A stretch of 64,000 bases of DNA from Rhodospirillales bacterium (GCA_030746775.1 JASLLZ010000001.1:40175-104174); one strand, 5' to 3'; shown: positions 1 through 64,000, counted from the first letter of the stretch. Numbers and translations: made by a program. Notes: generated by a model from the letters alone, not told the origin.

Positions 1-124
1 CTGGGAAGAACGGTCCTTCGCGGCCATCAACACGAGATGGAACTGTTCAGCCTTTAGGCCAAACAATGACCCGGGGCACGACGGGGCCTGAAGACCGCTA
101 ACCCGGGTCGGGCTGGAAAGCGTT

Positions 125-652
125 CTAATTCAGCTTTTTCGGCAGTTCCTTGATGGCCTCGGCGACCAGGGCGTGGGCCTTCTTGTCGGTTACCGTCTCG
201 GCCAGCACCCGGCGCGTCGCGTCGACGGCGATATCGACGGCCAGGCCGCGCACCGCCTCGAGGCTTCGCGCCTCGGCCTGGGCAATTCGTTCCAAAGCCG
301 TCCTTTCGCGCCGCTTCAACGAAGCTTCCACGGCTTCCTCGGCCCGCGATGCCTGGCGCGCCGCCTCGTCGCGGGCCTGGTCCAGGATGTCGCCGGTTTC
401 CTTCATCGCGTCGCGTTGCTTGCGCTGATAAGTGGCCAGCAGCCCCTGGGCCTCCTCGCGCAGCCGTGCCGCCTCGTCGATCTGGTGCTTGATGGTTTCG
501 GCCCGCGCGTCGAGCGCCGTGACGGCGATGCGAAACAAAGGCTTGAAGGCGAAGGCAACAAGAATGACAAAGGCCACCATGACCCAGAATTCCGCCGTCG
601 CGTAAAAGGGCTCGCCATGGGCCGCCGCCGTTTCCGCCGCCCAGGCGCTCAT
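125..652 (-). CDS. atpF: F0F1 ATP synthase subunit b
   Basis: Single N-terminal TM followed by long charged helix, in an atpI-B-E-F'-F order. Confidence 0.9.
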   Translation of the reverse strand: MSAWAAETAAAHGEPFYATAEFWVMVAFVILVAFAFKPLFRIAVTALDARAETIKHQIDEAARLREEAQGLLATYQRKQRDAMKETGDILDQARDEAARQASRAEEAVEASLKRRERTALERIAQAEARSLEAVRGLAVDIAVDATRRVLAETVTDKKAHALVAEAIKELPKKLN

Positions 653-1212
653 CGGGCGTGCTCCTTCAAGGCCGCGTCGACGGCGGCCTCCAGGGTCTTG
701 CCGTCGAGCTTCCCGCCCGACAGCTTCTTCGCCGCCTCGCCGGCGACCTCGACGACGACTTGACGAATGTTGGCCACCGCTTGTTCCCGGGCCTCGTTGA
801 TGCGCGCCTCGCCGTCCTTGATTTCACCTTCCAGGCGTTCCGTCAGCCGGGCCAGGCGTTCGGCGCTATCGGCCGCCATCCGCTCCGCCGCTTTATGGAC
901 GATGGCCTGGGCCTCGTCACGCGCTTCGGCGAGGGCGCTTTCGTAGGCCTGGGCCACGCTTTCCGCTTCCGCCTTCAAGGCTTCCGCCTTTTCCAGGTTG
1001 TCGTTGACCCGGTCCTGGCGTTCCTCCAGCACTTCGCTGATGCGCGGCAGGGCGACCCGGGCCATCAGCAGGTAAAGAAGGCCAAAGGATATCGCCAGCC
1101 AGATAACCTGCGGCGCGTACTGGGACGTGTCCAGTTGCGGCAGCCCGGCGGCAAGAGCCGGACCGGCGCCGACGGCGAAGGCCCCCAGAACGGACAGGAA
1201 GCGAATCGGCAT
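649..1212 (-). CDS. atpF': F0F1 ATP synthase subunit b'
   Basis: Second b-type subunit (LPQLDTSQYAPQVIWLAISFGLLYLLMARVALPRI) upstream of atpF, overlapping it by 4 bp. Confidence 0.9.
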   Translation of the reverse strand: MPIRFLSVLGAFAVGAGPALAAGLPQLDTSQYAPQVIWLAISFGLLYLLMARVALPRISEVLEERQDRVNDNLEKAEALKAEAESVAQAYESALAEARDEAQAIVHKAAERMAADSAERLARLTERLEGEIKDGEARINEAREQAVANIRQVVVEVAGEAAKKLSGGKLDGKTLEAAVDAALKEHAR

Positions 1213-1220
1213 GGCGGGTT

Positions 1221-1445
1221 TTAAGTGAACAGGATCAGGAACGCGATCAGCAACGCATAGAGCGCCACCGCCTCGACCAGGGCGAATCCCAGCATGGCCA
1301 AGCCGAAGACCTGTCCGCGGGCCGCCGGATTGCGGGCGATGGAGCCGATCAGGGACGAGAAGATATTGCCGATGCCGGCGCCAACGCCGCCCAGGCCGAT
1401 TACAGCCAAGCCGGCGCCCACCATTTTTGCCGCGTCTAGTTCCAT
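1221..1445 (-). CDS. atpE: F0F1 ATP synthase subunit c
   Basis: 74 aa, two TM helices, [13 protein letters not shown] and [11 protein letters not shown] motifs. Confidence 0.95.
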
Positions 1446-1616
1446 GGTCCTATGTCCTCGATTGGGTTTGGGTTATCGAATTCAATGTCGTTAAGAGCAT
1501 AGCGAGATTGTCCGGCACCGGCCCGCTCCGCCATCCCGCTACCCATAGGGGACAATGGCATCCGGTGGCCGGGAGGGAGAGCGGGCTGACGTCGTAACGT
1601 ATCATCATAAAACGCC

Positions 1617-2342
1617 CTAATGCAGGTGAATGGCGTCGTTGAGGTAAAGGCAGGTCAGAATGGTAAAGACGTAGGCCTGGAGAAAGGCGACCAGAAACTC
1701 GAAGCCGGTCAGCGCCACGTCGACCGCCAGCGGCGCCCAGCCGCCAAGGATGCCCAGCGGTACCACGAAGCCGGCGAATACCTTCATCATGGTATGTCCG
1801 GCCATCATGTTGGCGAAAAGCCGGATCGAAAGGCTCACCGGCCGCGACAGATACGAGACGATCTCGATCGGAATCAGAATCGGGGCCATGACGACGGGGA
1901 CACCGGCGGGCATGAAAAAACTGAGAAAATGAAGCTTGTGGCGGACGATGCCGATGACCGTCACGCCCAGGAAGACCGTGATAGCCATGGCGAAGGTAAC
2001 GATGATGTGGCTGGTGAAGGTAAAGCTGTAGGGCAAAAGCCCGATCAAATTGGCGAACAGAATGAACATGAACAACGAGAAGACGAAGGGAAAATACTTG
2101 CGCCCCTCGCTACCCACGTTGTCACGCACCATGCCGGCGATGAATTCGTAGCTGAGTTCCGCCATCGACTGCCAGCGCGTCGGCACCAGGGCGCGGCCCC
2201 GCATGCTGAGCATCAGGAACGTCGACACGCCGGCGACGGCGAACACCATGAACATGGCGGCATTGGTGAACGAGGCATCGACGCCGCCCAGGTGAATCGG
2301 GATTAACGTCTTGACTTCGAATTGCTGAAGTGGATTGGCCAC
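1617..2342 (-). CDS. atpB: F0F1 ATP synthase subunit a
   Basis: Typical subunit a sequence (LSIRLFANMMAGHTMMKV, FLVAFLQAYVFTILTCLYLNDAIHLH). Confidence 0.95.
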   Translation of the reverse strand: MANPLQQFEVKTLIPIHLGGVDASFTNAAMFMVFAVAGVSTFLMLSMRGRALVPTRWQSMAELSYEFIAGMVRDNVGSEGRKYFPFVFSLFMFILFANLIGLLPYSFTFTSHIIVTFAMAITVFLGVTVIGIVRHKLHFLSFFMPAGVPVVMAPILIPIEIVSYLSRPVSLSIRLFANMMAGHTMMKVFAGFVVPLGILGGWAPLAVDVALTGFEFLVAFLQAYVFTILTCLYLNDAIHLH

Positions 2343-2369
2343 TTGGTCTCCCGCCCGCTACGCCTTTGT

Positions 2370-2744
2370 TTACTCTGTCCGCCCGATGGTCTCGTCATCG
2401 TCACTGGTTTTTTTCGCCGGCGGCCTCGCATAACCAGCGCCAAGACCGATTCCGCTGGCGGCGCGGTAGACGTTCAAAATTCCGGCCGCCGCGCCAAGGA
2501 AGAAGAACACGACCAGAAACAACGGCCCCGTTTCCAGCCAATGGTCAAGCAACAATCCGATTCCTACCCCGACAATGAGGGCCGCGATCAGCTCGGTACC
2601 GATGCGCATGGCCATTCCGAAGCCGCTCATCGAACCGCCGGGGCCGGCTGCTTCTTTCCCGGTGGCTGACCTCCGTTCGGCCTGGGCCTTGCGCAGCCGG
2701 GCATCAAGATCGCCGAGCCGCTTCCGAGGCTTGCCTTCGCTCAT
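2370..2744 (-). CDS. atpI: AtpZ/AtpI family protein
   Basis: Small two-TM protein (ELIAALIVGVGIGLLLDHWLETGPLFLVVFFFLGAAAGILNVYR) at the head of the F0 operon. Confidence 0.85.
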   Translation of the reverse strand: MSEGKPRKRLGDLDARLRKAQAERRSATGKEAAGPGGSMSGFGMAMRIGTELIAALIVGVGIGLLLDHWLETGPLFLVVFFFLGAAAGILNVYRAASGIGLGAGYARPPAKKTSDDDETIGRTE

Positions 2745-2892
2745 AAGGGATATGTGCCGATAACCCTCCCAATCGGCCGAAATCGTGCCAATTCGCGTCG
2801 CACCTTACTGACCGGGTTTTGGCCTGTCAACCCCAAACCCCCCACCATAACCATTTGAAATTATTGATAAAAGTTTACCTTTTCCGAGGTCT

Positions 2893-5800
2893 TCAGGCGG
2901 TAGCCCTTAGCTCTTCCGCCTCGCCCAAGTCTACCGACACCAGCTGCGAGACACCGCGCTCCGACATGGTCACGCCGAACAGCCGGTCCATGCGCGCCAT
3001 GGTCATCCGGTGGTGGGTGATGATCAAGAAGCGCGTCTGACTGGAGTGGGCGATTTCCTCGACCAGATTGCAAAAGCGATCGACGTTGGCGTCGTCGAGT
3101 GGCGCGTCGACCTCGTCCATGACGCAGATCGGGGCTGGGTTGGTAAGGAAGACGGCGAACAGCAGCGCCAGTGCGGTCAACGCCTGCTCGCCGCCCGATA
3201 ACAGGGAAAGGACCTGCAGGCGCTTGCCCGGCGGGCTGGCCATGATCTCCAGGCCGGCTTCCAGCGGGTCATCGGACTCGGTGAGCTGAAGATGGGCCCG
3301 CCCGCCGCCGAAGAGTCGCACGAACAAGTCGCGGAAATGTTGGTCGACCTGTTGGAACGAGGCGAGAAGCCGCTCGCGTCCTTCGCGGTTAAGCTCGGCG
3401 ATGCCTTGGCGCAGTTTTTCGATGGCCTTGATCAAGTCGGCGCGCTCGCTCTCCAGGGACTCTATTTGTTGGCCCAACTCGGTCGCCTCGGCCTCGGCGC
3501 GTAGGTTGACCGGACCCATGGTGTCGCGCTCGCGCACCAGGCGTTCGACGCGCCTTTCCACGGCGTCGAGTTGCGGCGCCTCGGCGTCGTCGGCCAAACC
3601 GGCAATCTGGCGCAGGTCGTCGGGTCGGCAACCGAGACGCTCGGAGACCCGCTCCCTGAGCGCGCGGCAGGCCTGATCGGCCTGCTCGGCGGCGCCTTCG
3701 GCGCGCACCCTTGCCTCGCGCCCTTGGGCCAGATCGGCCTCGGCGGCGCGCAATTCCCTGTCGGCCTCGGCGAGCCGGTTCTCGGCCTCGGCCAGACTGT
3801 CGGCGGTGCCATTGCGCTCGCCTTCCGCCGTCTCGATGGTGCTCAGAAGCTGGCGCCGCTGAGCCGCGATTTCATCGGGCCGAGCCGCCAGATTCTCCAG
3901 TTCTCCGGCGATGACGCCGCGCCGCTCGTGCAATTGTTCGATGCGCGCCTGGGCGCCGTCCCGGCGCTGCCGCCAGTTTGCCAGTTCCTCGTTGATTTCG
4001 GCGGCGCGGCGGCGCCGGTTTTCAGCCTCGCGAAGCACCGCGTTAAGGGCGTCTTGGTGTTCGGACTGGTGGCTTCGGCTGGCGACGAAGGCGGTGCGCA
4101 AGTCCGCTACCCGTTGGCGCCCAGCGGACGGATCGCCCACGGCGGCAAGGTCCTTGGCGGCCTCCGTCCCCCGGCTTTCGGTTTCGGCCAGGTCGGCGGC
4201 GATGGTTTCGGCCGTATCGGCCAGTCCGGCCAGGCGCGAGGCGTGCCGCGCCACCCGCTCCTTCAAGTCGGCCTGGGTGTCGCGTGCCTCTACGTAGGCG
4301 GCATCGGCTTCGCGGACCGCCTCGCGCGCCGCCGCCTCGGCCGCCGCCGCGGTCTCACCGGCTTGGCGCGCCTTGTCGGCGGCACCTTCGGCGTCGGCCA
4401 GGGTCTTCGCCGCCTCGGCGATGCGTTTGCGGACCGTGGCGAGGCGATTGCGCTGCTCGAGGCGGGCGGCGGCGGCGGTCGCCGCTCCGGCGCTGACCGT
4501 ATAGCCGTCCCAGCGCCACAGCGCCCCGTCGCGGCTGACCAGTCTTTGTCCCTGGGCCAGACGAACGGCGAGACGCCGGCCCGCCGCGTCGTCGGCGACG
4601 ACGCCGATCTGCCCCAAGCGTCGGTCCAAAGCCGGCGGCGCCAGGACGAAGCGGTTCAGGGGCTCTGTTCCGTCGGGCAGGGCAGGGATGGTGTCGAGCG
4701 GCGCCAGGGCGTGCCAATGCACCGGCGCCGCTTCGTCGGTCGGCGCCGAGAGATCTTCGCCCAGGGCGGCGCCGAGGGCGGACTCGTAACCGGCCTCGAC
4801 GGCCACGGCGTCGATGACCGGCGGCCACAGTTCCGACCCTTCGGACTCCAGGATGTCGGCCAAGGCCTGCTCCTCGGCTTCGAGGCGCGCCAAGGCGGTC
4901 CCCGCCGTGTGGCTCTTGCCCAAGGTGCGTGTCGTCGCCGCCTCGGCTTCGGCGCGCGCCGCTTCGGTCCGGTCGGCCTCGGCGCGCGCCGCGTCGAGGC
5001 CGTGGCGGGCGGTATCCAGTGCCGCCGCCGCCGCATCCAAGGCGGCGCCGTCGACCGACTGGTCCTTCAATTGGTCCCTTTGGCCGGTCACGTCGGCGGC
5101 GCGGGCATCGAGCCGCTGGCGGCGTTCTTCAACCTCAGCCATGCGGCGTGTGAGGTCGGCGTGGCGTGCTTCGTCGGCGGCCACCCGCTCGGTAAGTTCG
5201 GTGAGCCGCGTCTCGGTTTCCTCGCTTTCCCTGGTGGCCGCCGTCAAGCGTTCCTCGGCCTCGCCGCGCAATTCGTCTTCGCCGACGCGGGCCGCGTCGA
5301 TCTCGCCCAGTTCGGCTTCCAGGCGCCGAACGGCGGTCGTGGCATCGGCGGCCAGGGCCTTCTCGCGTTCGGTGTCGGCGACGACATGGTCGAGGCGGGT
5401 TCGGCACTCGCGCTCCGCCTCCGCCGCGCGTTGTTCTTCGCTATCCAGATTCTCGCGCGCCAGGACAAGACGTTGCAGTCCCGCCGCCGCCTTGGCCTCG
5501 GCCTGACGCAACTCGGGAAGCCCGGCCGCCGCCTCCGCCTGGTGTACCGCCCGGGCGCCGGCCCGCTTGGTGTGCTCGGTCACCTTGCCCTCCGCCACGG
5601 CAAGGGCGGTGCGGTTGGTCTCAAGGACGTCAAGCGCGGCGCGCCAACGGACCAGAAACAACGCCGCCTCGGCGCGCCGAATGTGATCGCTGATGTTGCG
5701 ATAGCGGTTCGCCTGACGAGCCTGTTTCTTGAGGCTTTGAAGCTGCGCCGCAAGGGTGATCAGGATATCGTCGAGGCGCTCGAGGTTGGTTTCGGCGCCG

Positions 5801-6357
5801 CGCAGGCGCAATTCGGCTTCGTGGCGGCGTGAATGCAGGCCGGTGATGCCGGCCGCTTCCTCGAGGAGGGCGCGGCGATTGACCGGCTTGGCGGCGATGA
5901 CGGCGCTGACGCGGCCTTGACTGACCAGCGCCGTCGACCGTGCCCCGGTGGCCGAGTCGGCGAACAAGAGTTGGACGTCGCGGGCCCGCACCTCCTTGCC
6001 GTTGACGCGGTAAGTGGACCCGCTGCCACGCTCGATTCGGCGACCGACCTCAAGGTCCTCGAACTCGTTGAACTGGGCCGGAGCGGCGCGTTCGGAGTTG
6101 TCGAGGTCGAGCAGGACCTCGGCGATGTTGCGCGGCGGCCGGTCGGAGGTGCCGCCGAAGATGACGTCGTCCATCTCGCCGCCGCGTATCTGCTTGGCCG
6201 ACGTCTCGCCCATCACCCAGCGCAGTCCCTCGACCAGGTTCGACTTGCCGCAGCCGTTGGGGCCGACGATACCGGTCAGACCGGGCTCGATGGAAAGTTC
6301 CGTCGCCTCGACGAAGGACTTGAAGCCGGTAAGCCGCAGCTTGTTGAATTGTATCAA
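2893..6357 (-). CDS. smc: Chromosome segregation protein SMC
   Basis: 1154 aa; Walker A GPNGCGKSNL, long coiled coils, LLSGGEQALTALALLFAVF signature, PICVMDEVDAPLDDANV Walker B. Confidence 0.95.
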   Translation of the reverse strand: MIQFNKLRLTGFKSFVEATELSIEPGLTGIVGPNGCGKSNLVEGLRWVMGETSAKQIRGGEMDDVIFGGTSDRPPRNIAEVLLDLDNSERAAPAQFNEFEDLEVGRRIERGSGSTYRVNGKEVRARDVQLLFADSATGARSTALVSQGRVSAVIAAKPVNRRALLEEAAGITGLHSRRHEAELRLRGAETNLERLDDILITLAAQLQSLKKQARQANRYRNISDHIRRAEAALFLVRWRAALDVLETNRTALAVAEGKVTEHTKRAGARAVHQAEAAAGLPELRQAEAKAAAGLQRLVLARENLDSEEQRAAEAERECRTRLDHVVADTEREKALAADATTAVRRLEAELGEIDAARVGEDELRGEAEERLTAATRESEETETRLTELTERVAADEARHADLTRRMAEVEERRQRLDARAADVTGQRDQLKDQSVDGAALDAAAAALDTARHGLDAARAEADRTEAARAEAEAATTRTLGKSHTAGTALARLEAEEQALADILESEGSELWPPVIDAVAVEAGYESALGAALGEDLSAPTDEAAPVHWHALAPLDTIPALPDGTEPLNRFVLAPPALDRRLGQIGVVADDAAGRRLAVRLAQGQRLVSRDGALWRWDGYTVSAGAATAAAARLEQRNRLATVRKRIAEAAKTLADAEGAADKARQAGETAAAAEAAAREAVREADAAYVEARDTQADLKERVARHASRLAGLADTAETIAADLAETESRGTEAAKDLAAVGDPSAGRQRVADLRTAFVASRSHQSEHQDALNAVLREAENRRRRAAEINEELANWRQRRDGAQARIEQLHERRGVIAGELENLAARPDEIAAQRRQLLSTIETAEGERNGTADSLAEAENRLAEADRELRAAEADLAQGREARVRAEGAAEQADQACRALRERVSERLGCRPDDLRQIAGLADDAEAPQLDAVERRVERLVRERDTMGPVNLRAEAEATELGQQIESLESERADLIKAIEKLRQGIAELNREGRERLLASFQQVDQHFRDLFVRLFGGGRAHLQLTESDDPLEAGLEIMASPPGKRLQVLSLLSGGEQALTALALLFAVFLTNPAPICVMDEVDAPLDDANVDRFCNLVEEIAHSSQTRFLIITHHRMTMARMDRLFGVTMSERGVSQLVSVDLGEAEELRATA

Positions 6358-6372
6358 CGCCTTGACCCGTCC

Positions 6373-7095
6373 CTACTTTTTGCTCTTGAGGGCCTCTTCG
6401 ATGACTGTTTGGAAGTCCTCGAAGGGAAGCGGGCCGGTGACCTTCACGCCGTCGATCAGGAAGGTTGGCGTCGATTCGATACCGAAGCGCGTCTGGGCCT
6501 CGCCGACGCGCTCCTGAATGCCCTTCAAAAGGGCCTCGTTATTAAGGCAGGCATCGAACTCGGCCTTGCCGATGCCGCCAAAGCGGGCGACGCGCTCAAG
6601 CTCCTTGCGTGGATCCTTGCTGGTCGCCCAGGACTGCTGACCGCGGAACAGAATTTCGAGAAAACCGAAATACCGTTCCGGCTTTCCGCAGCGGGCCAGC
6701 ATGGCCGCCGCCAGGGCCAGGGCCACCGGCCGGGTCAGGAAGTCGTTGTAAATCAGCTTCACCTTGCCGGTGTCGATATAGGCCTTCTTGATTTTGGGCA
6801 GGGCTTCGCGGTGGAAGGTGGCGCAATGGGGGCAGGTCAGGGACGAGAATTCTTCCATGGTGACCGGGGCGTCGGCGCTGCCCATCACCCGTCTGGCCAG
6901 CATGGCGCCGAGCGGACCTTGCTCTTCGGCCGGCGTTCGCCGCGCCACCTGAGGTTCCTTGGCCGCCTCGACCCCTGGGGCCGGTTGCTCGGTGGCCACG
7001 AGTGGAGAGCGGTCTTCGCCCGGCCATTCCTTGGCCCCGAACCAAAGCGCACCGACAACCACGATGGCCCCTATGATATACGACATATTACGCAA
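6373..7095 (-). CDS. DsbA family / thioredoxin-like protein with N-terminal TM anchor
   Basis: CPHC active site (SSLTCPHCATFHREALP), cis-Pro region ESTPTFLIDG. Confidence 0.85.
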   Translation of the reverse strand: MRNMSYIIGAIVVVGALWFGAKEWPGEDRSPLVATEQPAPGVEAAKEPQVARRTPAEEQGPLGAMLARRVMGSADAPVTMEEFSSLTCPHCATFHREALPKIKKAYIDTGKVKLIYNDFLTRPVALALAAAMLARCGKPERYFGFLEILFRGQQSWATSKDPRKELERVARFGGIGKAEFDACLNNEALLKGIQERVGEAQTRFGIESTPTFLIDGVKVTGPLPFEDFQTVIEEALKSKK

Positions 7096-7222
7096 GCTAG
7101 ACCCTCATACTACTAGATGTTGATTACTATAATTTCGCCTGGGCGAGTCCACAAGCACCGATCGCGGCGGCCGGTGATAAAAATACGGCCCGCGGGCGGC
7201 CCGGGCGGCCCCGGCGGCGGAG

Positions 7223-7726
7223 TTATACGTCATTTTTTTTTGGCTGTCCCTTGTCGCTCGCCGCCACGACCCGTCCCAGGGCGTCGAGGGCGGCGCGCAG
7301 GTCTTCGTCCTCGATGGCGGCCAGGCGATCGGCGAGGTCCTTTTTCTCGCTCCGGTCAAGGGCGCGCGGCGCCGGCCTTGGCGGGGCCTTGGCGGGCGGC
7401 AGGGGGCCGTGGACGATCCTTAGGCGCTCGACCGAGCGATAGCCGAAATAGCCGTTGATGCGGTCCAGGAGTTGCGGTTCCAGGTGCTGTAATTCGGCCG
7501 CCAGGGCACCGCTGTCGACGCGCAGGTGGAGGATGCCGCGATCACGTCCGCCGCCTTGATAGGCGATCCTCTCGGGCACCGTGTGGGCCGCCAGGTGGCG
7601 GCCGACGATGGCCGGCCATTCGGTGATCACGGCACCGCCGGCGAAGCCGCGCTTGCCGAAGATCGGCCGCGTTACCTTGTTCAGCGCTCCCGCCAGGGCG
7701 CGCGGGCCGCCGCCTCTTTTCGCCAT
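7223..7726 (-). CDS. DUF721 (DciA-like) protein
   Basis: DUF721-like: WPAIVGRHLAAHTVPERIAY ... GILHLRVDSGALAAELQHLEPQLLDRIN; next to mutY as in many alphaproteobacteria. Confidence 0.75.
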   Translation of the reverse strand: MAKRGGGPRALAGALNKVTRPIFGKRGFAGGAVITEWPAIVGRHLAAHTVPERIAYQGGGRDRGILHLRVDSGALAAELQHLEPQLLDRINGYFGYRSVERLRIVHGPLPPAKAPPRPAPRALDRSEKKDLADRLAAIEDEDLRAALDALGRVVAASDKGQPKKNDV

Positions 7727-7815
7727 CGGCGTCTCCGTTAGGATTGTCGGACCGAGGGGCCGGGGTATGGTACGGTCGGGGGTAGGCCGACACAACAACC
7801 AACACCGCGATTGCC

Positions 7816-8859
7816 ATGGCCGCCGATCTCAGCCGCCGCCTTCTCGCCTGGTACGACGGCCACGCCCGCGCCCTGCCATGGCGGACGGTGGGCGGCGGCC
7901 GCCCCGATCCCTATCGGGTGTGGGTGTCCGAGGTGATGCTGCAACAGACCACGGTGGCGACGGTGGTGCCCTATTTCAACCGGTTCATCGAACGGTGGCC
8001 GGACGTCGGCGCGCTTGCCCGGGCATCGCTCGACGATGTCCTCCATGCCTGGCAGGGCCTTGGATATTACGCCCGCGCCCGCAATCTGCACGCCTGCGCC
8101 CGGGTCGTGGCGCAGGAGAAGGGCGGGCGCTTTCCCGACAGCGAAGAGGGTCTTGGCGCCTTGCCCGGCATCGGCACCTATACGGCCGCCGCCATCGCCG
8201 CCATCGCGTTCTCGAGACGGGTCGCCGCCGTGGACGGCAACGTGGCCCGCGTGCTCGCCCGCCTGTTCGCCGTCGACGACCCTCTGCCCGGCGGCGGGGC
8301 GCGGTTGCGATCCCTGGCCCGCGACCTGGTTCCCGCCCGGCGGCCGGGCGATTTCGCCCAGGCGATGATGGACCTCGGCGCGACCCTGTGCACCCCCAGC
8401 CGTCCCGATTGCGGGCGCTGTCCCTGGTCATCGGCCTGTGTCGCCGGGCGCGCCGGCAAGGCCGAGGCCTATCCCGTCCGCCGGCCCGCCAAGGCCAAGC
8501 CGGTACGCCGCGGCGTCGCCTTTTGGACCTTGCGCGCCGACGGTTGCTTGCTTTTGCGCCGGCGCCCCGAAAACGGGCTGCTGGGCGGCATGATGGAGGT
8601 GCCATCCACGGATTGGCGGGCCGGCGAATGGACCTTCGCCGAAGCGCGCCGCCAGGCGCCGGCGACGGCGCGCTGGCGCCGCGTACCGGGCGTGGTGCGC
8701 CACACGTTTACCCATTTTCATCTTGAGTTGTCGGTGCTTGTCGGGCGCCCCAAGGCGGCTGCGACGGCCGGCGTCTGGTGTCGGCCGTCGCGCCTCGGCG
8801 ACTACGCGCTTCCCACCGTGATGAAAAAAGTGGCGCGATTGGTCGCTCAATCGTCGTAG
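7816..8859 (+). CDS. mutY: A/G-specific adenine glycosylase
   Basis: [36 protein letters not shown] helix-hairpin-helix, C-x6-C-x2-C-x5-C Fe-S loop ([10 protein letters not shown]). Confidence 0.95.
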
Positions 8860-9362
8860 GCGACCAGGGTGTCGAAGGGCACGTCCAACTTGGCCCGCCC
8901 GCCAAGGAAATTGAGCTCGACCATGCAGGCGGCGCCGACGACCTCGGCGCCGACCTTGCGGAACAGATCGATAGAGGCCGCCAAGGTGCCGCCGGTCGCC
9001 AGCAGGTCGTCCAAGATCACTACCCGCTGTCCCGGTTGAACGGCGTCGTCTTGTATCTCGATGGTGTCGGTGCCGTATTCGAGGGCGTATTGGTGAGAAT
9101 TGGTCGGTCCGGGAAGCTTGCCCTTCTTACGCACCATGACGAACCCCAAACCTAACTTGAGCGCCAGGGGCGCGGCGACCAGGAAGCCGCGCGATTCGAT
9201 GCCGGCAAGGACGTCGGGCCGGTGTTGGCTGATCAGCTTGGCCATGCGCCCCATGGCGACCTGCCAGGCATCGGGTTCGGCCAGCAAGGTGGAGATGTCG
9301 TAAAACAGGATGCCGGGATTGGGAAAGTCGGGAATGGCCCGAATATGGTCCTTGATATCCAT
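8847..9362 (-). CDS. apt: Adenine phosphoribosyltransferase
   Basis: [31 protein letters not shown] loop [14 protein letters not shown]; convergent 13-bp overlap with mutY. Confidence 0.95.
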
Positions 9363-9462
9363 GGATCACCGCAATTGGGAAGGGATGAAAAAACACCGCC
9401 GGTCCATCCTAGCGCGCCGGTTCTCCATCGGCAATTCGTTGCAGGTGCCCCTGGTTGGACAA

Positions 9463-9510
9463 GGAACCATTTGTTTCAATTTTCGCCGCCGTGGTTCATT
9501 TGTTTGCATT
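9463..9510. promoter_or_regulatory. Pair of CATTTGTTT-centred repeats upstream of RpiR gene, candidate operators
   Basis: GGAACCATTTGTTTCAATT (9463-9481) and GGTTCATTTGTTTGCATT (9493-9510). Confidence 0.4.
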
Positions 9511-9569
9511 TGTGGCGCCGCCCGGATTACCATTGGCATTCGTCCTTGGTCACGGGAAGACCGGCTTCG

Positions 9570-10490
9570 ATGGATTTCAACGACCTTTCGCGGCAAATCG
9601 CGGATATGTTCCCGCGCCTCAGTCCCCAGTTGCAACGCGCCGCGCATCACGTCTTGCAGCGTCCCGACGACGTGGCGCTGAAGTCCATGCGCAAGGTTGC
9701 CGCCGATGCCGAGGTTCACCCTTCGACCATGGTGCGCCTGGCGCGCGCCTTCGACTTCGAAAGCTATACCGGGTTTCGCGAACCCTTTCAGCAGCGCCTG
9801 CGCCTGCGCCCCACTACCTATCTGGATCGGGCGCGCGACTTGCAAGAGTGCGGCGCCGGCGAGGAGGCCTCCATTCTTCTGCGCGACGTGGTGACCACCC
9901 ATGGCGCCAATCTGCGCGAGTGTTTCGAAATCAACGGGCCGGACACCTTCCTGGCCTGTGCCGATGCCTTGTCCGAGGCACGGCGTATCTTCGTCGTCGG
10001 CGTCAGGGGGTATTACCCGGTCGCATTCTTCTTCCATTACGTCTACCGGATGTTTCGCCCCAACTCCATACTGATCGACGGGCGCGGGGCCACGTTGATC
10101 GACGACCTGCGCGTTATCGATTCCGACGACGTCATCTTGGCCATCAGCGTCCATCCCTATTCATACGAGTCCGTCAAGGCGGTGGAGTACGCCAAGAAAC
10201 GGGGCGCCACGACGGTGGTCGTCACCGACAGTCTGGTCTCTCCCCTTGTCGAGAGTGGCGACAACGTGCTCATCGCCAACGACAAAAGCCCGTCGTTCTT
10301 CCATTCCGTCGCCCCGGCCATGGCGGTAGTCGAGTCCCTGATCGTCCTGATGGTGGCGCGCGGCGGCGAGGAAACATTGTGCGCCATCGAGGACAGCGAG
10401 CGCCATCTGAGGGAAGTCAAGGCCTATTGGAATCAGAGCGTGAAACCGACAGGCAAATCATTGAGGCCGAGGGGGCCGCGAAGTCCATGA
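9570..10490 (+). CDS. MurR/RpiR family transcriptional regulator (HTH + SIS)
   Basis: N-terminal HTH_6 (LKSMRKVAADAEVHPSTMVRLARAFDFESYTGFREPF) plus SIS domain. Confidence 0.9.
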   Translation: MDFNDLSRQIADMFPRLSPQLQRAAHHVLQRPDDVALKSMRKVAADAEVHPSTMVRLARAFDFESYTGFREPFQQRLRLRPTTYLDRARDLQECGAGEEASILLRDVVTTHGANLRECFEINGPDTFLACADALSEARRIFVVGVRGYYPVAFFFHYVYRMFRPNSILIDGRGATLIDDLRVIDSDDVILAISVHPYSYESVKAVEYAKKRGATTVVVTDSLVSPLVESGDNVLIANDKSPSFFHSVAPAMAVVESLIVLMVARGGEETLCAIEDSERHLREVKAYWNQSVKPTGKSLRPRGPRSP

Positions 10491-11824
10491 CCCACATCCT
10501 GCAACGTCAAACCGGCGTCGTCGCGCCGGTGGCCGCCGGCGGCGACGGCATCTATGTCATCGACAAGGAGGGCAAGCGCTACGTCGACGCGACGGGCGGT
10601 CCTTCGGTCGCCTGCCTGGGTCACGGCGACCCCGAAGTGCGCCAGGCGGTCATCGACCAGATGGAAAAAATTTCCTATGTCAGCAACCAGTTTTTCACCA
10701 CCGAGGTTGCCGAGGATCTGGCCGATATCCTGATTGCCGGCGCGCCGCCGGGGATCGCTTCGGTTACCTATACCTGCGGCGGCTCGGAGGCCGTCGAATC
10801 GGCGATCAAGATGGCGCGTCAGTATTTTGTCGAGATTGGACAGCCCGAACGTTATCGCTTCATCGCCCGGCGTCAGAGCTACCATGGCACCACACTCGGC
10901 ACCCTGGCGGTGGGCGGCCATGTGGCCCGGCGCGCGGCTTACGAACCGATGCTGATGGAGACCTCGCACATCGCACCCTGTTATGCATACCGGGGCATGG
11001 CGCCGGGCGAGAGCGAAGAGGATTACGGCCTTCGCGTCGCCGACGAACTGGAAGCCGAGATATTAAGGCTGGGGCCCGAAACGGTGGCCGCATTCTTCGC
11101 CGAAACCGTGGTCGGCGCCGCCCTCGGCGCGGTGCCGCCGGTGCCCGGATACTTCAAGCGCGTGCGCCAGATCTGCGACCGCCATGGCGTCCTTCTGGTG
11201 CTTGACGAGATCATGTCGGGCATGGGACGGACGGGGACCTTGCATGCCTGCGAGCAAGAAGGCGTCTCGCCCGATCTGATGACCGTCGCCAAGGGCCTGG
11301 GGGCCGGCTACCAGCCCATCGGCGCCGTCCTGGTCGGCGCCAGGATCGTCGATGCCATCGCCGCCGGCAGCGGCACGCTTATGCATGGCCTTACCTACAT
11401 GGCCCATCCGGTGGGCTGCGCCGCGGCCCTGGCCGTCCAGCGCGCCATCCGCGACCGCGACCTCTTGGCCAACGTGCGCCGCCAGGGCGCGGTGTTGAGT
11501 GACGCGCTTCAGGACCGCTTCGGCAACCACCACCACGTCGGCGATATCCGGGGACGCGGACTGTTCTGGGGCGTGGAACTGGTCGCCGACCGCGACACAA
11601 AGGAGCCCTTCGACGCCGATCTCAAGCTCAACGCGCGGGTCAAGGCCGAAGGCATGGCGCGCGGATTGATCTGCTATCCGATCGGCGGCAACGTGGACGG
11701 AATAAGTGGCGATGTGGTGATGATATCGCCGCCGTTCATCGTCGGCGAGACCCAAGTCGGCGAGATCGTGGAATTGGTTAGTGAGGCGGTGGATGCCGCC
11801 CTCGCCACGGTAACCGGCCAATAG
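10487..11824 (+). CDS. Class III PLP aminotransferase
   Basis: LLVLDEIMSGMGRTG, AKGLGAGYQPIGAVLV (PLP Lys); ATGA overlap with the RpiR gene. Confidence 0.9.
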   Translation: MTHILQRQTGVVAPVAAGGDGIYVIDKEGKRYVDATGGPSVACLGHGDPEVRQAVIDQMEKISYVSNQFFTTEVAEDLADILIAGAPPGIASVTYTCGGSEAVESAIKMARQYFVEIGQPERYRFIARRQSYHGTTLGTLAVGGHVARRAAYEPMLMETSHIAPCYAYRGMAPGESEEDYGLRVADELEAEILRLGPETVAAFFAETVVGAALGAVPPVPGYFKRVRQICDRHGVLLVLDEIMSGMGRTGTLHACEQEGVSPDLMTVAKGLGAGYQPIGAVLVGARIVDAIAAGSGTLMHGLTYMAHPVGCAAALAVQRAIRDRDLLANVRRQGAVLSDALQDRFGNHHHVGDIRGRGLFWGVELVADRDTKEPFDADLKLNARVKAEGMARGLICYPIGGNVDGISGDVVMISPPFIVGETQVGEIVELVSEAVDAALATVTGQ

Positions 11825-11870
11825 ATCATTTGATATGAAAAAGCGGTTGATGGAATCATTTGTTGCAAAA
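11824..11870. promoter_or_regulatory. Pair of TCATTTG-centred repeats upstream of TAXI-TRAP operon, candidate RpiR operators
   Basis: GATCATTTGATATGAAA (11824-11840) and GAATCATTTGTTGCAAAA (11853-11870), matching motifs at 9463-9510. Confidence 0.4.
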
Positions 11871-11964
11871 CCTGCCGAGGCAGGGATAGCGTAGACTAGA
11901 CGGCAAGGGACGGTCATCGGCGGACCGATCATGATTTTGGTTTGTGTCCGCCGGGAGCCGAACT

Positions 11965-11980
11965 AAACTGACGTTAGTTT
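11965..11980. promoter_or_regulatory. 16-bp near-perfect palindrome AAACTgACGTtAGTTT
   Basis: AAACT..ACGT..AGTTT inverted repeat in the intergenic region 194 bp before the TAXI gene. Confidence 0.35.
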
Positions 11981-12173
11981 CGGGTCGACGCGCTAAGTTG
12001 ACCGAACGGGGAGGCATAATGAGTGACCGGACACAACATACCGGCCCGGAGGAGATGCAAGGCTCGCAACTCCTGTTCCAAGCCTCACGCTGGGGTACTC
12101 CCCAGGCCCGGGCCAAGCCGGCCCGCGCCGCACGAACTATTCATCAATTGAGTCAACTAGGGAGATAGCCACA

Positions 12174-13181
12174 ATGAAAAGGCTCACGCTTATGACACTC
12201 GCCCTGGCGCTGGTCGCGGGGGCGTTTACCTTGACCGCCGGCGACGCGGCGGCACAGGGCAAGAAACAGTTCATCGCCATCGGCACCGGCGGTCCGACGG
12301 GCGTCTACTTCGTCACCGGCAACGCCATCTGCCGCTCGGTCCACAGGGCGGCGGCCGAAGGCCGCAAGTCGGGCCGCAAGCACGGCATCCGCTGCTCGGC
12401 GCCGTCGACTGGCGGCTCGACCTACAACATCAACAACATCATGGCGGGCGATCTTGAATTCGGCGTCGCCCAGTCGGACTGGCAGTTCCACGCCTACAAC
12501 GGCTCGAGCAAGTACGAAGGCAAGGCGGTCAAGAAGCTCAGGGCCGTTTTCTCGGTCCATCCCGAGCCCATCCAGATCATCGTCGGCAAGGGCGTCAACA
12601 TCAACGGCTGGGGCGACCTCAAGGGCAAGAAGGTTAATATCGGCAACCCGGGCTCCGGTCAGCGCGGTACCGCCGACTTCCTGATCAAGGAATCCGGTTG
12701 GGACAAGGACAAGGACTTCAAACTGGCCGCCGAGCTGACCTCGACGGAGCAGTCGAAGGCACTGTGCGACGGCAAGATCGACGCCTTCTTCTACACCGTT
12801 GGTGTGCCCAACGCCGGTGTTTCCGTGGCGACCGATGGCTGCGGCGCCAAGATCGCCAATTTCAACGGCTCTCTGGCAAAAAGTATGGTCACCAAGGACC
12901 GGCCCTATTACGCCTGGGCGACCATTCCCAAGGGCACCTACAAGACCACTTCCTCCGACGTAACCACCTGGGGCGTCAAGGCGACGTTCGTGACCAGCGC
13001 CGACGTGCCGGAAGACGTGGTTTATGAGGTGACGCGCGCGGTGTTCGAGAACTTCGAGGAGTTCAAGAAGTTGCACCCGGCGTTCAAGAATCTTGATCCC
13101 AAGACGATGATCAAGGACGGCCTCTCGGCGCCGCTGCATAAGGGCGCCGCCAAGTACTACAAGGAAAAGGGCTGGATGTAG
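12174..13181 (+). CDS. TAXI family TRAP transporter solute-binding protein
   Basis: Signal peptide; FIAIGTGGPTGVYFVTGNAIC; STGGSTYNINNIMAGDLEFGVAQSDWQFHAYNG. Confidence 0.9.
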   Translation: MKRLTLMTLALALVAGAFTLTAGDAAAQGKKQFIAIGTGGPTGVYFVTGNAICRSVHRAAAEGRKSGRKHGIRCSAPSTGGSTYNINNIMAGDLEFGVAQSDWQFHAYNGSSKYEGKAVKKLRAVFSVHPEPIQIIVGKGVNINGWGDLKGKKVNIGNPGSGQRGTADFLIKESGWDKDKDFKLAAELTSTEQSKALCDGKIDAFFYTVGVPNAGVSVATDGCGAKIANFNGSLAKSMVTKDRPYYAWATIPKGTYKTTSSDVTTWGVKATFVTSADVPEDVVYEVTRAVFENFEEFKKLHPAFKNLDPKTMIKDGLSAPLHKGAAKYYKEKGWM

Positions 13182-13279
13182 GCCCAATGCGCCAAGGGTT
13201 GGCGGCACCCCTGCGTTCGTTGCGCGGGGGTGCCGTGCCTTGACCCAGGATCCGTGATCTTCATTGAAGGACGGGGGGT

Positions 13280-15691
13280 ATGGCTGAGGCGGAATCGCCG
13301 GCGACGGAGCCGGCACCGGAGGACCTGGAAAATACTCTGGAAGAGATAGAATACACCGGGCGCCAGCACGCGCCCCGGGTAGCAATCGTCATTGGCTTTA
13401 TCGCCGCCCTGTGGTCGATCTTCCAGTTGTGGATCGCCTCGCCCCTGCCGTTCATTTTCGATTTTGCGATCATCGTCGACGTCCCGGCCCGTGGCATTCA
13501 TTTGGCCTTTGGGCTTCTTCTTTGTTTTCTTATCTTTCCCGCCTCGCGACGCCAGGCGGGGGCAAGGATTCCGCTTTCCGACCTCGTCCTGGCGTTGGTC
13601 GCCACCGGCTGCGCCCTTTACATGTGGCTGGGCTGGGAAGGATTGTCGGAGCGTGCCGGCATCCTGCTCACCTATGACCTTTCGATTTTCGGTTTCGAAT
13701 TTACCTTTCCCATTGAGGCCATCATCGGCGGGACGGGTATCGTCCTCTTGTTGGAGGCGACGCGGCGCTCGATCGGCTTGCCGTTGGTCGTCGTCGCCAC
13801 GATTTTCCTGCTCTATTCGATCTTCGGCCAGTCGATGCCCGATATCATCTCCCACAAGGGCGTCAGCCTGACGCGGTTGACCGGATATCAGTGGCTGGGC
13901 GGCGAGGCCATCTTCGGTATCCCGATCGACGTTTCGGTCAGCTTCGTCTTCTTGTTCGTCCTCTTCGGGGCGATGCTGGACAAAGCCGGCGCCGGGAAAT
14001 ACTTCCTCGACCTGGCCTTCGCCATGGTCGGGCGGTTCCGCGGCGGACCGGCCAAGGCGGCCATCCTGGCCTCGGGTATGACGGGACTGATTTCCGGCTC
14101 CTCGATCGCCAATACCGTGACCACGGGGACATTCACCATTCCGGTGATGAAGCGCATCGGTATTCCGGCGGTCAAGGCCGGCGCCATCGAGGTCGCGGCC
14201 TCGGTCAACGGCCAGATCATGCCGCCGATCATGGGCGCCGCCGCCTTCATCATCGCCGAACTGGTCGGCATCACCTATTTCGACGTCATCGTCGCCGCTT
14301 TCATCCCCGCCTTTATCTGCTACATAGCGCTTCTCTACATTTCGCACCTGGAGGCGATGAAGCTGGGCTTGAAGCGCCTGCCCGCGGCCGAAATTCCACC
14401 GCTTCGAGAGACCTTCCTGAGCGGCGTCCATTTCATCATCCCGATCGTCGTCTTGGTCTACCTGCTGATGGTCGAGCGGTGGACGCCCGCCAGTTCCGTC
14501 TTCTACTCAATCCTTCTGATGATGGTCATCGTCGTGGTTCAGCACGTAATTGCGGCTTTGCGCGGCGGAGATGCCTCGGTCGGCCGCGCCGTCACCGAGG
14601 GATTGATCGATATCTACGCCGGTCTCATCGCCGGGGCGCGCAACATGATCACCATCGCGGTGGCGGTGGCGGCGGCCGGCATCATTGTCGGCTCGGTCTC
14701 CTCGACCGGCCTCAACAACGCCTTGGTCGGCGTCGTCGAGGCGATATCGGGCGGCAACGTATTCATCCTATTGGCCATGACCTCGGTGCTCTGCATCATT
14801 CTTGGCATGGGCCTGCCGACGACGGCCAACTATCTGGTCGTGGCATCGCTGCTGGCCGGCGTGGTGGTGGAACTGGGGAATGCGGCGGGCCTCGTATTTC
14901 CGCTTATCGCGGTGCACCTCTACGTCTTCTATTTCGGGCTTATGGCCGACGTCACGCCGCCGGTGGCCTTGGCCGCCTTCGCCGCCTCGGCGATCTCGCG
15001 CGCCGATCCCATCAAGACCGGCATCCAGGCCTTCTATTACGAGATCAGGACGGCGATCCTGCCGGTCGTATTCATCTTCAATCCCGAGCTTCTGCTGATC
15101 GGTGTCGAGAGTGTGTGGCACGGAATTGCGGTCTTCATCATAGGGCTGATCGCCATTCTCAGTTTCAGCTCGCTGACCCAGAACTTCATGTTCGCCCGCA
15201 ACAAGGTTTACGAGGCGATCATACTGGCCGTGGTGACGGTGGCGCTGTTCAGACCGGATGTCTTCATGGACCGGGTTTACCCGGCCTTCGCCACCGCCGA
15301 TCTGAAAGCCTTCGCGGCCGGCGAAGCGGTGGCCAAGCCCGGATATACCATCCGCTTGCACGTCGTGCGCCAGACCGAGTACGGCGACCGCTTCAAGCTC
15401 TATTCGGTGGCAACTCCCGGGATCGTGCCGGATGAGACATACGGGCGATATGGGCTCAAGGTGGAGCCCGCCGACGGCCGCTTTGAGGTGACCGCTCTGG
15501 AATTCAACGGCCTGGCCGAACAACGCGGCATCGAGGTCGGCGATATCGTCACCGACGTGGATGTGGAAACGGTGGGCCGGCCGGCCAAGGAATGGGTTTA
15601 TCCCTTTGCTTTCGCCCTGCTGGGGTTGGTCATGGTCTTGCAGTTGATGCGCCGCCGCCGCGATTCGGCCGCGGCACCCAGCACTCCATAG
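13280..15691 (+). CDS. TRAP transporter permease, fused 4TM/12TM subunits
   Basis: 803 aa, many TMs, GLISGSSIANTVTTGTFTIPVMKR and ILGMGLPTTANYLV typical of TAXI-type fused permeases. Confidence 0.92.
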   Translation: MAEAESPATEPAPEDLENTLEEIEYTGRQHAPRVAIVIGFIAALWSIFQLWIASPLPFIFDFAIIVDVPARGIHLAFGLLLCFLIFPASRRQAGARIPLSDLVLALVATGCALYMWLGWEGLSERAGILLTYDLSIFGFEFTFPIEAIIGGTGIVLLLEATRRSIGLPLVVVATIFLLYSIFGQSMPDIISHKGVSLTRLTGYQWLGGEAIFGIPIDVSVSFVFLFVLFGAMLDKAGAGKYFLDLAFAMVGRFRGGPAKAAILASGMTGLISGSSIANTVTTGTFTIPVMKRIGIPAVKAGAIEVAASVNGQIMPPIMGAAAFIIAELVGITYFDVIVAAFIPAFICYIALLYISHLEAMKLGLKRLPAAEIPPLRETFLSGVHFIIPIVVLVYLLMVERWTPASSVFYSILLMMVIVVVQHVIAALRGGDASVGRAVTEGLIDIYAGLIAGARNMITIAVAVAAAGIIVGSVSSTGLNNALVGVVEAISGGNVFILLAMTSVLCIILGMGLPTTANYLVVASLLAGVVVELGNAAGLVFPLIAVHLYVFYFGLMADVTPPVALAAFAASAISRADPIKTGIQAFYYEIRTAILPVVFIFNPELLLIGVESVWHGIAVFIIGLIAILSFSSLTQNFMFARNKVYEAIILAVVTVALFRPDVFMDRVYPAFATADLKAFAAGEAVAKPGYTIRLHVVRQTEYGDRFKLYSVATPGIVPDETYGRYGLKVEPADGRFEVTALEFNGLAEQRGIEVGDIVTDVDVETVGRPAKEWVYPFAFALLGLVMVLQLMRRRRDSAAAPSTP

Positions 15692-15701
15692 GGGGCCGAC
15701 C

Positions 15702-16130
15702 ATGTACTCCGATATCCTCCTCGCCGTCGATCTCACCGACGAAAGTTCGTGGAACAAGGCCCTGCCGACGGCTGTCGGCTACTGCCAGTCCTTTGGCGCC
15801 ACCTTGCACATGCTTTCCGTGGTGCCCGATTTCGGCATGACCGTCGTCGGCCAGTATTTTCCCAAGAATTTTGAGAATGAGGCGGTCGAGTCGGCGCGCA
15901 AAGAGCTGCTCGCCCTTGCCGAGCGCCAAGTGCCCTCCGGCGTCGCGGTCGAGCACGTCGTTGCCTACGGCAGCATCTACGAAAAAATCCTGGCCGCCGC
16001 CCGGACCATCGAGTGCGACCTCATCGTGATGGCCTCTCAACGGCCCGAACTGAAGGACTACCTGTTGGGTCCCAACGCGGCCCGGGTGGTGCGCCACGCC
16101 GATTGCTCGGTGCTCGTGGTGCGCGGTTGA
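15702..16130 (+). CDS. Universal stress protein (UspA family)
   Basis: 142 aa Usp fold; DLIVMASQRPELKDYLLGPNAARVVRHADCSVLVVRG; next to a TRAP operon. Confidence 0.9.
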   Translation: MYSDILLAVDLTDESSWNKALPTAVGYCQSFGATLHMLSVVPDFGMTVVGQYFPKNFENEAVESARKELLALAERQVPSGVAVEHVVAYGSIYEKILAAARTIECDLIVMASQRPELKDYLLGPNAARVVRHADCSVLVVRG

Positions 16131-16148
16131 GGCATCCCGTTTAGGGAC

Positions 16149-16562
16149 CTACTTCTGCGATTTTAAATACGCGATCACGTCGTCGCGCTCGGCCGCTTTT
16201 TTCAGCTTGTAGGTCATCTTGCTCTTGCCCTTGGCATCGCCCAAGGCCTTGCGGATGAATTTCCTGGGGTCCTTGATGTATTCCGCGATGGCGTCGTCGT
16301 TCCACACCAGTCCCTTGCCGGCCGCCTGCTTGTAGCTCGGCGAATATTTGTAACCCTTGGCCAGGCCCGGTTTATTGCCGTAAATGGCGAACAGGTTGGG
16401 CCCGACTTTGTTCTTTCCGCCCTTCTTGATGGTATGGCACGCAAAACAACGTTTCTTGAAGACCTTGGCGCCGTTCTTGGCGTCGCCCGCGGCGAGCGCC
16501 GCTGTGCTGGACAATCCCATAGCCAAGGCGACGCTAAGTGCCAGGACCCTACCTTTGTTCAT
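16149..16562 (-). CDS. Class I cytochrome c
   Basis: Signal peptide; CFACH heme motif; GPNLFAIYGNKPG; SKMTYKLKKAAERDDVIAYLK. Confidence 0.9.
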   Translation of the reverse strand: MNKGRVLALSVALAMGLSSTAALAAGDAKNGAKVFKKRCFACHTIKKGGKNKVGPNLFAIYGNKPGLAKGYKYSPSYKQAAGKGLVWNDDAIAEYIKDPRKFIRKALGDAKGKSKMTYKLKKAAERDDVIAYLKSQK

Positions 16563-16715
16563 TACAAATCTCCTACAAGCAGCCGTCGTGTGAAATTGGC
16601 TTCCCATAGATAGGAAGCCTCGGCGGCATTATTAACAGAGATTGCGGGTTTGCAAGCGCGCGTTTCCATATTTTTCCAATTTCTTGAAACATGAGGCCGG
16701 CGGCGGTTCAAGTTC

Positions 16716-17870
16716 TTACGGATAACCCAGCTCTCGCCAGATGGCGTAGTCTTCGCGGAACTCCGCCAGGGAATTCCATACGCGCCGGAAGTCCGAATCG
16801 GCCAAGGTCTCCTCGTCCACCACGTCCCGCCAGGCGTGCTCGAACGCTTTCAAAACGGGCCTCGGCCAACGGTGTAGCTCAACCCCCTTGGCCTGGATGT
16901 CCTTCAACGCTTCGAATTGAAGGGCTTCGCCCTCGGCCAGTCCATAACGCAGGTTGTCGCCGCATGCCGTTTCGACGCGCACCTTCTGGATGGGCTCCAG
17001 CTTCTTCCACTGATCCAGGTTGACGATCAAGGGGAACAGTGTCGCCGGTTGGTGCCAACCCGGGAGATAATAATGTTTCGCCAGACGGTCGAGGCCAAGG
17101 GCCCGGTCAACGGCCGGCATCGAGAACTCGGCGGCGTCCAGGGTTCCCGCCTCGAGGGCCATGAAGATATCGCCACCGGCCAGGGCCACGGCGGCGACTC
17201 CCAACTTCTCCATGACCCTGGCCCCCAGGCCCGTTATGCGCATGCGCAGCCCCTTGAGGTCGTCGACGACCAGGATTTCCTTGCGGAACCAGCCCGACGC
17301 CTCGGGGGCGAGAAGACCGCAGGCCACGGCCTGGATGTTATGTTTGCGGTAAAGGGTTTCCATCAACGCCTTGCCGCCGCCGAATTCGATCCAGGCCAGA
17401 TACTCGCCCGCCGTCGGGCCGAAGGGAACGGCGCTGAACAGACTGATAGCGCTGGACTGGCCCATTAACGAGGCGGGAGAGGCGAAGGCGGCGTCGATGG
17501 CGCCCGACCCCACGGCATCGAAAATCTGATCGGCGGGCACCAGGGTCCCGGGCTCAAAGAAGCAGATTTCCATGGTGCCGCCGGAGACCCGCCAAACCTG
17601 CGTCTCAAGCCTTTTGGCCAGGGTCCCAAGCTGAGGCAGGCCGGCGCCATAGGCACTGGCCATCTTCCATTGCACTTCGGCCGGGTCGGGCCTTGGCGCC
17701 AGCGGGATGGAGGCGATCGACTCGCCGGCCGGCCGCCGTCCCTGGATGCCGGCCTTGACCAGGTTGGCGCCATCGCCGGAGGCCAATTCAAGGCGTGGCG
17801 AAATCACCGTCACCCCGACGACGATTCCGACGACCAGACCGACGATTACCGCGATGACCGAGTTGCGCAT
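16716..17870 (-). CDS. TRAP transporter DctP-family solute-binding protein, N-terminally TM anchored
   Basis: DctP-type features (PFGPTAGEYLAWIEFGGGKALM, LKGLRMRITGLGARVMEKLG, ALEAGTLDAAEF); no adjacent DctQ/DctM. Confidence 0.8.
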   Translation of the reverse strand: MRNSVIAVIVGLVVGIVVGVTVISPRLELASGDGANLVKAGIQGRRPAGESIASIPLAPRPDPAEVQWKMASAYGAGLPQLGTLAKRLETQVWRVSGGTMEICFFEPGTLVPADQIFDAVGSGAIDAAFASPASLMGQSSAISLFSAVPFGPTAGEYLAWIEFGGGKALMETLYRKHNIQAVACGLLAPEASGWFRKEILVVDDLKGLRMRITGLGARVMEKLGVAAVALAGGDIFMALEAGTLDAAEFSMPAVDRALGLDRLAKHYYLPGWHQPATLFPLIVNLDQWKKLEPIQKVRVETACGDNLRYGLAEGEALQFEALKDIQAKGVELHRWPRPVLKAFEHAWRDVVDEETLADSDFRRVWNSLAEFREDYAIWRELGYP

Positions 17871-18036
17871 GCACCGTTCTCCAGACCACGCGGGCGAACC
17901 CCATGCGGTGGTTTCTTTTTGCCAGCCTTTGGTTGGCCGCGCAACCGGCGTCGGCGCGTTGACGGGGATAGGGCATATGGCTAGGGTCTATTCCACCCCC
18001 ACCACCGATGACGGGCTTGCCCCGCAGGAGAATATA

Positions 18037-18966
18037 ATGGCCCAAGCGCGTACCGACTGGAAAGGTGTGTTCACCCCGATCGTCACGCCGTTCACCCCCG
18101 ATGGCGCCTTTGACGAGGCCGCCGTTCGCCAGGTCGTCGACCAGCAAATCGCCGAAGGGGCGCATGGCATCATTGCCGCCGGCAGCACCGGCGAGTGGTT
18201 CTCCCTGACCGACGACGAGCGCATCCGTCTGTTCGAGGTGTGCAAGGAACAGGTGGCCGGCCGCCGGCCCCTTCTCGCCGGAACGGCGGCCATCGGCACC
18301 GACCAAGCGGTAGCGATGACGCGGGCGGCCAAAAAGATCGGCTGCGACGGTTGCATGGTTCTGCCGCCGCCCTACGCGCTGCCGTCAAGGCGCGAGGTAA
18401 TCGCCCACTACAAATCGATCGCCGACGTCGGTCTGCCGATCATGCTTTATAACAATCCCAATCGCACTCAGATCGATCTGGTGCCGTCGTTGGTCGACGA
18501 TCTTGCCGCCTTCGACGCGGTGGTTGCCATCAAGGACAGCTCAAAAGACCTGTTCCAGAAGGCCGAGACCTGTCACCGGGTCAAGGACCGCCTCGCCGTG
18601 TTCACCGGCATGGAGCCTTACGCGCTGACCATGATCCAGCGTGGCGTGGTGGGCATCGTGTCGATGATGGCCAACGTCTGCTGCACCCACGTCGTCGCTA
18701 ATTTCGAGCATTCCTTCGCCGGCCGCTACGCCGAGGCGATGCCTCACCAGGATGTCATCGACCGCGCCTTCGAGATCATCGCCCGTCACGGCCTTGGCAA
18801 CTATCCCACCATCAAGGCGATGATGAATGTCCTGGGCCGGTGCGGCGGCGACGTGCGCCAGCCCTATCTGCCGGCGCCGGACGATGTGCTGGCGAAAATC
18901 AGGGACGAACTGGCGGCCATCGGGCTGACCGCCGCCAGCGTGGGCAATCAGGCCGCCGCCGAGTAG
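18037..18966 (+). CDS. Dihydrodipicolinate synthase/NAL family protein (DapA-like aldolase/dehydratase)
   Basis: GVFTPIVTPFTPDG, GSTGEWFSLTDDER, LYNNPNRTQ (Tyr), AIKDSS (Schiff-base Lys). Confidence 0.9.
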   Translation: MAQARTDWKGVFTPIVTPFTPDGAFDEAAVRQVVDQQIAEGAHGIIAAGSTGEWFSLTDDERIRLFEVCKEQVAGRRPLLAGTAAIGTDQAVAMTRAAKKIGCDGCMVLPPPYALPSRREVIAHYKSIADVGLPIMLYNNPNRTQIDLVPSLVDDLAAFDAVVAIKDSSKDLFQKAETCHRVKDRLAVFTGMEPYALTMIQRGVVGIVSMMANVCCTHVVANFEHSFAGRYAEAMPHQDVIDRAFEIIARHGLGNYPTIKAMMNVLGRCGGDVRQPYLPAPDDVLAKIRDELAAIGLTAASVGNQAAAE

Positions 18967-18970
18967 GTTC

Positions 18971-19861
18971 GTGCCGCCGCTGGTGCCGACGGGGGACCAG
19001 GTGTTCCTCGACCATGTCGGCCTTTTCGTACCCGACCTGGAGGCCTCGCCCGATCGTTACGCCGACCTTGGCTTTAACCTGACGCCGCCGGCGCGCCATG
19101 GCGACGCCGGCGCCGGGCCGAGCGGCACCGGCAACCGCTGCGCCATGTTCGGCGCCGGATACCTGGAGATTTTGGGATCCACCGGCGAGGATACGCCCCT
19201 GGCGCGGCAACTGCGGGCCGGACTCGATCGCTACCCCGGCCTGCATCTGATCGCCTTTGCCGTCGCCGACGCCGAAGCGCACCATGAGGCCCTGCCGGGG
19301 CGGGGCTTCGAAGCGCAAGCCATGGTCCGCCTGCGCCGTTCGGTGCCGACCGAGGATGGCGAAGCGACGGCGTGTTTCGACGTCGTACGCCCGCTGCCGG
19401 GATCGATGCCCGAAGGGCGCATCCAGATGCTGACCCACCACACGCCCGAGCTGGTCTGGCAGCCGCGCTATCGAGATCACGCCAACGGCGCCTTGGCGCT
19501 GAGCAGTGTCTTGGTCGCCGTCGATGACGTGGCCGAGGCCGCCGCCCGCTTTGCCCGTTTCCTCGGCCGCGGGTCGCCAAGCGGCGGCGAACGGGGAGAG
19601 GTGGCGTTGGACCGGGGGCGCCTCGCATTCGTAGAGCCCGGGCGTCTCGGCGCGAAGTTGGCGGGGGTCGCGGCACCGTCGGTGCCCTATATCGCGGCAA
19701 TGAGCCTGGAAACCGCCGGTCTGGAAGCGACGAAGCGTTATTTCGACGGCCGGGACATCCCCTGGGAGCCCCTGGACGGCGGCCGGATCAGGGTCCCCGG
19801 CCGGGCGGCGCTTGGTGCGCACCTGGTCTTTCACGAACCGGACGCTGGACCCGGATGGTGA
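18971..19861 (+). CDS. VOC family / glyoxalase-like domain protein
   Basis: VFLDHVGLFVPDLEASPDRYADLGFNLTPPARH... tandem VOC halves; 4 bp after the DapA-like gene. Confidence 0.75.
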   Translation: MPPLVPTGDQVFLDHVGLFVPDLEASPDRYADLGFNLTPPARHGDAGAGPSGTGNRCAMFGAGYLEILGSTGEDTPLARQLRAGLDRYPGLHLIAFAVADAEAHHEALPGRGFEAQAMVRLRRSVPTEDGEATACFDVVRPLPGSMPEGRIQMLTHHTPELVWQPRYRDHANGALALSSVLVAVDDVAEAAARFARFLGRGSPSGGERGEVALDRGRLAFVEPGRLGAKLAGVAAPSVPYIAAMSLETAGLEATKRYFDGRDIPWEPLDGGRIRVPGRAALGAHLVFHEPDAGPGW

Positions 19862-19865
19862 TTTC

Positions 19866-20807
19866 CTAGATCACCGGCGTCAGCAGCGGCTTGCCATCGA
19901 AATAGGCGCACAGGTTGTCGGCCGCCAACTGGGCAAAGATCATCCGTCCCTCTTTCGTTTTCCACGCGGCATGGGGCGACACCACCACGTTCTCCGCCGC
20001 CAAAAAGGCCTCCGGCACATGGGGTTCGTCGTCGAATACGTCGAGCGCCGCCGCGCCCACGGTGCCGTCCGCCAGGGCCTTGGTAAGCGCCTCCATATCG
20101 ACGCAATGGCGCACCACGTTGACCAAGATTCCCTCGGGTCCCAGGGCCGCGAGGACGGCTTTGTCGACCATGTGGTGGGTCTCGGGGATGGTCGGGCAGG
20201 TGATGACCAGAAAATCGACGGCGCCGGCCATCTCCAACAGGTCGGGACAGAAGCGGTAGGTTACGTCGTCGAAGGCGGCGGGTTCGTGATAGTGGATGTC
20301 CATCGCAAACCCCTCGGCGCGCCGGCCGACCCGCCGGCCGATGCGGCCCAGGCCGGCGATACCGATTTTCTTTCCCGAAACCCGGGTGGCAAAGGGAAAC
20401 CCGCCCTCCAGCCACTTGCCGGCGCGGATGAAACGGTCGCCCTCGCCGATACGCCGCGCCGCGGCAAGCAACAGGCCGATGACCAAGTCGGCGACGTCGT
20501 CAACGGAAATGGCCGGCGCGTTGGTCAGCCGGATGCCGCGGTGGCGCAAAAGCTGCAAGGGAAAGCGGTGCATGTGGCCGCCCGGGACGGCGATCATTTC
20601 AAGTTTGGGCAGGGCGTCGATCAGGCTTTCCCCGACGCCCCGGTTGGTGGTCGCCAACATACCCCGGATACGCGCCGCCACGTCTTCGGGCACCGCCTCG
20701 GCGCCCTTTCCCTCGGCCAGCTTGTGGATGGTGAAATGGGGCTCCAGAAGCGGCAGAATAGGCAGCACCGTTGAGGCGTCCTCAAGGAACAGGATTTCCG
20801 GTTTCAT
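19866..20807 (-). CDS. D-2-hydroxyacid dehydrogenase (paralogue 1)
   Basis: GIAGLGRIGRRVGRRAEGFAMDIHYH Rossmann motif; VVVSPHAAWKT catalytic His region. Confidence 0.88.
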   Translation of the reverse strand: MKPEILFLEDASTVLPILPLLEPHFTIHKLAEGKGAEAVPEDVAARIRGMLATTNRGVGESLIDALPKLEMIAVPGGHMHRFPLQLLRHRGIRLTNAPAISVDDVADLVIGLLLAAARRIGEGDRFIRAGKWLEGGFPFATRVSGKKIGIAGLGRIGRRVGRRAEGFAMDIHYHEPAAFDDVTYRFCPDLLEMAGAVDFLVITCPTIPETHHMVDKAVLAALGPEGILVNVVRHCVDMEALTKALADGTVGAAALDVFDDEPHVPEAFLAAENVVVSPHAAWKTKEGRMIFAQLAADNLCAYFDGKPLLTPVI

Positions 20808-20825
20808 GGCTCTATCCGTCCGCCG

Positions 20826-21950
20826 TTAGTCGAATCGTTCGACGGTGTACTTGGCGAGGCGGTCTTCATCGACGTCGATGCCGAGCCCCGGACCGTCGGG
20901 CACCGTGACCTTGCCCCCTTTCGCCGGATAGGGCTCGGCCAACAGGTCCTCTTTCAGATAATAGACGGCCTGGTAGAACTCGCAGCCGAGGGGAAAGTTG
21001 CGTGTCGCGGCGATCATGTGGGTGCCGGCCAGGTGGGCGATGCCGGTCTCGAACATGGAACCGCCGTAACACGAAATGCCGGCGGCGTCGGCAATCGCCG
21101 CGATTTCCTTGCCGCGCAGCATGCCGCCGCTCTTGAACACCTTGATGCTGATCAGATCGACGACGCGCCGGGCGGCGACGTTCAAGGCCTGGCTGGGCGA
21201 AAACACCGTTTCGTCGGCCATGACCGGGGTGTCGAGCGCACGGGTGATCTCGGCCAGGGCCTCGACCTTGTCCATGGGAACGGGTTGCTCGATGAAGGTC
21301 GGGTTGAAGGCCTCGATGTCGCGCAGCTTGATGATGGCGTCGAAAACGTCCATGCCCTGGTTGTAATCGACCCGGATATCGACGTCTCCGGGGAGCTCGG
21401 TGCGTAACTTCTCCAAGCGCCGGATGTCCTCGGCGTGACCGGCAAAGCCGGTCTTCACCTTGAAGATGCGGTGGCCGGTGGCGCACAGTTCCTTGGCGAT
21501 TTCGATGTCGGCGTCGATGTCGGGGTTGGCGATCGAGAAACTGAGCGGGATCTCGGAACGGTAGGCGCCGCCGAGCAGGTTGTAGACCGGCGTCTTGAGC
21601 GCCTTGCCCATGATGTCGAAGAGCGCCATTTCCATCGCCGCCTTGGCTTCCGTGGCATGCACCACGGTCTTTTCGGCGCCCGCCATCAGCCACTCGATGC
21701 GAAACGGGTCGGCGCCGATCAAAAGCGGCCGCAGGTGGACGTGAAGCGCCCCGACGCAGGCCTCGGCGGTACCGGTGAACACGGGCCAAGGGGCCGCCTC
21801 GCCCCATCCCGTTATGCCGGCGTCGGTGTCGATCTTGACGATAACGACGCCGGCCTTGTCCGAAACATCGCCCGAACCCTGGCGGCGCACGGTCTTGACG
21901 GGAATGGCGACGGTAAAAACCGAAAGGCCGGTGATGGTAATGCCGCTCAT
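20826..21950 (-). CDS. Mandelate racemase/muconate lactonizing enzyme (enolase superfamily)
   Basis: MLE-subgroup motifs FKVKTG, DYNQG, FIEQP, MADE, SIKVFKSGG. Confidence 0.9.
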   Translation of the reverse strand: MSGITITGLSVFTVAIPVKTVRRQGSGDVSDKAGVVIVKIDTDAGITGWGEAAPWPVFTGTAEACVGALHVHLRPLLIGADPFRIEWLMAGAEKTVVHATEAKAAMEMALFDIMGKALKTPVYNLLGGAYRSEIPLSFSIANPDIDADIEIAKELCATGHRIFKVKTGFAGHAEDIRRLEKLRTELPGDVDIRVDYNQGMDVFDAIIKLRDIEAFNPTFIEQPVPMDKVEALAEITRALDTPVMADETVFSPSQALNVAARRVVDLISIKVFKSGGMLRGKEIAAIADAAGISCYGGSMFETGIAHLAGTHMIAATRNFPLGCEFYQAVYYLKEDLLAEPYPAKGGKVTVPDGPGLGIDVDEDRLAKYTVERFD

Positions 21951-21987
21951 TGTGTTTCTCTCTTTTCTGGTAATGGGATGTGGCCGG

Positions 21988-22827
21988 TCAGTTGCCGATT
22001 TGCAGGGCCGAGACCATGGAACGCAGGGTCGCCATGACGCTCGGCGCGACCACGGCGGCCGTGCTCTTGTTGGTTGGTGACGGCCGGTTGTGGGAAACCA
22101 GTTCCAGGCCGACGGCATCGGATTCGACCTCGACGCGGTGGATGACGCCGGGGATGCCGTCGTCGACCCACAGTTCGATTGTGGTGTCGTCGAGGCCGGC
22201 ACCAGCCAGGCTGAGGGTCGTCGCCACGTTGAAATGACGCGGAAAGGCTTTGGATGCCTCGCGCGCCGTGCCGCTGAAGACATGTACCGGTTCGGAGGGG
22301 GGCGTCGTGAAGTCGAAGCCCTTGGCGATCAGGTAGTCCTCCTTGGCCACCGATTCGGGCCGCATGCGAGAGATCAGCTTGGCGCTCTTGATGCCGCCTT
22401 CTCGGGCGCTACGGATGAGGTCGAGGCCGGGCAGGGCGCCGCTCGAGATTCGGATGATCCCGCCATGCTTCTCGGCCAGGTCGAGCAGATCCGGGTTGGC
22501 GCCAAGCGCCCCGGCGCTCACCGCCACCAGGGTCTTGCCGGCTTCCAGCGCGACCCGCGCGATCTCGGCGAAGGCTTCATAGACGGCGCATTCGACGATA
22601 ACGTCGGCATGCTCGGGAAACTCCGCCAACGGGATCACCTTGGGGCGGCTATCCAGGCGCTCGCTAAACCCGCGCGCCTTCTCCAAGTTCTTGCTGCATA
22701 TCGCCGTCAGTTGGATTTGCGGGATCTCTCCCGCCGCCAGCCGCTGCACCACGGTGCCGCCGACATTGCCCAGGCCGGCGACGGCGACCCGCAGGGGATT
22801 GTCCTTGGAATAAAGCAATGCACTCAC
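21988..22827 (-). CDS. L-aspartate dehydrogenase (DUF108-type), GTG start
   Basis: VAVAGLGNVGGTVVQRL; SGALPGLDLIRSAREGGI; FSGTAREASKAFPRHFNVATTLSLAGAGLD; ESDAVGLELVSHNRPSPTNKSTAAVVAPSVMATLR. Confidence 0.85.
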   Translation of the reverse strand: MSALLYSKDNPLRVAVAGLGNVGGTVVQRLAAGEIPQIQLTAICSKNLEKARGFSERLDSRPKVIPLAEFPEHADVIVECAVYEAFAEIARVALEAGKTLVAVSAGALGANPDLLDLAEKHGGIIRISSGALPGLDLIRSAREGGIKSAKLISRMRPESVAKEDYLIAKGFDFTTPPSEPVHVFSGTAREASKAFPRHFNVATTLSLAGAGLDDTTIELWVDDGIPGVIHRVEVESDAVGLELVSHNRPSPTNKSTAAVVAPSVMATLRSMVSALQIGN

Positions 22828-22852
22828 GCTCGGTCCTCTCTCTTCGGGTTGT

Positions 22853-24250
22853 TCAAGCTTGCGCCGGCCGGCCCACAAGGTCGGCATATTCCGCCAAGCT
22901 CGGCGCTTCGGGTAGTCCGGCGATGGCGTTCAGGAGGGCGCCAACGCCCTCGGGCGGCGCGACGGCGGAAACCAGCGACGTGAACTTGGCTTCCAGGTCT
23001 TGGGTGCTCAAGGGCGTTGCGGGATAGCCGCGCGCGATGTCGTTGCGCCGCCTTAGGGTGCGGCCGTCGCGTGTCGTCACCTCGATTATGGTGGCATAAG
23101 AATCGGGGAACGCGTCTTCCAACTCGCCCTCGTCGGCGACGACGCGGGTGCGCCGGCTCAGTTCGGCCAGCGCCGGATCGGTCTCCCTGCGGTCTTCGAA
23201 GAAAACGCCGACCCGGACCTCGCGGTCGGCCACGGCGACGGGCAGGATGTACTGGGCCGAGTGACTCCTCAGCGGATTGTCGTCGATGCAATGGACGCCG
23301 GAGCTAGGGAAATGCATGGCCAGGCTTTCGATATCGCCGGGCGCAAGGTCTTCCTCGTCGACGATGTCGAGAAGGGCATCGACGCCCGGATGCAGGAAGG
23401 CGACGCAGGAAAACGGCTTGATGGCAAGTTCGGTGATACCGTTCCACGTTTTTCCCAGGTCCGCCGTCAACAGCTCGGGCCTGGCATCCCGGCTGAAGGC
23501 ATGGAAGACCGTATGGCCGTGGTCGAAGACCGACACCGGACCGCCGAAGCCGGCCTCGGCAAGCAGTGCCGCCGTTATGCCATTGCGCGCCGCCATGCCC
23601 ATCTGGAAGGGCCGGGCGTTCTCCGTCGGGTCGTTCTCCCAGGCCATCATGCCCGAGGCCTGGCAGGCGCTGAGGCCAAAGGCGCGAACCATGGCTTGCG
23701 CCTCGAGGCCGAGCAAAAAACCGGCCGCCGCGGCGGCGCCGAAGGTGCCGCAAACCGCCGAAGGATGAAATCCGAGCGCATACTGTTGGGCCGGACCGAT
23801 GGCCATGGAAACCCGGTATTCGACCTCGCAGCCAAGCGCCACGGCGGCCAGGAACGCCTCGCCCGAGGCACCCGTGCGTTCGCCCACCGCCAGCGCCGTC
23901 GGGATTAGGACGGCGATCGGGTGCAGGATGGCGCCGGGGTGATAGGGCTCGATATCACAGGCATAGCCGAGCGTGCCGTTGGCCAGCGCCGCGTTGACGC
24001 AATCGGTCTTGAAGCCGTGACCGACCACGGTCGCCTCTGCCTTGCCGCCGTGCCGCCTGACGAACTCGGCAATGAGGGGGCCGGTGGAATAGGCCGGGTT
24101 GGCCGCCGTCAGCATGGCCCCGGTGCCGTCCCGAACCACGTTCAGGGTGCTCTCCTTGACCTCATCGGGCAGGACGGCGGGGCGGAAGGCCCCGACAAAG
24201 GCGGCAAGGGCCTCGGTCAACGGCGCTGGATCGGAGCCTTGCTCGGTCAT
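22853..24250 (-). CDS. MmgE/PrpD family protein
   Basis: ~465 aa; AALANGTLGYACDIEPYHPGAILHPIAVLIPTALAVGE; FHPSAVCGTFGAAAAAGFLLGL. Confidence 0.9.
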   Translation of the reverse strand: MTEQGSDPAPLTEALAAFVGAFRPAVLPDEVKESTLNVVRDGTGAMLTAANPAYSTGPLIAEFVRRHGGKAEATVVGHGFKTDCVNAALANGTLGYACDIEPYHPGAILHPIAVLIPTALAVGERTGASGEAFLAAVALGCEVEYRVSMAIGPAQQYALGFHPSAVCGTFGAAAAAGFLLGLEAQAMVRAFGLSACQASGMMAWENDPTENARPFQMGMAARNGITAALLAEAGFGGPVSVFDHGHTVFHAFSRDARPELLTADLGKTWNGITELAIKPFSCVAFLHPGVDALLDIVDEEDLAPGDIESLAMHFPSSGVHCIDDNPLRSHSAQYILPVAVADREVRVGVFFEDRRETDPALAELSRRTRVVADEGELEDAFPDSYATIIEVTTRDGRTLRRRNDIARGYPATPLSTQDLEAKFTSLVSAVAPPEGVGALLNAIAGLPEAPSLAEYADLVGRPAQA

Positions 24251-24255
24251 CGGCC

Positions 24256-25014
24256 TCAACGCTCGCGAAAGTCGCGTGGCGCGCTGCCCGGCCAACCGAA
24301 GTCGCGCGGCGCCAGGCCGGCGTGGAACCAGCAGATGAAGCTGTAGATGTCATAGACCGGGAGGACGGTATGTTCGCTCAGCGCCCGCGAGAACGGCACC
24401 ATGTTGGTGGTCTCCAGGACGATGGCGCCGACATCGGGATGATTGTTCCTCATCTCGTCGCCGGCATCGAACATGTCCTGTTCGGCGGCGGCCAGATCGA
24501 ATTCCACTTCATCCTTGACGAAGGTGCGTTGCAGCTCTCGCCCATGCTCGCAGCCGACGACCGGAGTATCGAGGGGCGCACCGGCGGCTTTCAGGTGCTC
24601 TTCGGTCAACAGGGATGCGGTCTCGGTGATGATGCCGACCCTTTTGCCGGGCGGCAGCAGGCGCTGGACGAACGGCACCTGCATCAGCGACGAAGACGCC
24701 ACGGGCACGGGGCAGCGGGCGCGCAGGCCTTCCTGGATGACCGAAAGGTAGCCGCAGCTGGTGGCGATGCCGTCGGCGCCCTGGGTGACAAGCTCGTCGG
24801 CGCCGGCGACGAAGGCCTCCAGCAGGTCTTTCGCCTTGTCGACGATAACGGTCTTGAAGGTGGCGCCGCGAATGACCTTGTAGAGCACCGGAAAGGGCCA
24901 GGTCAGGGCGTTGCCGATGTCTCCCGGGACGCGCGGGAATTGGGTCTCCATGATCAAGATGCCGACCCGTGCTCCATAGATGGTCTTGCCGCCAAAGGCT
25001 CTGCGTCCCCCCAT
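24256..25014 (-). CDS. Aspartate/glutamate racemase superfamily protein (paralogue A)
   Basis: DGIATSCGYLSVIQEGL ... GAIVLETTNMVPFSRAL ... YSFICWFHAGL. Confidence 0.85.
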   Translation of the reverse strand: MGGRRAFGGKTIYGARVGILIMETQFPRVPGDIGNALTWPFPVLYKVIRGATFKTVIVDKAKDLLEAFVAGADELVTQGADGIATSCGYLSVIQEGLRARCPVPVASSSLMQVPFVQRLLPPGKRVGIITETASLLTEEHLKAAGAPLDTPVVGCEHGRELQRTFVKDEVEFDLAAAEQDMFDAGDEMRNNHPDVGAIVLETTNMVPFSRALSEHTVLPVYDIYSFICWFHAGLAPRDFGWPGSAPRDFRER

Positions 25015-25139
25015 TCTTTGTTCTCCTTAGGATTCACCGCCGCCGCGAAGACTAGGCGAATTCGGGTAATTGGACAACGCCCGCCCCTGGATTATGCTAC
25101 CGGCTGTTCCATCGCCCTTTGCCAAGGACAGAACGGCCA

Positions 25140-26432
25140 ATGAAACTTACCCGCGCGGAACAAGAGATGCTGGACGGCACCCATGGCGAGGCCCAGCGCC
25201 GGGCCATGGAAGGCCTGGTCCAGTTGGGCGATGCCTACGGCGCCGAGGACATGGTGGAAATCGGCTATGCCCATGTTCATCCCGGCATGGCGCTCTATGC
25301 CCAGGACGTGGAACTGATGGAGGAACTGGTCGAAATAGGTGCCAAGATGGTGGTGCCGGCCTCGGCCAACGTGACCAACGTCGATACCGATAATTGGCGT
25401 CTGACCGGGGCGCCGGAGAAGCTGGCGCGCCTGCACCAGCGCGGGGTCGAGGCGCATACCAAGTTGGGCTGTGCCAGCGCCATGACGTGCACGCCCTATT
25501 GGGCCGGTCACTGGCCGACCTGGAACACCCACATGACGTCGATCGAGTCGGGGGTGACCATCTTCTGCAACTCGGTCCTCGGCGCGCGCTCCAACCGGGA
25601 TGGGTTCTTCTCGGTTTATGCCGGCATGACAGGGCGCTATCCGCGCTTCGGCTATCACCTGGATTCGATGCGCGTCGGTACCCACCTGGTGCATATCGAG
25701 GCGCCCCTGGAGACGACCGCCGACTTCAGTTGCCTGGGCTTTCACGTCGGCAAGACCGTCGGCACCGAGGTGCCGGTCTTCACCGGATTCGAGCGCCGGC
25801 CCAGCCTCGACGACTTGGACTCCATGGGGGTCACGCTGGCGGTTTCGGGCGGCGTTTCGATGTTCATCGTGCCCGGTATCACGCCGCCCTTCGACAGCGT
25901 CGAGGCGGCCTTCGCCGGCGCCAAGCCGGTTGAAGAGATTTCCGTCGGGCAATCGGATATCGAGGCCGTCTACGACCTCTTCGCCGGCGATGCCGGCAGC
26001 GCCGTCGACTTCGTTCACCTGGGCTGTCCCCACGCCTCGTTCGAGGAGATGAAGGACTATGCCGGACTGCTGGCCGGCAAGAAGGTCCACGATGGGGTCG
26101 AGATGTGGGTAACGACCAGCCGCGGCGTCCGCTCGATGGCCGCCGAGGCCGGGTTGTTGAAGACCATCGAGGGCGCCGGGGCCAAGGTCATCACCGATAC
26201 CTGCCCGATGTCGTGCCACTTTGCCCGCACGACGTCGCCCGACGCCGACATCGAACTGCCCGAGCCTCCTATGCGCACCATGGTTCTCGATTCGGCGAAG
26301 CAGGCCAAGTACGTGCGCGACATGGTGCGCTGCGAGACATTGTTTACAAGCACCGAGGCGGCGGTGGAGACGGCGGTTACCGGGCGGTTCGTGCCCCGTT
26401 TCGGGCAAAGCGGCGGCGGAGGCCGGCCATGA
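25140..26432 (+). CDS. Aconitase X catalytic (large) subunit
   Basis: MKLTRAEQEMLDGTHGEAQRRAMEGLVQLGDAYGAEDMVEIGYAHVHPGMALY; C-terminal DTCPMSCHFAR. Confidence 0.9.
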   Translation: MKLTRAEQEMLDGTHGEAQRRAMEGLVQLGDAYGAEDMVEIGYAHVHPGMALYAQDVELMEELVEIGAKMVVPASANVTNVDTDNWRLTGAPEKLARLHQRGVEAHTKLGCASAMTCTPYWAGHWPTWNTHMTSIESGVTIFCNSVLGARSNRDGFFSVYAGMTGRYPRFGYHLDSMRVGTHLVHIEAPLETTADFSCLGFHVGKTVGTEVPVFTGFERRPSLDDLDSMGVTLAVSGGVSMFIVPGITPPFDSVEAAFAGAKPVEEISVGQSDIEAVYDLFAGDAGSAVDFVHLGCPHASFEEMKDYAGLLAGKKVHDGVEMWVTTSRGVRSMAAEAGLLKTIEGAGAKVITDTCPMSCHFARTTSPDADIELPEPPMRTMVLDSAKQAKYVRDMVRCETLFTSTEAAVETAVTGRFVPRFGQSGGGGRP

Positions 26433-26851
26433 GCGGCACCCGCGAAATCCGCGCTCGCGCCATCGTCCACGGCCAGGCCGAGGGTCCGGCCCTGGTGTCG
26501 GCCGAGGAAATCTCTTTCCTCGGCGATCTCGACATCCGCACCGGCGAGGTGGTCGGCGAGGTGCCTTCCATCAAGGGCGCCAAGGTCGGCGGCACGGTGT
26601 TGGTTATCCCCCACAGCGTCGGTTCGGCGGGGGCGTGGCGCTTCCTCTATCAGCTCTTCGTGCACGGCACCCACCCGGCCGCTATCGTCACCGAGGCGCT
26701 GCCCGATTCGTCCCTCGTCCAGGGCGCCATTCTGGCCAAGGTCCCGATCGTCTGCGACCCCGCCGAAGACGTGCTCAAGATCATCAAGACCGGCGACAGG
26801 GTGGAAGTGGACGGCACCGAAGGCGTCATCCGGGTAACACAGGCGGGGTAG
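26429..26851 (+). CDS. Aconitase X swivel domain (small subunit, DUF126)
   Basis: ARAIVHGQAEGPALVSAEEISFLGDLDIRTGEV; VIPHSVGSAGAWRFLYQL; ATGA overlap with the large subunit. Confidence 0.9.
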   Translation: MSGTREIRARAIVHGQAEGPALVSAEEISFLGDLDIRTGEVVGEVPSIKGAKVGGTVLVIPHSVGSAGAWRFLYQLFVHGTHPAAIVTEALPDSSLVQGAILAKVPIVCDPAEDVLKIIKTGDRVEVDGTEGVIRVTQAG

Positions 26852-26889
26852 GGGAGCAGCGAGGCGACGAACCTAGCGATCGCCGGGCC

Positions 26890-27654
26890 TTATCCTAGGG
26901 ACGTGCCGGCGTCCACGTTCAGGCATTCGCCGGTCGTCAGCGCCGCGCCTTCGACCAGCCAAAGGACGTGTTCGGCGATGTCGTCGGGCGTGGCGACGCG
27001 GCCAAGCCTTGATCTCTCTTCGGCATCCTGGATGATCTCTTCATAGCGCTCTGGACCGACGCCATCGAGGACCCAGCGGCCCTTGATGTACTCGGGACAG
27101 ACGGCGTTGACCCGGATCTTGGGCGCCAGGGTCCGTGCCAGCGACCTGGTCATTGTGTTAAGAGCCCCCTTGGACGCCGCGTAGGCGATGCAACTGCCGT
27201 CGCCTATGACACCCGACATCGACGATATGTTGACGATCGCGCCCTCGCCCCGGGCCTTCATGTGGGGTGCGGCGGCGCGGCTCATCTGAAACGGACCGGT
27301 CACGTTGACGGCGAAGATGCGCTGAAAATCATCCCCATCCAGTCCGCCAAGATCGGCGTGATCGACGAACTTGGTGGTGCCGGCGGAGTTGATCAGAACG
27401 TCGATGCGGCCCCAGCGTTCAACCGCGGTTCGAACCATGCGGACGCAGTCCTCGTCGCTGGCGACGTCGCCCCGGCAGGCGAGGGACTGGACACCGAGCT
27501 CCTCGCACTCGGCCACCACCGCGTCCGCTTGCGTCTGGCTGCGCCAGTAGCCGATCAGCACGTTACACTTCCTGGCGGCCAGCGCCCTGGCGCTTGCCCG
27601 GCCGACACCGGTGGCTGCCCCGGTGACGATCGCAACCGCGCCTTGAAGGTTCAT
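26890..27654 (-). CDS. SDR family oxidoreductase
   Basis: VAIVTGAATGVGRASARAL, NSAGTT, IVNISSMSGVIGDGSCIAYAASKGAL. Confidence 0.9.
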   Translation of the reverse strand: MNLQGAVAIVTGAATGVGRASARALAARKCNVLIGYWRSQTQADAVVAECEELGVQSLACRGDVASDEDCVRMVRTAVERWGRIDVLINSAGTTKFVDHADLGGLDGDDFQRIFAVNVTGPFQMSRAAAPHMKARGEGAIVNISSMSGVIGDGSCIAYAASKGALNTMTRSLARTLAPKIRVNAVCPEYIKGRWVLDGVGPERYEEIIQDAEERSRLGRVATPDDIAEHVLWLVEGAALTTGECLNVDAGTSLG

Positions 27655-27669
27655 GATATCCCCCCTCGT

Positions 27670-28794
27670 TTAGTTGCCGGGGCCGCGGCTGCTCATCGGC
27701 CACACCGTTTCGACCCGGCCGTCGCGGACGCCGAGATAGTGGTCATAGAGGTTCGCGGTCGTGTTGCAATGGGCGGGGACGAGGAAGAACCTGTCGCCAA
27801 CCCGAATGTCGAGGTTGGTGTCGTGAAGGATCAGCCGGCCGTGTCCGTCGGACGCCTTTTCGTACTCCAGGCCCGGGTTGGCGCGCACCGTCGGCAGGCC
27901 ACTGTCCAAGGAAACCGCACGGTTGCTGGCGTCGGTCAGGACCCGCCTTGGGGCCGGGCGGCTCACCACCTGGGTGTAGACGAACAGACTTTGCTCGAAA
28001 TCCACGAACGGGCCGCCGTCCTCGGCTTGGTTATCGGTGTAATCGGTGTCCATGAACACGTAGGTGCCAACCTGAAGCTCGGTAAAGACGCCGCTTTCCA
28101 TCTCAAAGCGGTAGGACGCCGTGCCGGCGCCCGTCACCGTTTCCGCAACCAGGCCGTCCCGTTCGAGGACATCCAAGGTGTGCCGCACCTTCGCGGCCGA
28201 ACCTTCGATAAGTTTCCGACGCTCGGCGAATTTCCGGACATGCTGGACTGGGCCGTGATAGGCCTGAAGACCGCCAAAGCGCAGTCCCGGCGCCTCGGTG
28301 ATCGCCCGCGCCAAGGGGAGGGCAGGCTCGCCTGGCTCGACACCACAGCGATCGGTGCCGACGTTGATTTCGACCACGATCCGCAACTCGACACCAAGCT
28401 CCTGGGCCACGTCGCCGAGGGTTGTGACGGCATCGAGGGTATCGACGCAAACACCGATCCGTGCCTGACGCGCCAGGGACGCCAAGCGCACAACCTTGCG
28501 CCGGTCGACGACCTCGTTGCTGACGAACACGTCGGTCACGCCTCCGTCGACCATGGCCTCCGCCTCGCTGACGTTCTGACAGCACACCCCGACGGCGCCC
28601 AAGGCCTCCTGGCGCCGCGCGATATCGGCGGATTTGTGGGTCTTGACGTGGGGGCGAAGGTCGGTGCCCGAGCCGGCAACTTCATCGGCCATGCGCCGCA
28701 GATTGCGCTCAAACGGATCGAGTTCGATGATCAGTGCCGGGGTGTCAACGTCTTCGAGGGGAAGTCCGATTTCCGCGGGCGGCGGGATGGTCAT
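27670..28794 (-). CDS. Fold-type III PLP enzyme of the D-threonine aldolase / D-hydroxyaspartate aldolase-dehydratase (DSD1) family
   Basis: VDTPALIIELDPFERNLRRM; HVKTHKSADIARRQ (PLP Lys); VGVCCQNVSEAEAMVDGGVTDVFVSNEVV; PAHCNTTANLYDHY metal site. Confidence 0.88.
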   Translation of the reverse strand: MTIPPPAEIGLPLEDVDTPALIIELDPFERNLRRMADEVAGSGTDLRPHVKTHKSADIARRQEALGAVGVCCQNVSEAEAMVDGGVTDVFVSNEVVDRRKVVRLASLARQARIGVCVDTLDAVTTLGDVAQELGVELRIVVEINVGTDRCGVEPGEPALPLARAITEAPGLRFGGLQAYHGPVQHVRKFAERRKLIEGSAAKVRHTLDVLERDGLVAETVTGAGTASYRFEMESGVFTELQVGTYVFMDTDYTDNQAEDGGPFVDFEQSLFVYTQVVSRPAPRRVLTDASNRAVSLDSGLPTVRANPGLEYEKASDGHGRLILHDTNLDIRVGDRFFLVPAHCNTTANLYDHYLGVRDGRVETVWPMSSRGPGN

Positions 28795-28820
28795 GGCCAG
28801 GATTCCTCAGCGCCACCCGC

Positions 28821-29399
28821 CTAGCGGGATTCGGTCCAGCTTTCGGAGAACGCCAGGGCGCAGGTGCTAAAGGGTCTTTCTTCGCGCTCTCGCGGCCAGG
28901 GCCGGCCCGTTGCCTCGATCCCGTTCAGTGTCGGCCGCGCGCCAAGGGCGGGGATCAGGACCGTACAGACCCCATAGGGCTTGTCCGGCTCGGCGCCCGC
29001 CTGGGTGTGGATGAGCAGCGGATCGCCGATGTCGTACCAGGTCAGGGTCATCTCGTCGTCCCTGGCCTTGATGCGCTCGGTCCAGAAATAGCGCGGATCG
29101 CCTGTTTTGGTGAAACGGGCGTCGATGACGGGGATCGCGGTGTCGGCCGTCTCGGCGTTGAGCATTCCCTGAACGGTGGTTTGGAGCCAACGCGCCATGG
29201 CGATGTTGTCGGCGTAAATGCGCCACCGGTTTTCCGTCAGTTCGCTCTTGACGTAAAGCACGTGGCCGGGCCCAGCCGGGCTAAAGAGGACACGCCAGAA
29301 GCTGGCATTAGTGGTGTAATCATCGTCGTCGGTCTCGCTGAGGCGGATGAACGGGTTCTCGCCGGTCAGGACGACACGATTGGGGTCGGCGGTGCTCAT
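28821..29399 (-). CDS. Uncharacterised protein
   Basis: 192 aa intact ORF starting MSTADPNRVVLTGENPFIRLSETDDDDYTTNASFWRVLF; same strand and upstream of the DTA-family gene; no family recognised. Confidence 0.65.
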   Translation of the reverse strand: MSTADPNRVVLTGENPFIRLSETDDDDYTTNASFWRVLFSPAGPGHVLYVKSELTENRWRIYADNIAMARWLQTTVQGMLNAETADTAIPVIDARFTKTGDPRYFWTERIKARDDEMTLTWYDIGDPLLIHTQAGAEPDKPYGVCTVLIPALGARPTLNGIEATGRPWPREREERPFSTCALAFSESWTESR

Positions 29400-29530
29400 G
29401 GTGGTTCCTCCGGACTTGTTGCCGAAGCCGGATCGTAGACGAGAATGGGACGCCATGATAGCTTGCCGGCCCAACGACGGCGCCGTGACAGGCAAGTTCG
29501 GGCGCGCCAAGACGCCCCAAGGGAGAGGCC

Positions 29531-30490
29531 ATGAAACCCGAAGTCCTGATGATCATCGCCAAAACCAATCCGGTTCAGCTTGAACCAGCGGTCGAGGCCG
29601 AATACACGGTCCACAAGCTGGCCCAGACCGACATGGCCGACTGCTTATCGCACATCGGCGAATACAAGGACCGTGTGCGCGCCTTGGTTACCCAAACCGC
29701 GCCCGGCGCCGATGCCACGCTGATCGGGGCGCTTTCGAAGCTGGAGGTCATCGTCTGTTCGGGCGCCCACGTCGACGCCATCGACCTGGCCGCCGCCGCG
29801 GCGCGCGGCATCCCGGTCACCAATACGCCGGGTATTTCCTATGACGACGTCGGCGACTACGTCATGGCCCAGATCCTGGCCACGTCGCGGCGCTTCTCCG
29901 AGGCCGACCGCTTCGTGCGTTCGGGGCGCTGGCACCATGAGGCGATGGGATTCGGCCACCGCGTCAACAACAGAAAACTGGGTATCGTCGGTCTTGGCCC
30001 CATCGGTCGCGTCGTCGCCAAGCGCGGCCGATGCTTCGACATGGAGGTTTGCTACACCGACATCAAGAAAATGGCCGACGTACCCTACCGCTACTTCGAC
30101 GATGTGGTGGCGATGGCGCGCGAGGTCGATTTCATGGCCGTTACCTGCAAGAGCGGGGCGGAAACCCATCACATCATCGGCTGGCCGGTATTCGAGGCCC
30201 TCGGGCCGACCGGCGTCTTCGTCAACATCTCGCGCGCTGTGGTCGATGACGCGGCGCTGATCAAGGCGCTCGGCGAGGGCGTCATCCGCGGCGCCGGCAT
30301 CGATGTATTCGAGACCTCGCCCCATGTGCCCGAGGAGCTCTTGCGTCTCGACAACGTGGTCCTGTCGCCTCACGTCGCCGGCAACACCGAAGAAGTGACC
30401 CAGGCCCAGAGCGATCTGGTGATGGCCAACCTCAGCGCCCATTTCGCCGGCCAGCCGTTGCTCAACCCGGTGGAGCCGGGGGCCCACTAG
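29531..30490 (+). CDS. D-2-hydroxyacid dehydrogenase (paralogue 2)
   Basis: MKPEVLMIIAKTN; GIVGLGPIGRVVAKRGRCFDMEV; VVLSPHVAGNTEE. Confidence 0.88.
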   Translation: MKPEVLMIIAKTNPVQLEPAVEAEYTVHKLAQTDMADCLSHIGEYKDRVRALVTQTAPGADATLIGALSKLEVIVCSGAHVDAIDLAAAAARGIPVTNTPGISYDDVGDYVMAQILATSRRFSEADRFVRSGRWHHEAMGFGHRVNNRKLGIVGLGPIGRVVAKRGRCFDMEVCYTDIKKMADVPYRYFDDVVAMAREVDFMAVTCKSGAETHHIIGWPVFEALGPTGVFVNISRAVVDDAALIKALGEGVIRGAGIDVFETSPHVPEELLRLDNVVLSPHVAGNTEEVTQAQSDLVMANLSAHFAGQPLLNPVEPGAH

Positions 30491-31423
30491 ATGAAGCCCG
30501 AAGTGTTGCTGGTCTGTGAAGACCCGCCCCAGATGCTGCCGGCGCTGGAAGAGCATTTCACGGTTCATGTGCAGTTGGACGCCCACGAGACCGACGTGCT
30601 CCCCGCCGCCACGAACGTTCGCGCCTTGATAACGGGAACCTTGGTTGGGGCCGACAAACGACTCATCGATTCCCTCGCCAAGATAGAGATTGTCGCCTGC
30701 ACCGGCGGCCATGTGGACCGCATCGATGTGGCGGCGATCCAGGCGCGCGGCATCCCCTTGACCAACGCGCCCGGCATTTCAGCCCCCGATGTCGCCGAAC
30801 TGGGAGTAGCGCTTATTCTCGGCGTATCGCGGCGCTTGGTCGAGAGCCACTGCTTCGTCCGCGACGGCCGCTGGCCGGACGGTGAAATAGGCTTCGGACG
30901 CCGCGTCGGTGGCAAGAAAGTGGGCATCCTCGGCCTCGGCGCCATCGGGCGTATAGCGGCGCGCCTCCTTGGCGCCTTCGACATGGATATCTGTTATTCG
31001 GGCCCCAGGCGAAAGGACGACGCGCCCTATCCCTTCTTCGACGATCTGGTGGAAATGGCGCACCACGTGGATTTCCTGTTGCTTAGCTGTCCCGAGGCGC
31101 CGGAGACGCGCAATTTGGTCGACGCCGCGGTGCTCAAGGCGTTGGGGCCGGAAGGCATTTTGATCAACGTGGCGCGCGGTCACGTCGTCGACGAGACGGC
31201 GCTCATCGAGGCGCTTGCCGCCGGAGTCATCGCGGGCGCCGGGCTTGATGTTTTTGAGGACGAGCCCCACGTGCCCGAGGCCTTGATTGCGATGGATAAC
31301 GTCATCCTCCAGGCCCATGTCGGCGCCTTTACCAACGAGGCGAAACTGGAGATGGTGGACGTTACAATGAACAACCTGCTCAACCACTTCGCGGGCCAGC
31401 CCCTGCTGTCACCGGTCGGGTAA
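30491..31423 (+). CDS. D-2-hydroxyacid dehydrogenase (paralogue 3)
   Basis: MKPEVLLVCEDPP; GILGLGAIGRIAARLLGAFDMDI; ILINVARGHVVDETAL; starts at the base after the paralogue 2 stop. Confidence 0.88.
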   Translation: MKPEVLLVCEDPPQMLPALEEHFTVHVQLDAHETDVLPAATNVRALITGTLVGADKRLIDSLAKIEIVACTGGHVDRIDVAAIQARGIPLTNAPGISAPDVAELGVALILGVSRRLVESHCFVRDGRWPDGEIGFGRRVGGKKVGILGLGAIGRIAARLLGAFDMDICYSGPRRKDDAPYPFFDDLVEMAHHVDFLLLSCPEAPETRNLVDAAVLKALGPEGILINVARGHVVDETALIEALAAGVIAGAGLDVFEDEPHVPEALIAMDNVILQAHVGAFTNEAKLEMVDVTMNNLLNHFAGQPLLSPVG

Positions 31424-31440
31424 ACCCAAAGGAGGAAACC

Positions 31441-32790
31441 GTGACCATGGACGTCGTCGATCTCAGCTTTCCGATTCATGAAGACATGCCGCACGACGAT
31501 CTGGGACCCAAGTTCTGGACCCGGCTCGGCCATGCCTATACGCGCCAGATTTACCAAAATACCCAGTCGCGCGCCGGGCGCGTCTTCTTCATGACCGATC
31601 ACACCGGCACTCACCTGGACGGGCCCTTGCGCTTCGATCCCCGGGGCATGGCGGTCGAGGAATTGGCCCTCGAAGACGTGATCCTGCCGGCCCGCGTCTT
31701 CGATCTGCGCCACGTTGGGCGGGGCGGCGAGATCGGTCCCGACGAGTTGGAGGCCGCCGGCGTCAAAGTGGCGGGGCGCGAGGCGGCGGTGCTTTGGACC
31801 GGCCACGACCTGCATTATGACAGCCCCGATTACTTCTGGCATCGGCCGCGGCTGTCAGCGGGCGGCGCGGAGTGGCTGGTCGCCCGGGGAGCGCCGATGG
31901 TGGCCGCCGACTTCCCCGGCATCGGCGCGCCCAACGACGACCGCTACGAGGTCAAGCGCATCTTGCACCGGGGCGGCGCGCTGACCGTCGAACAACTGTG
32001 CAACCTGGACAAGGTGGAGGGCCGGGAGTGGACCTTGGCGGCGGCGCCCTTGCGCATTCGGGGCGGCACCGGCTCGCCCTTGCGCGCCGCGGCCCTGGTC
32101 GGTCCACCGCCGGCACGCCTCATCGATCTGACCTTGGACATCTACAAGGAAATGCCGTCCCTCGGCGCGGTCCCCACCTATTGGTCGCGCGCCACCCATG
32201 CCATCACCGAGTTCTTTTACAAGGGTGAGCTTTCCTATCAGACCACCGCCCTTTTTCTCAGCGAGCACGCGGGCACCCATTTCGACGTGCCCTACCATTT
32301 CGACCCCGCCGGGCGCGCCATGGAGGACTTCGCGCTGTCCGAGCTTGTGGTGCCGGCCCGGGTTCTGGACCTCACCCATAAGCGGCCCCTTGAGGCGATC
32401 GGCGCCGACGACCTGGAAAAGGCCTTGGCCAAGAGCGGAACGACGATCGGGCCGGGCGACGGCGCGGTGGTGTGGACCGGTCATTCCAGCAATTACTACA
32501 CGCGCGACGACTACACCACCCATCGCCCGTTCATCAGCATCGACGGGGCCGAGTGGCTGGTGGCGAAAAACCCGGCCGTCGTGATTACCGACCTCATCGG
32601 TTTGGACCCGCCGGACGACCTGACCTCGCCCATCCACAATGCCTTGCTGGGCAACGGGCTGTGCATGCTTCAGGTGCTGACCAACCTTGGCCAGCTGGTG
32701 GAAGGCAAGTGGCGCATCGCCATCCTTCCCTTGAACCTGACCGGCGGCACCGGCGCCCCGTTGCGCGCCTTCGCCTTGCCCGAGGGCTGA
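31441..32790 (+). CDS. Tandem-fused cyclase/kynurenine-formamidase-like protein (two PF04199-type domains)
   Basis: Two repeats each with a HxGTHxDxP metal motif: DHTGTHLDGPLRF and EHAGTHFDVPYHF; each ends ILPLNLTGGTG/AAPLRIRGGTG. Confidence 0.88.
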   Translation: MTMDVVDLSFPIHEDMPHDDLGPKFWTRLGHAYTRQIYQNTQSRAGRVFFMTDHTGTHLDGPLRFDPRGMAVEELALEDVILPARVFDLRHVGRGGEIGPDELEAAGVKVAGREAAVLWTGHDLHYDSPDYFWHRPRLSAGGAEWLVARGAPMVAADFPGIGAPNDDRYEVKRILHRGGALTVEQLCNLDKVEGREWTLAAAPLRIRGGTGSPLRAAALVGPPPARLIDLTLDIYKEMPSLGAVPTYWSRATHAITEFFYKGELSYQTTALFLSEHAGTHFDVPYHFDPAGRAMEDFALSELVVPARVLDLTHKRPLEAIGADDLEKALAKSGTTIGPGDGAVVWTGHSSNYYTRDDYTTHRPFISIDGAEWLVAKNPAVVITDLIGLDPPDDLTSPIHNALLGNGLCMLQVLTNLGQLVEGKWRIAILPLNLTGGTGAPLRAFALPEG

Positions 32791-32794
32791 CGGC

Positions 32795-33829
32795 GTGGGT
32801 GCACCGCCGGACGACCCCTACGCCCGCGCCAGGAAAGGCGTCAGCCCCGAGGCGGCAGCGTTGTTCGAGGACGCGCTTGTCTGGGACATGACACTGCCGT
32901 GGGGCACGCCCTGCGCCGAACCCGATGTCACCTTGCCCCGTTTTCAAGCCGCCTCCGTCGACCTGATCTCGCTGACCGTGCAGGACGGGCAGGAGACAGG
33001 CGTCGCCGAAGCGGTTCGCCACATGGCCCGGGTGACCCGCGACATCGCCGAGCGCGCCGATCGGATGGTGCTGTGCCGCACCGCTGACGACATCCTCGCC
33101 GCCAAGGCCGCCGGCAAACTGGCCCTGATCTTCAATCACCAGGAAACCAATCCCCTGGAGGGCCGCGTCGAGATGGTCCAGGCCTATTACGACCTGGGCG
33201 TGCGCCACATACTACTCGCCTACAACAAGAGGAACCGGGCCGGCGACGGCTGCGCCGAGGCGACCGACGCCGGGCTCAGCCGTTTCGGCATCCGTGCCGT
33301 CGAAGAGATGAACCGGGTCGGCATGCTGGTCGATGGCACCCACTGCGGCTACCGCACCTCCATGGAGGCGATCGAGGTCTCGTCGGCGCCTGTCATCTTC
33401 TCGCATTGCGATGCCCATGCGGTATTTCCCCACTACCGCAATATTCGCGACGATCAGATCAAGGCTTGCGCTGCCGCCGGCGGTGTCATCGGTGTCAACG
33501 GCGTCGGCGCCTTCCTGGGCGACGCCGAGGCGAGCACGGAGAGCATGTTTCGGCACATCGACCACATGACACGACTGGTCGGCGCCGAACACGTGGGCAT
33601 CGGCCTCGATTATCTGCGTGATACGGACCGCTTCTGGACGCAAATGAAGCGCACGCCCGAGCTATGGCCCCTCATTGACGGCAAGCCGCACCAGGCAACC
33701 CGGTTCGTTCAGCCCGAGCAGCTAGTGGAACTTACCGATCTGATGCTTGAGCGCGGTTACGCCGCCGCCGACGTGCGTGGCATCCTGGGCGGTAATTTCC
33801 TGCGCCTGGCGCGCCAAGTCTGGAAGTGA
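32795..33829 (+). CDS. Membrane dipeptidase (peptidase M19) homologue with altered N-terminal metal motif
   Basis: GMLVDGTHCGYRTSMEAIEVSSAPVIFSHCDAHAV and HVGIGLDY are M19-like; N-terminal DGHxD motif replaced by VWDMTLPWG. Confidence 0.8.
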   Translation: MGAPPDDPYARARKGVSPEAAALFEDALVWDMTLPWGTPCAEPDVTLPRFQAASVDLISLTVQDGQETGVAEAVRHMARVTRDIAERADRMVLCRTADDILAAKAAGKLALIFNHQETNPLEGRVEMVQAYYDLGVRHILLAYNKRNRAGDGCAEATDAGLSRFGIRAVEEMNRVGMLVDGTHCGYRTSMEAIEVSSAPVIFSHCDAHAVFPHYRNIRDDQIKACAAAGGVIGVNGVGAFLGDAEASTESMFRHIDHMTRLVGAEHVGIGLDYLRDTDRFWTQMKRTPELWPLIDGKPHQATRFVQPEQLVELTDLMLERGYAAADVRGILGGNFLRLARQVWK

Positions 33830-33988
33830 CGGGCGCCACGGCCCGGCGGCGGATAGCGGCCTCCGACCTTGTCGCCGCGCCGGCGGCGCGCGGTTCAAAC
33901 GGAGCGATAAATTTGCTAGACTCGAATGATCGGTACCGAACAATGTTCCGCGCTCGCGGATACGGGTCCATCATTGGGGGAGACCGAC

Positions 33989-34081
33989 ATGGCCTACAAC
34001 AAACAGCTCACTCTCTGGTTGGTCGGAGCGGCGGGGATTTTCCTGGTCGTTTACATACTCACTGAGCTTATGACCGGCTAA
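33989..34081 (+). CDS. Putative 30-aa single-TM membrane peptide
   Basis: ATG..TAA translation MAYNKQLTLWLVGAAGIFLVVYILTELMTG; GGGGGAGA purine-rich RBS just upstream; one hydrophobic helix. Below the supplied ORF-track cutoff. Confidence 0.55.
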   Translation: MAYNKQLTLWLVGAAGIFLVVYILTELMTG

Positions 34082-34211
34082 ACGGCCACAGCTCGATACC
34101 GCAAGGGTTTGAACGCGCCGCCGATGGCCCCGGCGGGCGCCAAGTGCTAATCTTCATGCGTTGCCGTGAGACGGCCCCGTTCCCCGGGGCGCCAGAAGGG
34201 GTGAGCAAACG

Positions 34212-35147
34212 ATGACGGATAATGCACGGGGCGGCACCGGCAAGGCTACTGACGCGGCGCCCCCGGCGACACCGGAACGGGAGCGCCGAAGGGTCGCCCG
34301 GCCCGAATTCAATGTTTCCGAAGCGAGCCCGGACCGAGGCGTTTCGGGTTGGAACGCCGACGGCGCCTATCCCTATTCCGAGAAGATGAAGCGCAAGGTC
34401 TATGAGCGCCACAAGAACGATTTGCAGATCGAACTGTTGAAGGTCCAGCGCTGGGTCAAGGAAACGGGAGAGAAGATCATCATGATCTTCGAGGGCCGGG
34501 ACGCGGCCGGCAAGGGCGGCACCATCAAGAGGTTCATGGAACACATGAATCCGCGTGGCGCCAGGGTTGTCGCCCTGGAGAAACCGACCGATCAGGAGCG
34601 CGGTCAGTGGTACTTCCAGCGCTATGTCCGCCACCTGCCGACGCGCGGCGAAATGGTCCTCTTTGACCGCTCTTGGTATAACCGCGCCGGCGTCGAGCGG
34701 GTCATGGGGTTTTGCACCAAGAACGAATACGAAGTGTTCATGCGCCAGGCGCCGGAGTTCGAACGCATGCTGATCAAGTCCGGCAACCGGCTGTTCAAGT
34801 ACTGGTTTTCGGTCAGCCGCGGAGAACAGTCGCGCCGCTTTCAGTCGCGGCGCGTCGATCCCCTGAAACAATGGAAGTTGAGCCCCGTGGATATCCAGTC
34901 CCTGGGCAAGTGGGACGACTATACGGATGCCAAGGAGTTGATATTTCGCCACACCGATACGGTGGAGGCGCCGTGGACGGTGATCAAGTCGGACGACAAA
35001 AAACGCGCTCGCCTCAATTGCATGCGACATTTCCTGCACGGTCTTCCCTATCCCGACAAGAACCGCAAGGTCGTCACCTCGCCCAATTCTTTGATCGTCG
35101 GTCCTGCTTCCGCCGTTTTCGAGGCGGACGAGGCGGTGCGCCGCTGA
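34212..35147 (+). CDS. ppk2: Polyphosphate kinase 2
   Basis: IFEGRDAAGKGGTIKRFMEHMNPRGARVVALEKPTDQERGQWYFQRYV; LFDRSWYNRAGVERVMGF; NCMRHFL. Confidence 0.93.
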   Translation: MTDNARGGTGKATDAAPPATPERERRRVARPEFNVSEASPDRGVSGWNADGAYPYSEKMKRKVYERHKNDLQIELLKVQRWVKETGEKIIMIFEGRDAAGKGGTIKRFMEHMNPRGARVVALEKPTDQERGQWYFQRYVRHLPTRGEMVLFDRSWYNRAGVERVMGFCTKNEYEVFMRQAPEFERMLIKSGNRLFKYWFSVSRGEQSRRFQSRRVDPLKQWKLSPVDIQSLGKWDDYTDAKELIFRHTDTVEAPWTVIKSDDKKRARLNCMRHFLHGLPYPDKNRKVVTSPNSLIVGPASAVFEADEAVRR

Positions 35148-35226
35148 TCGTCGCGTCTGGTTATAGGGCGCCGCCGTGCTATCATGGCCGGGCGTCGGGT
35201 AGATTTCGACAGAGTGTGGAGTACAG

Positions 35227-36468
35227 ATGGCCGAGACCGGCAAGCAGAGGCCAGGAAGCGATAGCTACGCGGACAGTGGTGCCTTCGGTGACGGCTTGTC
35301 GCCGCAGGAACATTTGGATTCGCTGGATAGAGTGCTGCATGAACTGTGGCGCCTGGGCCGCAATATCATCCTTTGCTGGACGCCGCGCCAACGGGGAATC
35401 GACGTCCTGGTCATTCCTTTCCATCTGATCGCCGAGGTTGCATCGGGTCCTGGCGTTGCCTCGAAGAAGGCGGCCCAGGGCGTGCCTTTCATGTCGGAGG
35501 ACTATTTCGAGAAACTGATCTCCGGGCCGAAGCAGGTGACGTCGAGAAAGATGGGCCAAATCGGACGTATGCTGAGCCACAAACCCCATCACATCGACTT
35601 GCCCTTCGTCGCCGGCGACGATCTGGGATTCAAGACCATCGAGTCCCTTGTCCGGCGGTTTGGCATCTCCTACGTCAACGACCGCGCCGTGGCGCTTTTC
35701 GACATTGTCAATTTTTCGATTAATCCGCCGCTTGTCCAGGTGACCCAATTGAACAGCCTGGCCTATTCGGTGAATTCCGCCCACTCGAGGATGCTGTCGA
35801 AGGAGATCGACATCTCCTTCGCCCGCACGACGACCGGCGACGGTTTCTACATCTGGAACCGGGACCGGAGCATCCAGGCCAACGTGAACCTGTACCATTT
35901 CATGCATCTGGTGCTGGCCGACAACGCCATCGCGCGCAGCAAATCCAAGCACAGCGCGACACCGGTTCTGCGCGCCTGCTTCAACGTTGGCAGCCATTAC
36001 GAGTTCTATCAGTCCGAGGGGCTGAGCCCGACCACCTACAACTACATCGTCGGCGACGTCACCATCGAACTGGCGCGGATGATCGAAAGCGCCTTGCCCG
36101 GACAAGTGGTGATGGGCGATTTCCACGTGCCCATGCCGGACGTGGAAACGAACAAGGTGCGCAAGTTCAATTCTCTTCAGTTCATCGAAAAGACCCAGGA
36201 AACGCTGTCCAGTCTCGAGGGGTTGACCCTATCGGGCGACGAGATCGATTCCATCAAGTGCTATCTGACCGGAGAGAGGCAGAAGGATGGGGCCTTCAAC
36301 ATCAAACGCTACCGGGTTTCGGACAAGCACGGCCGCACGCGCGACGTATTCAATGCCAAGATCAATATTTACCGCAAGAAGGGCGAGGCTATCTTCCTTG
36401 GTTCCCAGGATCACGAATTGGAAGGGTTCAAGGCGGTGGAAAGACGGCTGCCCAAGCGCCGGCGTTAG
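35227..36468 (+). CDS. Divergent class III nucleotidyl cyclase-like protein
   Basis: Cyclase homology-like motifs: ALFDIVNFS (metal Asp), FARTTTGDGFYIW (second Asp), YIVGDVTIELARMIESALPGQVVMGDF resembling IGDTVNLAARLE...PGQI. Confidence 0.6.
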   Translation: MAETGKQRPGSDSYADSGAFGDGLSPQEHLDSLDRVLHELWRLGRNIILCWTPRQRGIDVLVIPFHLIAEVASGPGVASKKAAQGVPFMSEDYFEKLISGPKQVTSRKMGQIGRMLSHKPHHIDLPFVAGDDLGFKTIESLVRRFGISYVNDRAVALFDIVNFSINPPLVQVTQLNSLAYSVNSAHSRMLSKEIDISFARTTTGDGFYIWNRDRSIQANVNLYHFMHLVLADNAIARSKSKHSATPVLRACFNVGSHYEFYQSEGLSPTTYNYIVGDVTIELARMIESALPGQVVMGDFHVPMPDVETNKVRKFNSLQFIEKTQETLSSLEGLTLSGDEIDSIKCYLTGERQKDGAFNIKRYRVSDKHGRTRDVFNAKINIYRKKGEAIFLGSQDHELEGFKAVERRLPKRRR

Positions 36469-36497
36469 CCCCACCCGCGCCGAAGGGACGGACCGTC

Positions 36498-37208
36498 ATG
36501 TGCGGGCGCTATACACAGATATCGTCATGGTCGGAATTGGTCCGCCTATACCGGATCACCGACGCCGCGACACCCCTCAACCTCAGGCCGCGCTATAACA
36601 TTGCGCCGACCCAGGACGTTTCCGTGGTCCGCGCCGCGCCGGACGGCGGCGGTCGCACCCTCACGCGGATGCGCTGGGGCCTGGTGCCGTCGTGGGCCAA
36701 GGACATTGCGATCGGCGCGCGCCTGATCAACGCCCGCGCCGAGACAGTGGCCGAGAAACCCTCCTTCCGCGATGCGTATCGCCGCCGCCGTTGCCTGATT
36801 CCGGCCGACGGGTTCTATGAATGGCAGAAGCGGCCCGGCGGGCCGAAGCAACCCTACCTGATCACGCTCAAGGACCAACGACCGATCGCCTTTGCCGGCC
36901 TGTGGGAATGCTGGAACAAGGCGCCCGACGGCCGGCCCGTCCAAACCTGCGCCATCATCACGACCGAGGCCAACGATCTGTTGCGGCCCATCCATGGACG
37001 CATGCCGGTGATTTTGGACGCGGCGGACCACGATGCGTGGCTCGACGCGGACGGTCATGACGGCGCCGCGGCGGCGCTGCTGCGGCCCTATTCGTCCGCC
37101 GACATGCGGGCCGGGCCGGTCGGCGCCTATGTCAACAGCGCCAGGAACGACGATCCGAAGTGCGTCGAACCGGGGCAGGTCGAAGGCGGCGACAGGTTGT
37201 TGCTGTGA
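36498..37208 (+). CDS. SOS response-associated peptidase (YedK/HMCES family)
   Basis: MCGRYTQ catalytic Cys2; NIAPTQ; RWGLVPSWAKD; INARAETVAEKPSFRDAYRRRRCLIPADGFYEW. Confidence 0.95.
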   Translation: MCGRYTQISSWSELVRLYRITDAATPLNLRPRYNIAPTQDVSVVRAAPDGGGRTLTRMRWGLVPSWAKDIAIGARLINARAETVAEKPSFRDAYRRRRCLIPADGFYEWQKRPGGPKQPYLITLKDQRPIAFAGLWECWNKAPDGRPVQTCAIITTEANDLLRPIHGRMPVILDAADHDAWLDADGHDGAAAALLRPYSSADMRAGPVGAYVNSARNDDPKCVEPGQVEGGDRLLL

Positions 37209-37356
37209 TCGTCAAGCCCGTCATTGGCCGTGACTTCCCAACGTCGGATACCCTTGGTAAATGTTTCGTTTGTGGTAGGGGTGGCGACGGCATACAAATA
37301 GACCGGTGCGGGGCGTTCAATCGGGGAAGCGGGTCGCGGTTCCGCTTGGCCAGCGA

Positions 37357-38895
37357 ATGTATCAGGAAACCGAACTGAAGCTGCTGTTTCGCTCTCGCGA
37401 CCAATCGCTGCTTCATGCGCTGCCGCTCATTGGCGAGAAAGCCAAGGGGCGCCCGCTGCTCAGCGTCTATTACGATACACCGCGTCGGGATTTGCGCCGC
37501 CGGGGCGTCGTCTTGCGCGTACGAAAGGCGGACGGCCGCTACATTCAAGGGGTCAAGTCCAAGGGCCGGCGGATCGGCGGCGGAACGGTGCGCCCCGAAA
37601 TCGAGTGTCCCGTCCCCACCGAGGCGCCGCTGCTTTCGGCCATTGCCGATGGCCGGCTCAAGCGCCTCGTCACCCGCGCCGCGGCGAACGGCCTGGAACC
37701 GGTCTTTCACACCGCCTTTACGCGCACCAGCCACCGTCTTTCGTTCGACGACGGGGGCCGGGTCATGCTTGATATCGATGTTGGCAAGATCGTGGCGGCG
37801 ACGGCGACGGAACCCATATGCGAACTGGAACTGGAACTGGAGGCGGGGCCGGCCCATCGGCTGTTCGATGTGGCGCGCCAGATCAACGCCCATGTGCCGC
37901 TACGCGTCTCCGTCGCCAGCAAGGCCAGTCGCGGTTACGCCCTGGCGGCCGGGGAAACACCGGGGTGGAGCAAGTTCGCCCGGCCCGATCTTACCGGCAA
38001 GGTGACGGTGGAGGACGCCATTACCCTTGCCGTGCAGGGCTGTCTCGACCACCTGCTGGGCAACGAGACCTGCCTGCTCGAGACCGACGACCCCGAGGGT
38101 GTGCACCAGGTACGTATCGCCCTGCACCGGCTGCGTTCGACGCTCAGGCTGTTCCGTTCCGTCCTGCCCGCCGACCAATATCGGTGGCTGACCGATGAGA
38201 CCAAATGGCTGACCGGACGGTTGGCGGCGGCGCGCGACTGGGATGTGTTCTCGGACGAGATCGTTGGTCCGGTGGCCGTCCAATTTTCCGCCGAGCCCGG
38301 TTTTGCCGTTCTGCGCTCGGCGCTTGTCCACAGACGGCGGACGAGCCGCCGTGCCGCGCGCCGGGCCGTGCGCTCGAAACGCTACACCGAATTCGTCCTC
38401 ACGCTTAGCGGCTGGCTGGCCCGGCGCCAATGGCGTAGCCACAAGCCCGACAAGGGTTCGGAGCGGGTGCTCGGACCAGTGGCCAGCTTCGCCGACACCT
38501 TGATCGCCAGGCGCCACAGACAGGTCCGCAACGACGGTCACAAGTTCGCGACCATGACCGCCGAGCAACGCCACCAGTTCCGCATCGACGTAAAGAAGCT
38601 GCGCTACGCCACCGACCTCTTCGGGTCGCTCTATCGGGGCAAGGGCGCCACGGACTACCTGGGCCGGCTGGGCAAGCTGCAAGACAGCCTGGGCTATGCC
38701 AACGACGTCGCCGTCGCCGAGGACCTGACGCGCGGCCTTTGCCAGTCGACCAAGGGAGACGACGGTGCCCACGGCCGGCGCGCCGGCGCCATCGTCCTCG
38801 GCTGGCACGCTCACGCCATGGCACGCGCCGCGGGACCGCTTGCCAAGCGCGTCAAGCGTTTCATCGCCACCCGTCCGCCCCACACCAAGCGTTGA
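37357..38895 (+). CDS. CYTH and CHAD domain protein (triphosphate tunnel enzyme + polyP-binding domain)
   Basis: N-terminal ETELKL (ExExK) with SVYYDTPRRDLRRRGVVLRVRK; C-terminal CHAD (DDPEGVHQVRIALHRLRSTLRLF, DVFSDEI, FRIDVKKLRYATDLF). Confidence 0.9.
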   Translation: MYQETELKLLFRSRDQSLLHALPLIGEKAKGRPLLSVYYDTPRRDLRRRGVVLRVRKADGRYIQGVKSKGRRIGGGTVRPEIECPVPTEAPLLSAIADGRLKRLVTRAAANGLEPVFHTAFTRTSHRLSFDDGGRVMLDIDVGKIVAATATEPICELELELEAGPAHRLFDVARQINAHVPLRVSVASKASRGYALAAGETPGWSKFARPDLTGKVTVEDAITLAVQGCLDHLLGNETCLLETDDPEGVHQVRIALHRLRSTLRLFRSVLPADQYRWLTDETKWLTGRLAAARDWDVFSDEIVGPVAVQFSAEPGFAVLRSALVHRRRTSRRAARRAVRSKRYTEFVLTLSGWLARRQWRSHKPDKGSERVLGPVASFADTLIARRHRQVRNDGHKFATMTAEQRHQFRIDVKKLRYATDLFGSLYRGKGATDYLGRLGKLQDSLGYANDVAVAEDLTRGLCQSTKGDDGAHGRRAGAIVLGWHAHAMARAAGPLAKRVKRFIATRPPHTKR

Positions 38896-38909
38896 CCCGG
38901 GAGAAGCCG

Positions 38910-39551
38910 ATGTTCACCATACTCGTCACCAATACCAAGGGCGGCTGCGGCAAGACGACCATCGCCACCGGCCTGGCGGGAGCCTTCGCCCAAACCGGAT
39001 GGCGCACCGTCCTGGCCGATTGCGACCGCCAGAAATCGAGCCTCGGCTGGGCCTCGCGCCGCCCCGCGGGCGCGCCGGCCATCACCCCCGTCAACTGGTC
39101 GAAGGACACCCAGCCCTTGCCGCCGAAGACCCAGCTTCTGGTCATCGACTCGCCGGCGGCCCTCAAGCGCAAGCGCCTGGATGAGCTGGTCCGCATCGCC
39201 GATGTCGTCATCCTGCCGGTTCTGCCCTCGGTGTTCGACGAGACCACGACGCGCCGCTTCCTGTCGACGCTGGACAAGCTGAAGCCGGTTCGCAAGGGCA
39301 AGCGTCCGATAGCGGTGGTCGGCAACCGGATGCGCGCGCGCACCCGGACGGCGGCGCGGCTCAACAAGTTTATGAGCGAAGTGGGACAGCGCTCGGTGGC
39401 CAGTCTGCGCGATACCCAGCTCTACCCGGCGAGCGCCGCCGCCGGGCTGTCGCTCTTTGACCTGGCAACGCGGCGCGCGGCGAACTTCGTCGATGACTGG
39501 CAGCCGCTGCTTTCCTTCATCGACGAGATCAAGGCGTTGAGGGAAGGATAG
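38910..39551 (+). CDS. ParA family ATPase (orphan, no adjacent ParB)
   Basis: MFTILVTNTKGGCGKTTIATGLAGAFAQTG deviant Walker A; LLVIDSPAAL; 213 aa. Confidence 0.88.
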   Translation: MFTILVTNTKGGCGKTTIATGLAGAFAQTGWRTVLADCDRQKSSLGWASRRPAGAPAITPVNWSKDTQPLPPKTQLLVIDSPAALKRKRLDELVRIADVVILPVLPSVFDETTTRRFLSTLDKLKPVRKGKRPIAVVGNRMRARTRTAARLNKFMSEVGQRSVASLRDTQLYPASAAAGLSLFDLATRRAANFVDDWQPLLSFIDEIKALREG

Positions 39552-39588
39552 GCGGGCGGGACGACCGCCAACTCGAACGAAACTCCGC

Positions 39589-40347
39589 TCAGCGCTCGCG
39601 GTAGTCGCGCGGGGCACTGCCCGGATGGCCGAAATCCCTCGGCTCCAGCCCGGCGTGGAACCAGGTGAAGAAGCTGTAGACGCTGAAGACCGGCACCCCG
39701 ATGCTGTCGCGGAGAGCTTTCGCGAAGGGTGCAAAGTTGTGGCATTCATAGACCACGGCCCCGACCTCTGGATGCCGAGACATCAGGTCCTGACCGGCAT
39801 CCAGCATGTCTTGCTCGGCAAGTCCCGCATCCAATTCGGTCTTGCCGAAGTGGAACTTGCGATAAAACTCCCGGCCGTTCTGAAGACCGGCAACCGGCGT
39901 GTTGGGTGCCGCCCCCGCCGCTATTAGGTGATCGGCATCCAAGGCATCACTGTTCGAGGTGATGACACCGACCCGCTTGCCGGGAGGGAGAAGTTTCTCG
40001 ACCAAGGGAATCTGCATCAATGAGCTTGCCGCGACCGGAACCTTGCAGTGGGCGGCAAGCTTTGCCTGGAAAATAGAAAGGTAACCACCGGTGGTGGCGA
40101 TGCCGTCGGCACCTTCGCTGACCAACCTGGCGGCGGTATCGAGGAAGGCGTCGAGGACATCGACGCCACGTTCCTCAATGACCCGATTAGGCGTCGCCCC
40201 CGGGACCACTCCGTAAAGAACCGGGAACGGCCAAGTCCTGGCGTTGCCCACGTCTCCCGGCATGCGCGGTGTTCGAACATCCAGCATCAGAATGCCAAGC
40301 CGCGCACCGTAAACATTCTTGCCTCCGTAGACCACTCGTCCCGTCAT
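39589..40347 (-). CDS. Aspartate/glutamate racemase superfamily protein (paralogue B)
   Basis: Clearly paralogous to 24256..25014; DGIATTGGYLSIFQAKL ... GAVVYECHNFAPFAKAL ... YSFFTWFHAGL. Confidence 0.85.
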   Translation of the reverse strand: MTGRVVYGGKNVYGARLGILMLDVRTPRMPGDVGNARTWPFPVLYGVVPGATPNRVIEERGVDVLDAFLDTAARLVSEGADGIATTGGYLSIFQAKLAAHCKVPVAASSLMQIPLVEKLLPPGKRVGVITSNSDALDADHLIAAGAAPNTPVAGLQNGREFYRKFHFGKTELDAGLAEQDMLDAGQDLMSRHPEVGAVVYECHNFAPFAKALRDSIGVPVFSVYSFFTWFHAGLEPRDFGHPGSAPRDYRER

Positions 40348-40432
40348 GGTTGGATACTCCCTCGGCCAGACTGACATTCGTACTTCACCGGCTCCCGGGG
40401 GCACCGTCCGGCATCCCGCCCTCCGACGCGGT

Positions 40433-41191
40433 TTAAAGAATTTGGCTCAGAAACTCCTGCGTGCGGGGATCCTTCGCCTCGTTAAACAAAGTGCTGGGCG
40501 GTCCATGTTCAACGATTACGCCGTTGTCGGTGAAATACATGTGGTCGGCGATCTCGCGGGCGAAGCCCATTTCGTGGGTCACCAAGAGGCAGGTCATGCC
40601 CTCTTCAACCAGTTCGCGGATGGTGAACAGAACTTCCTTGACCGTCTCTGGATCAAGAGCCGAGGTGACCTCATCGAACATCATCACCTGCGGGTTCATG
40701 GCCAGCGAGCGGGCGATGGCGACACGCTGCTGCTGGCCGCCCGACAACTCGCCGGGATAGCTCTGCTCCTTGTCCTGCAGGCGCACCTTCGCCATCAGCC
40801 GATGGGCCTGCTCTTCGACCTCGGCCTTGTCCTGCTTAAGGACGTGAACGGGTGCCATCATCACGTTCTCGATCGCCGTCTTGTGGGGAAACAGGTTGAA
40901 CTGCTGGAAAACCATGCCGACCTTCCTGCGCAACGCCAGTTCGTCCAGCTCCGGGTCGTGGACCTCCTGGCCTTCCACCTTGATCGATCCCTCGTTTATG
41001 GGAATAAGCGCGTTGATGCAGCGCAGCAGCGTCGATTTGCCCGAACCCGACGGCCCGATGATACAGATGACATCGCCCTTGGCGACGTCGAAGGTCAATC
41101 CCTTCAACACCTCCACCTCGCCGAACGATTTGTGTACGTCCTTGATGGCGACAATCGGTTGATCAGGTGTCCAGGTCATGGCGGATTCCAT
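40433..41191 (-). CDS. Amino acid ABC transporter ATP-binding protein
   Basis: GPSGSGKSTLLRCINAL; LSGGQQQRVAIARSLAMNPQVMMFDEVTSALDPE. Confidence 0.95.
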   Translation of the reverse strand: MESAMTWTPDQPIVAIKDVHKSFGEVEVLKGLTFDVAKGDVICIIGPSGSGKSTLLRCINALIPINEGSIKVEGQEVHDPELDELALRRKVGMVFQQFNLFPHKTAIENVMMAPVHVLKQDKAEVEEQAHRLMAKVRLQDKEQSYPGELSGGQQQRVAIARSLAMNPQVMMFDEVTSALDPETVKEVLFTIRELVEEGMTCLLVTHEMGFAREIADHMYFTDNGVIVEHGPPSTLFNEAKDPRTQEFLSQIL

Positions 41192-42096
41192 CACGTTTGA
41201 ACTACGAATTTGCGTTCCAGACGCATCGTCCAGCGCGCGATTGGATAGCAATAGGCGAAGAACCAAAGAAGGACGTATGTGTACAACGGCAAGAGCAGGG
41301 AGGGCTCGTATTCGGCGCCGAGGATCTCGTGGGCCGTCGTCACCATCTCGACCACGCCGACAATGGAGGCCAGCACCGTCGCCTGGGTGAGAATGGCGTA
41401 AAGGTTCATCCACGGCGGAAGGATCCGTTTGACACATTGGGGAATGATAATCATCCAGAAGACCTGTCGGCGCGTGAAGGCGAGGGATTCAGCGGCTTCC
41501 TTCTGCCCCGAGGGGATTGACTGGATTCCACCCCGTACAAGCTCAGAAACATTGGCCATGACCGGCAGCGAAAATCCCAGCGTCGCCTTGATCCAGTCCG
41601 GGAACGGGATGACGATGTCACCGACGCGAAACTGGAAGGGCACCAGATACATGACGTAGAACATCAGCACCAGCCACGGTGCGTTCCGGAAGAACTGGGT
41701 GACGAACCAGGACGTCTTCTTGACAGGCGGCATCAAAGACACCTGCGCGATGCCAAGGAGAGTGCCGTTCACGGTCCCGATCAACATGGCCAAAAAGCTC
41801 ATGATCAGGTTCAACAGGAACCCTTCGGCCAGCAAGGGCGTCCACTTCCACAGCGTCGCCAGGACCCAAAAGGGACCACCGACGCCCGACTGTGCTTCGG
41901 CGACGGTGGAGAAGAACACGAATGCCAGGAACAACCAAACGCCGTACCTGGCCTTGAGACGCAATCTCGGCCCGCCGCGCACACGCTCCTCCGATGCACG
42001 GCGCGCCACGATCTCTGCCGCCGGGAGCAGCACGGGCAGGTCCGTGCCCGGCGACATCCTCGGACCAGGAACGCAAATCTCGCCGCTGCGGATCAT
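41191..42096 (-). CDS. Amino acid ABC transporter permease (HisM/GlnP type)
   Basis: NLIMSFLAMLIGTVNGTLLGIA; ELVRGGIQSIPSGQKEAAESLAF (EAA loop). Confidence 0.92.
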   Translation of the reverse strand: MIRSGEICVPGPRMSPGTDLPVLLPAAEIVARRASEERVRGGPRLRLKARYGVWLFLAFVFFSTVAEAQSGVGGPFWVLATLWKWTPLLAEGFLLNLIMSFLAMLIGTVNGTLLGIAQVSLMPPVKKTSWFVTQFFRNAPWLVLMFYVMYLVPFQFRVGDIVIPFPDWIKATLGFSLPVMANVSELVRGGIQSIPSGQKEAAESLAFTRRQVFWMIIIPQCVKRILPPWMNLYAILTQATVLASIVGVVEMVTTAHEILGAEYEPSLLLPLYTYVLLWFFAYCYPIARWTMRLERKFVVQT

Positions 42097-42839
42097 GTGC
42101 CGTAACCAGGCATCTTGAGGGCGCGCTCCAGCTTGTTCATGAAGGTCACGAATACGGTGACCATGGAGACGTAACAAATCAGCAGGACACTCATCATCTC
42201 CGGTACATTGGCGTCGAGGGTGTAGATCTGGTTGGCGGCATAGAGCATCTCGTTGATGCTGACGGCGTAAGCCAAACTCGTGCCCTTCACCACGAAAACG
42301 TAGTTGTTGTTGAGCGCCGGCAGGCAGATGCGGAACGCCAGTGGCAGGAGAACAAGGCGGTAGACCTGCAGCTTCGTCATGCCCAGCGCCCTGGAGGCTT
42401 CCACGGTGGTCTCCGGCACCGCCTCGATGCCCGAACGGAACACCTCGATCGTGAAGGCACCGTAGTGAAGCGCGAAGGCGAGAAGCACCCAGGTAAAGGC
42501 GCCTATGAGGGGCGCCATCAAGCCGGTTCCGTCATCGACTCTCGGCAATAAGGCGCTGACACCGAAATAAAGGCAATAAAGCTGCACCAGCTTGGGACTA
42601 TTGCGGAATAACTCGATGTAGCCCCTGACAAACCAGCGCAAGAGGCGAAAGCGGGATCGCTGCATCCAGACCCCGACAAGGCCAATGAAGGTGGTAATGA
42701 GAAGGACGTAGACCGCGATTTGAACGGTGACCAGCATCGCCGCCGCGAATTTCTCTCGGTTGTAGGGATCATAGAAGACGGAGAAATTGATTCCGGTCTC
42801 GTCATAGAGCCAGCGAAACCATTCCCAAAAGACATCCAT
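42093..42839 (-). CDS. Amino acid ABC transporter permease (HisM/GlnP type)
   Basis: GYIELFRNSPKLVQLYCLYFG; EVFRSGIEAVPETTVEASRALGM; overlaps the next gene (ATGA). Confidence 0.92.
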   Translation of the reverse strand: MDVFWEWFRWLYDETGINFSVFYDPYNREKFAAAMLVTVQIAVYVLLITTFIGLVGVWMQRSRFRLLRWFVRGYIELFRNSPKLVQLYCLYFGVSALLPRVDDGTGLMAPLIGAFTWVLLAFALHYGAFTIEVFRSGIEAVPETTVEASRALGMTKLQVYRLVLLPLAFRICLPALNNNYVFVVKGTSLAYAVSINEMLYAANQIYTLDANVPEMMSVLLICYVSMVTVFVTFMNKLERALKMPGYGT

Positions 42840-42932
42840 CGGGATACAGACTCTTCAGCCGTGTTCTTAAATCGTTCGGCGGCAAAGCGGTGGCGGGGGA
42901 TGGGTCCCCCCGCCACCAGACTTAAGCTTCCG

Positions 42933-43790
42933 CTACATCTTTGGAGCCAGCGGGTCCTTGAACTTCTCGTGCATATCTTCTAGCCAAGGGCTCGGCGGAA
43001 AGCCCCATTTCTTCCACTGTTCGAGGAACCGTCCGGTCTGATGCCATTCTGTCAGGACGCCGGCCACGAAACGGCCCAAGGCCTTGTCCTTCTGGTCGAG
43101 CGGCACGGCAACGGCATAGGGACTGTAGCCAAACGAATCGAGGGGCATTTCGTAGTCTTTGTAGCGTTCAGGATTGTCCTGGATCCTGAACCAGATTTCC
43201 ATGTCGTTACCGATGCGCACCCTGCAGCGGCCTTGCTCGAAGGCGGTGAAGGCTTCGGCACCACCCTTGAAGGTCATGGCCTTGATGCCGTAATCCTGAT
43301 CCAGCACCTTGATGTACCAACTGCCTTGGATCGTACACGCCGAATGACCTCTCAGGTCCTCCCATTTCTTGAATCCGTCCTTCTTAAGCGCCATGATATT
43401 GAAGCCGACGGCATAAGAATTGGGAAGGAGGGCGCCGACAATTTTTCGGCGCTTCAGCGAATCGTTCATGTTGGCGGAGAAGATGTCAATCTTACCCTGC
43501 TGCAGGAACGGCATGCGGTTTGATCCCGTCACCGGGATCTTCTCCAGTTTGACGCCGAGACGATCAGCAATGTCTTTGAGCAGATCCGGGTCTATACCGA
43601 CAATATTCCCTGACGTATCACGGTAGCCGAAGGGCTTTTTCGTCGTCCTCACGCCGGCCCGCAATACGCCTCGTTCGATGATCTCCTTGATTCCATCATT
43701 GGCGACCGCGGGCGTCACGTCGAAAGCCGGGGCGGCGATCAAAAGGCCAAGCACCCACGCGAATTTCGCATTGATAATTGAACGCGACAT
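42933..43790 (-). CDS. Amino acid ABC transporter substrate-binding protein
   Basis: Signal peptide; IIERGVLRAGVRTTKKPFGYRDTSGNIVGIDPDLLKDIADRLGVKLEKIPVT. Confidence 0.92.
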   Translation of the reverse strand: MSRSIINAKFAWVLGLLIAAPAFDVTPAVANDGIKEIIERGVLRAGVRTTKKPFGYRDTSGNIVGIDPDLLKDIADRLGVKLEKIPVTGSNRMPFLQQGKIDIFSANMNDSLKRRKIVGALLPNSYAVGFNIMALKKDGFKKWEDLRGHSACTIQGSWYIKVLDQDYGIKAMTFKGGAEAFTAFEQGRCRVRIGNDMEIWFRIQDNPERYKDYEMPLDSFGYSPYAVAVPLDQKDKALGRFVAGVLTEWHQTGRFLEQWKKWGFPPSPWLEDMHEKFKDPLAPKM

Positions 43791-44082
43791 TGAACATCTC
43801 CTCCTAGATTTCGCTCTATACGTTAAGCTGCTCAGTTCAACGCACCAATTCGCGCCATGCTCTTTGGCATGTTTCGCGGACGAGTACATTCCTGTTCGAA
43901 GCTCGGGCCTTTCAGCCTTCTCCTTGAATGAAGTATAACCATCACGGCTTTGGCTGACAATGCGGGGTAGGCTGCGGGTAACGCTCATCGTTGCCGCGCC
44001 GCTACCAGCCAATGGCGCGGGCGTCGCGGCGGTGGTCGGCCCGGCTTGACAGCCGACCCGGACCGTGCGACGAGCGGCGGCC

Positions 44083-44940
44083 ATGGTTCTCGACCTCCAT
44101 CTTGCCCTGCTGGTTCTCGCCGCCGCCGTCATTCATGCCACCTGGAACGCCTTGATCAAGGCCAGCGGCGATCACTTCGTGACATTGATGATCATCATCG
44201 GCACCGGCAGTTCGCTGGCCGCGATGGCCCTTCCCATGCTCTCGTTTCCGCCCCGCGCCGCCTGGCCCTATATGGTGGCGGCCTTCTTCCTGCATCAGGG
44301 TTACTATCTTTTCATGCTGCTGTCCTACCGCTTCGGCGATCTGAACCAAGTCTATCCGGTGGCCCGCGGCATCGCGCCGCTGGTGGTGGCGGGGCTGGCG
44401 GCGGCGATGGTCGGCGAGGTGCCGAACGGCGCCGGCATGGTGGGCATCGTGGCCGTCTCAGTGGGTATCGCGGGGCTTGCCTTTTCCGGCGGCCGGCCCA
44501 GCGGCCGGGCGGCGGCGCCCCTTGCCATGGCCGCCGCCACCGGCATTTGTCTCGGCACCTTCACGGTCGTCGACGGGATCGGCGTCCGGCTTAGCACAAC
44601 GCCGTGGGATTTCATTGCCTGGCTCTTGTTCTTCAACGGCCTGCCGATGATCATGGCGGCGATCTTCTTGCGCCGCGACCGGCTGAGGGCCTATCCGTCG
44701 GGGAGTTGGAAGAAGGCCTTTGGCGGCGGCGTTCTTTCGGCCCTCGGCTTCGCCATCGTTCTCTACGCCCTGAGCCGCGGCGCCATGGCCCACGTGACGG
44801 CCCTGCGCGAAACCTCGGTTCTTTTCGCCGCCCTCATCGGCTCGCTGACCCTGCACGAGCCCCTGGGAGTCAGGCGCACCGTCGCCGCCGCGGTCATCGC
44901 GTCGGGCTTGATTCTGCTCCAACTTTCGGGGCGTATCTGA
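44083..44940 (+). CDS. DMT/EamA family transporter
   Basis: Multi-TM, two EamA halves (HATWNALIKASGDHF; TALRETSVLFAALIGSLTLHEPLGVRRTVAAAVIASGLILLQL). Confidence 0.9.
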   Translation: MVLDLHLALLVLAAAVIHATWNALIKASGDHFVTLMIIIGTGSSLAAMALPMLSFPPRAAWPYMVAAFFLHQGYYLFMLLSYRFGDLNQVYPVARGIAPLVVAGLAAAMVGEVPNGAGMVGIVAVSVGIAGLAFSGGRPSGRAAAPLAMAAATGICLGTFTVVDGIGVRLSTTPWDFIAWLLFFNGLPMIMAAIFLRRDRLRAYPSGSWKKAFGGGVLSALGFAIVLYALSRGAMAHVTALRETSVLFAALIGSLTLHEPLGVRRTVAAAVIASGLILLQLSGRI

Positions 44941-45027
44941 GGCGGCGAATGGGTATGGACTGGCTTGACCGGACACGGCGCGCCTGCGTTGCCGGGGAGG
45001 GCCGCATTGAAAGGGAGATAATTGGCC

Positions 45028-45453
45028 ATGAAGGCACGAATCCAATGGCTCCAGGACCGGGCGTTTACCGGCATATCGGGAAGCGGCCACGCGGTGGTGA
45101 TGGGCCGCACCACGGGTCCCGAGGGCCGAAGCATCGGCCCCAGCCCCATGGAGATGGTGCTCATGGGGGTGGGGGGGTGCACCGCCTTCGACGTTATACA
45201 CATTCTGGAAAAGTCCCGCGAGCCGGTCGAGGGCTGCGTCGTCGAGCTTGACTCCGAGCGCGCCGAGACCGACCCGCAGGTTTTTACCCGCGTCCACATG
45301 CGCTTCGCGGTGACCGGGCGCGGCCTCGACGCGGCCAAGGTGGAGCGCGCCGTCAAACTGTCCGCCGAAACCTACTGTTCGGCCTCCGCCATGATCGAAA
45401 AAACAGCCGAGATCACCCACGAGATAGAAATCATCGACAGCACCGCGCCATAG
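45028..45453 (+). CDS. OsmC family protein
   Basis: GPSPMEMVLMGVGGCTAFDVIHILEKSREPVEGC; SAETYCSASAMI. Confidence 0.92.
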   Translation: MKARIQWLQDRAFTGISGSGHAVVMGRTTGPEGRSIGPSPMEMVLMGVGGCTAFDVIHILEKSREPVEGCVVELDSERAETDPQVFTRVHMRFAVTGRGLDAAKVERAVKLSAETYCSASAMIEKTAEITHEIEIIDSTAP

Positions 45454-45621
45454 CCTCGACACCCCCAATGGGTGGTTCGATGTACGTAAAACGTCTCGCG
45501 CACGCGAATTCTTAATCACAAGCTTTGCGAGATTATCTGGACAAAGTTCCCGAAATACGGTATAGACGCTGACTCTGTTTGCCGCAAAACCTCCGTAGCA
45601 CTTTTGAGGATTTGTGCCGGC

Positions 45622-46164
45622 ATGATCAGGTCTCAATCGTTCTTACTTGGGCTCATCGCCGTGGCGGTGGTCCTTTCGGGCTGCCAGAGCGATCGACAGC
45701 GTTACCAGATCGGCGACCACGAGAACGTCCAGGTGCCGGAGGGATTTTTTCCTGAAATGGCCATTGAGCGCAGTTGGGCCAGCGGCAAGGTCATATATAA
45801 TTTTCAGGCCAATCGGAAGAAAATGACCGAAGACACGGCCCTGACCTTGGAGGTCATGGCCTACTTCGAATGGCTGGCCAACGACCTGAGAAGCGGCCAT
45901 GAAGTTTCCCCCTATCAGGTTCGCAAGGTGCTCGATGCCCGGAACGAGCTGCGCCGAATGGTGCGGATCCCTCCCGAAACATCGACGACCGAAGCGATTG
46001 CCCAACTCTATTCGATGTCGAAATTCTTAAAATTGGCAAGCGCAAACAAGGGTGAGGAAGCCCCGGAAATCGCCCAGCGGCGCCAGTTGCTGATCCGAAC
46101 CAAGGGACAGGTCGACAAATTGATACGCCAAACCCTGGCGGCCAAGGACGGCGCCCAGCGGTAG
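45622..46164 (+). CDS. Putative lipoprotein of unknown function
   Basis: Signal peptide with lipobox VVLSGC; otherwise unrecognised 180 aa ORF. Confidence 0.65.
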   Translation: MIRSQSFLLGLIAVAVVLSGCQSDRQRYQIGDHENVQVPEGFFPEMAIERSWASGKVIYNFQANRKKMTEDTALTLEVMAYFEWLANDLRSGHEVSPYQVRKVLDARNELRRMVRIPPETSTTEAIAQLYSMSKFLKLASANKGEEAPEIAQRRQLLIRTKGQVDKLIRQTLAAKDGAQR

Positions 46165-46249
46165 CGGTGGGAGGACGCGACATGAACGCAACGACAGTGA
46201 GAGTTTCCTTGGCTGTCGGGATGCTGTGAGGGGTCTTTTGCGGTGGCCT

Positions 46250-46743
46250 CGTAGCGCCGGCACAGGCCAGCTGACACTGGCGCTCTTGGCACGCGGCGTG
46301 TACATGCGCTGGAAGTGGCGATGGACGCGCTCAGCCATATCCTCGCGCGGCGACACGAGCTCGCAGGCACCGCCCGCCGCCTCGGCAAGCCCTCGTACGA
46401 AGGGCTCGGCGACTGCGCTGCCCACCCCGACCGTGAATATTCGATGGCCGGAACTTTTTGCACGAGCGATCAGCTCATCGGTGTTCCAGACTTCTCCGTC
46501 AGTGATGAGCAGGAGGTCGCGCGACAGGCCTGCCTCGCCCCGGATTCCGTATGCGGCATCAAGCGCGGCTCCGATCTCGGTGCCGCCCATGTCAGCGTCG
46601 AGCGCGCGAACGAAGCTCCTCGCCTCGGCCAAGGTTTTCTCCGAGACGGGCATCTCCCGGCCGAACACCGTACGATGGCTGTTGCCGTCCTCGCCTACCT
46701 TCAAGAGAGCCGTCTTATTCGGGCCGGGGCTGATGCCGAGCAA
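46250..46743 (-). pseudogene. Fragment of a VWA-domain protein
   Basis: Minus-frame ALDADMGGTEIGAALDAAYGIRG...RDLLLITDGEVWNTDELIARAKSSGHRIFTVGVGSAVAEPFVRGLAEAAGGACELVSPREDMAERV is VWA-like but lacks N- and C-terminal context. Boundaries approximate. Confidence 0.65.
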
Positions 46744-46954
46744 GCTCGCGAGCGGCTGGCGGTGGCGCAGAACATCGGTCGCGCTCGCCGTGCTGTTGAT
46801 CGTGCTCGGGTCGATGCTGACCGGCTGCGCCAGAAATACCGTCGTAAGTGAATACTGTTTGATCGCCGAGCCGGTCTACTTCTCCGAGGCGGACAGCGCG
46901 GAGACGATCCGACAGATTATTAGGGAGAACTCTAAGTACGACGAGTTGTGCTAG
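46733..46954 (+). CDS. Small phage-type lipoprotein (possible prophage lysis-region remnant)
   Basis: MPSKLASGWRWRRTSVALAVLLIVLGSMLTGCARNTVVSEYCLIAEPVYFSEADSAETIRQIIRENSKYDELC: lipobox LTGC and a CLIAEP(I/V)YFS...ETI.QI..(H/E)N..(Y/F)D..C pattern resembling prophage ORFs. Confidence 0.5.
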   Translation: MPSKLASGWRWRRTSVALAVLLIVLGSMLTGCARNTVVSEYCLIAEPVYFSEADSAETIRQIIRENSKYDELC

Positions 46955-47084
46955 TCACAGTTGCGCGGCTGCGAAGAAATGCTTCCCCGTGTTTTCGGGT
47001 GCAAAGTACCGCATTTGTCCGCACTGAGGCGCACAAAAGGAGAACGCCCGTTGAGGCTGGTTTTGTTTGATTACAGTGGGTTAG

Positions 47085-47159
47085 TGGTGCCGCCGGCAAG
47101 AATCGAACTTGCGACCCCGCCCTTACCAAGGGCGTGCTCTACCCCTGAGCTACGGCGGC
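47085..47159 (-). tRNA. tRNA-Thr(GGT)
   Basis: Reverse complement GCCGCCGTAGCTCAGGGGTAGAGCACGCCCTTGGTAAGGGCGGGGTCGCAAGTTCGATTCTTGCCGGCGGCACCA; cloverleaf, loop TTGGTAA, CCA encoded. Confidence 0.95.
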
Positions 47160-47248
47160 CCCGAGTGGGCGCGCACCATGCCACAGGGCCCTGACCGGGG
47201 CAAGCGCCCTTTCATGGACTTTCCAAGCCATGCCGGTACGATGGGTCC

Positions 47249-47419
47249 ATGACAGATCACGGACCTCCCAGAAAACCCAATTCAGCACGACCGAAGAAGA
47301 CGGAAGAAAAACGACGGCGATTGGCATCCGCGCTCCGCGAAAATTTGAAAAAGCGCAAGCGGCAAGAAAGCACTCGTGCCAAGGCGACGAAGGCTCCGAA
47401 CGGGAACGTCCACAAGTAA
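47249..47419 (+). CDS. Small basic protein, 56 aa
   Basis: MTDHGPPRKPNSARPKKTEEKRRRLASALRENLKKRKRQESTRAKATKAPNGNVHK*; resembles small basic ORFs seen near tRNAs in alphaproteobacteria. Not in the supplied ORF list in this frame. Confidence 0.6.
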   Translation: MTDHGPPRKPNSARPKKTEEKRRRLASALRENLKKRKRQESTRAKATKAPNGNVHK

Positions 47420-47495
47420 TCCTTGTGGCAATTCGAGCCGGCGAAGAGGGGCGAGCGGCTAGCGGCTAGTTTCCGGAACTCGACGGCCGTCGCGG

Positions 47496-48110
47496 TCAGC
47501 GCGAGTAATATTCGATGACCAGATTGGGTTCCATCTGGACCGGATAGGGAACGTCGGCCAGCTTGGGTTGGCGTATAAAGGTGCCGCGCATTTTCTTGGG
47601 GTCGACGTCCATGTATTCGGGCACGTCGCGTTCCGGCGATTCGATGGCGTCCAGCACCAGGGGCAGTTCGCGTGACTTTTCCTTGATTTCGACGACGTCG
47701 CCGTCGCGTACCTGATAGGAAGGAATGTTGACGCGGCGACCGTTGACCTTGATGTGCCCGTGGTTGACGAACTGGCGCGCCGCGAACACGGTGGGCACAT
47801 ACTTCATGCGGTAGACGACGGCATCGAGCCGGCGTTCGAGAACACCGATAAGGTTCTCGGACATGTCGCCGCGGCGCCGCACCGCTTCTTCGTAATAGCG
47901 CTGAAAGCGGCGCTCGCTGATGTTGCCGTAGTAGCCCTTTAGTTTTTGCTTGGCCGCCAGTTGCAGGCCATAGTCGGAAGGCTTGCGGCGCCGCTGGCCA
48001 TGCTCGCCGGGGCGGTAGTCGCGGACATTGACGGGACTCTTCGGGCGGCCCCAGAGGTTGACTCCGAGGCGGCGGTTGATCTTGTACTTGGACTTCAGGC
48101 GTTTGGTCAT
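47496..48110 (-). CDS. rpsD: 30S ribosomal protein S4
   Basis: [48 protein letters not shown]... full S4. Confidence 0.97.
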
Positions 48111-48275
48111 TACAGGCTCACAGGTTATTCCGGTTGTTCTTGTCCCAATGGGTCTCCCTTTCAGGGGACGGGGCCCAGGGCCCGCGTTCTTGGGAATCGA
48201 GGCGGCGGAGTATAGCGACGCCCGGCCTCTTGTCAAACCCCGCAATCGGGCGCGGCGCCGGCCCGGCGGCATGGT

Positions 48276-48842
48276 TCAGGTGCTTTCCAGTTCCGAATCC
48301 CAATACAGGAAATCGCGCCAGCTCTCATGCAGATAATTAGGCGGAAAGGCACGGCCTCTTTCCTGCAACTCAAAGTTGGTCGGCCGGGTCGGCTTGCGCA
48401 GGGGGTAGACGCCGGCCCGTTCCGGATTCCGGTGGCCCTTGCGCAAATTGCACGGCGCGCAGGCGGCGACGACGTTGGTCCACGATGTCCTGCCACCCCG
48501 CGCGCGCGGCACCACGTGGTCAAAGGTCAACTCTTCGGCTTGCTTGGCGTTGCCGCAGTATTGACACGAAAAGCGGTCGCGCAGGAAGACGTTGAACCGG
48601 GTAAAGGCGGGGCGCCGGTTCATGGGCACGTATTCCTTGAGCGAGATAACGCTGGGCAGCGACATTTCCCGGCTTGGCGAGTGGACTTTGCGCTCGTACT
48701 CGGAAACCACGTTGACGCGCGCCAGAAACACGGCCTTCACCGAATCTTGCCACGACCAAAGCGACAGGGGGAAGTAACTCAGCGGCCGAAAATCGGCGTT
48801 GAGGACCAAGGCCGGAAGTTTCTCGAGTGCCACGGACACAGA
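48276..48842 (-). CDS. HNH endonuclease
   Basis: RFSCQYCGNAKQAEELTFDHVVPRARGGRTSWTNVVAACAPCNLRKGHR; start approximate. Confidence 0.88.
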   Translation of the reverse strand, partial: SVSVALEKLPALVLNADFRPLSYFPLSLWSWQDSVKAVFLARVNVVSEYERKVHSPSREMSLPSVISLKEYVPMNRRPAFTRFNVFLRDRFSCQYCGNAKQAEELTFDHVVPRARGGRTSWTNVVAACAPCNLRKGHRNPERAGVYPLRKPTRPTNFELQERGRAFPPNYLHESWRDFLYWDSELEST

Positions 48843-48918
48843 CGTTCTCCCCACAGTCGGCGCGGAGATTACACCATGTTGTATCTGCTTGCCAAATCCC
48901 GTGTCTGGTTGACGTCTT

Positions 48919-49590
48919 TTAGGGTGTAGTGGCCGCCAAGACACGAACCAGGAAGTCGCAGCCCAGGCGGAGGCCTTCTTCGTCGATGCCGTGGCCCAGA
49001 CCCGGACACAGGTGGGAAGCCACCGGTACGCCTAAATCCTCGAGGGCCGATACCGCCGCTGGCAGGGCAGGGGCCGGAATCAATTCGTCGTCGGCGCCGT
49101 GAATCAGGTGCACCGGCGGGCGCGAGGCGATCTCGTCGGCCAACCGGGCTTCGCCCACCAACAAACCCGAATAGCCCAGAATGCCGGCGATCGATGGGTG
49201 CCGCCTGAGGCCAACTTGGAGGGCCATCATGGTGCCCTGGGAAAAGCCAACCAGGGCTAGGCGGTTGGCGTCCAAGCCATAGTGCGTCAACTGGGCGTCG
49301 ATGAAGGCTTCCACAATGGGTGCCGCGGCCAGGGCGCCGGCGAGGCGCGCCTCGGGGCCGAAGTCGCGGATGGAGAACCATTGACGTCCGAAGGGCGCCA
49401 TGTCGTAGGCAAAGGGCGCGTTGGGCGAGACGAAGTGCGCGTCGGGCAGCGCTTGGGCAAAGTGGGGCGCCAATCCGATCAGGTCGTTGCCGTCGGCGCC
49501 GACGCCGTGCAGCAAGATGATCAGGTGCCGGGGTGGGCCGCCCGAGGAGGGGGCGAACGACGGTCCATCGAGGGTCGGAAGGTCGGCCAT
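48919..49590 (-). CDS. Alpha/beta hydrolase, phospholipase/carboxylesterase family
   Basis: LIILLHGVGADGNDLIGLAP; LVGFSQGTMMAL; PVHLIHGADDELIP. Confidence 0.9.
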   Translation of the reverse strand: MADLPTLDGPSFAPSSGGPPRHLIILLHGVGADGNDLIGLAPHFAQALPDAHFVSPNAPFAYDMAPFGRQWFSIRDFGPEARLAGALAAAPIVEAFIDAQLTHYGLDANRLALVGFSQGTMMALQVGLRRHPSIAGILGYSGLLVGEARLADEIASRPPVHLIHGADDELIPAPALPAAVSALEDLGVPVASHLCPGLGHGIDEEGLRLGCDFLVRVLAATTP

Positions 49591-49662
49591 GAGGATGCTT
49601 GAGTGGTTGGCGGGAAGGGGGAACGGAAAGTCCTAGCCCATCGACCATGCTATTGTCACGCC

Positions 49663-50526
49663 ATGGGCTCGACTGAAGATCACGCTGACGGCGCCGCGAC
49701 CCGTTTCGCGCCGTCGCCCACGGGGTATCTACACCTCGGCCACGCTTACGCGGCACTTTTCGCCGCGGCGGCGGCGCGCACCGGGGGCGGCCGCTTCATC
49801 GTGCGCATGGAGGATATCGACGTCGGGCGCTGCCGGCCGTGCTTCGATGCCGCGATCCTCGATGACCTGGCCTGGCTGGGCCTGAGTTGGGAAGAGCCGG
49901 TGCGCCGCCAGTCCGAGCACTTAGACGACTATGCCGCCGCGCTCGATGAGTTGCGCCATCTTGGCCTTCTCTATCCCTGTTTTTGTACGCGCAAGAAAAT
50001 TCAGGCAGAGATTGCCGCCGCCGGCCAGGCGCCCCACGGCCCTGACGGCCCGCTCTACCCCGGTACTTGCCGTGCACTTCCCCCTGGCGAGCGCGAACGG
50101 CGTATCGACCAGGGAAGCCCCTTCGCGTTGCGTCTTGACATGGAAAAGGCGACGGTCCTGACCGGCGCCCTCGCCTGGTATTCGCCGGCTGGCGATTCCA
50201 TCGAAGCGTCGCCACAGGTCTTCGGCGATGTCGTTCTGGCGCGCAAGGACATACCCACCAGCTACCACTTGGCGGTCACCGTCGACGATCATTTGCAGGG
50301 GATCACCTTGGTGACGCGGGGCGAGGATCTCTACCAAGCAACCCACCTGCACCGACTTTTGCAGTCTCTCCTGGGACTGAAGACGCCGATTTACGAACAC
50401 CATCGCCTTTTGGTCGGCGAAACCGGCCGGCGCCTGGCCAAACGGGATCAGGGCCTGACCTTGCGGGCGCTGCGTCAGTCCGGGCGAACGCCGGCCGAGG
50501 TACGCCGCATGGCCGGCTACGACTGA
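49663..50526 (+). CDS. gluQ: Glutamyl-Q tRNA(Asp) synthetase
   Basis: RFAPSPTGYLHLGHAYAAL; RMEDID; YPCFCTRKKI; truncated GluRS without anticodon-binding domain. Confidence 0.93.
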   Translation: MGSTEDHADGAATRFAPSPTGYLHLGHAYAALFAAAAARTGGGRFIVRMEDIDVGRCRPCFDAAILDDLAWLGLSWEEPVRRQSEHLDDYAAALDELRHLGLLYPCFCTRKKIQAEIAAAGQAPHGPDGPLYPGTCRALPPGERERRIDQGSPFALRLDMEKATVLTGALAWYSPAGDSIEASPQVFGDVVLARKDIPTSYHLAVTVDDHLQGITLVTRGEDLYQATHLHRLLQSLLGLKTPIYEHHRLLVGETGRRLAKRDQGLTLRALRQSGRTPAEVRRMAGYD

Positions 50527-50552
50527 TACCAAGGAGCGGTGGCGGCAACGCC

Positions 50553-51623
50553 TCACGGTGTAAAGAGAACCGTCAACAAGGTACCGTCGGCGAGGCCGTA
50601 GACCACGTCAGTGGCACCATTGCCGTCCACGTCGGAGGCGACGAGCGCCGTAACGATTGCCGAGCCATGGGGAAGGCGCGCCAGTTCCCTGAATTGACCG
50701 CCGGCAAATGTGACGATCCTCAGCGCGCGTCGTGTCTCGTCAGGAATAAGCAGGTCGGGCACACCGTCACTATTGATGTCGATCACCGTCCCCATGCCAA
50801 GCTCGCGCGATCCCAGGGCGTGGTTCGAGAACCCATAATGGCTGTGCACCTCGCGCAGGTTCTCGCCGACCATACGGTAAAGCTTGAGTGTCCCACCGAT
50901 GTGCGGCGTCACGACCACCGCTGCCTCGTTTTCCCCATCGCCATCGAAGTCGGCGACATCGACGGGATTGAGCCAGCGATAGGGCCGCCCAATGGCTGGC
51001 GCCTCGGCGATCAGGCGCAGGCCATCGGCCGTAGACCCGACGACCGCCAGGGCGGCACCGCGGTCCAGATAGGAGCGGACGATTAGGATTTCGTCTTGGC
51101 CGTCGCCGTTGAAGTCCGCGATGCGGGCCAATCGGTCTTCGAAGACCGAGCCTTCGCCGAGGATTAGATCGTGGCGCGTGCCGTCGGCTAGCTGGACACT
51201 GAGGCCGCTCGCTTCAATGGCGTCGCCTAGCACGCCGTGAGCGTAGCGGGTGGTGGGGCGAATTAGCCAGGCAGCCGTGATGTTGCGGTTGCCTCGCGAC
51301 ACCACTCCGTCGGGCAGCATGTCCGGGCGTTTGTCGGCCGGATCCCGGGGAGCGGTTGACGGCATCAGGGATAGGGTGGAGCCCTTACCGACGACGACGC
51401 GATATTTCGCGCCCTCGGTGTCGTCTATTTCCACGCCACCTTGGATGGCACGCACTTCAACAATTCCCGCCGCTACCCTTGTGGTGAGGATGCTAATTTC
51501 GGCGGCTGCCACAAACGGCGTGACGAGGCAGAGCATAAGGATAACGACGCCAGAGGGCGCAACCGCCAGCGACAATATGTTGCGGACTGGATCGCGGGGC
51601 ATTGACGAGAAGCTCGTCCTCAA
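50553..51623 (-). CDS. FG-GAP/VCBS repeat protein
   Basis: Repeated Ca-binding type motifs DFNGDGQDEI, DFDGDGENEA, DINSDGVPDL, DVDGNGATDV. Confidence 0.85.
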   Translation of the reverse strand: MRTSFSSMPRDPVRNILSLAVAPSGVVILMLCLVTPFVAAAEISILTTRVAAGIVEVRAIQGGVEIDDTEGAKYRVVVGKGSTLSLMPSTAPRDPADKRPDMLPDGVVSRGNRNITAAWLIRPTTRYAHGVLGDAIEASGLSVQLADGTRHDLILGEGSVFEDRLARIADFNGDGQDEILIVRSYLDRGAALAVVGSTADGLRLIAEAPAIGRPYRWLNPVDVADFDGDGENEAAVVVTPHIGGTLKLYRMVGENLREVHSHYGFSNHALGSRELGMGTVIDINSDGVPDLLIPDETRRALRIVTFAGGQFRELARLPHGSAIVTALVASDVDGNGATDVVYGLADGTLLTVLFTP

Positions 51624-52342
51624 TACATATGCTGGCCGCCGTTGACCGAGAGCGTCGAGCCGGTGATGAAGTCGGACTCGTCGGCTACCAGGAATAGGAC
51701 CGCGCGGGCGATGTCTTCGGCGCGCCCGAGCCGGCCCACCGGGATGCGCGCAATGATTTTTTCAAGCACGTCCTCGGGCACGGCGCGCACCATCTCGGTA
51801 TCGACGTATCCCGGCGCGATGGCGTTGACCGTGATGTTCTTGCCCGCCCCCTCCTGGGCCAGGGCCTTGGTGAAGCCGTGGATGCCGGACTTGGCGGCGG
51901 CGTAGTTGACCTGTCCGTATTGGCCTGCCTGGCCGTTGATTGAGCCGATGTTGACGATGCGGCCAAAGGCGCGCTGGCGCATGGATTCGATCACGCAGCG
52001 GCACATGTTGAAGCACGACGTGAGGTTGGTGTGGATGACCTGATCCCAGGACTCGAAGGCCATCTTGTGAAGCGTGGCATCGCGTGTAATGCCGGCGTTG
52101 TTGACCAAGATTCCGACCGGGCCCAGTTCCTCGACCACCCTGGCGATACCGGCCTGGCACTCGCCGAAGTCGGACGCGTCCCAACGGTGAATGGAGATGC
52201 CGGTCTCGCCGTGGAATATTTCGGCCTTTTCGACGCTCGAGATGTAGTTGGCCGCCACGGTATAGCCCGCTTCGTTTAGCGCCTCGGAGATGGCACGGCC
52301 GATGCCGCGCGTGCCCCCTGTCACAACCGCTACTCGTTCCAT
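51620..52342 (-). CDS. phaB: Acetoacetyl-CoA reductase
   Basis: VTGGTRGIGRAISEALNEAGYTVAANY; NIGSINGQAGQYGQVNYAAAKSGIHGFTKALAQEGA. Confidence 0.93.
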   Translation of the reverse strand: MERVAVVTGGTRGIGRAISEALNEAGYTVAANYISSVEKAEIFHGETGISIHRWDASDFGECQAGIARVVEELGPVGILVNNAGITRDATLHKMAFESWDQVIHTNLTSCFNMCRCVIESMRQRAFGRIVNIGSINGQAGQYGQVNYAAAKSGIHGFTKALAQEGAGKNITVNAIAPGYVDTEMVRAVPEDVLEKIIARIPVGRLGRAEDIARAVLFLVADESDFITGSTLSVNGGQHMY

Positions 52343-52358
52343 GATTGGTCTCCTAAAT

Positions 52359-53546
<1,188 letters not shown>

Positions 53547-53678
53547 GGGGGCCCTTCCTCCTCTGGTGGCGGCCGGAGCAACCGGGCGCTGTTGTGTAGC
53601 TTTTGTAGAAAATCCGACCCCTGTTATAGAACGGCCGGGACGGGGATCAATAGGCATCGCAGCGTATCGCGAAGAGTC

Positions 53679-54911
53679 CTATCCTATAGTCTCGACAAAC
53701 CAATCGGTCAGAGGGTCGTAAAGAACCGTTTCCGCGCGGCTCCCGACGACCATGCCGATATGGCCAGCCGGCACGATACGCATCGCGGCACGAGGCAGGG
53801 CATGGCCGAGAGGAACGGCGGAGCCCGGCGGCACGATGTAGTCCCGTTCGGGAACCACAACCAACGACGGAGCGGATACCTCGGCCGGTAGCACGGGGCG
53901 CCCGCCGATCCGCCAAGTGCCCCGCGCCGGCGCGTTTTCCACGTACCAACCGAAAAGCGTTTCCCGCGCTACCTGTCCGGCCAGGGGTACTCCGTCATTG
54001 AGCCAGTCCTCGAGGGCCACGAACATGGCGGCCCTGGGGCTATCGGGGTCGACGGCGGCGAAACGCTGGAACTTGCGTGGCGTGCGATAGGGATCGAGGC
54101 TGGCGAACATGGCCTGCAGTACGTCAACCGGCAGGACGCCCAGGGTTTCGATCATTGTCGAGAGCGTCGGCGCCGATGCCTCGAGCAGTCGGATGGCACC
54201 GTCGTCCGTGGCGTGAAAGTCCCAGGGCGTGGCCAAAAGGACAAGTGCCGCCACCTCGGCCGGGCGACGCTGGGCGAGGGCCAGGGCAAGCAGCCCCCCC
54301 ATGCAGTAACCAATCACCGCCGCCGGACGGCCGGCGAGGCCGCGGACCGCGTCAAGGGCGTCCTCCAGCCGCCCCGCCACATAGTCGTCGAGAGAGAATC
54401 CGCGCTCCATTTCCTCCGGCGCTCCCCAATCGACGAGGAACGGACGCATACCCCGGCGCGCCAGATGGCGCATCAGACTGCGCTGTTTCGTCAGATCGAG
54501 GATATAGGCACGGTTAATGAGGGATGGCACGACCAGGAGAGGTGCCCCGCCCTTGCCTTCCGCAGTGGTGACGCCATAGTCCAACAGCCGCGTCGATCCT
54601 TGGCTCCAGACCGTGGGCGGTTCCTCTAGGGTGCGCTGGCCGTGGCTACCGTGATAGGCGCGCACGCCGTGGATAAAAGCCATCAGCCGACGGCCGGCCT
54701 CGGCGTCGAGGGCAGACAGAAGGGCCTCAGGATCTACGCCGCTTAGGTCTCGTTCGAGAACCCTTGCCGCTTGTGCCAGTTCCGGTTTCCAATTGAGCGA
54801 CCCGCTGCTCAAGTGCCCCAAGGCGGCGCGAGAACTCAGCCAAGTCATGGTCTGAACGGCCAGATGTAGCGGCAACGGTCGTGGTCCCAGGCGAATCGAT
54901 GGTGTTGTCAT
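53679..54911 (-). CDS. PhaC-like alpha/beta hydrolase (short PHA synthase homologue)
   Basis: PHA-synthase-type box G-Y-C-M-G (AAVIGYCMGGLLALAL); PSLINRAYILDLTKQRSLMRHLARRGMRPFLVDWG; VVPERDYIVPPGSA; PAGHIG. Confidence 0.8.
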   Translation of the reverse strand: MTTPSIRLGPRPLPLHLAVQTMTWLSSRAALGHLSSGSLNWKPELAQAARVLERDLSGVDPEALLSALDAEAGRRLMAFIHGVRAYHGSHGQRTLEEPPTVWSQGSTRLLDYGVTTAEGKGGAPLLVVPSLINRAYILDLTKQRSLMRHLARRGMRPFLVDWGAPEEMERGFSLDDYVAGRLEDALDAVRGLAGRPAAVIGYCMGGLLALALAQRRPAEVAALVLLATPWDFHATDDGAIRLLEASAPTLSTMIETLGVLPVDVLQAMFASLDPYRTPRKFQRFAAVDPDSPRAAMFVALEDWLNDGVPLAGQVARETLFGWYVENAPARGTWRIGGRPVLPAEVSAPSLVVVPERDYIVPPGSAVPLGHALPRAAMRIVPAGHIGMVVGSRAETVLYDPLTDWFVETIG

Positions 54912-55137
54912 GGTCCTTCGACGGCTGTTGTGGGGACGGCTCGGCCCCGCCTGGCCCCGAGCTTCGCGTCGCGGTCTCGGCCACGGAAGCCATGGCGGTG
55001 AGGCCGGAATTCATCAATTCGATCGTTTTAGCCGTCACCTCGGCGACATTTTGATCGGCGGCCAAGGCTGACAACTGATCCTGCCAAAGGTCGAGATAAC
55101 GACGGGCCAAGGTGTCAATGTCGGGCGGTTTTGACAT
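54727..55137 (-). CDS. Small PHA-cluster companion protein (PhaE/phasin-like)
   Basis: N-term DIDTLARRYLDLWQDQLSALAADQNVAEVTAKTIELMNSGL; C-terminal heptad-like LAEFSRRLGALEQRVAQLE and basic tail; upstream of PhaC-like gene. Confidence 0.6.
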   Translation of the reverse strand: MSKPPDIDTLARRYLDLWQDQLSALAADQNVAEVTAKTIELMNSGLTAMASVAETATRSSGPGGAEPSPQQPSKDHDNTIDSPGTTTVAATSGRSDHDLAEFSRRLGALEQRVAQLETGTGTSGKGSRTRPKRRRS

Positions 55138-55278
55138 GGTTTATGCTTCACTTGCGAATGTGCTCACTATACCCCGCATCGGAGGGGCTAGGAACATTTC
55201 ATTGCAATGCAGCATTTTTGCCGTAAGGTTAAGTCTGGAACGATAGGCCTCGACGGTCACCGACGAAGGCGCGACGTC

Positions 55279-55899
55279 ATGCCCGATGAGTCAGGATCGG
55301 AAGCAAAGCCGGTCACAATTAAGAAGTACGCCAATCGGCGTCTCTATAATACGGCGACGAGCAAATATGTCACCCTTGATCACTTGGCACAAATGGTCAA
55401 GGAAGGTGTGGAGTTCGTCGTCTTTGATGCCAAGAGCGGCGACGACATAACCCGCTCCGTACTCACCCAGATCATCGTCGAAGAGGAAGCCAAGGGCCAG
55501 AACCTGCTGCCCATTAGCTTTCTCAGGCACCTCATCAGCTTTTACGGCGATAGTTTGCAGGCCTTGGTGCCGCGGTACCTTGACCACACCATGCAAAATT
55601 TCGCCAGCAACCAAGATCGCATGCGCGACTATATCCAGGAGACCATGGGCGGTCTGTTTCCCTTTGGCCGCATTGAGGAAATGGGCAGGCAGAACATGGC
55701 GATTTTGGAGAGCGCCATGAAGATATTCTCGCCGATTTACCAGAAAGGCGAAGACCGGCCGGAACCCGTCGAGGAGTCCAACACCGATGGGCCCGCCGAG
55801 GAATCGGAGGATGCGCGGATCGAGGAGATGCGGGCCCGGCTCAACGAAATGCAGGCCCAGCTCAACAACCTTACGGGCGGCAATCGCAAGGCGAACTAA
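55279..55899 (+). CDS. phaR: Polyhydroxyalkanoate synthesis regulator/repressor PhaR
   Basis: VTIKKYANRRLYNTATSKYVTLDHLAQMVKEGVEFVVFDAKSGDDITRSVLTQIIVEEE. Confidence 0.95.
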   Translation: MPDESGSEAKPVTIKKYANRRLYNTATSKYVTLDHLAQMVKEGVEFVVFDAKSGDDITRSVLTQIIVEEEAKGQNLLPISFLRHLISFYGDSLQALVPRYLDHTMQNFASNQDRMRDYIQETMGGLFPFGRIEEMGRQNMAILESAMKIFSPIYQKGEDRPEPVEESNTDGPAEESEDARIEEMRARLNEMQAQLNNLTGGNRKAN

Positions 55900-56157
55900 C
55901 ACCGCCGGTGCTTATCGGATGACGGGATGCGGCGATCCCACTGGCAACTGTACTTGGCATGCCGCCGCTCTATATGGCCGTTACGGTTTCTACAAAAATG
56001 CGCTATAGTTCACATTCCTCGACAGGGGAAGTTAGCAGTGCCGACGGACGGGCCGGCACTGGCCCTTACCGCAAAGTCAAAAGCCATAAAGGCTAGTTTG
56101 CCGAGGAACGGCCGGCCATGCCTAACCAGTTTGTGTGGGCGGTTGTGGAGCGACAAG

Positions 56158-56595
56158 ATGTCGCTCATGGGAATGGAGGAAATGATCGTGCTTGGAAAAT
56201 CCAAGAATAGTACGGCGTCGCACAAGGAGGCCAAACTCGGCAACCGTGCCAACAATACGGATCGCCATGTCGGTGCCCGTATGCGTGAACGCCGCGTCAT
56301 GCTGGGCCTCAGCCAACAGCAGATCGCGGACATGATCGGAGTCACCTATCAACAGGCCCATAAATACGAACGCGGCATCAACCGAATTTCCGCTGGCCGT
56401 CTGTTGGAAATTGCTCAGGCTCTCGGGGTTCAGGTCGGTTTCTTCTTCGAGGGTCTGGAAGCGAACGAATCCGTTCACGAAATTTCGACGCGGCAAAGGA
56501 TGTGCTTGGAATTGGCGCGTAACTTCTCTCAGATCGCCGACAAACGTCACCAGGACGCCTTGAGCCAAATGGCTCGCGCCCTTGCTACCAAGTGA
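56158..56595 (+). CDS. XRE-family HTH transcriptional regulator
   Basis: RMRERRVMLGLSQQQIADMIGVTYQQAHKYERGINRISAGRLLEIAQALGVQVGFFFEG. Confidence 0.9.
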   Translation: MSLMGMEEMIVLGKSKNSTASHKEAKLGNRANNTDRHVGARMRERRVMLGLSQQQIADMIGVTYQQAHKYERGINRISAGRLLEIAQALGVQVGFFFEGLEANESVHEISTRQRMCLELARNFSQIADKRHQDALSQMARALATK

Positions 56596-56649
56596 CGTCG
56601 CCGCTTCGATCTTCGTTGCCGAAACACGTCGGGCTTGGAGGAGTGACGC

Positions 56650-57126
56650 TCAGGGCATCTCGCGCAGCACGCGCAAACCGATCCCGTAGCTGAAAGCGCG
56701 CGGATTGAAACGTGCGCGGTAAGTGGAGCGCACATTGGTCGCCACATAGTACCACGAACCGCTTCTCGTCGTTCGGTACTTGCAGGTGTCGGAAAGTCTT
56801 GCCGAGCCGTCCGCTGGTGCGCCTTCATGACTGGGATACCAACAGTCCTGGACCCATTCCCAAACGTTTCCGTGCACGTCGTAAAGTCCGAACGGATTGG
56901 GCTTGTATGACCCGACGGGAAACGTCATGTGGCTGATCGTTGGCGCGCAGGTCCGGCAATTGGCGTTGTCGGTTCCCACCTTGTCTCCCCACGAGTACAC
57001 GGTCGAGGTTCCTCCCCGCGCCGCATATTCCCACTCCGCCTCCGTCGGCAGGCGATAGGTTTTCTTCGTTTTGCGGCTCAGCCAGCGGACGAAATCCTCG
57101 GCGTTGCTAAAGTTGATGTTCATCAC
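56650..57126 (-). pseudogene. 5'-truncated formylglycine-generating enzyme/SUMF1-like protein
   Basis: NAEDFVRWLSRKTKKTYRLPTEAEWEYAARGG...FGLYDVHGNVWEWVQDCW...RSGSWYYVATNVRSTYRAR is SUMF1 C-terminal half; in-frame TGA seven codons upstream of the first ATG and no N-terminal half. Confidence 0.65.
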
Positions 57127-57231
57127 CGGGCGTCCGATCCGTCAAGCATCGGTCGGGCCGACTTGATCATCATCAAGGTGACGGCATCCGCGCCTTCATA
57201 GGCTCCATCGAACCTTGAGCCCGGAGTTTAT

Positions 57232-58458
57232 GTGAACGAACGACCGAAGAAGAACGGACCGATCGCTTCCGAGAGCCGGGGGCGCGGACCCGCCCCCGTG
57301 CTGAGTTATGGTTTTCGGCCTTTTTTTCTAGCCGCCGGCGCCTATGGCGCACTCTCCCTTGCCTTTTGGGTGGGGACTTACGCTGGGATCTTGACGCTGC
57401 CCGGCCATTTGGCGCCATCGCTGTGGCACGGCCACGAAATGCTATTCGGTTTCGCCGCCGCCGTCATTTCCGGTTTTCTGCTGACCGCCGTCTCGGCGTG
57501 GACGGGGTCGCCTCCCGTCAGCGGCGGGCATCTTGGCGGCTTGGTGGCGTTGTGGCTCATGGGACGGGTTGCCTTCTGGCTAACCGATATTGTGAACCCT
57601 CTGACCGTCGCGGCCCTCGACCTTGTCTACCTTCCCGTTCTCATCGTCTTCGTGATTCGCCGGCTGCTGGCCGCCGACCAGCGCCGAAACCTGATATTTC
57701 CCGTTCTGCTCGGGCTCTTGTTCGCCGCCAATCTGCTTTACCATTGGGAGGCCGTGGGCTGGGGTGCCGACACGGCGCGGGTCGGATTGCGACTGTCGAT
57801 CTACGTCTTCGCCCTATTGATCGCCGCCATCGGCGGGCGCATCGTGCCCAGTTTCACCGCCAATGCTCTCAAGAAGCGGGGCGATGAGGCCGACGTACGG
57901 TCGATTCCCGTGGTCGAGAAACTGGTCATGGTTTCCATGGTAGCGGCGGCCGCGGCGGATATCGTGGAACCCGGTGGGATGATTGCCGGCGGTCTTGCCG
58001 TGGTCGCGGCCGTTCTGCTGATGCTTCGCATGCGCTATTGGCGGGCTCTCAAGACCCTGGGCGAGCCGATCCTCTGGATTCTTCATCTCGGGCATGCCTG
58101 GTTGGCGGTCGCATTCGCCTGTTCCGCCGTGGCCGGATTGACCGGTCTATTTCCCCAAGGAGCCGCCCTGCACGCCTTCACCAGTGGAGCCATCGGCACT
58201 ACGGTCATTGGCATGATGACACGTGTCGCCCTGGGCCACACGGGCCGGGCCCTCAAGGCATCGCCGCTCACGGTCGTCGCCTACCTTCTGGTCACCGGGG
58301 CCGCCCTTTTGCGGGTCGCCGCGGCGGCCATGTTTCCCCTGCACGCTGAAATTTGGATTCTTGCGTCAGGCGGGCTGTGGAGCCTGGCGTTTTCTCTTTA
58401 CGTGGTGATCTACTGGCCGGTGCTCACCGGTCCGCGTATCGAGCAGTCGACGCCTTGA
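57232..58458 (+). CDS. NnrS family protein
   Basis: YGFRPFFLAAGAYGALSLAFWVG; LWHGHEMLFGFAAAVISGFLLTAVSAWTG; GGRIVPSFTANAL; TRVALGHTGR. Confidence 0.93.
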   Translation: MNERPKKNGPIASESRGRGPAPVLSYGFRPFFLAAGAYGALSLAFWVGTYAGILTLPGHLAPSLWHGHEMLFGFAAAVISGFLLTAVSAWTGSPPVSGGHLGGLVALWLMGRVAFWLTDIVNPLTVAALDLVYLPVLIVFVIRRLLAADQRRNLIFPVLLGLLFAANLLYHWEAVGWGADTARVGLRLSIYVFALLIAAIGGRIVPSFTANALKKRGDEADVRSIPVVEKLVMVSMVAAAAADIVEPGGMIAGGLAVVAAVLLMLRMRYWRALKTLGEPILWILHLGHAWLAVAFACSAVAGLTGLFPQGAALHAFTSGAIGTTVIGMMTRVALGHTGRALKASPLTVVAYLLVTGAALLRVAAAAMFPLHAEIWILASGGLWSLAFSLYVVIYWPVLTGPRIEQSTP

Positions 58459-58476
58459 GCGGCTAATCCAACGTCT

Positions 58477-59172
58477 TCAGAAATCGCTGCGGTCGTGGCA
58501 GTAATTGCGTAGTCGCTCGATATCGGTGAGTTCGACCTTGTTACCCTTGGTGACGACGCCGATGGTTTTAAGCTTGGCCAATGCCCGAGAAAGGCTTTCC
58601 GGCTTCATGCCGAGGCGGGCGGCGACCAGGGTCTTGTCGTAGGGAAGCCGTACGACCTGGGTATCCGATCCGTCGTCGCTCAGACTGAGCAGAAAATTGC
58701 CCAGCCGCTGCGGGGTCGAATTGGCTTGCAGTTGCTCTATGTGCTTGACCATGCGGCGCAGCCTCATCGACATGGCTGTCAGCATACCCAGGGCCAAATC
58801 GCTGTCGCTGCGGAGGTTGGCGACAAAGGGTCGGCCCGGGATCTCGAGGAGCCGCGATTCGTTTACCGCTTCGGCACTTGCCGGATAGTCGCGGGCCATG
58901 AATATGGCCGCCTCGGCGATGGTCTCGCCCGGCTTTATGATGGCAATCACCGCCTGTTCGCCATTGGGGTTGTCGCGGTAGACCTTCACCCAGCCGTTGA
59001 GTACCAGATAGAACCGTTCAGCCGGCTCGCCGCGCACGAACAGAACCTTGCCCCGCGGGATTTCGACGACGCGAGAACTCCGGAGCAGGGTCTCGAGAGC
59101 GTCTTTGGGCAGGCCCGCGAAGAGCGGTGCCCGGCCCACGATCTTGAAGTCATCGGCGCTGATTGTTGTCAT
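58477..59172 (-). CDS. Crp/Fnr family transcriptional regulator
   Basis: cNMP-binding fold (GKVLFVRGEPAERFYLVLNGWVKVYRDNPNGEQAVIAI) and HTH (LPYDKTLVAARLGMKPESLSRALAKL). Confidence 0.93.
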   Translation of the reverse strand: MTTISADDFKIVGRAPLFAGLPKDALETLLRSSRVVEIPRGKVLFVRGEPAERFYLVLNGWVKVYRDNPNGEQAVIAIIKPGETIAEAAIFMARDYPASAEAVNESRLLEIPGRPFVANLRSDSDLALGMLTAMSMRLRRMVKHIEQLQANSTPQRLGNFLLSLSDDGSDTQVVRLPYDKTLVAARLGMKPESLSRALAKLKTIGVVTKGNKVELTDIERLRNYCHDRSDF

Positions 59173-59193
59173 AACCCCATCTTTAACGGCCCC

Positions 59194-59206
59194 TGCCAAA
59201 TTGGCA
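59194..59206. promoter_or_regulatory. Perfect 13-bp palindrome TGCCAAATTGGCA, candidate operator upstream of Crp/Fnr gene
   Basis: TGCCAA-A-TTGGCA, 22 bp upstream of the proposed start at 59172. Confidence 0.35.
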
Positions 59207-59219
59207 CGGGAACCTCATG

Positions 59220-60374
59220 TTAACCCGAAACCACGTCGCGGCCCAATACGGCGTGCCATTCGGCGCGCACACCGGCGTTCGTCTCGTCGGCCATGCGACA
59301 ATTACCGAGGCGTTCCATCTGGGACCGGTCCAAGTGCCGCGCAAGCGCCCAGACGGCCATCGCCCGAACCAGGGGTGAGCCATCGTCAAGGCATTCACGG
59401 GCCGCATCGGCGAGCGACGCATCGGCGCTATTACCGATGGCGATCAGCACGTTGCGCACGAACCGGTCGCGCCCCGTGCGCTTGATTGGCGAGCCCGCGA
59501 AGAGGCGACGAAAACGGGCATCGTCGAGTTTCACCAGTTCGGCAAGCCGGGGCGCCGCCAATTCATCGCGAGGGGGGAAGGTCTCGTCGTCGGCCGGCGT
59601 GGCGAATTTGTTCCACGGACAGGCGGCGAGACAGTCATCGCAGCCGTATATGCGATTGCCCATGAGGGCGCGCAGCCCGGATGCAATGGCGCCCTTGTGC
59701 TCGATGGTCAGGTACGAAACGCAGCGCCGGGGTTCGATACGATAGGGTTCGGCAAGGGCGTCCGTCGGACAGGCGTCGCGGCACCGGTCGCAGGTGCCGC
59801 AGAGATCGGTGGTCGGGGTATCGGGGGCGATGTCGAGCGTTGTGAACACCTCTCCCAGGAAGAGCCAGGAGCCGAAGCGGCGCGATACCAGGTTGGTATG
59901 CTTTCCCTGCCAACCGACGCCGGCGCGCGCCGCCAGGGGCTTTTCCATGACCGGCGCCGTATCGACGAAAACCTTGACGTCGCAGGAGTAAGATTCCGCT
60001 ATCCAGCGGGCCAAACTCTTGAGACGTTTCTTGAGGACGATGTGGTAGTCGCGTCCGCGGGCATAGACGCTTACCGTTGCCCGGTCGCGCCGGCCCAGCG
60101 ACGCCAGCGGATCGCCGGCGGGCGCATAGCTGGCGCCAAGCGAGACAACGCTGCGTGCTTCCGCCCACAGGGCCCGGGGGCTCGCCCGGCGCTCCGCTGT
60201 CCGGGCCATCCAGCCCATGTCACCGTGCAGGCCACGGGCCAGAAATGCCGCAAGGTGGGTCCCCGGCGTTCCGTCGTCGGCGGCCGCGGCGAAGCCGGCG
60301 GCATCGAATCCCGCCGCCACGGCCTTCTCGCGGATGGCCTCCTTGATCCCCGCCACCTCTCCCTCGCCAGGCAA
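59220..60374 (-). CDS. queG: Epoxyqueuosine reductase
   Basis: CGTCDRCRDACPTDAL and DDCLAACPWNKFA Fe-S motifs; C-terminal HEAT-like region. Confidence 0.93.
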   Translation of the reverse strand: MPGEGEVAGIKEAIREKAVAAGFDAAGFAAAADDGTPGTHLAAFLARGLHGDMGWMARTAERRASPRALWAEARSVVSLGASYAPAGDPLASLGRRDRATVSVYARGRDYHIVLKKRLKSLARWIAESYSCDVKVFVDTAPVMEKPLAARAGVGWQGKHTNLVSRRFGSWLFLGEVFTTLDIAPDTPTTDLCGTCDRCRDACPTDALAEPYRIEPRRCVSYLTIEHKGAIASGLRALMGNRIYGCDDCLAACPWNKFATPADDETFPPRDELAAPRLAELVKLDDARFRRLFAGSPIKRTGRDRFVRNVLIAIGNSADASLADAARECLDDGSPLVRAMAVWALARHLDRSQMERLGNCRMADETNAGVRAEWHAVLGRDVVSG

Positions 60375-60425
60375 GAAAAATATATGGTATCACCGGGGCG
60401 ACGGCCAACAGAGCGAGAAAAGACC

Positions 60426-60911
60426 ATGGGGCTGAAATTCACGGTGCTCTACATCGCCCTCATCGTGGCGGTGAACTACGCCTTCACCCAGGTGCCGCCG
60501 ATCACCCTCGCCGACGGCACGGTGTGGCCGCCGGTTTCCCTCGTCGTCGGCTTCGTCTTCGTGGTGCGCGACTTCGCCCAGCGCGAGATCGGCCACCGGG
60601 TGCTGCTGGCCATGCTGATCGGCGCGGTCCTCTCCTATTTCATGGCCGACCCCTTCGTCGCCGTCGCCAGCGCCGCCGCCTTCGCGGTCAGCGAGCTGGC
60701 CGACTGGGCGGTCTACAGCTTCACGAAAAGGCCGCTTTCGCAGCGCATTCTTTATTCGAGCGCCCTCGGGGCGCCCATCGATTCAGGCGTCTTCCTGGCC
60801 GGCATCGGTCTCTTCTCGGCCACCGGCGTCGCCGCCATGACACTGAGCAAGATGGCCGGCGCGGTCTTGGTATGGTGGATCGTGCGTCGCCGCGAGGCAG
60901 CGGCGGGGTAG
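60426..60911 (+). CDS. VUT family queuosine precursor transporter (YhhQ type)
   Basis: Multi-TM; VVRDFAQREIGHRVLLAMLIGAVLSYFMADPFVAVASAAAFAVSELADWAVYSFTKRP; in the que block. Confidence 0.85.
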   Translation: MGLKFTVLYIALIVAVNYAFTQVPPITLADGTVWPPVSLVVGFVFVVRDFAQREIGHRVLLAMLIGAVLSYFMADPFVAVASAAAFAVSELADWAVYSFTKRPLSQRILYSSALGAPIDSGVFLAGIGLFSATGVAAMTLSKMAGAVLVWWIVRRREAAAG

Positions 60912-60917
60912 GGCCTA

Positions 60918-61382
60918 TTACCCTCGCCCGCGATAGGGCGCCACGCCGGGATCGGCGATCCACAACCCCTTGGGCGGGGCCGCGGTCTGGTAGAAGACGT
61001 CGATGGGCATGCCGCCGCGGGGGTAGAAATAGCCGCCGATGCGCAGCCACTTCGGCCTGACCTCCTTGACCAGTCGCTTGGCGATCCTCACCGTCACGTC
61101 CTCGTGAAAGGCGCCATGGTTGCGGAACGACGCCAGATACAGTTTTAGTGATTTGCTCTCGACGATGCGGCGGCCCGGCACATAATCGATGACAAGGTGG
61201 GCAAAGTCGGGCTGGCCGGTCACCGGGCACAGCGCCGTGAACTCGGGACAGGTGAAGCGCACAACGTAGTCGGTGCCGGCGTGGGGGTTGGCAACGCAAT
61301 CGATCCGCGCTTCGTCGGGCGAGGCCGGAATCTCCGTCCTGGTCCCCAACTGGGCCGGTGTCCGAGAGGCTTTCTTGGCCAT
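60918..61382 (-). CDS. queF: NADPH-dependent 7-cyano-7-deazaguanine reductase
   Basis: [49 protein letters not shown]. Confidence 0.95.
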
Positions 61383-61391
61383 GGCGTTTCC

Positions 61392-62519
61392 CTATAGCGG
61401 TTCGATGTCACCTTGCGCCTGCTGTTGGGCGAAGGCGGCGGCAAAGGCATCGAAGGTGGCGCCCGCGATGGCGTCCCGCATGGCCGCCATCAGGTCCTGA
61501 TAATAGGTCAGGTTGTGCCAGGTCAACAGCATGGAACCGAGGATCTCGCCGCTCCGTACCAGGTGGTGCAGGTAGGCGCGGCCGTAATCGCGACAGGCCG
61601 GGCAGGCGCAGGCGCTGTCCACGGGGCGCGGATCTTCGGCGTGGCGGGCGTTGCGCAGGTTCACCGCGCCCCGCCGCGTGAAGGCCTGTCCGGTGCGGCC
61701 CGAGCGTGTCGGCAGCACGCAATCGAACATGTCGATGCCGCGCGCCACGGCGCCGATCAGATCGGCCGGCTTGCCGACGCCCATCAGGTAGCGCGGCCGG
61801 TCGTCGGGCAGCAAGGGCAGGCAGGTGTCGAGAACCCGGAAGGTTGTTTCCTGGCCCTCGCCGACGGCCAGGCCGCCGACGGCATAACCGTCGAAACCCA
61901 TCTCGACCAGCGTTTCCGCCGATTCGCGGCGCAGGTCATCGTAAACGCTGCCCTGGACGATGCCGAAAAGGCCCGAGCCCGCACGGCCGGCGAAGGCGGC
62001 GCGCGAGCGTTCGGCCCAGGCCATGGACAGGCGCATGGATTTGGCCGCCGTTGCCTCGTCGGCCGGCCACGGCGTGCATTCGTCGAAAGCCATGACGATG
62101 TCGGCGCCCAGGATGTCCTGGATCTCGATGGAGCGCTCGGGCGTAAGCTCGAAAAGGGCCCCATCGATGTGGGAGCGGAAGGTAACGCCGGCCTCGCTCA
62201 CCGTCCTCAATTCGGCCAGGGACATCACCTGGAAGCCGCCCGAGTCGGTAAGGATGGGGCCAGGCCAGTTCATGAAACGGTGCAGGCCTCCCAGACGTTG
62301 CACGCGTTCGGCGCCGGGACGCAACATCAGGTGGTAGGTATTGCCCAAGATGACCTGGGCGCCCGTCTCCGCCACCGCGTCCGGGGTCATCGCCTTGACC
62401 GCCGCAGCCGTGCCGACGGGCATGAAGGCGGGCGTCTCGATGACCCCATGGGCCGTCGAAATCCGCCCCGACCTGGCTCGGCCGTCGGTAGTCAGCAGCT
62501 CGAATCCAAAGCCGCTCAC
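61392..62519 (-). CDS. tgt: tRNA-guanine transglycosylase
   Basis: [57 protein letters not shown]-x-C-x2-C zinc site. Confidence 0.96.
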
Positions 62520-63553
62520 GGTGCCTCGCTCCTACTCAGCAGGCAGGCGTCGCCGTAGGAATAGAAACGATAGCCGGTGTCCCTGGCATGAGCGTAGGCG
62601 TGCTTCATGCGCCGCGTTCCGGCGAAGGCCGCGACCAGCATGAAAAGAGTCGAGCGCGGCAGGTGAAAATTTGTCAGCAGCCGATCGACCGTCCTGAAGC
62701 GGTAGCCGGGCGTGATGAAGATGTCGGTCTCTCCGGCGAAAGGACGGAGCCATCCAGCCGCATCGGTCGCCGCCTCCAAGAGGCGTAGCGCCGTCGAACC
62801 CACCGCCACCACTTGGCTTCCGCGCTTGCGGGCGGCGTTGACGGCGGTGACCGCGTGGGCGGTAATCTCACCCCATTCGGCGTGCATCTTATGATCGGCC
62901 ACGTCTTCGACCGTGACCGGCAGAAAGGTGCCGGCGCCGACGTGGAGCGTGAGCGTGATCCGCTTGATCCCCTGCGCGTCAAGGCCGTCCAAGAGCCCGG
63001 GCGTGAAGTGCAGGCCGGCCGTCGGCGCCGCCACGGCGCCCGGTATGCGGGCGAACATGGTTTGGTAATCGTCCGGGTCCCGGGGGTCGGAAAGGTCGGG
63101 ACGCTTGATATAAGGGGGCAGCGGCATGGCGCCGAAGCGCGCCAGGGCGGCTTCCAGATCGGCGCCGCCATGGGCGAAGGAAAGCGTTATCTCGCCGGCC
63201 TCGCCTTTGGATTTTACTTCGGCCGCGAAGCCGGGTGCAAAATCTATGCGGTCGCCGTTCTTAAGCCGCCGCGCCGGCCGCGCGAAGGCTTTCCAGGTCG
63301 TGGCGTCGACGGCCTTGTGCAGCGTCACCTCGACCTTGGCCCGGCCGCGCCGACCCGCCAGGCGCGCCGGGATGACCTTGGTGTTGTTGAAAACCAGGAG
63401 GTCGCCCGGGCGCAGGTGGCGGGGAAGGTCGGACATGCGGGCGTCCACAAGTTCATGGTGGACCACCAGAAGACGCGCCGCATCCCTTGGCGTCATCGGC
63501 CTTTGCGCGATGCAGGCGCGGGGGAGATCGAAGTCGAACGTGTCCACCTTCAT
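62516..63553 (-). CDS. queA: S-adenosylmethionine:tRNA ribosyltransferase-isomerase
   Basis: [67 protein letters not shown] overlap with tgt. Confidence 0.96.
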
Positions 63554-63760
63554 GGTGCGGCCTCGGGCAAAGGGGAGGGCGCGAACGTTACACGAGGAAG
63601 AGGAAGACGGCCACTCCCGGCGGGTGTCCGTTTGGGGTTGTTTCGACGATCGCCAATTCACGCGATCTTGATCGCCCGTGTGGGGCAGGGGCCTTTCCGG
63701 CGTGACCAAGGCTCGTCACTATGTCCTAGATATCCGGATCGCAAGTAGAGGAAAAAAAGG

Positions 63761-63923
63761 ATGCGCGCAGTTTTGCTTGTCTGCCTGGGTCTTTTGGCCG
63801 CAACGCCCGTCGGGGCCGAAAACCCGACGCCCTATTCCGGGACCAAGGTGATCGAGACGGGTTCCCCCTTCGCCGCCTTCGTTGCCAAGCTTACGGCGGC
63901 GGTGAGCGCCAACAAGATGGGCC
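63761..63923 (+). pseudogene. DUF302-like secreted protein, 3'-truncated
   Basis: MRAVLLVCLGLLAATPVGAENPTPYSGTKVIETGSPFAAFVAKLTAAVSANKMGL, then similarity ends at a junction. Confidence 0.55.
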
Positions 63924-64000
63924 TACATCCAGGACGTTGTAGCCTTTCCAGCCATCTGAATAGACGATGCTGTCAGGGACGACCTTGCGCTTGATGATTG
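63924..64000 (-). mobile_element. IS1595 (ISXO2-like) transposase fragment
   Basis: Reverse complement encodes IIKRKVVPDSIVYSDGWKGYNVLDV, characteristic of IS1595-family DDE transposases; expected C-terminal part absent at the junction. Confidence 0.65.

Follow-up and report, generated by a model that had tools for sequence, protein, structure and literature searches.

Two PRK07475-family racemase paralogues, each without a different catalytic cysteine, as probable products of a lineage-specific radiation

The window, a 64,000-nucleotide stretch from a Rhodospirillales bacterium (GCA_030746775.1, JASLLZ010000001.1:40175–104174), carries two related genes on its minus strand, referred to here as paralogues A and B, which lie 14.6 kb apart (Table 1). 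The original prediction described them as Asp/Glu-racemase paralogues related along their whole length, and this is borne out: both open reading frames are present where they had been placed, and their products align end to end without a gap at 57% identity (E 2e-109). Both belong to the family PRK07475/NF005679, titled ‘aspartate/glutamate racemase family protein’ in NCBIfam, with scores of 294.5 bits (A) and 280.6 bits (B) against a curated cut-off of 231; with the Pfam profile PF01177, whose threshold is 31 bits, A scores 37.6 and B 23.6. The two contexts are also as originally described, A standing first in a strand of PrpD, aspartate dehydrogenase (AspDH), mandelate racemase/muconate lactonizing (MLE) and D-2-hydroxyacid dehydrogenase-type genes, and B last in a strand behind an SBP_bac_3-type ABC transporter. 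The source assembly is in 203 contigs with 6.55% estimated contamination, yet the A locus is syntenic in a congener, the single other genome of the genus examined, where the order of the A operon is conserved. The congener orthologue of B is 93% identical to it and is followed by a different gene; no close relative of B's ABC binding protein was found in the congener, in which B's contig starts inside the gene.

Table 1. Paralogues A and B, their catalytic-site codons and neighbouring genes (positions in the window)
Feature	Position	Strand	Remarks
Paralogue A	24256–25014	−	PRK07475/NF005679 family; Cys87 retained, Thr at 202; 252 aa
Paralogue B	39589–40347	−	PRK07475/NF005679 family; Gly87, Cys202, His203; 252 aa
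A, codon for Cys87	24754–24756	−	First catalytic-cysteine position; from ORF and alignment column
A, codon for Thr202	24409–24411	−	Second catalytic-cysteine position, Cys lost; from ORF and alignment column
B, codon for Gly87	40087–40089	−	First catalytic-cysteine position, Cys lost; from ORF; Gly in 12/12 clade members
B, codon for Cys202	39742–39744	−	Retained second cysteine; from ORF and alignment
B, codon for His203	39739–39741	−	From ORF; two-Cys relatives have Thr or Ala here, and 11/12 B-clade members have His
Aconitase X-type gene (AcnX)	25119–26432	+	Divergent from A; syntenic in congener
MmgE/PrpD-family gene	22853–24295	−	Downstream of A; order kept in congener
Aspartate-dehydrogenase-like gene	21988–22887	−	Syntenic in congener
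MLE-type gene	20826–22283	−	Syntenic in congener; start of the listed ORF possibly too far upstream
D-2-hydroxyacid dehydrogenase-type gene	19866–20807	−	Syntenic in congener
3-hydroxy-D-aspartate aldolase (BhcC)-like gene	27670–28794	−	420 bits, below NCBIfam cut-off of 690; syntenic in congener
ABC transporter upstream of B	40433–44132	−	ATPase 40433–41437; permeases 41191–42177 and 42093–42839; SBP_bac_3 protein 42933–44132

At the two catalytic sites A reads ATSCGYL and LETTNM (Cys87/Thr202) and B reads ATTGGYL and YECHNF (Gly87/Cys202). Sequence searches of the PDB with A or B singly returned nothing useful, and the catalytic columns were placed by family-profile alignment, in which columns 87 and 202 coincide with the catalytic-cysteine motifs of the solved Asp/Glu racemases 2eq5, 1jfl and 2zsk. 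Neither protein has the cysteine at both positions that marks a two-cysteine racemase, and, as had been proposed, a different one is missing from each. The proposal turned on there being no nearby cysteine to fill the vacated sites; none adjoins the lost site of either protein in the alignment, and relocation of the cysteine in A or B was rejected. Relocation may have occurred in other members, since the paralogues C110 and C135 uniformly carry a cysteine at residue 200, which some Cys-less relatives of B have too. The congener orthologues of A and B have identical residue states at both sites, which rules out sequencing error as the source of the losses.

AlphaFold models of A and B (pLDDT 93.2 and 92.7, respectively) place both sites at strand-to-helix junctions, one in each half of the protein. 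Foldseek searches of the PDB with either model returned arylmalonate decarboxylase (AMDase), glutamate racemase, aspartate racemase and hydantoin racemase at TM scores of about 0.5–0.6, with AMDase as the top match for A as well as for B. A and B are both predicted to adopt the two-domain Asp/Glu racemase fold, and their original assignment to this superfamily is supported. Comparison of the two species gave dN 0.024 and dS 0.34 for A, and dN 0.040 and dS 0.552 for B; dN/dS is ∼0.07 for both, within the range of intact two-Cys paralogues. A and B are under purifying selection, and this likeness to intact copies rules out pseudogene decay.

PRK07475 is unusually abundant in this genus. The source genome has 15 copies, A and B among them, and the congener 19, whereas 34 of 40 relatives in the order have none and the remainder usually one. 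In a sample of the phylum, 18 of 399 genomes scored above the cut-off, nearly all with a single copy, and one other expanded alphaproteobacterial group has 6–9; in large searches the first 6–7 candidates per genome were scored, so per-genome counts from these are lower bounds. Among 188 members surveyed, both cysteines are present in 159 (∼85%), a norm from which A and B depart; 27 do not have both and two are gapped at the sites. One cysteine has been lost in 17 of the 34 copies in the genus, as compared with departures from the two-Cys state in 10 of ∼154 members outside it, one of the 10 being divergent. P42, G88, Q94, P104, S108 and E201 are invariant throughout.

The departures fall into several types. 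Cys/Thr is found in A, in its paralogue C11 and in the congener orthologues of each, and among the 188 members only in this genus; Cys/Ala or Cys/Gly (the C110/C135 type) occurs in this genus and in genome G023, and Gly/Cys, the state of B, in this genus and in Acetobacteraceae. Five betaproteobacterial genomes carry Cys-less members (Gly/Asn or Gly/Thr), and the C155c type is Val/Cys. In trees built with columns 87 and 202 removed, the A, C110/C135, C155c and Cys-less sets each form one clade, with the Cys-less set nested inside the clade of B (support 70/85). A single origin of the second-cysteine loss in the A and C110 types was rejected (AU p = 8e-5); loss of the second cysteine arose at least twice. 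A single origin of first-cysteine loss gave p = 0.24 in the same test, and the A and B clades, which are not joined in the best trees, gave p = 0.25 when constrained to be sisters, so that neither was rejected. The A clade is marked by C202T (4/4 members) and the B clade by C87G (12/12) and T203H (11/12, the remaining member having Phe at 203). The Cys-less members retain His203, so that this residue accompanies the loss of Cys87 and outlasts Cys202. In each of their genomes the Cys-less gene is the sole PRK07475 copy above the cut-off, and no A-type copy was found in the acetobacteraceal and betaproteobacterial genomes that carry B-type genes. Because the Cys-less members keep the histidine and occur alone, the B clade appears to require neither a thiol nor an A partner.

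Gene contexts differ along with cysteine state. Within 5 kb of two-Cys loci there is commonly an acetolactate-synthase-like TPP enzyme (56 of 87), and an MLE gene (15) or a DAO-type oxidase (12) is also found; no A-, B- or C110-type locus among those examined had the TPP enzyme nearby. C11 lies with amidases, and in all five long loci of B-type genes outside the genus a TctC receptor stands alongside. This comparison is confounded by taxonomy, TctC receptors being common in Burkholderiales and most copies without both cysteines coming from one genus. A two-Cys relative in Agrobacterium adjoins an AspDH-type gene, as A does. A hydroxyaspartate route was considered from the AspDH-like and BhcC-like neighbours of A and was set aside, as both score below their NCBIfam cut-offs; we therefore claim no substrate. 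A literature search on DUF4387 and PrpD-type contexts found nothing.

We conclude, with a probability of roughly 0.6, that A and B arose as PRK07475 radiated within this lineage, where independent losses of one cysteine gave rise to conserved, neofunctionalized subfamilies in new operons, A as an unbalanced Cys/Thr type and B as a His203 type that has left two-thiol chemistry. Copy number, conserved residue states, separate clades, change of context and fold speak for this reading; the AU values for A and B as sisters and for one origin of first-cysteine loss, the moderate support of the B clade, its Phe203 member and the taxonomic confounding speak against it. In A, Cys87 would pull the α-proton from one face of an amino or hydroxy acid, with either stereo-biased racemization or epimerization, as in EcL-DER and as predicted for MMP0739, or, as in the algal dimethylsulphoniopropionate (DMSP) lyase Alma1, elimination of a β-group as the outcome, and the product may feed the PrpD/AspDH/MLE operon. 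The B clade would have lost Cys87 and gained His203, with Cys202 lost as well in some lineages, and B would therefore no longer depend on the two-thiol pair; His203 would be the best candidate for acid/base catalysis or for positioning the ligand, and B, in a transporter operon, would probably process an imported compound. The Cys-less sisters, judged from their sequences, argue against the B clade depending on either thiol. A tentative proposal, which we hold to be rather unlikely as a whole, is that this clade constitutes a novel kind of enzyme on the Asp/Glu racemase fold, having given up the two thiols in steps, first by C87G with T203H and later, in Betaproteobacteria, by exchange of Cys202 for Asn or Thr, with catalysis relying on His203.

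A and B might instead be ordinary single-Cys racemases, biased in direction only and serving amino acid racemization, with another residue or water supplying the second proton. There are good precedents: RacX of Halocola ammonii (Ala79/Cys193) racemizes in both directions (PMC12838360) and EcL-DER (Escherichia coli YgeA, Thr83/Cys197) is a quasi-unidirectional racemase (PMC8142540, PMC12661438); the AspDH-type gene beside A and beside its two-Cys relative in Agrobacterium would also fit. Nevertheless, the Cys-less branch of the B clade cannot use either thiol, and T203H coupled to new operon contexts suggests more than a bias in direction, which leaves this alternative unlikely while still of some weight. 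The same precedents bear on the original view that a single cysteine implies chemistry other than racemization. Altered chemistry or direction is likely, but the claim was too strong: given EcL-DER and RacX, and MMP0739, a mirror-image Cys/Thr protein predicted to be unidirectional (PMC8142540, PMC12661438), ‘not a racemase’ does not follow from one missing cysteine. Enzyme families often yield catalytically dead copies, and each paralogue has indeed lost a catalytic residue; retention as dead regulators or binding proteins is very unlikely, however, in view of the remaining cysteine, the conserved invariant residues and purifying selection equal to that on intact copies.

It is highly improbable that B is an AMDase-like decarboxylase of a malonate-type acid. 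B alone, and not A, has the Gly/Cys arrangement of the decarboxylating G74/C188 enzyme (PMC4996985), and AMDase is its best Foldseek match; but AMDase is the top match of A too, so that likeness of fold does not discriminate, and the Cys-less sisters of B are without the AMDase proton donor. The AMDase motifs LMGTSLSF and ILLSCGGL (PMC4996985) are absent from B, which has ATTGGYLSI and AVVYECHNF in their place, and membership was rejected for this reason. The original prediction also made A and B partners that approach a single substrate from opposite faces, its uptake being linked to B and its catabolism to A, and their proximity, the opposite cysteines kept, the uptake or catabolic strand around each and the tolerated sister placement would fit this. 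However, A and B are only two of 15 copies in the genome, and B-type genes occur in Acetobacteraceae and Betaproteobacteria where no A-type gene was found, on which grounds a unique complementary pair was rejected; their clades also lie apart in the best trees. The link from uptake to catabolism is not upheld either, no close relative of B's ABC binding protein having been found in the congener, where another gene follows B. An active site in this family takes both its cysteines from a single chain, Cys90 and Cys199 of OpaE being an example (PMC12661438), so two one-Cys proteins would not complete one site. A and B are thus probably not complementary halves of one site, and a special partnership between them is extremely improbable.

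The superfamily itself is ordinary and the single-Cys state has partial precedents. Of interest are the repeated, asymmetric loss of cysteine in a radiation and the His-marked clade with Cys-less members. A genus with 15–19 copies, half of them one-Cys, would amount to a natural mutagenesis series leading from a two-base racemase to a one-base or thiol-free enzyme, and the Cys-less, His-marked relatives offer a clean test of thiol dispensability.

Comparison with characterized single-Cys enzymes places A and B differently. A has the Cys/Thr pair of unbalanced racemases. One cysteine has become Thr in both A and EcL-DER, the second in A and the first in EcL-DER; in MMP0739, as in A, it is the second (PMC8142540). 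Both are distant in sequence from A and belong to another subfamily. B resembles RacX in having only the second cysteine, and AMDase in its Gly/Cys arrangement and fold match; RacX is a proven broad two-way racemase near EcL-DER. PRK07475 is reported, in the one paper found to name it, to be the bacterial racemase subfamily closest to Alma1, an enzyme making algal dimethyl sulphide (DMS), and to be without DMSP lyase activity (PMC10349084). The link consists of that report and a motif comparison, Alma1 being absent from the collections searched. The Alma1-type motifs [DN]CGF and ECT[EQ] (PMC10349084) resemble those usual in PRK07475, [N/T/S/D]CGF and ECTN (NCGF in 96 and ECTN in 124 of 188 members), the residue after the second cysteine being E/Q in Alma1 and mostly N in PRK07475; none of the 188 members has both Alma1-type motifs together. 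A reads SCGY and ETTN and B reads TGGY and ECHN, so that membership among the DMSP lyases was rejected for both. Alma1 is proposed to abstract the proton adjacent to the carboxylate, with elimination of DMS (PMC5395565), and it requires both C108 and C265, whereas A and B each retain one of the two catalytic cysteines.

A tandem array of five PRK07475 genes is kept in both species, the window's genome (L014:8128-12270, on contig C155) and its congener (L122:8778-12918). The first catalytic cysteine, residue 87 in paralogues A and B, is gone from one gene of the array, which reads TNVGY there. In the neighbourhood of the five genes are several oxidases of the DAO type, together with a TPP enzyme.

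A third subfamily, the C110/C135 type, retains the first cysteine; at residue 202, the position of the second, it carries Ala or Gly. In this type a new cysteine, at residue 200, two residues upstream of the second-cysteine position, is invariant.

At L042:6794-10470 an operon-like run comprises TctC, a member of B's clade without either cysteine, AtuA and DUF4387; the AtuA–DUF4387 pair occurs again close to paralogue C11 in the window's genome (L012:3-1280). Within the window, a membrane dipeptidase-type gene adjoins the cyclase-family ORF.

Further genes of the window and loci of the C110/C135 type
Feature	Position	Remark
Putative aconitase X small subunit	26105-26851	Frame after large-subunit gene; by eye
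Cyclase-family protein	31441-32790	449-aa ORF; two cyclase stretches in tandem
PPK2-like, SRAP-like and CYTH-CHAD-like genes	34212-38895	Between A and B regions; by eye
C110/C135-type loci	L016, L017, L125, L128, L131, L132
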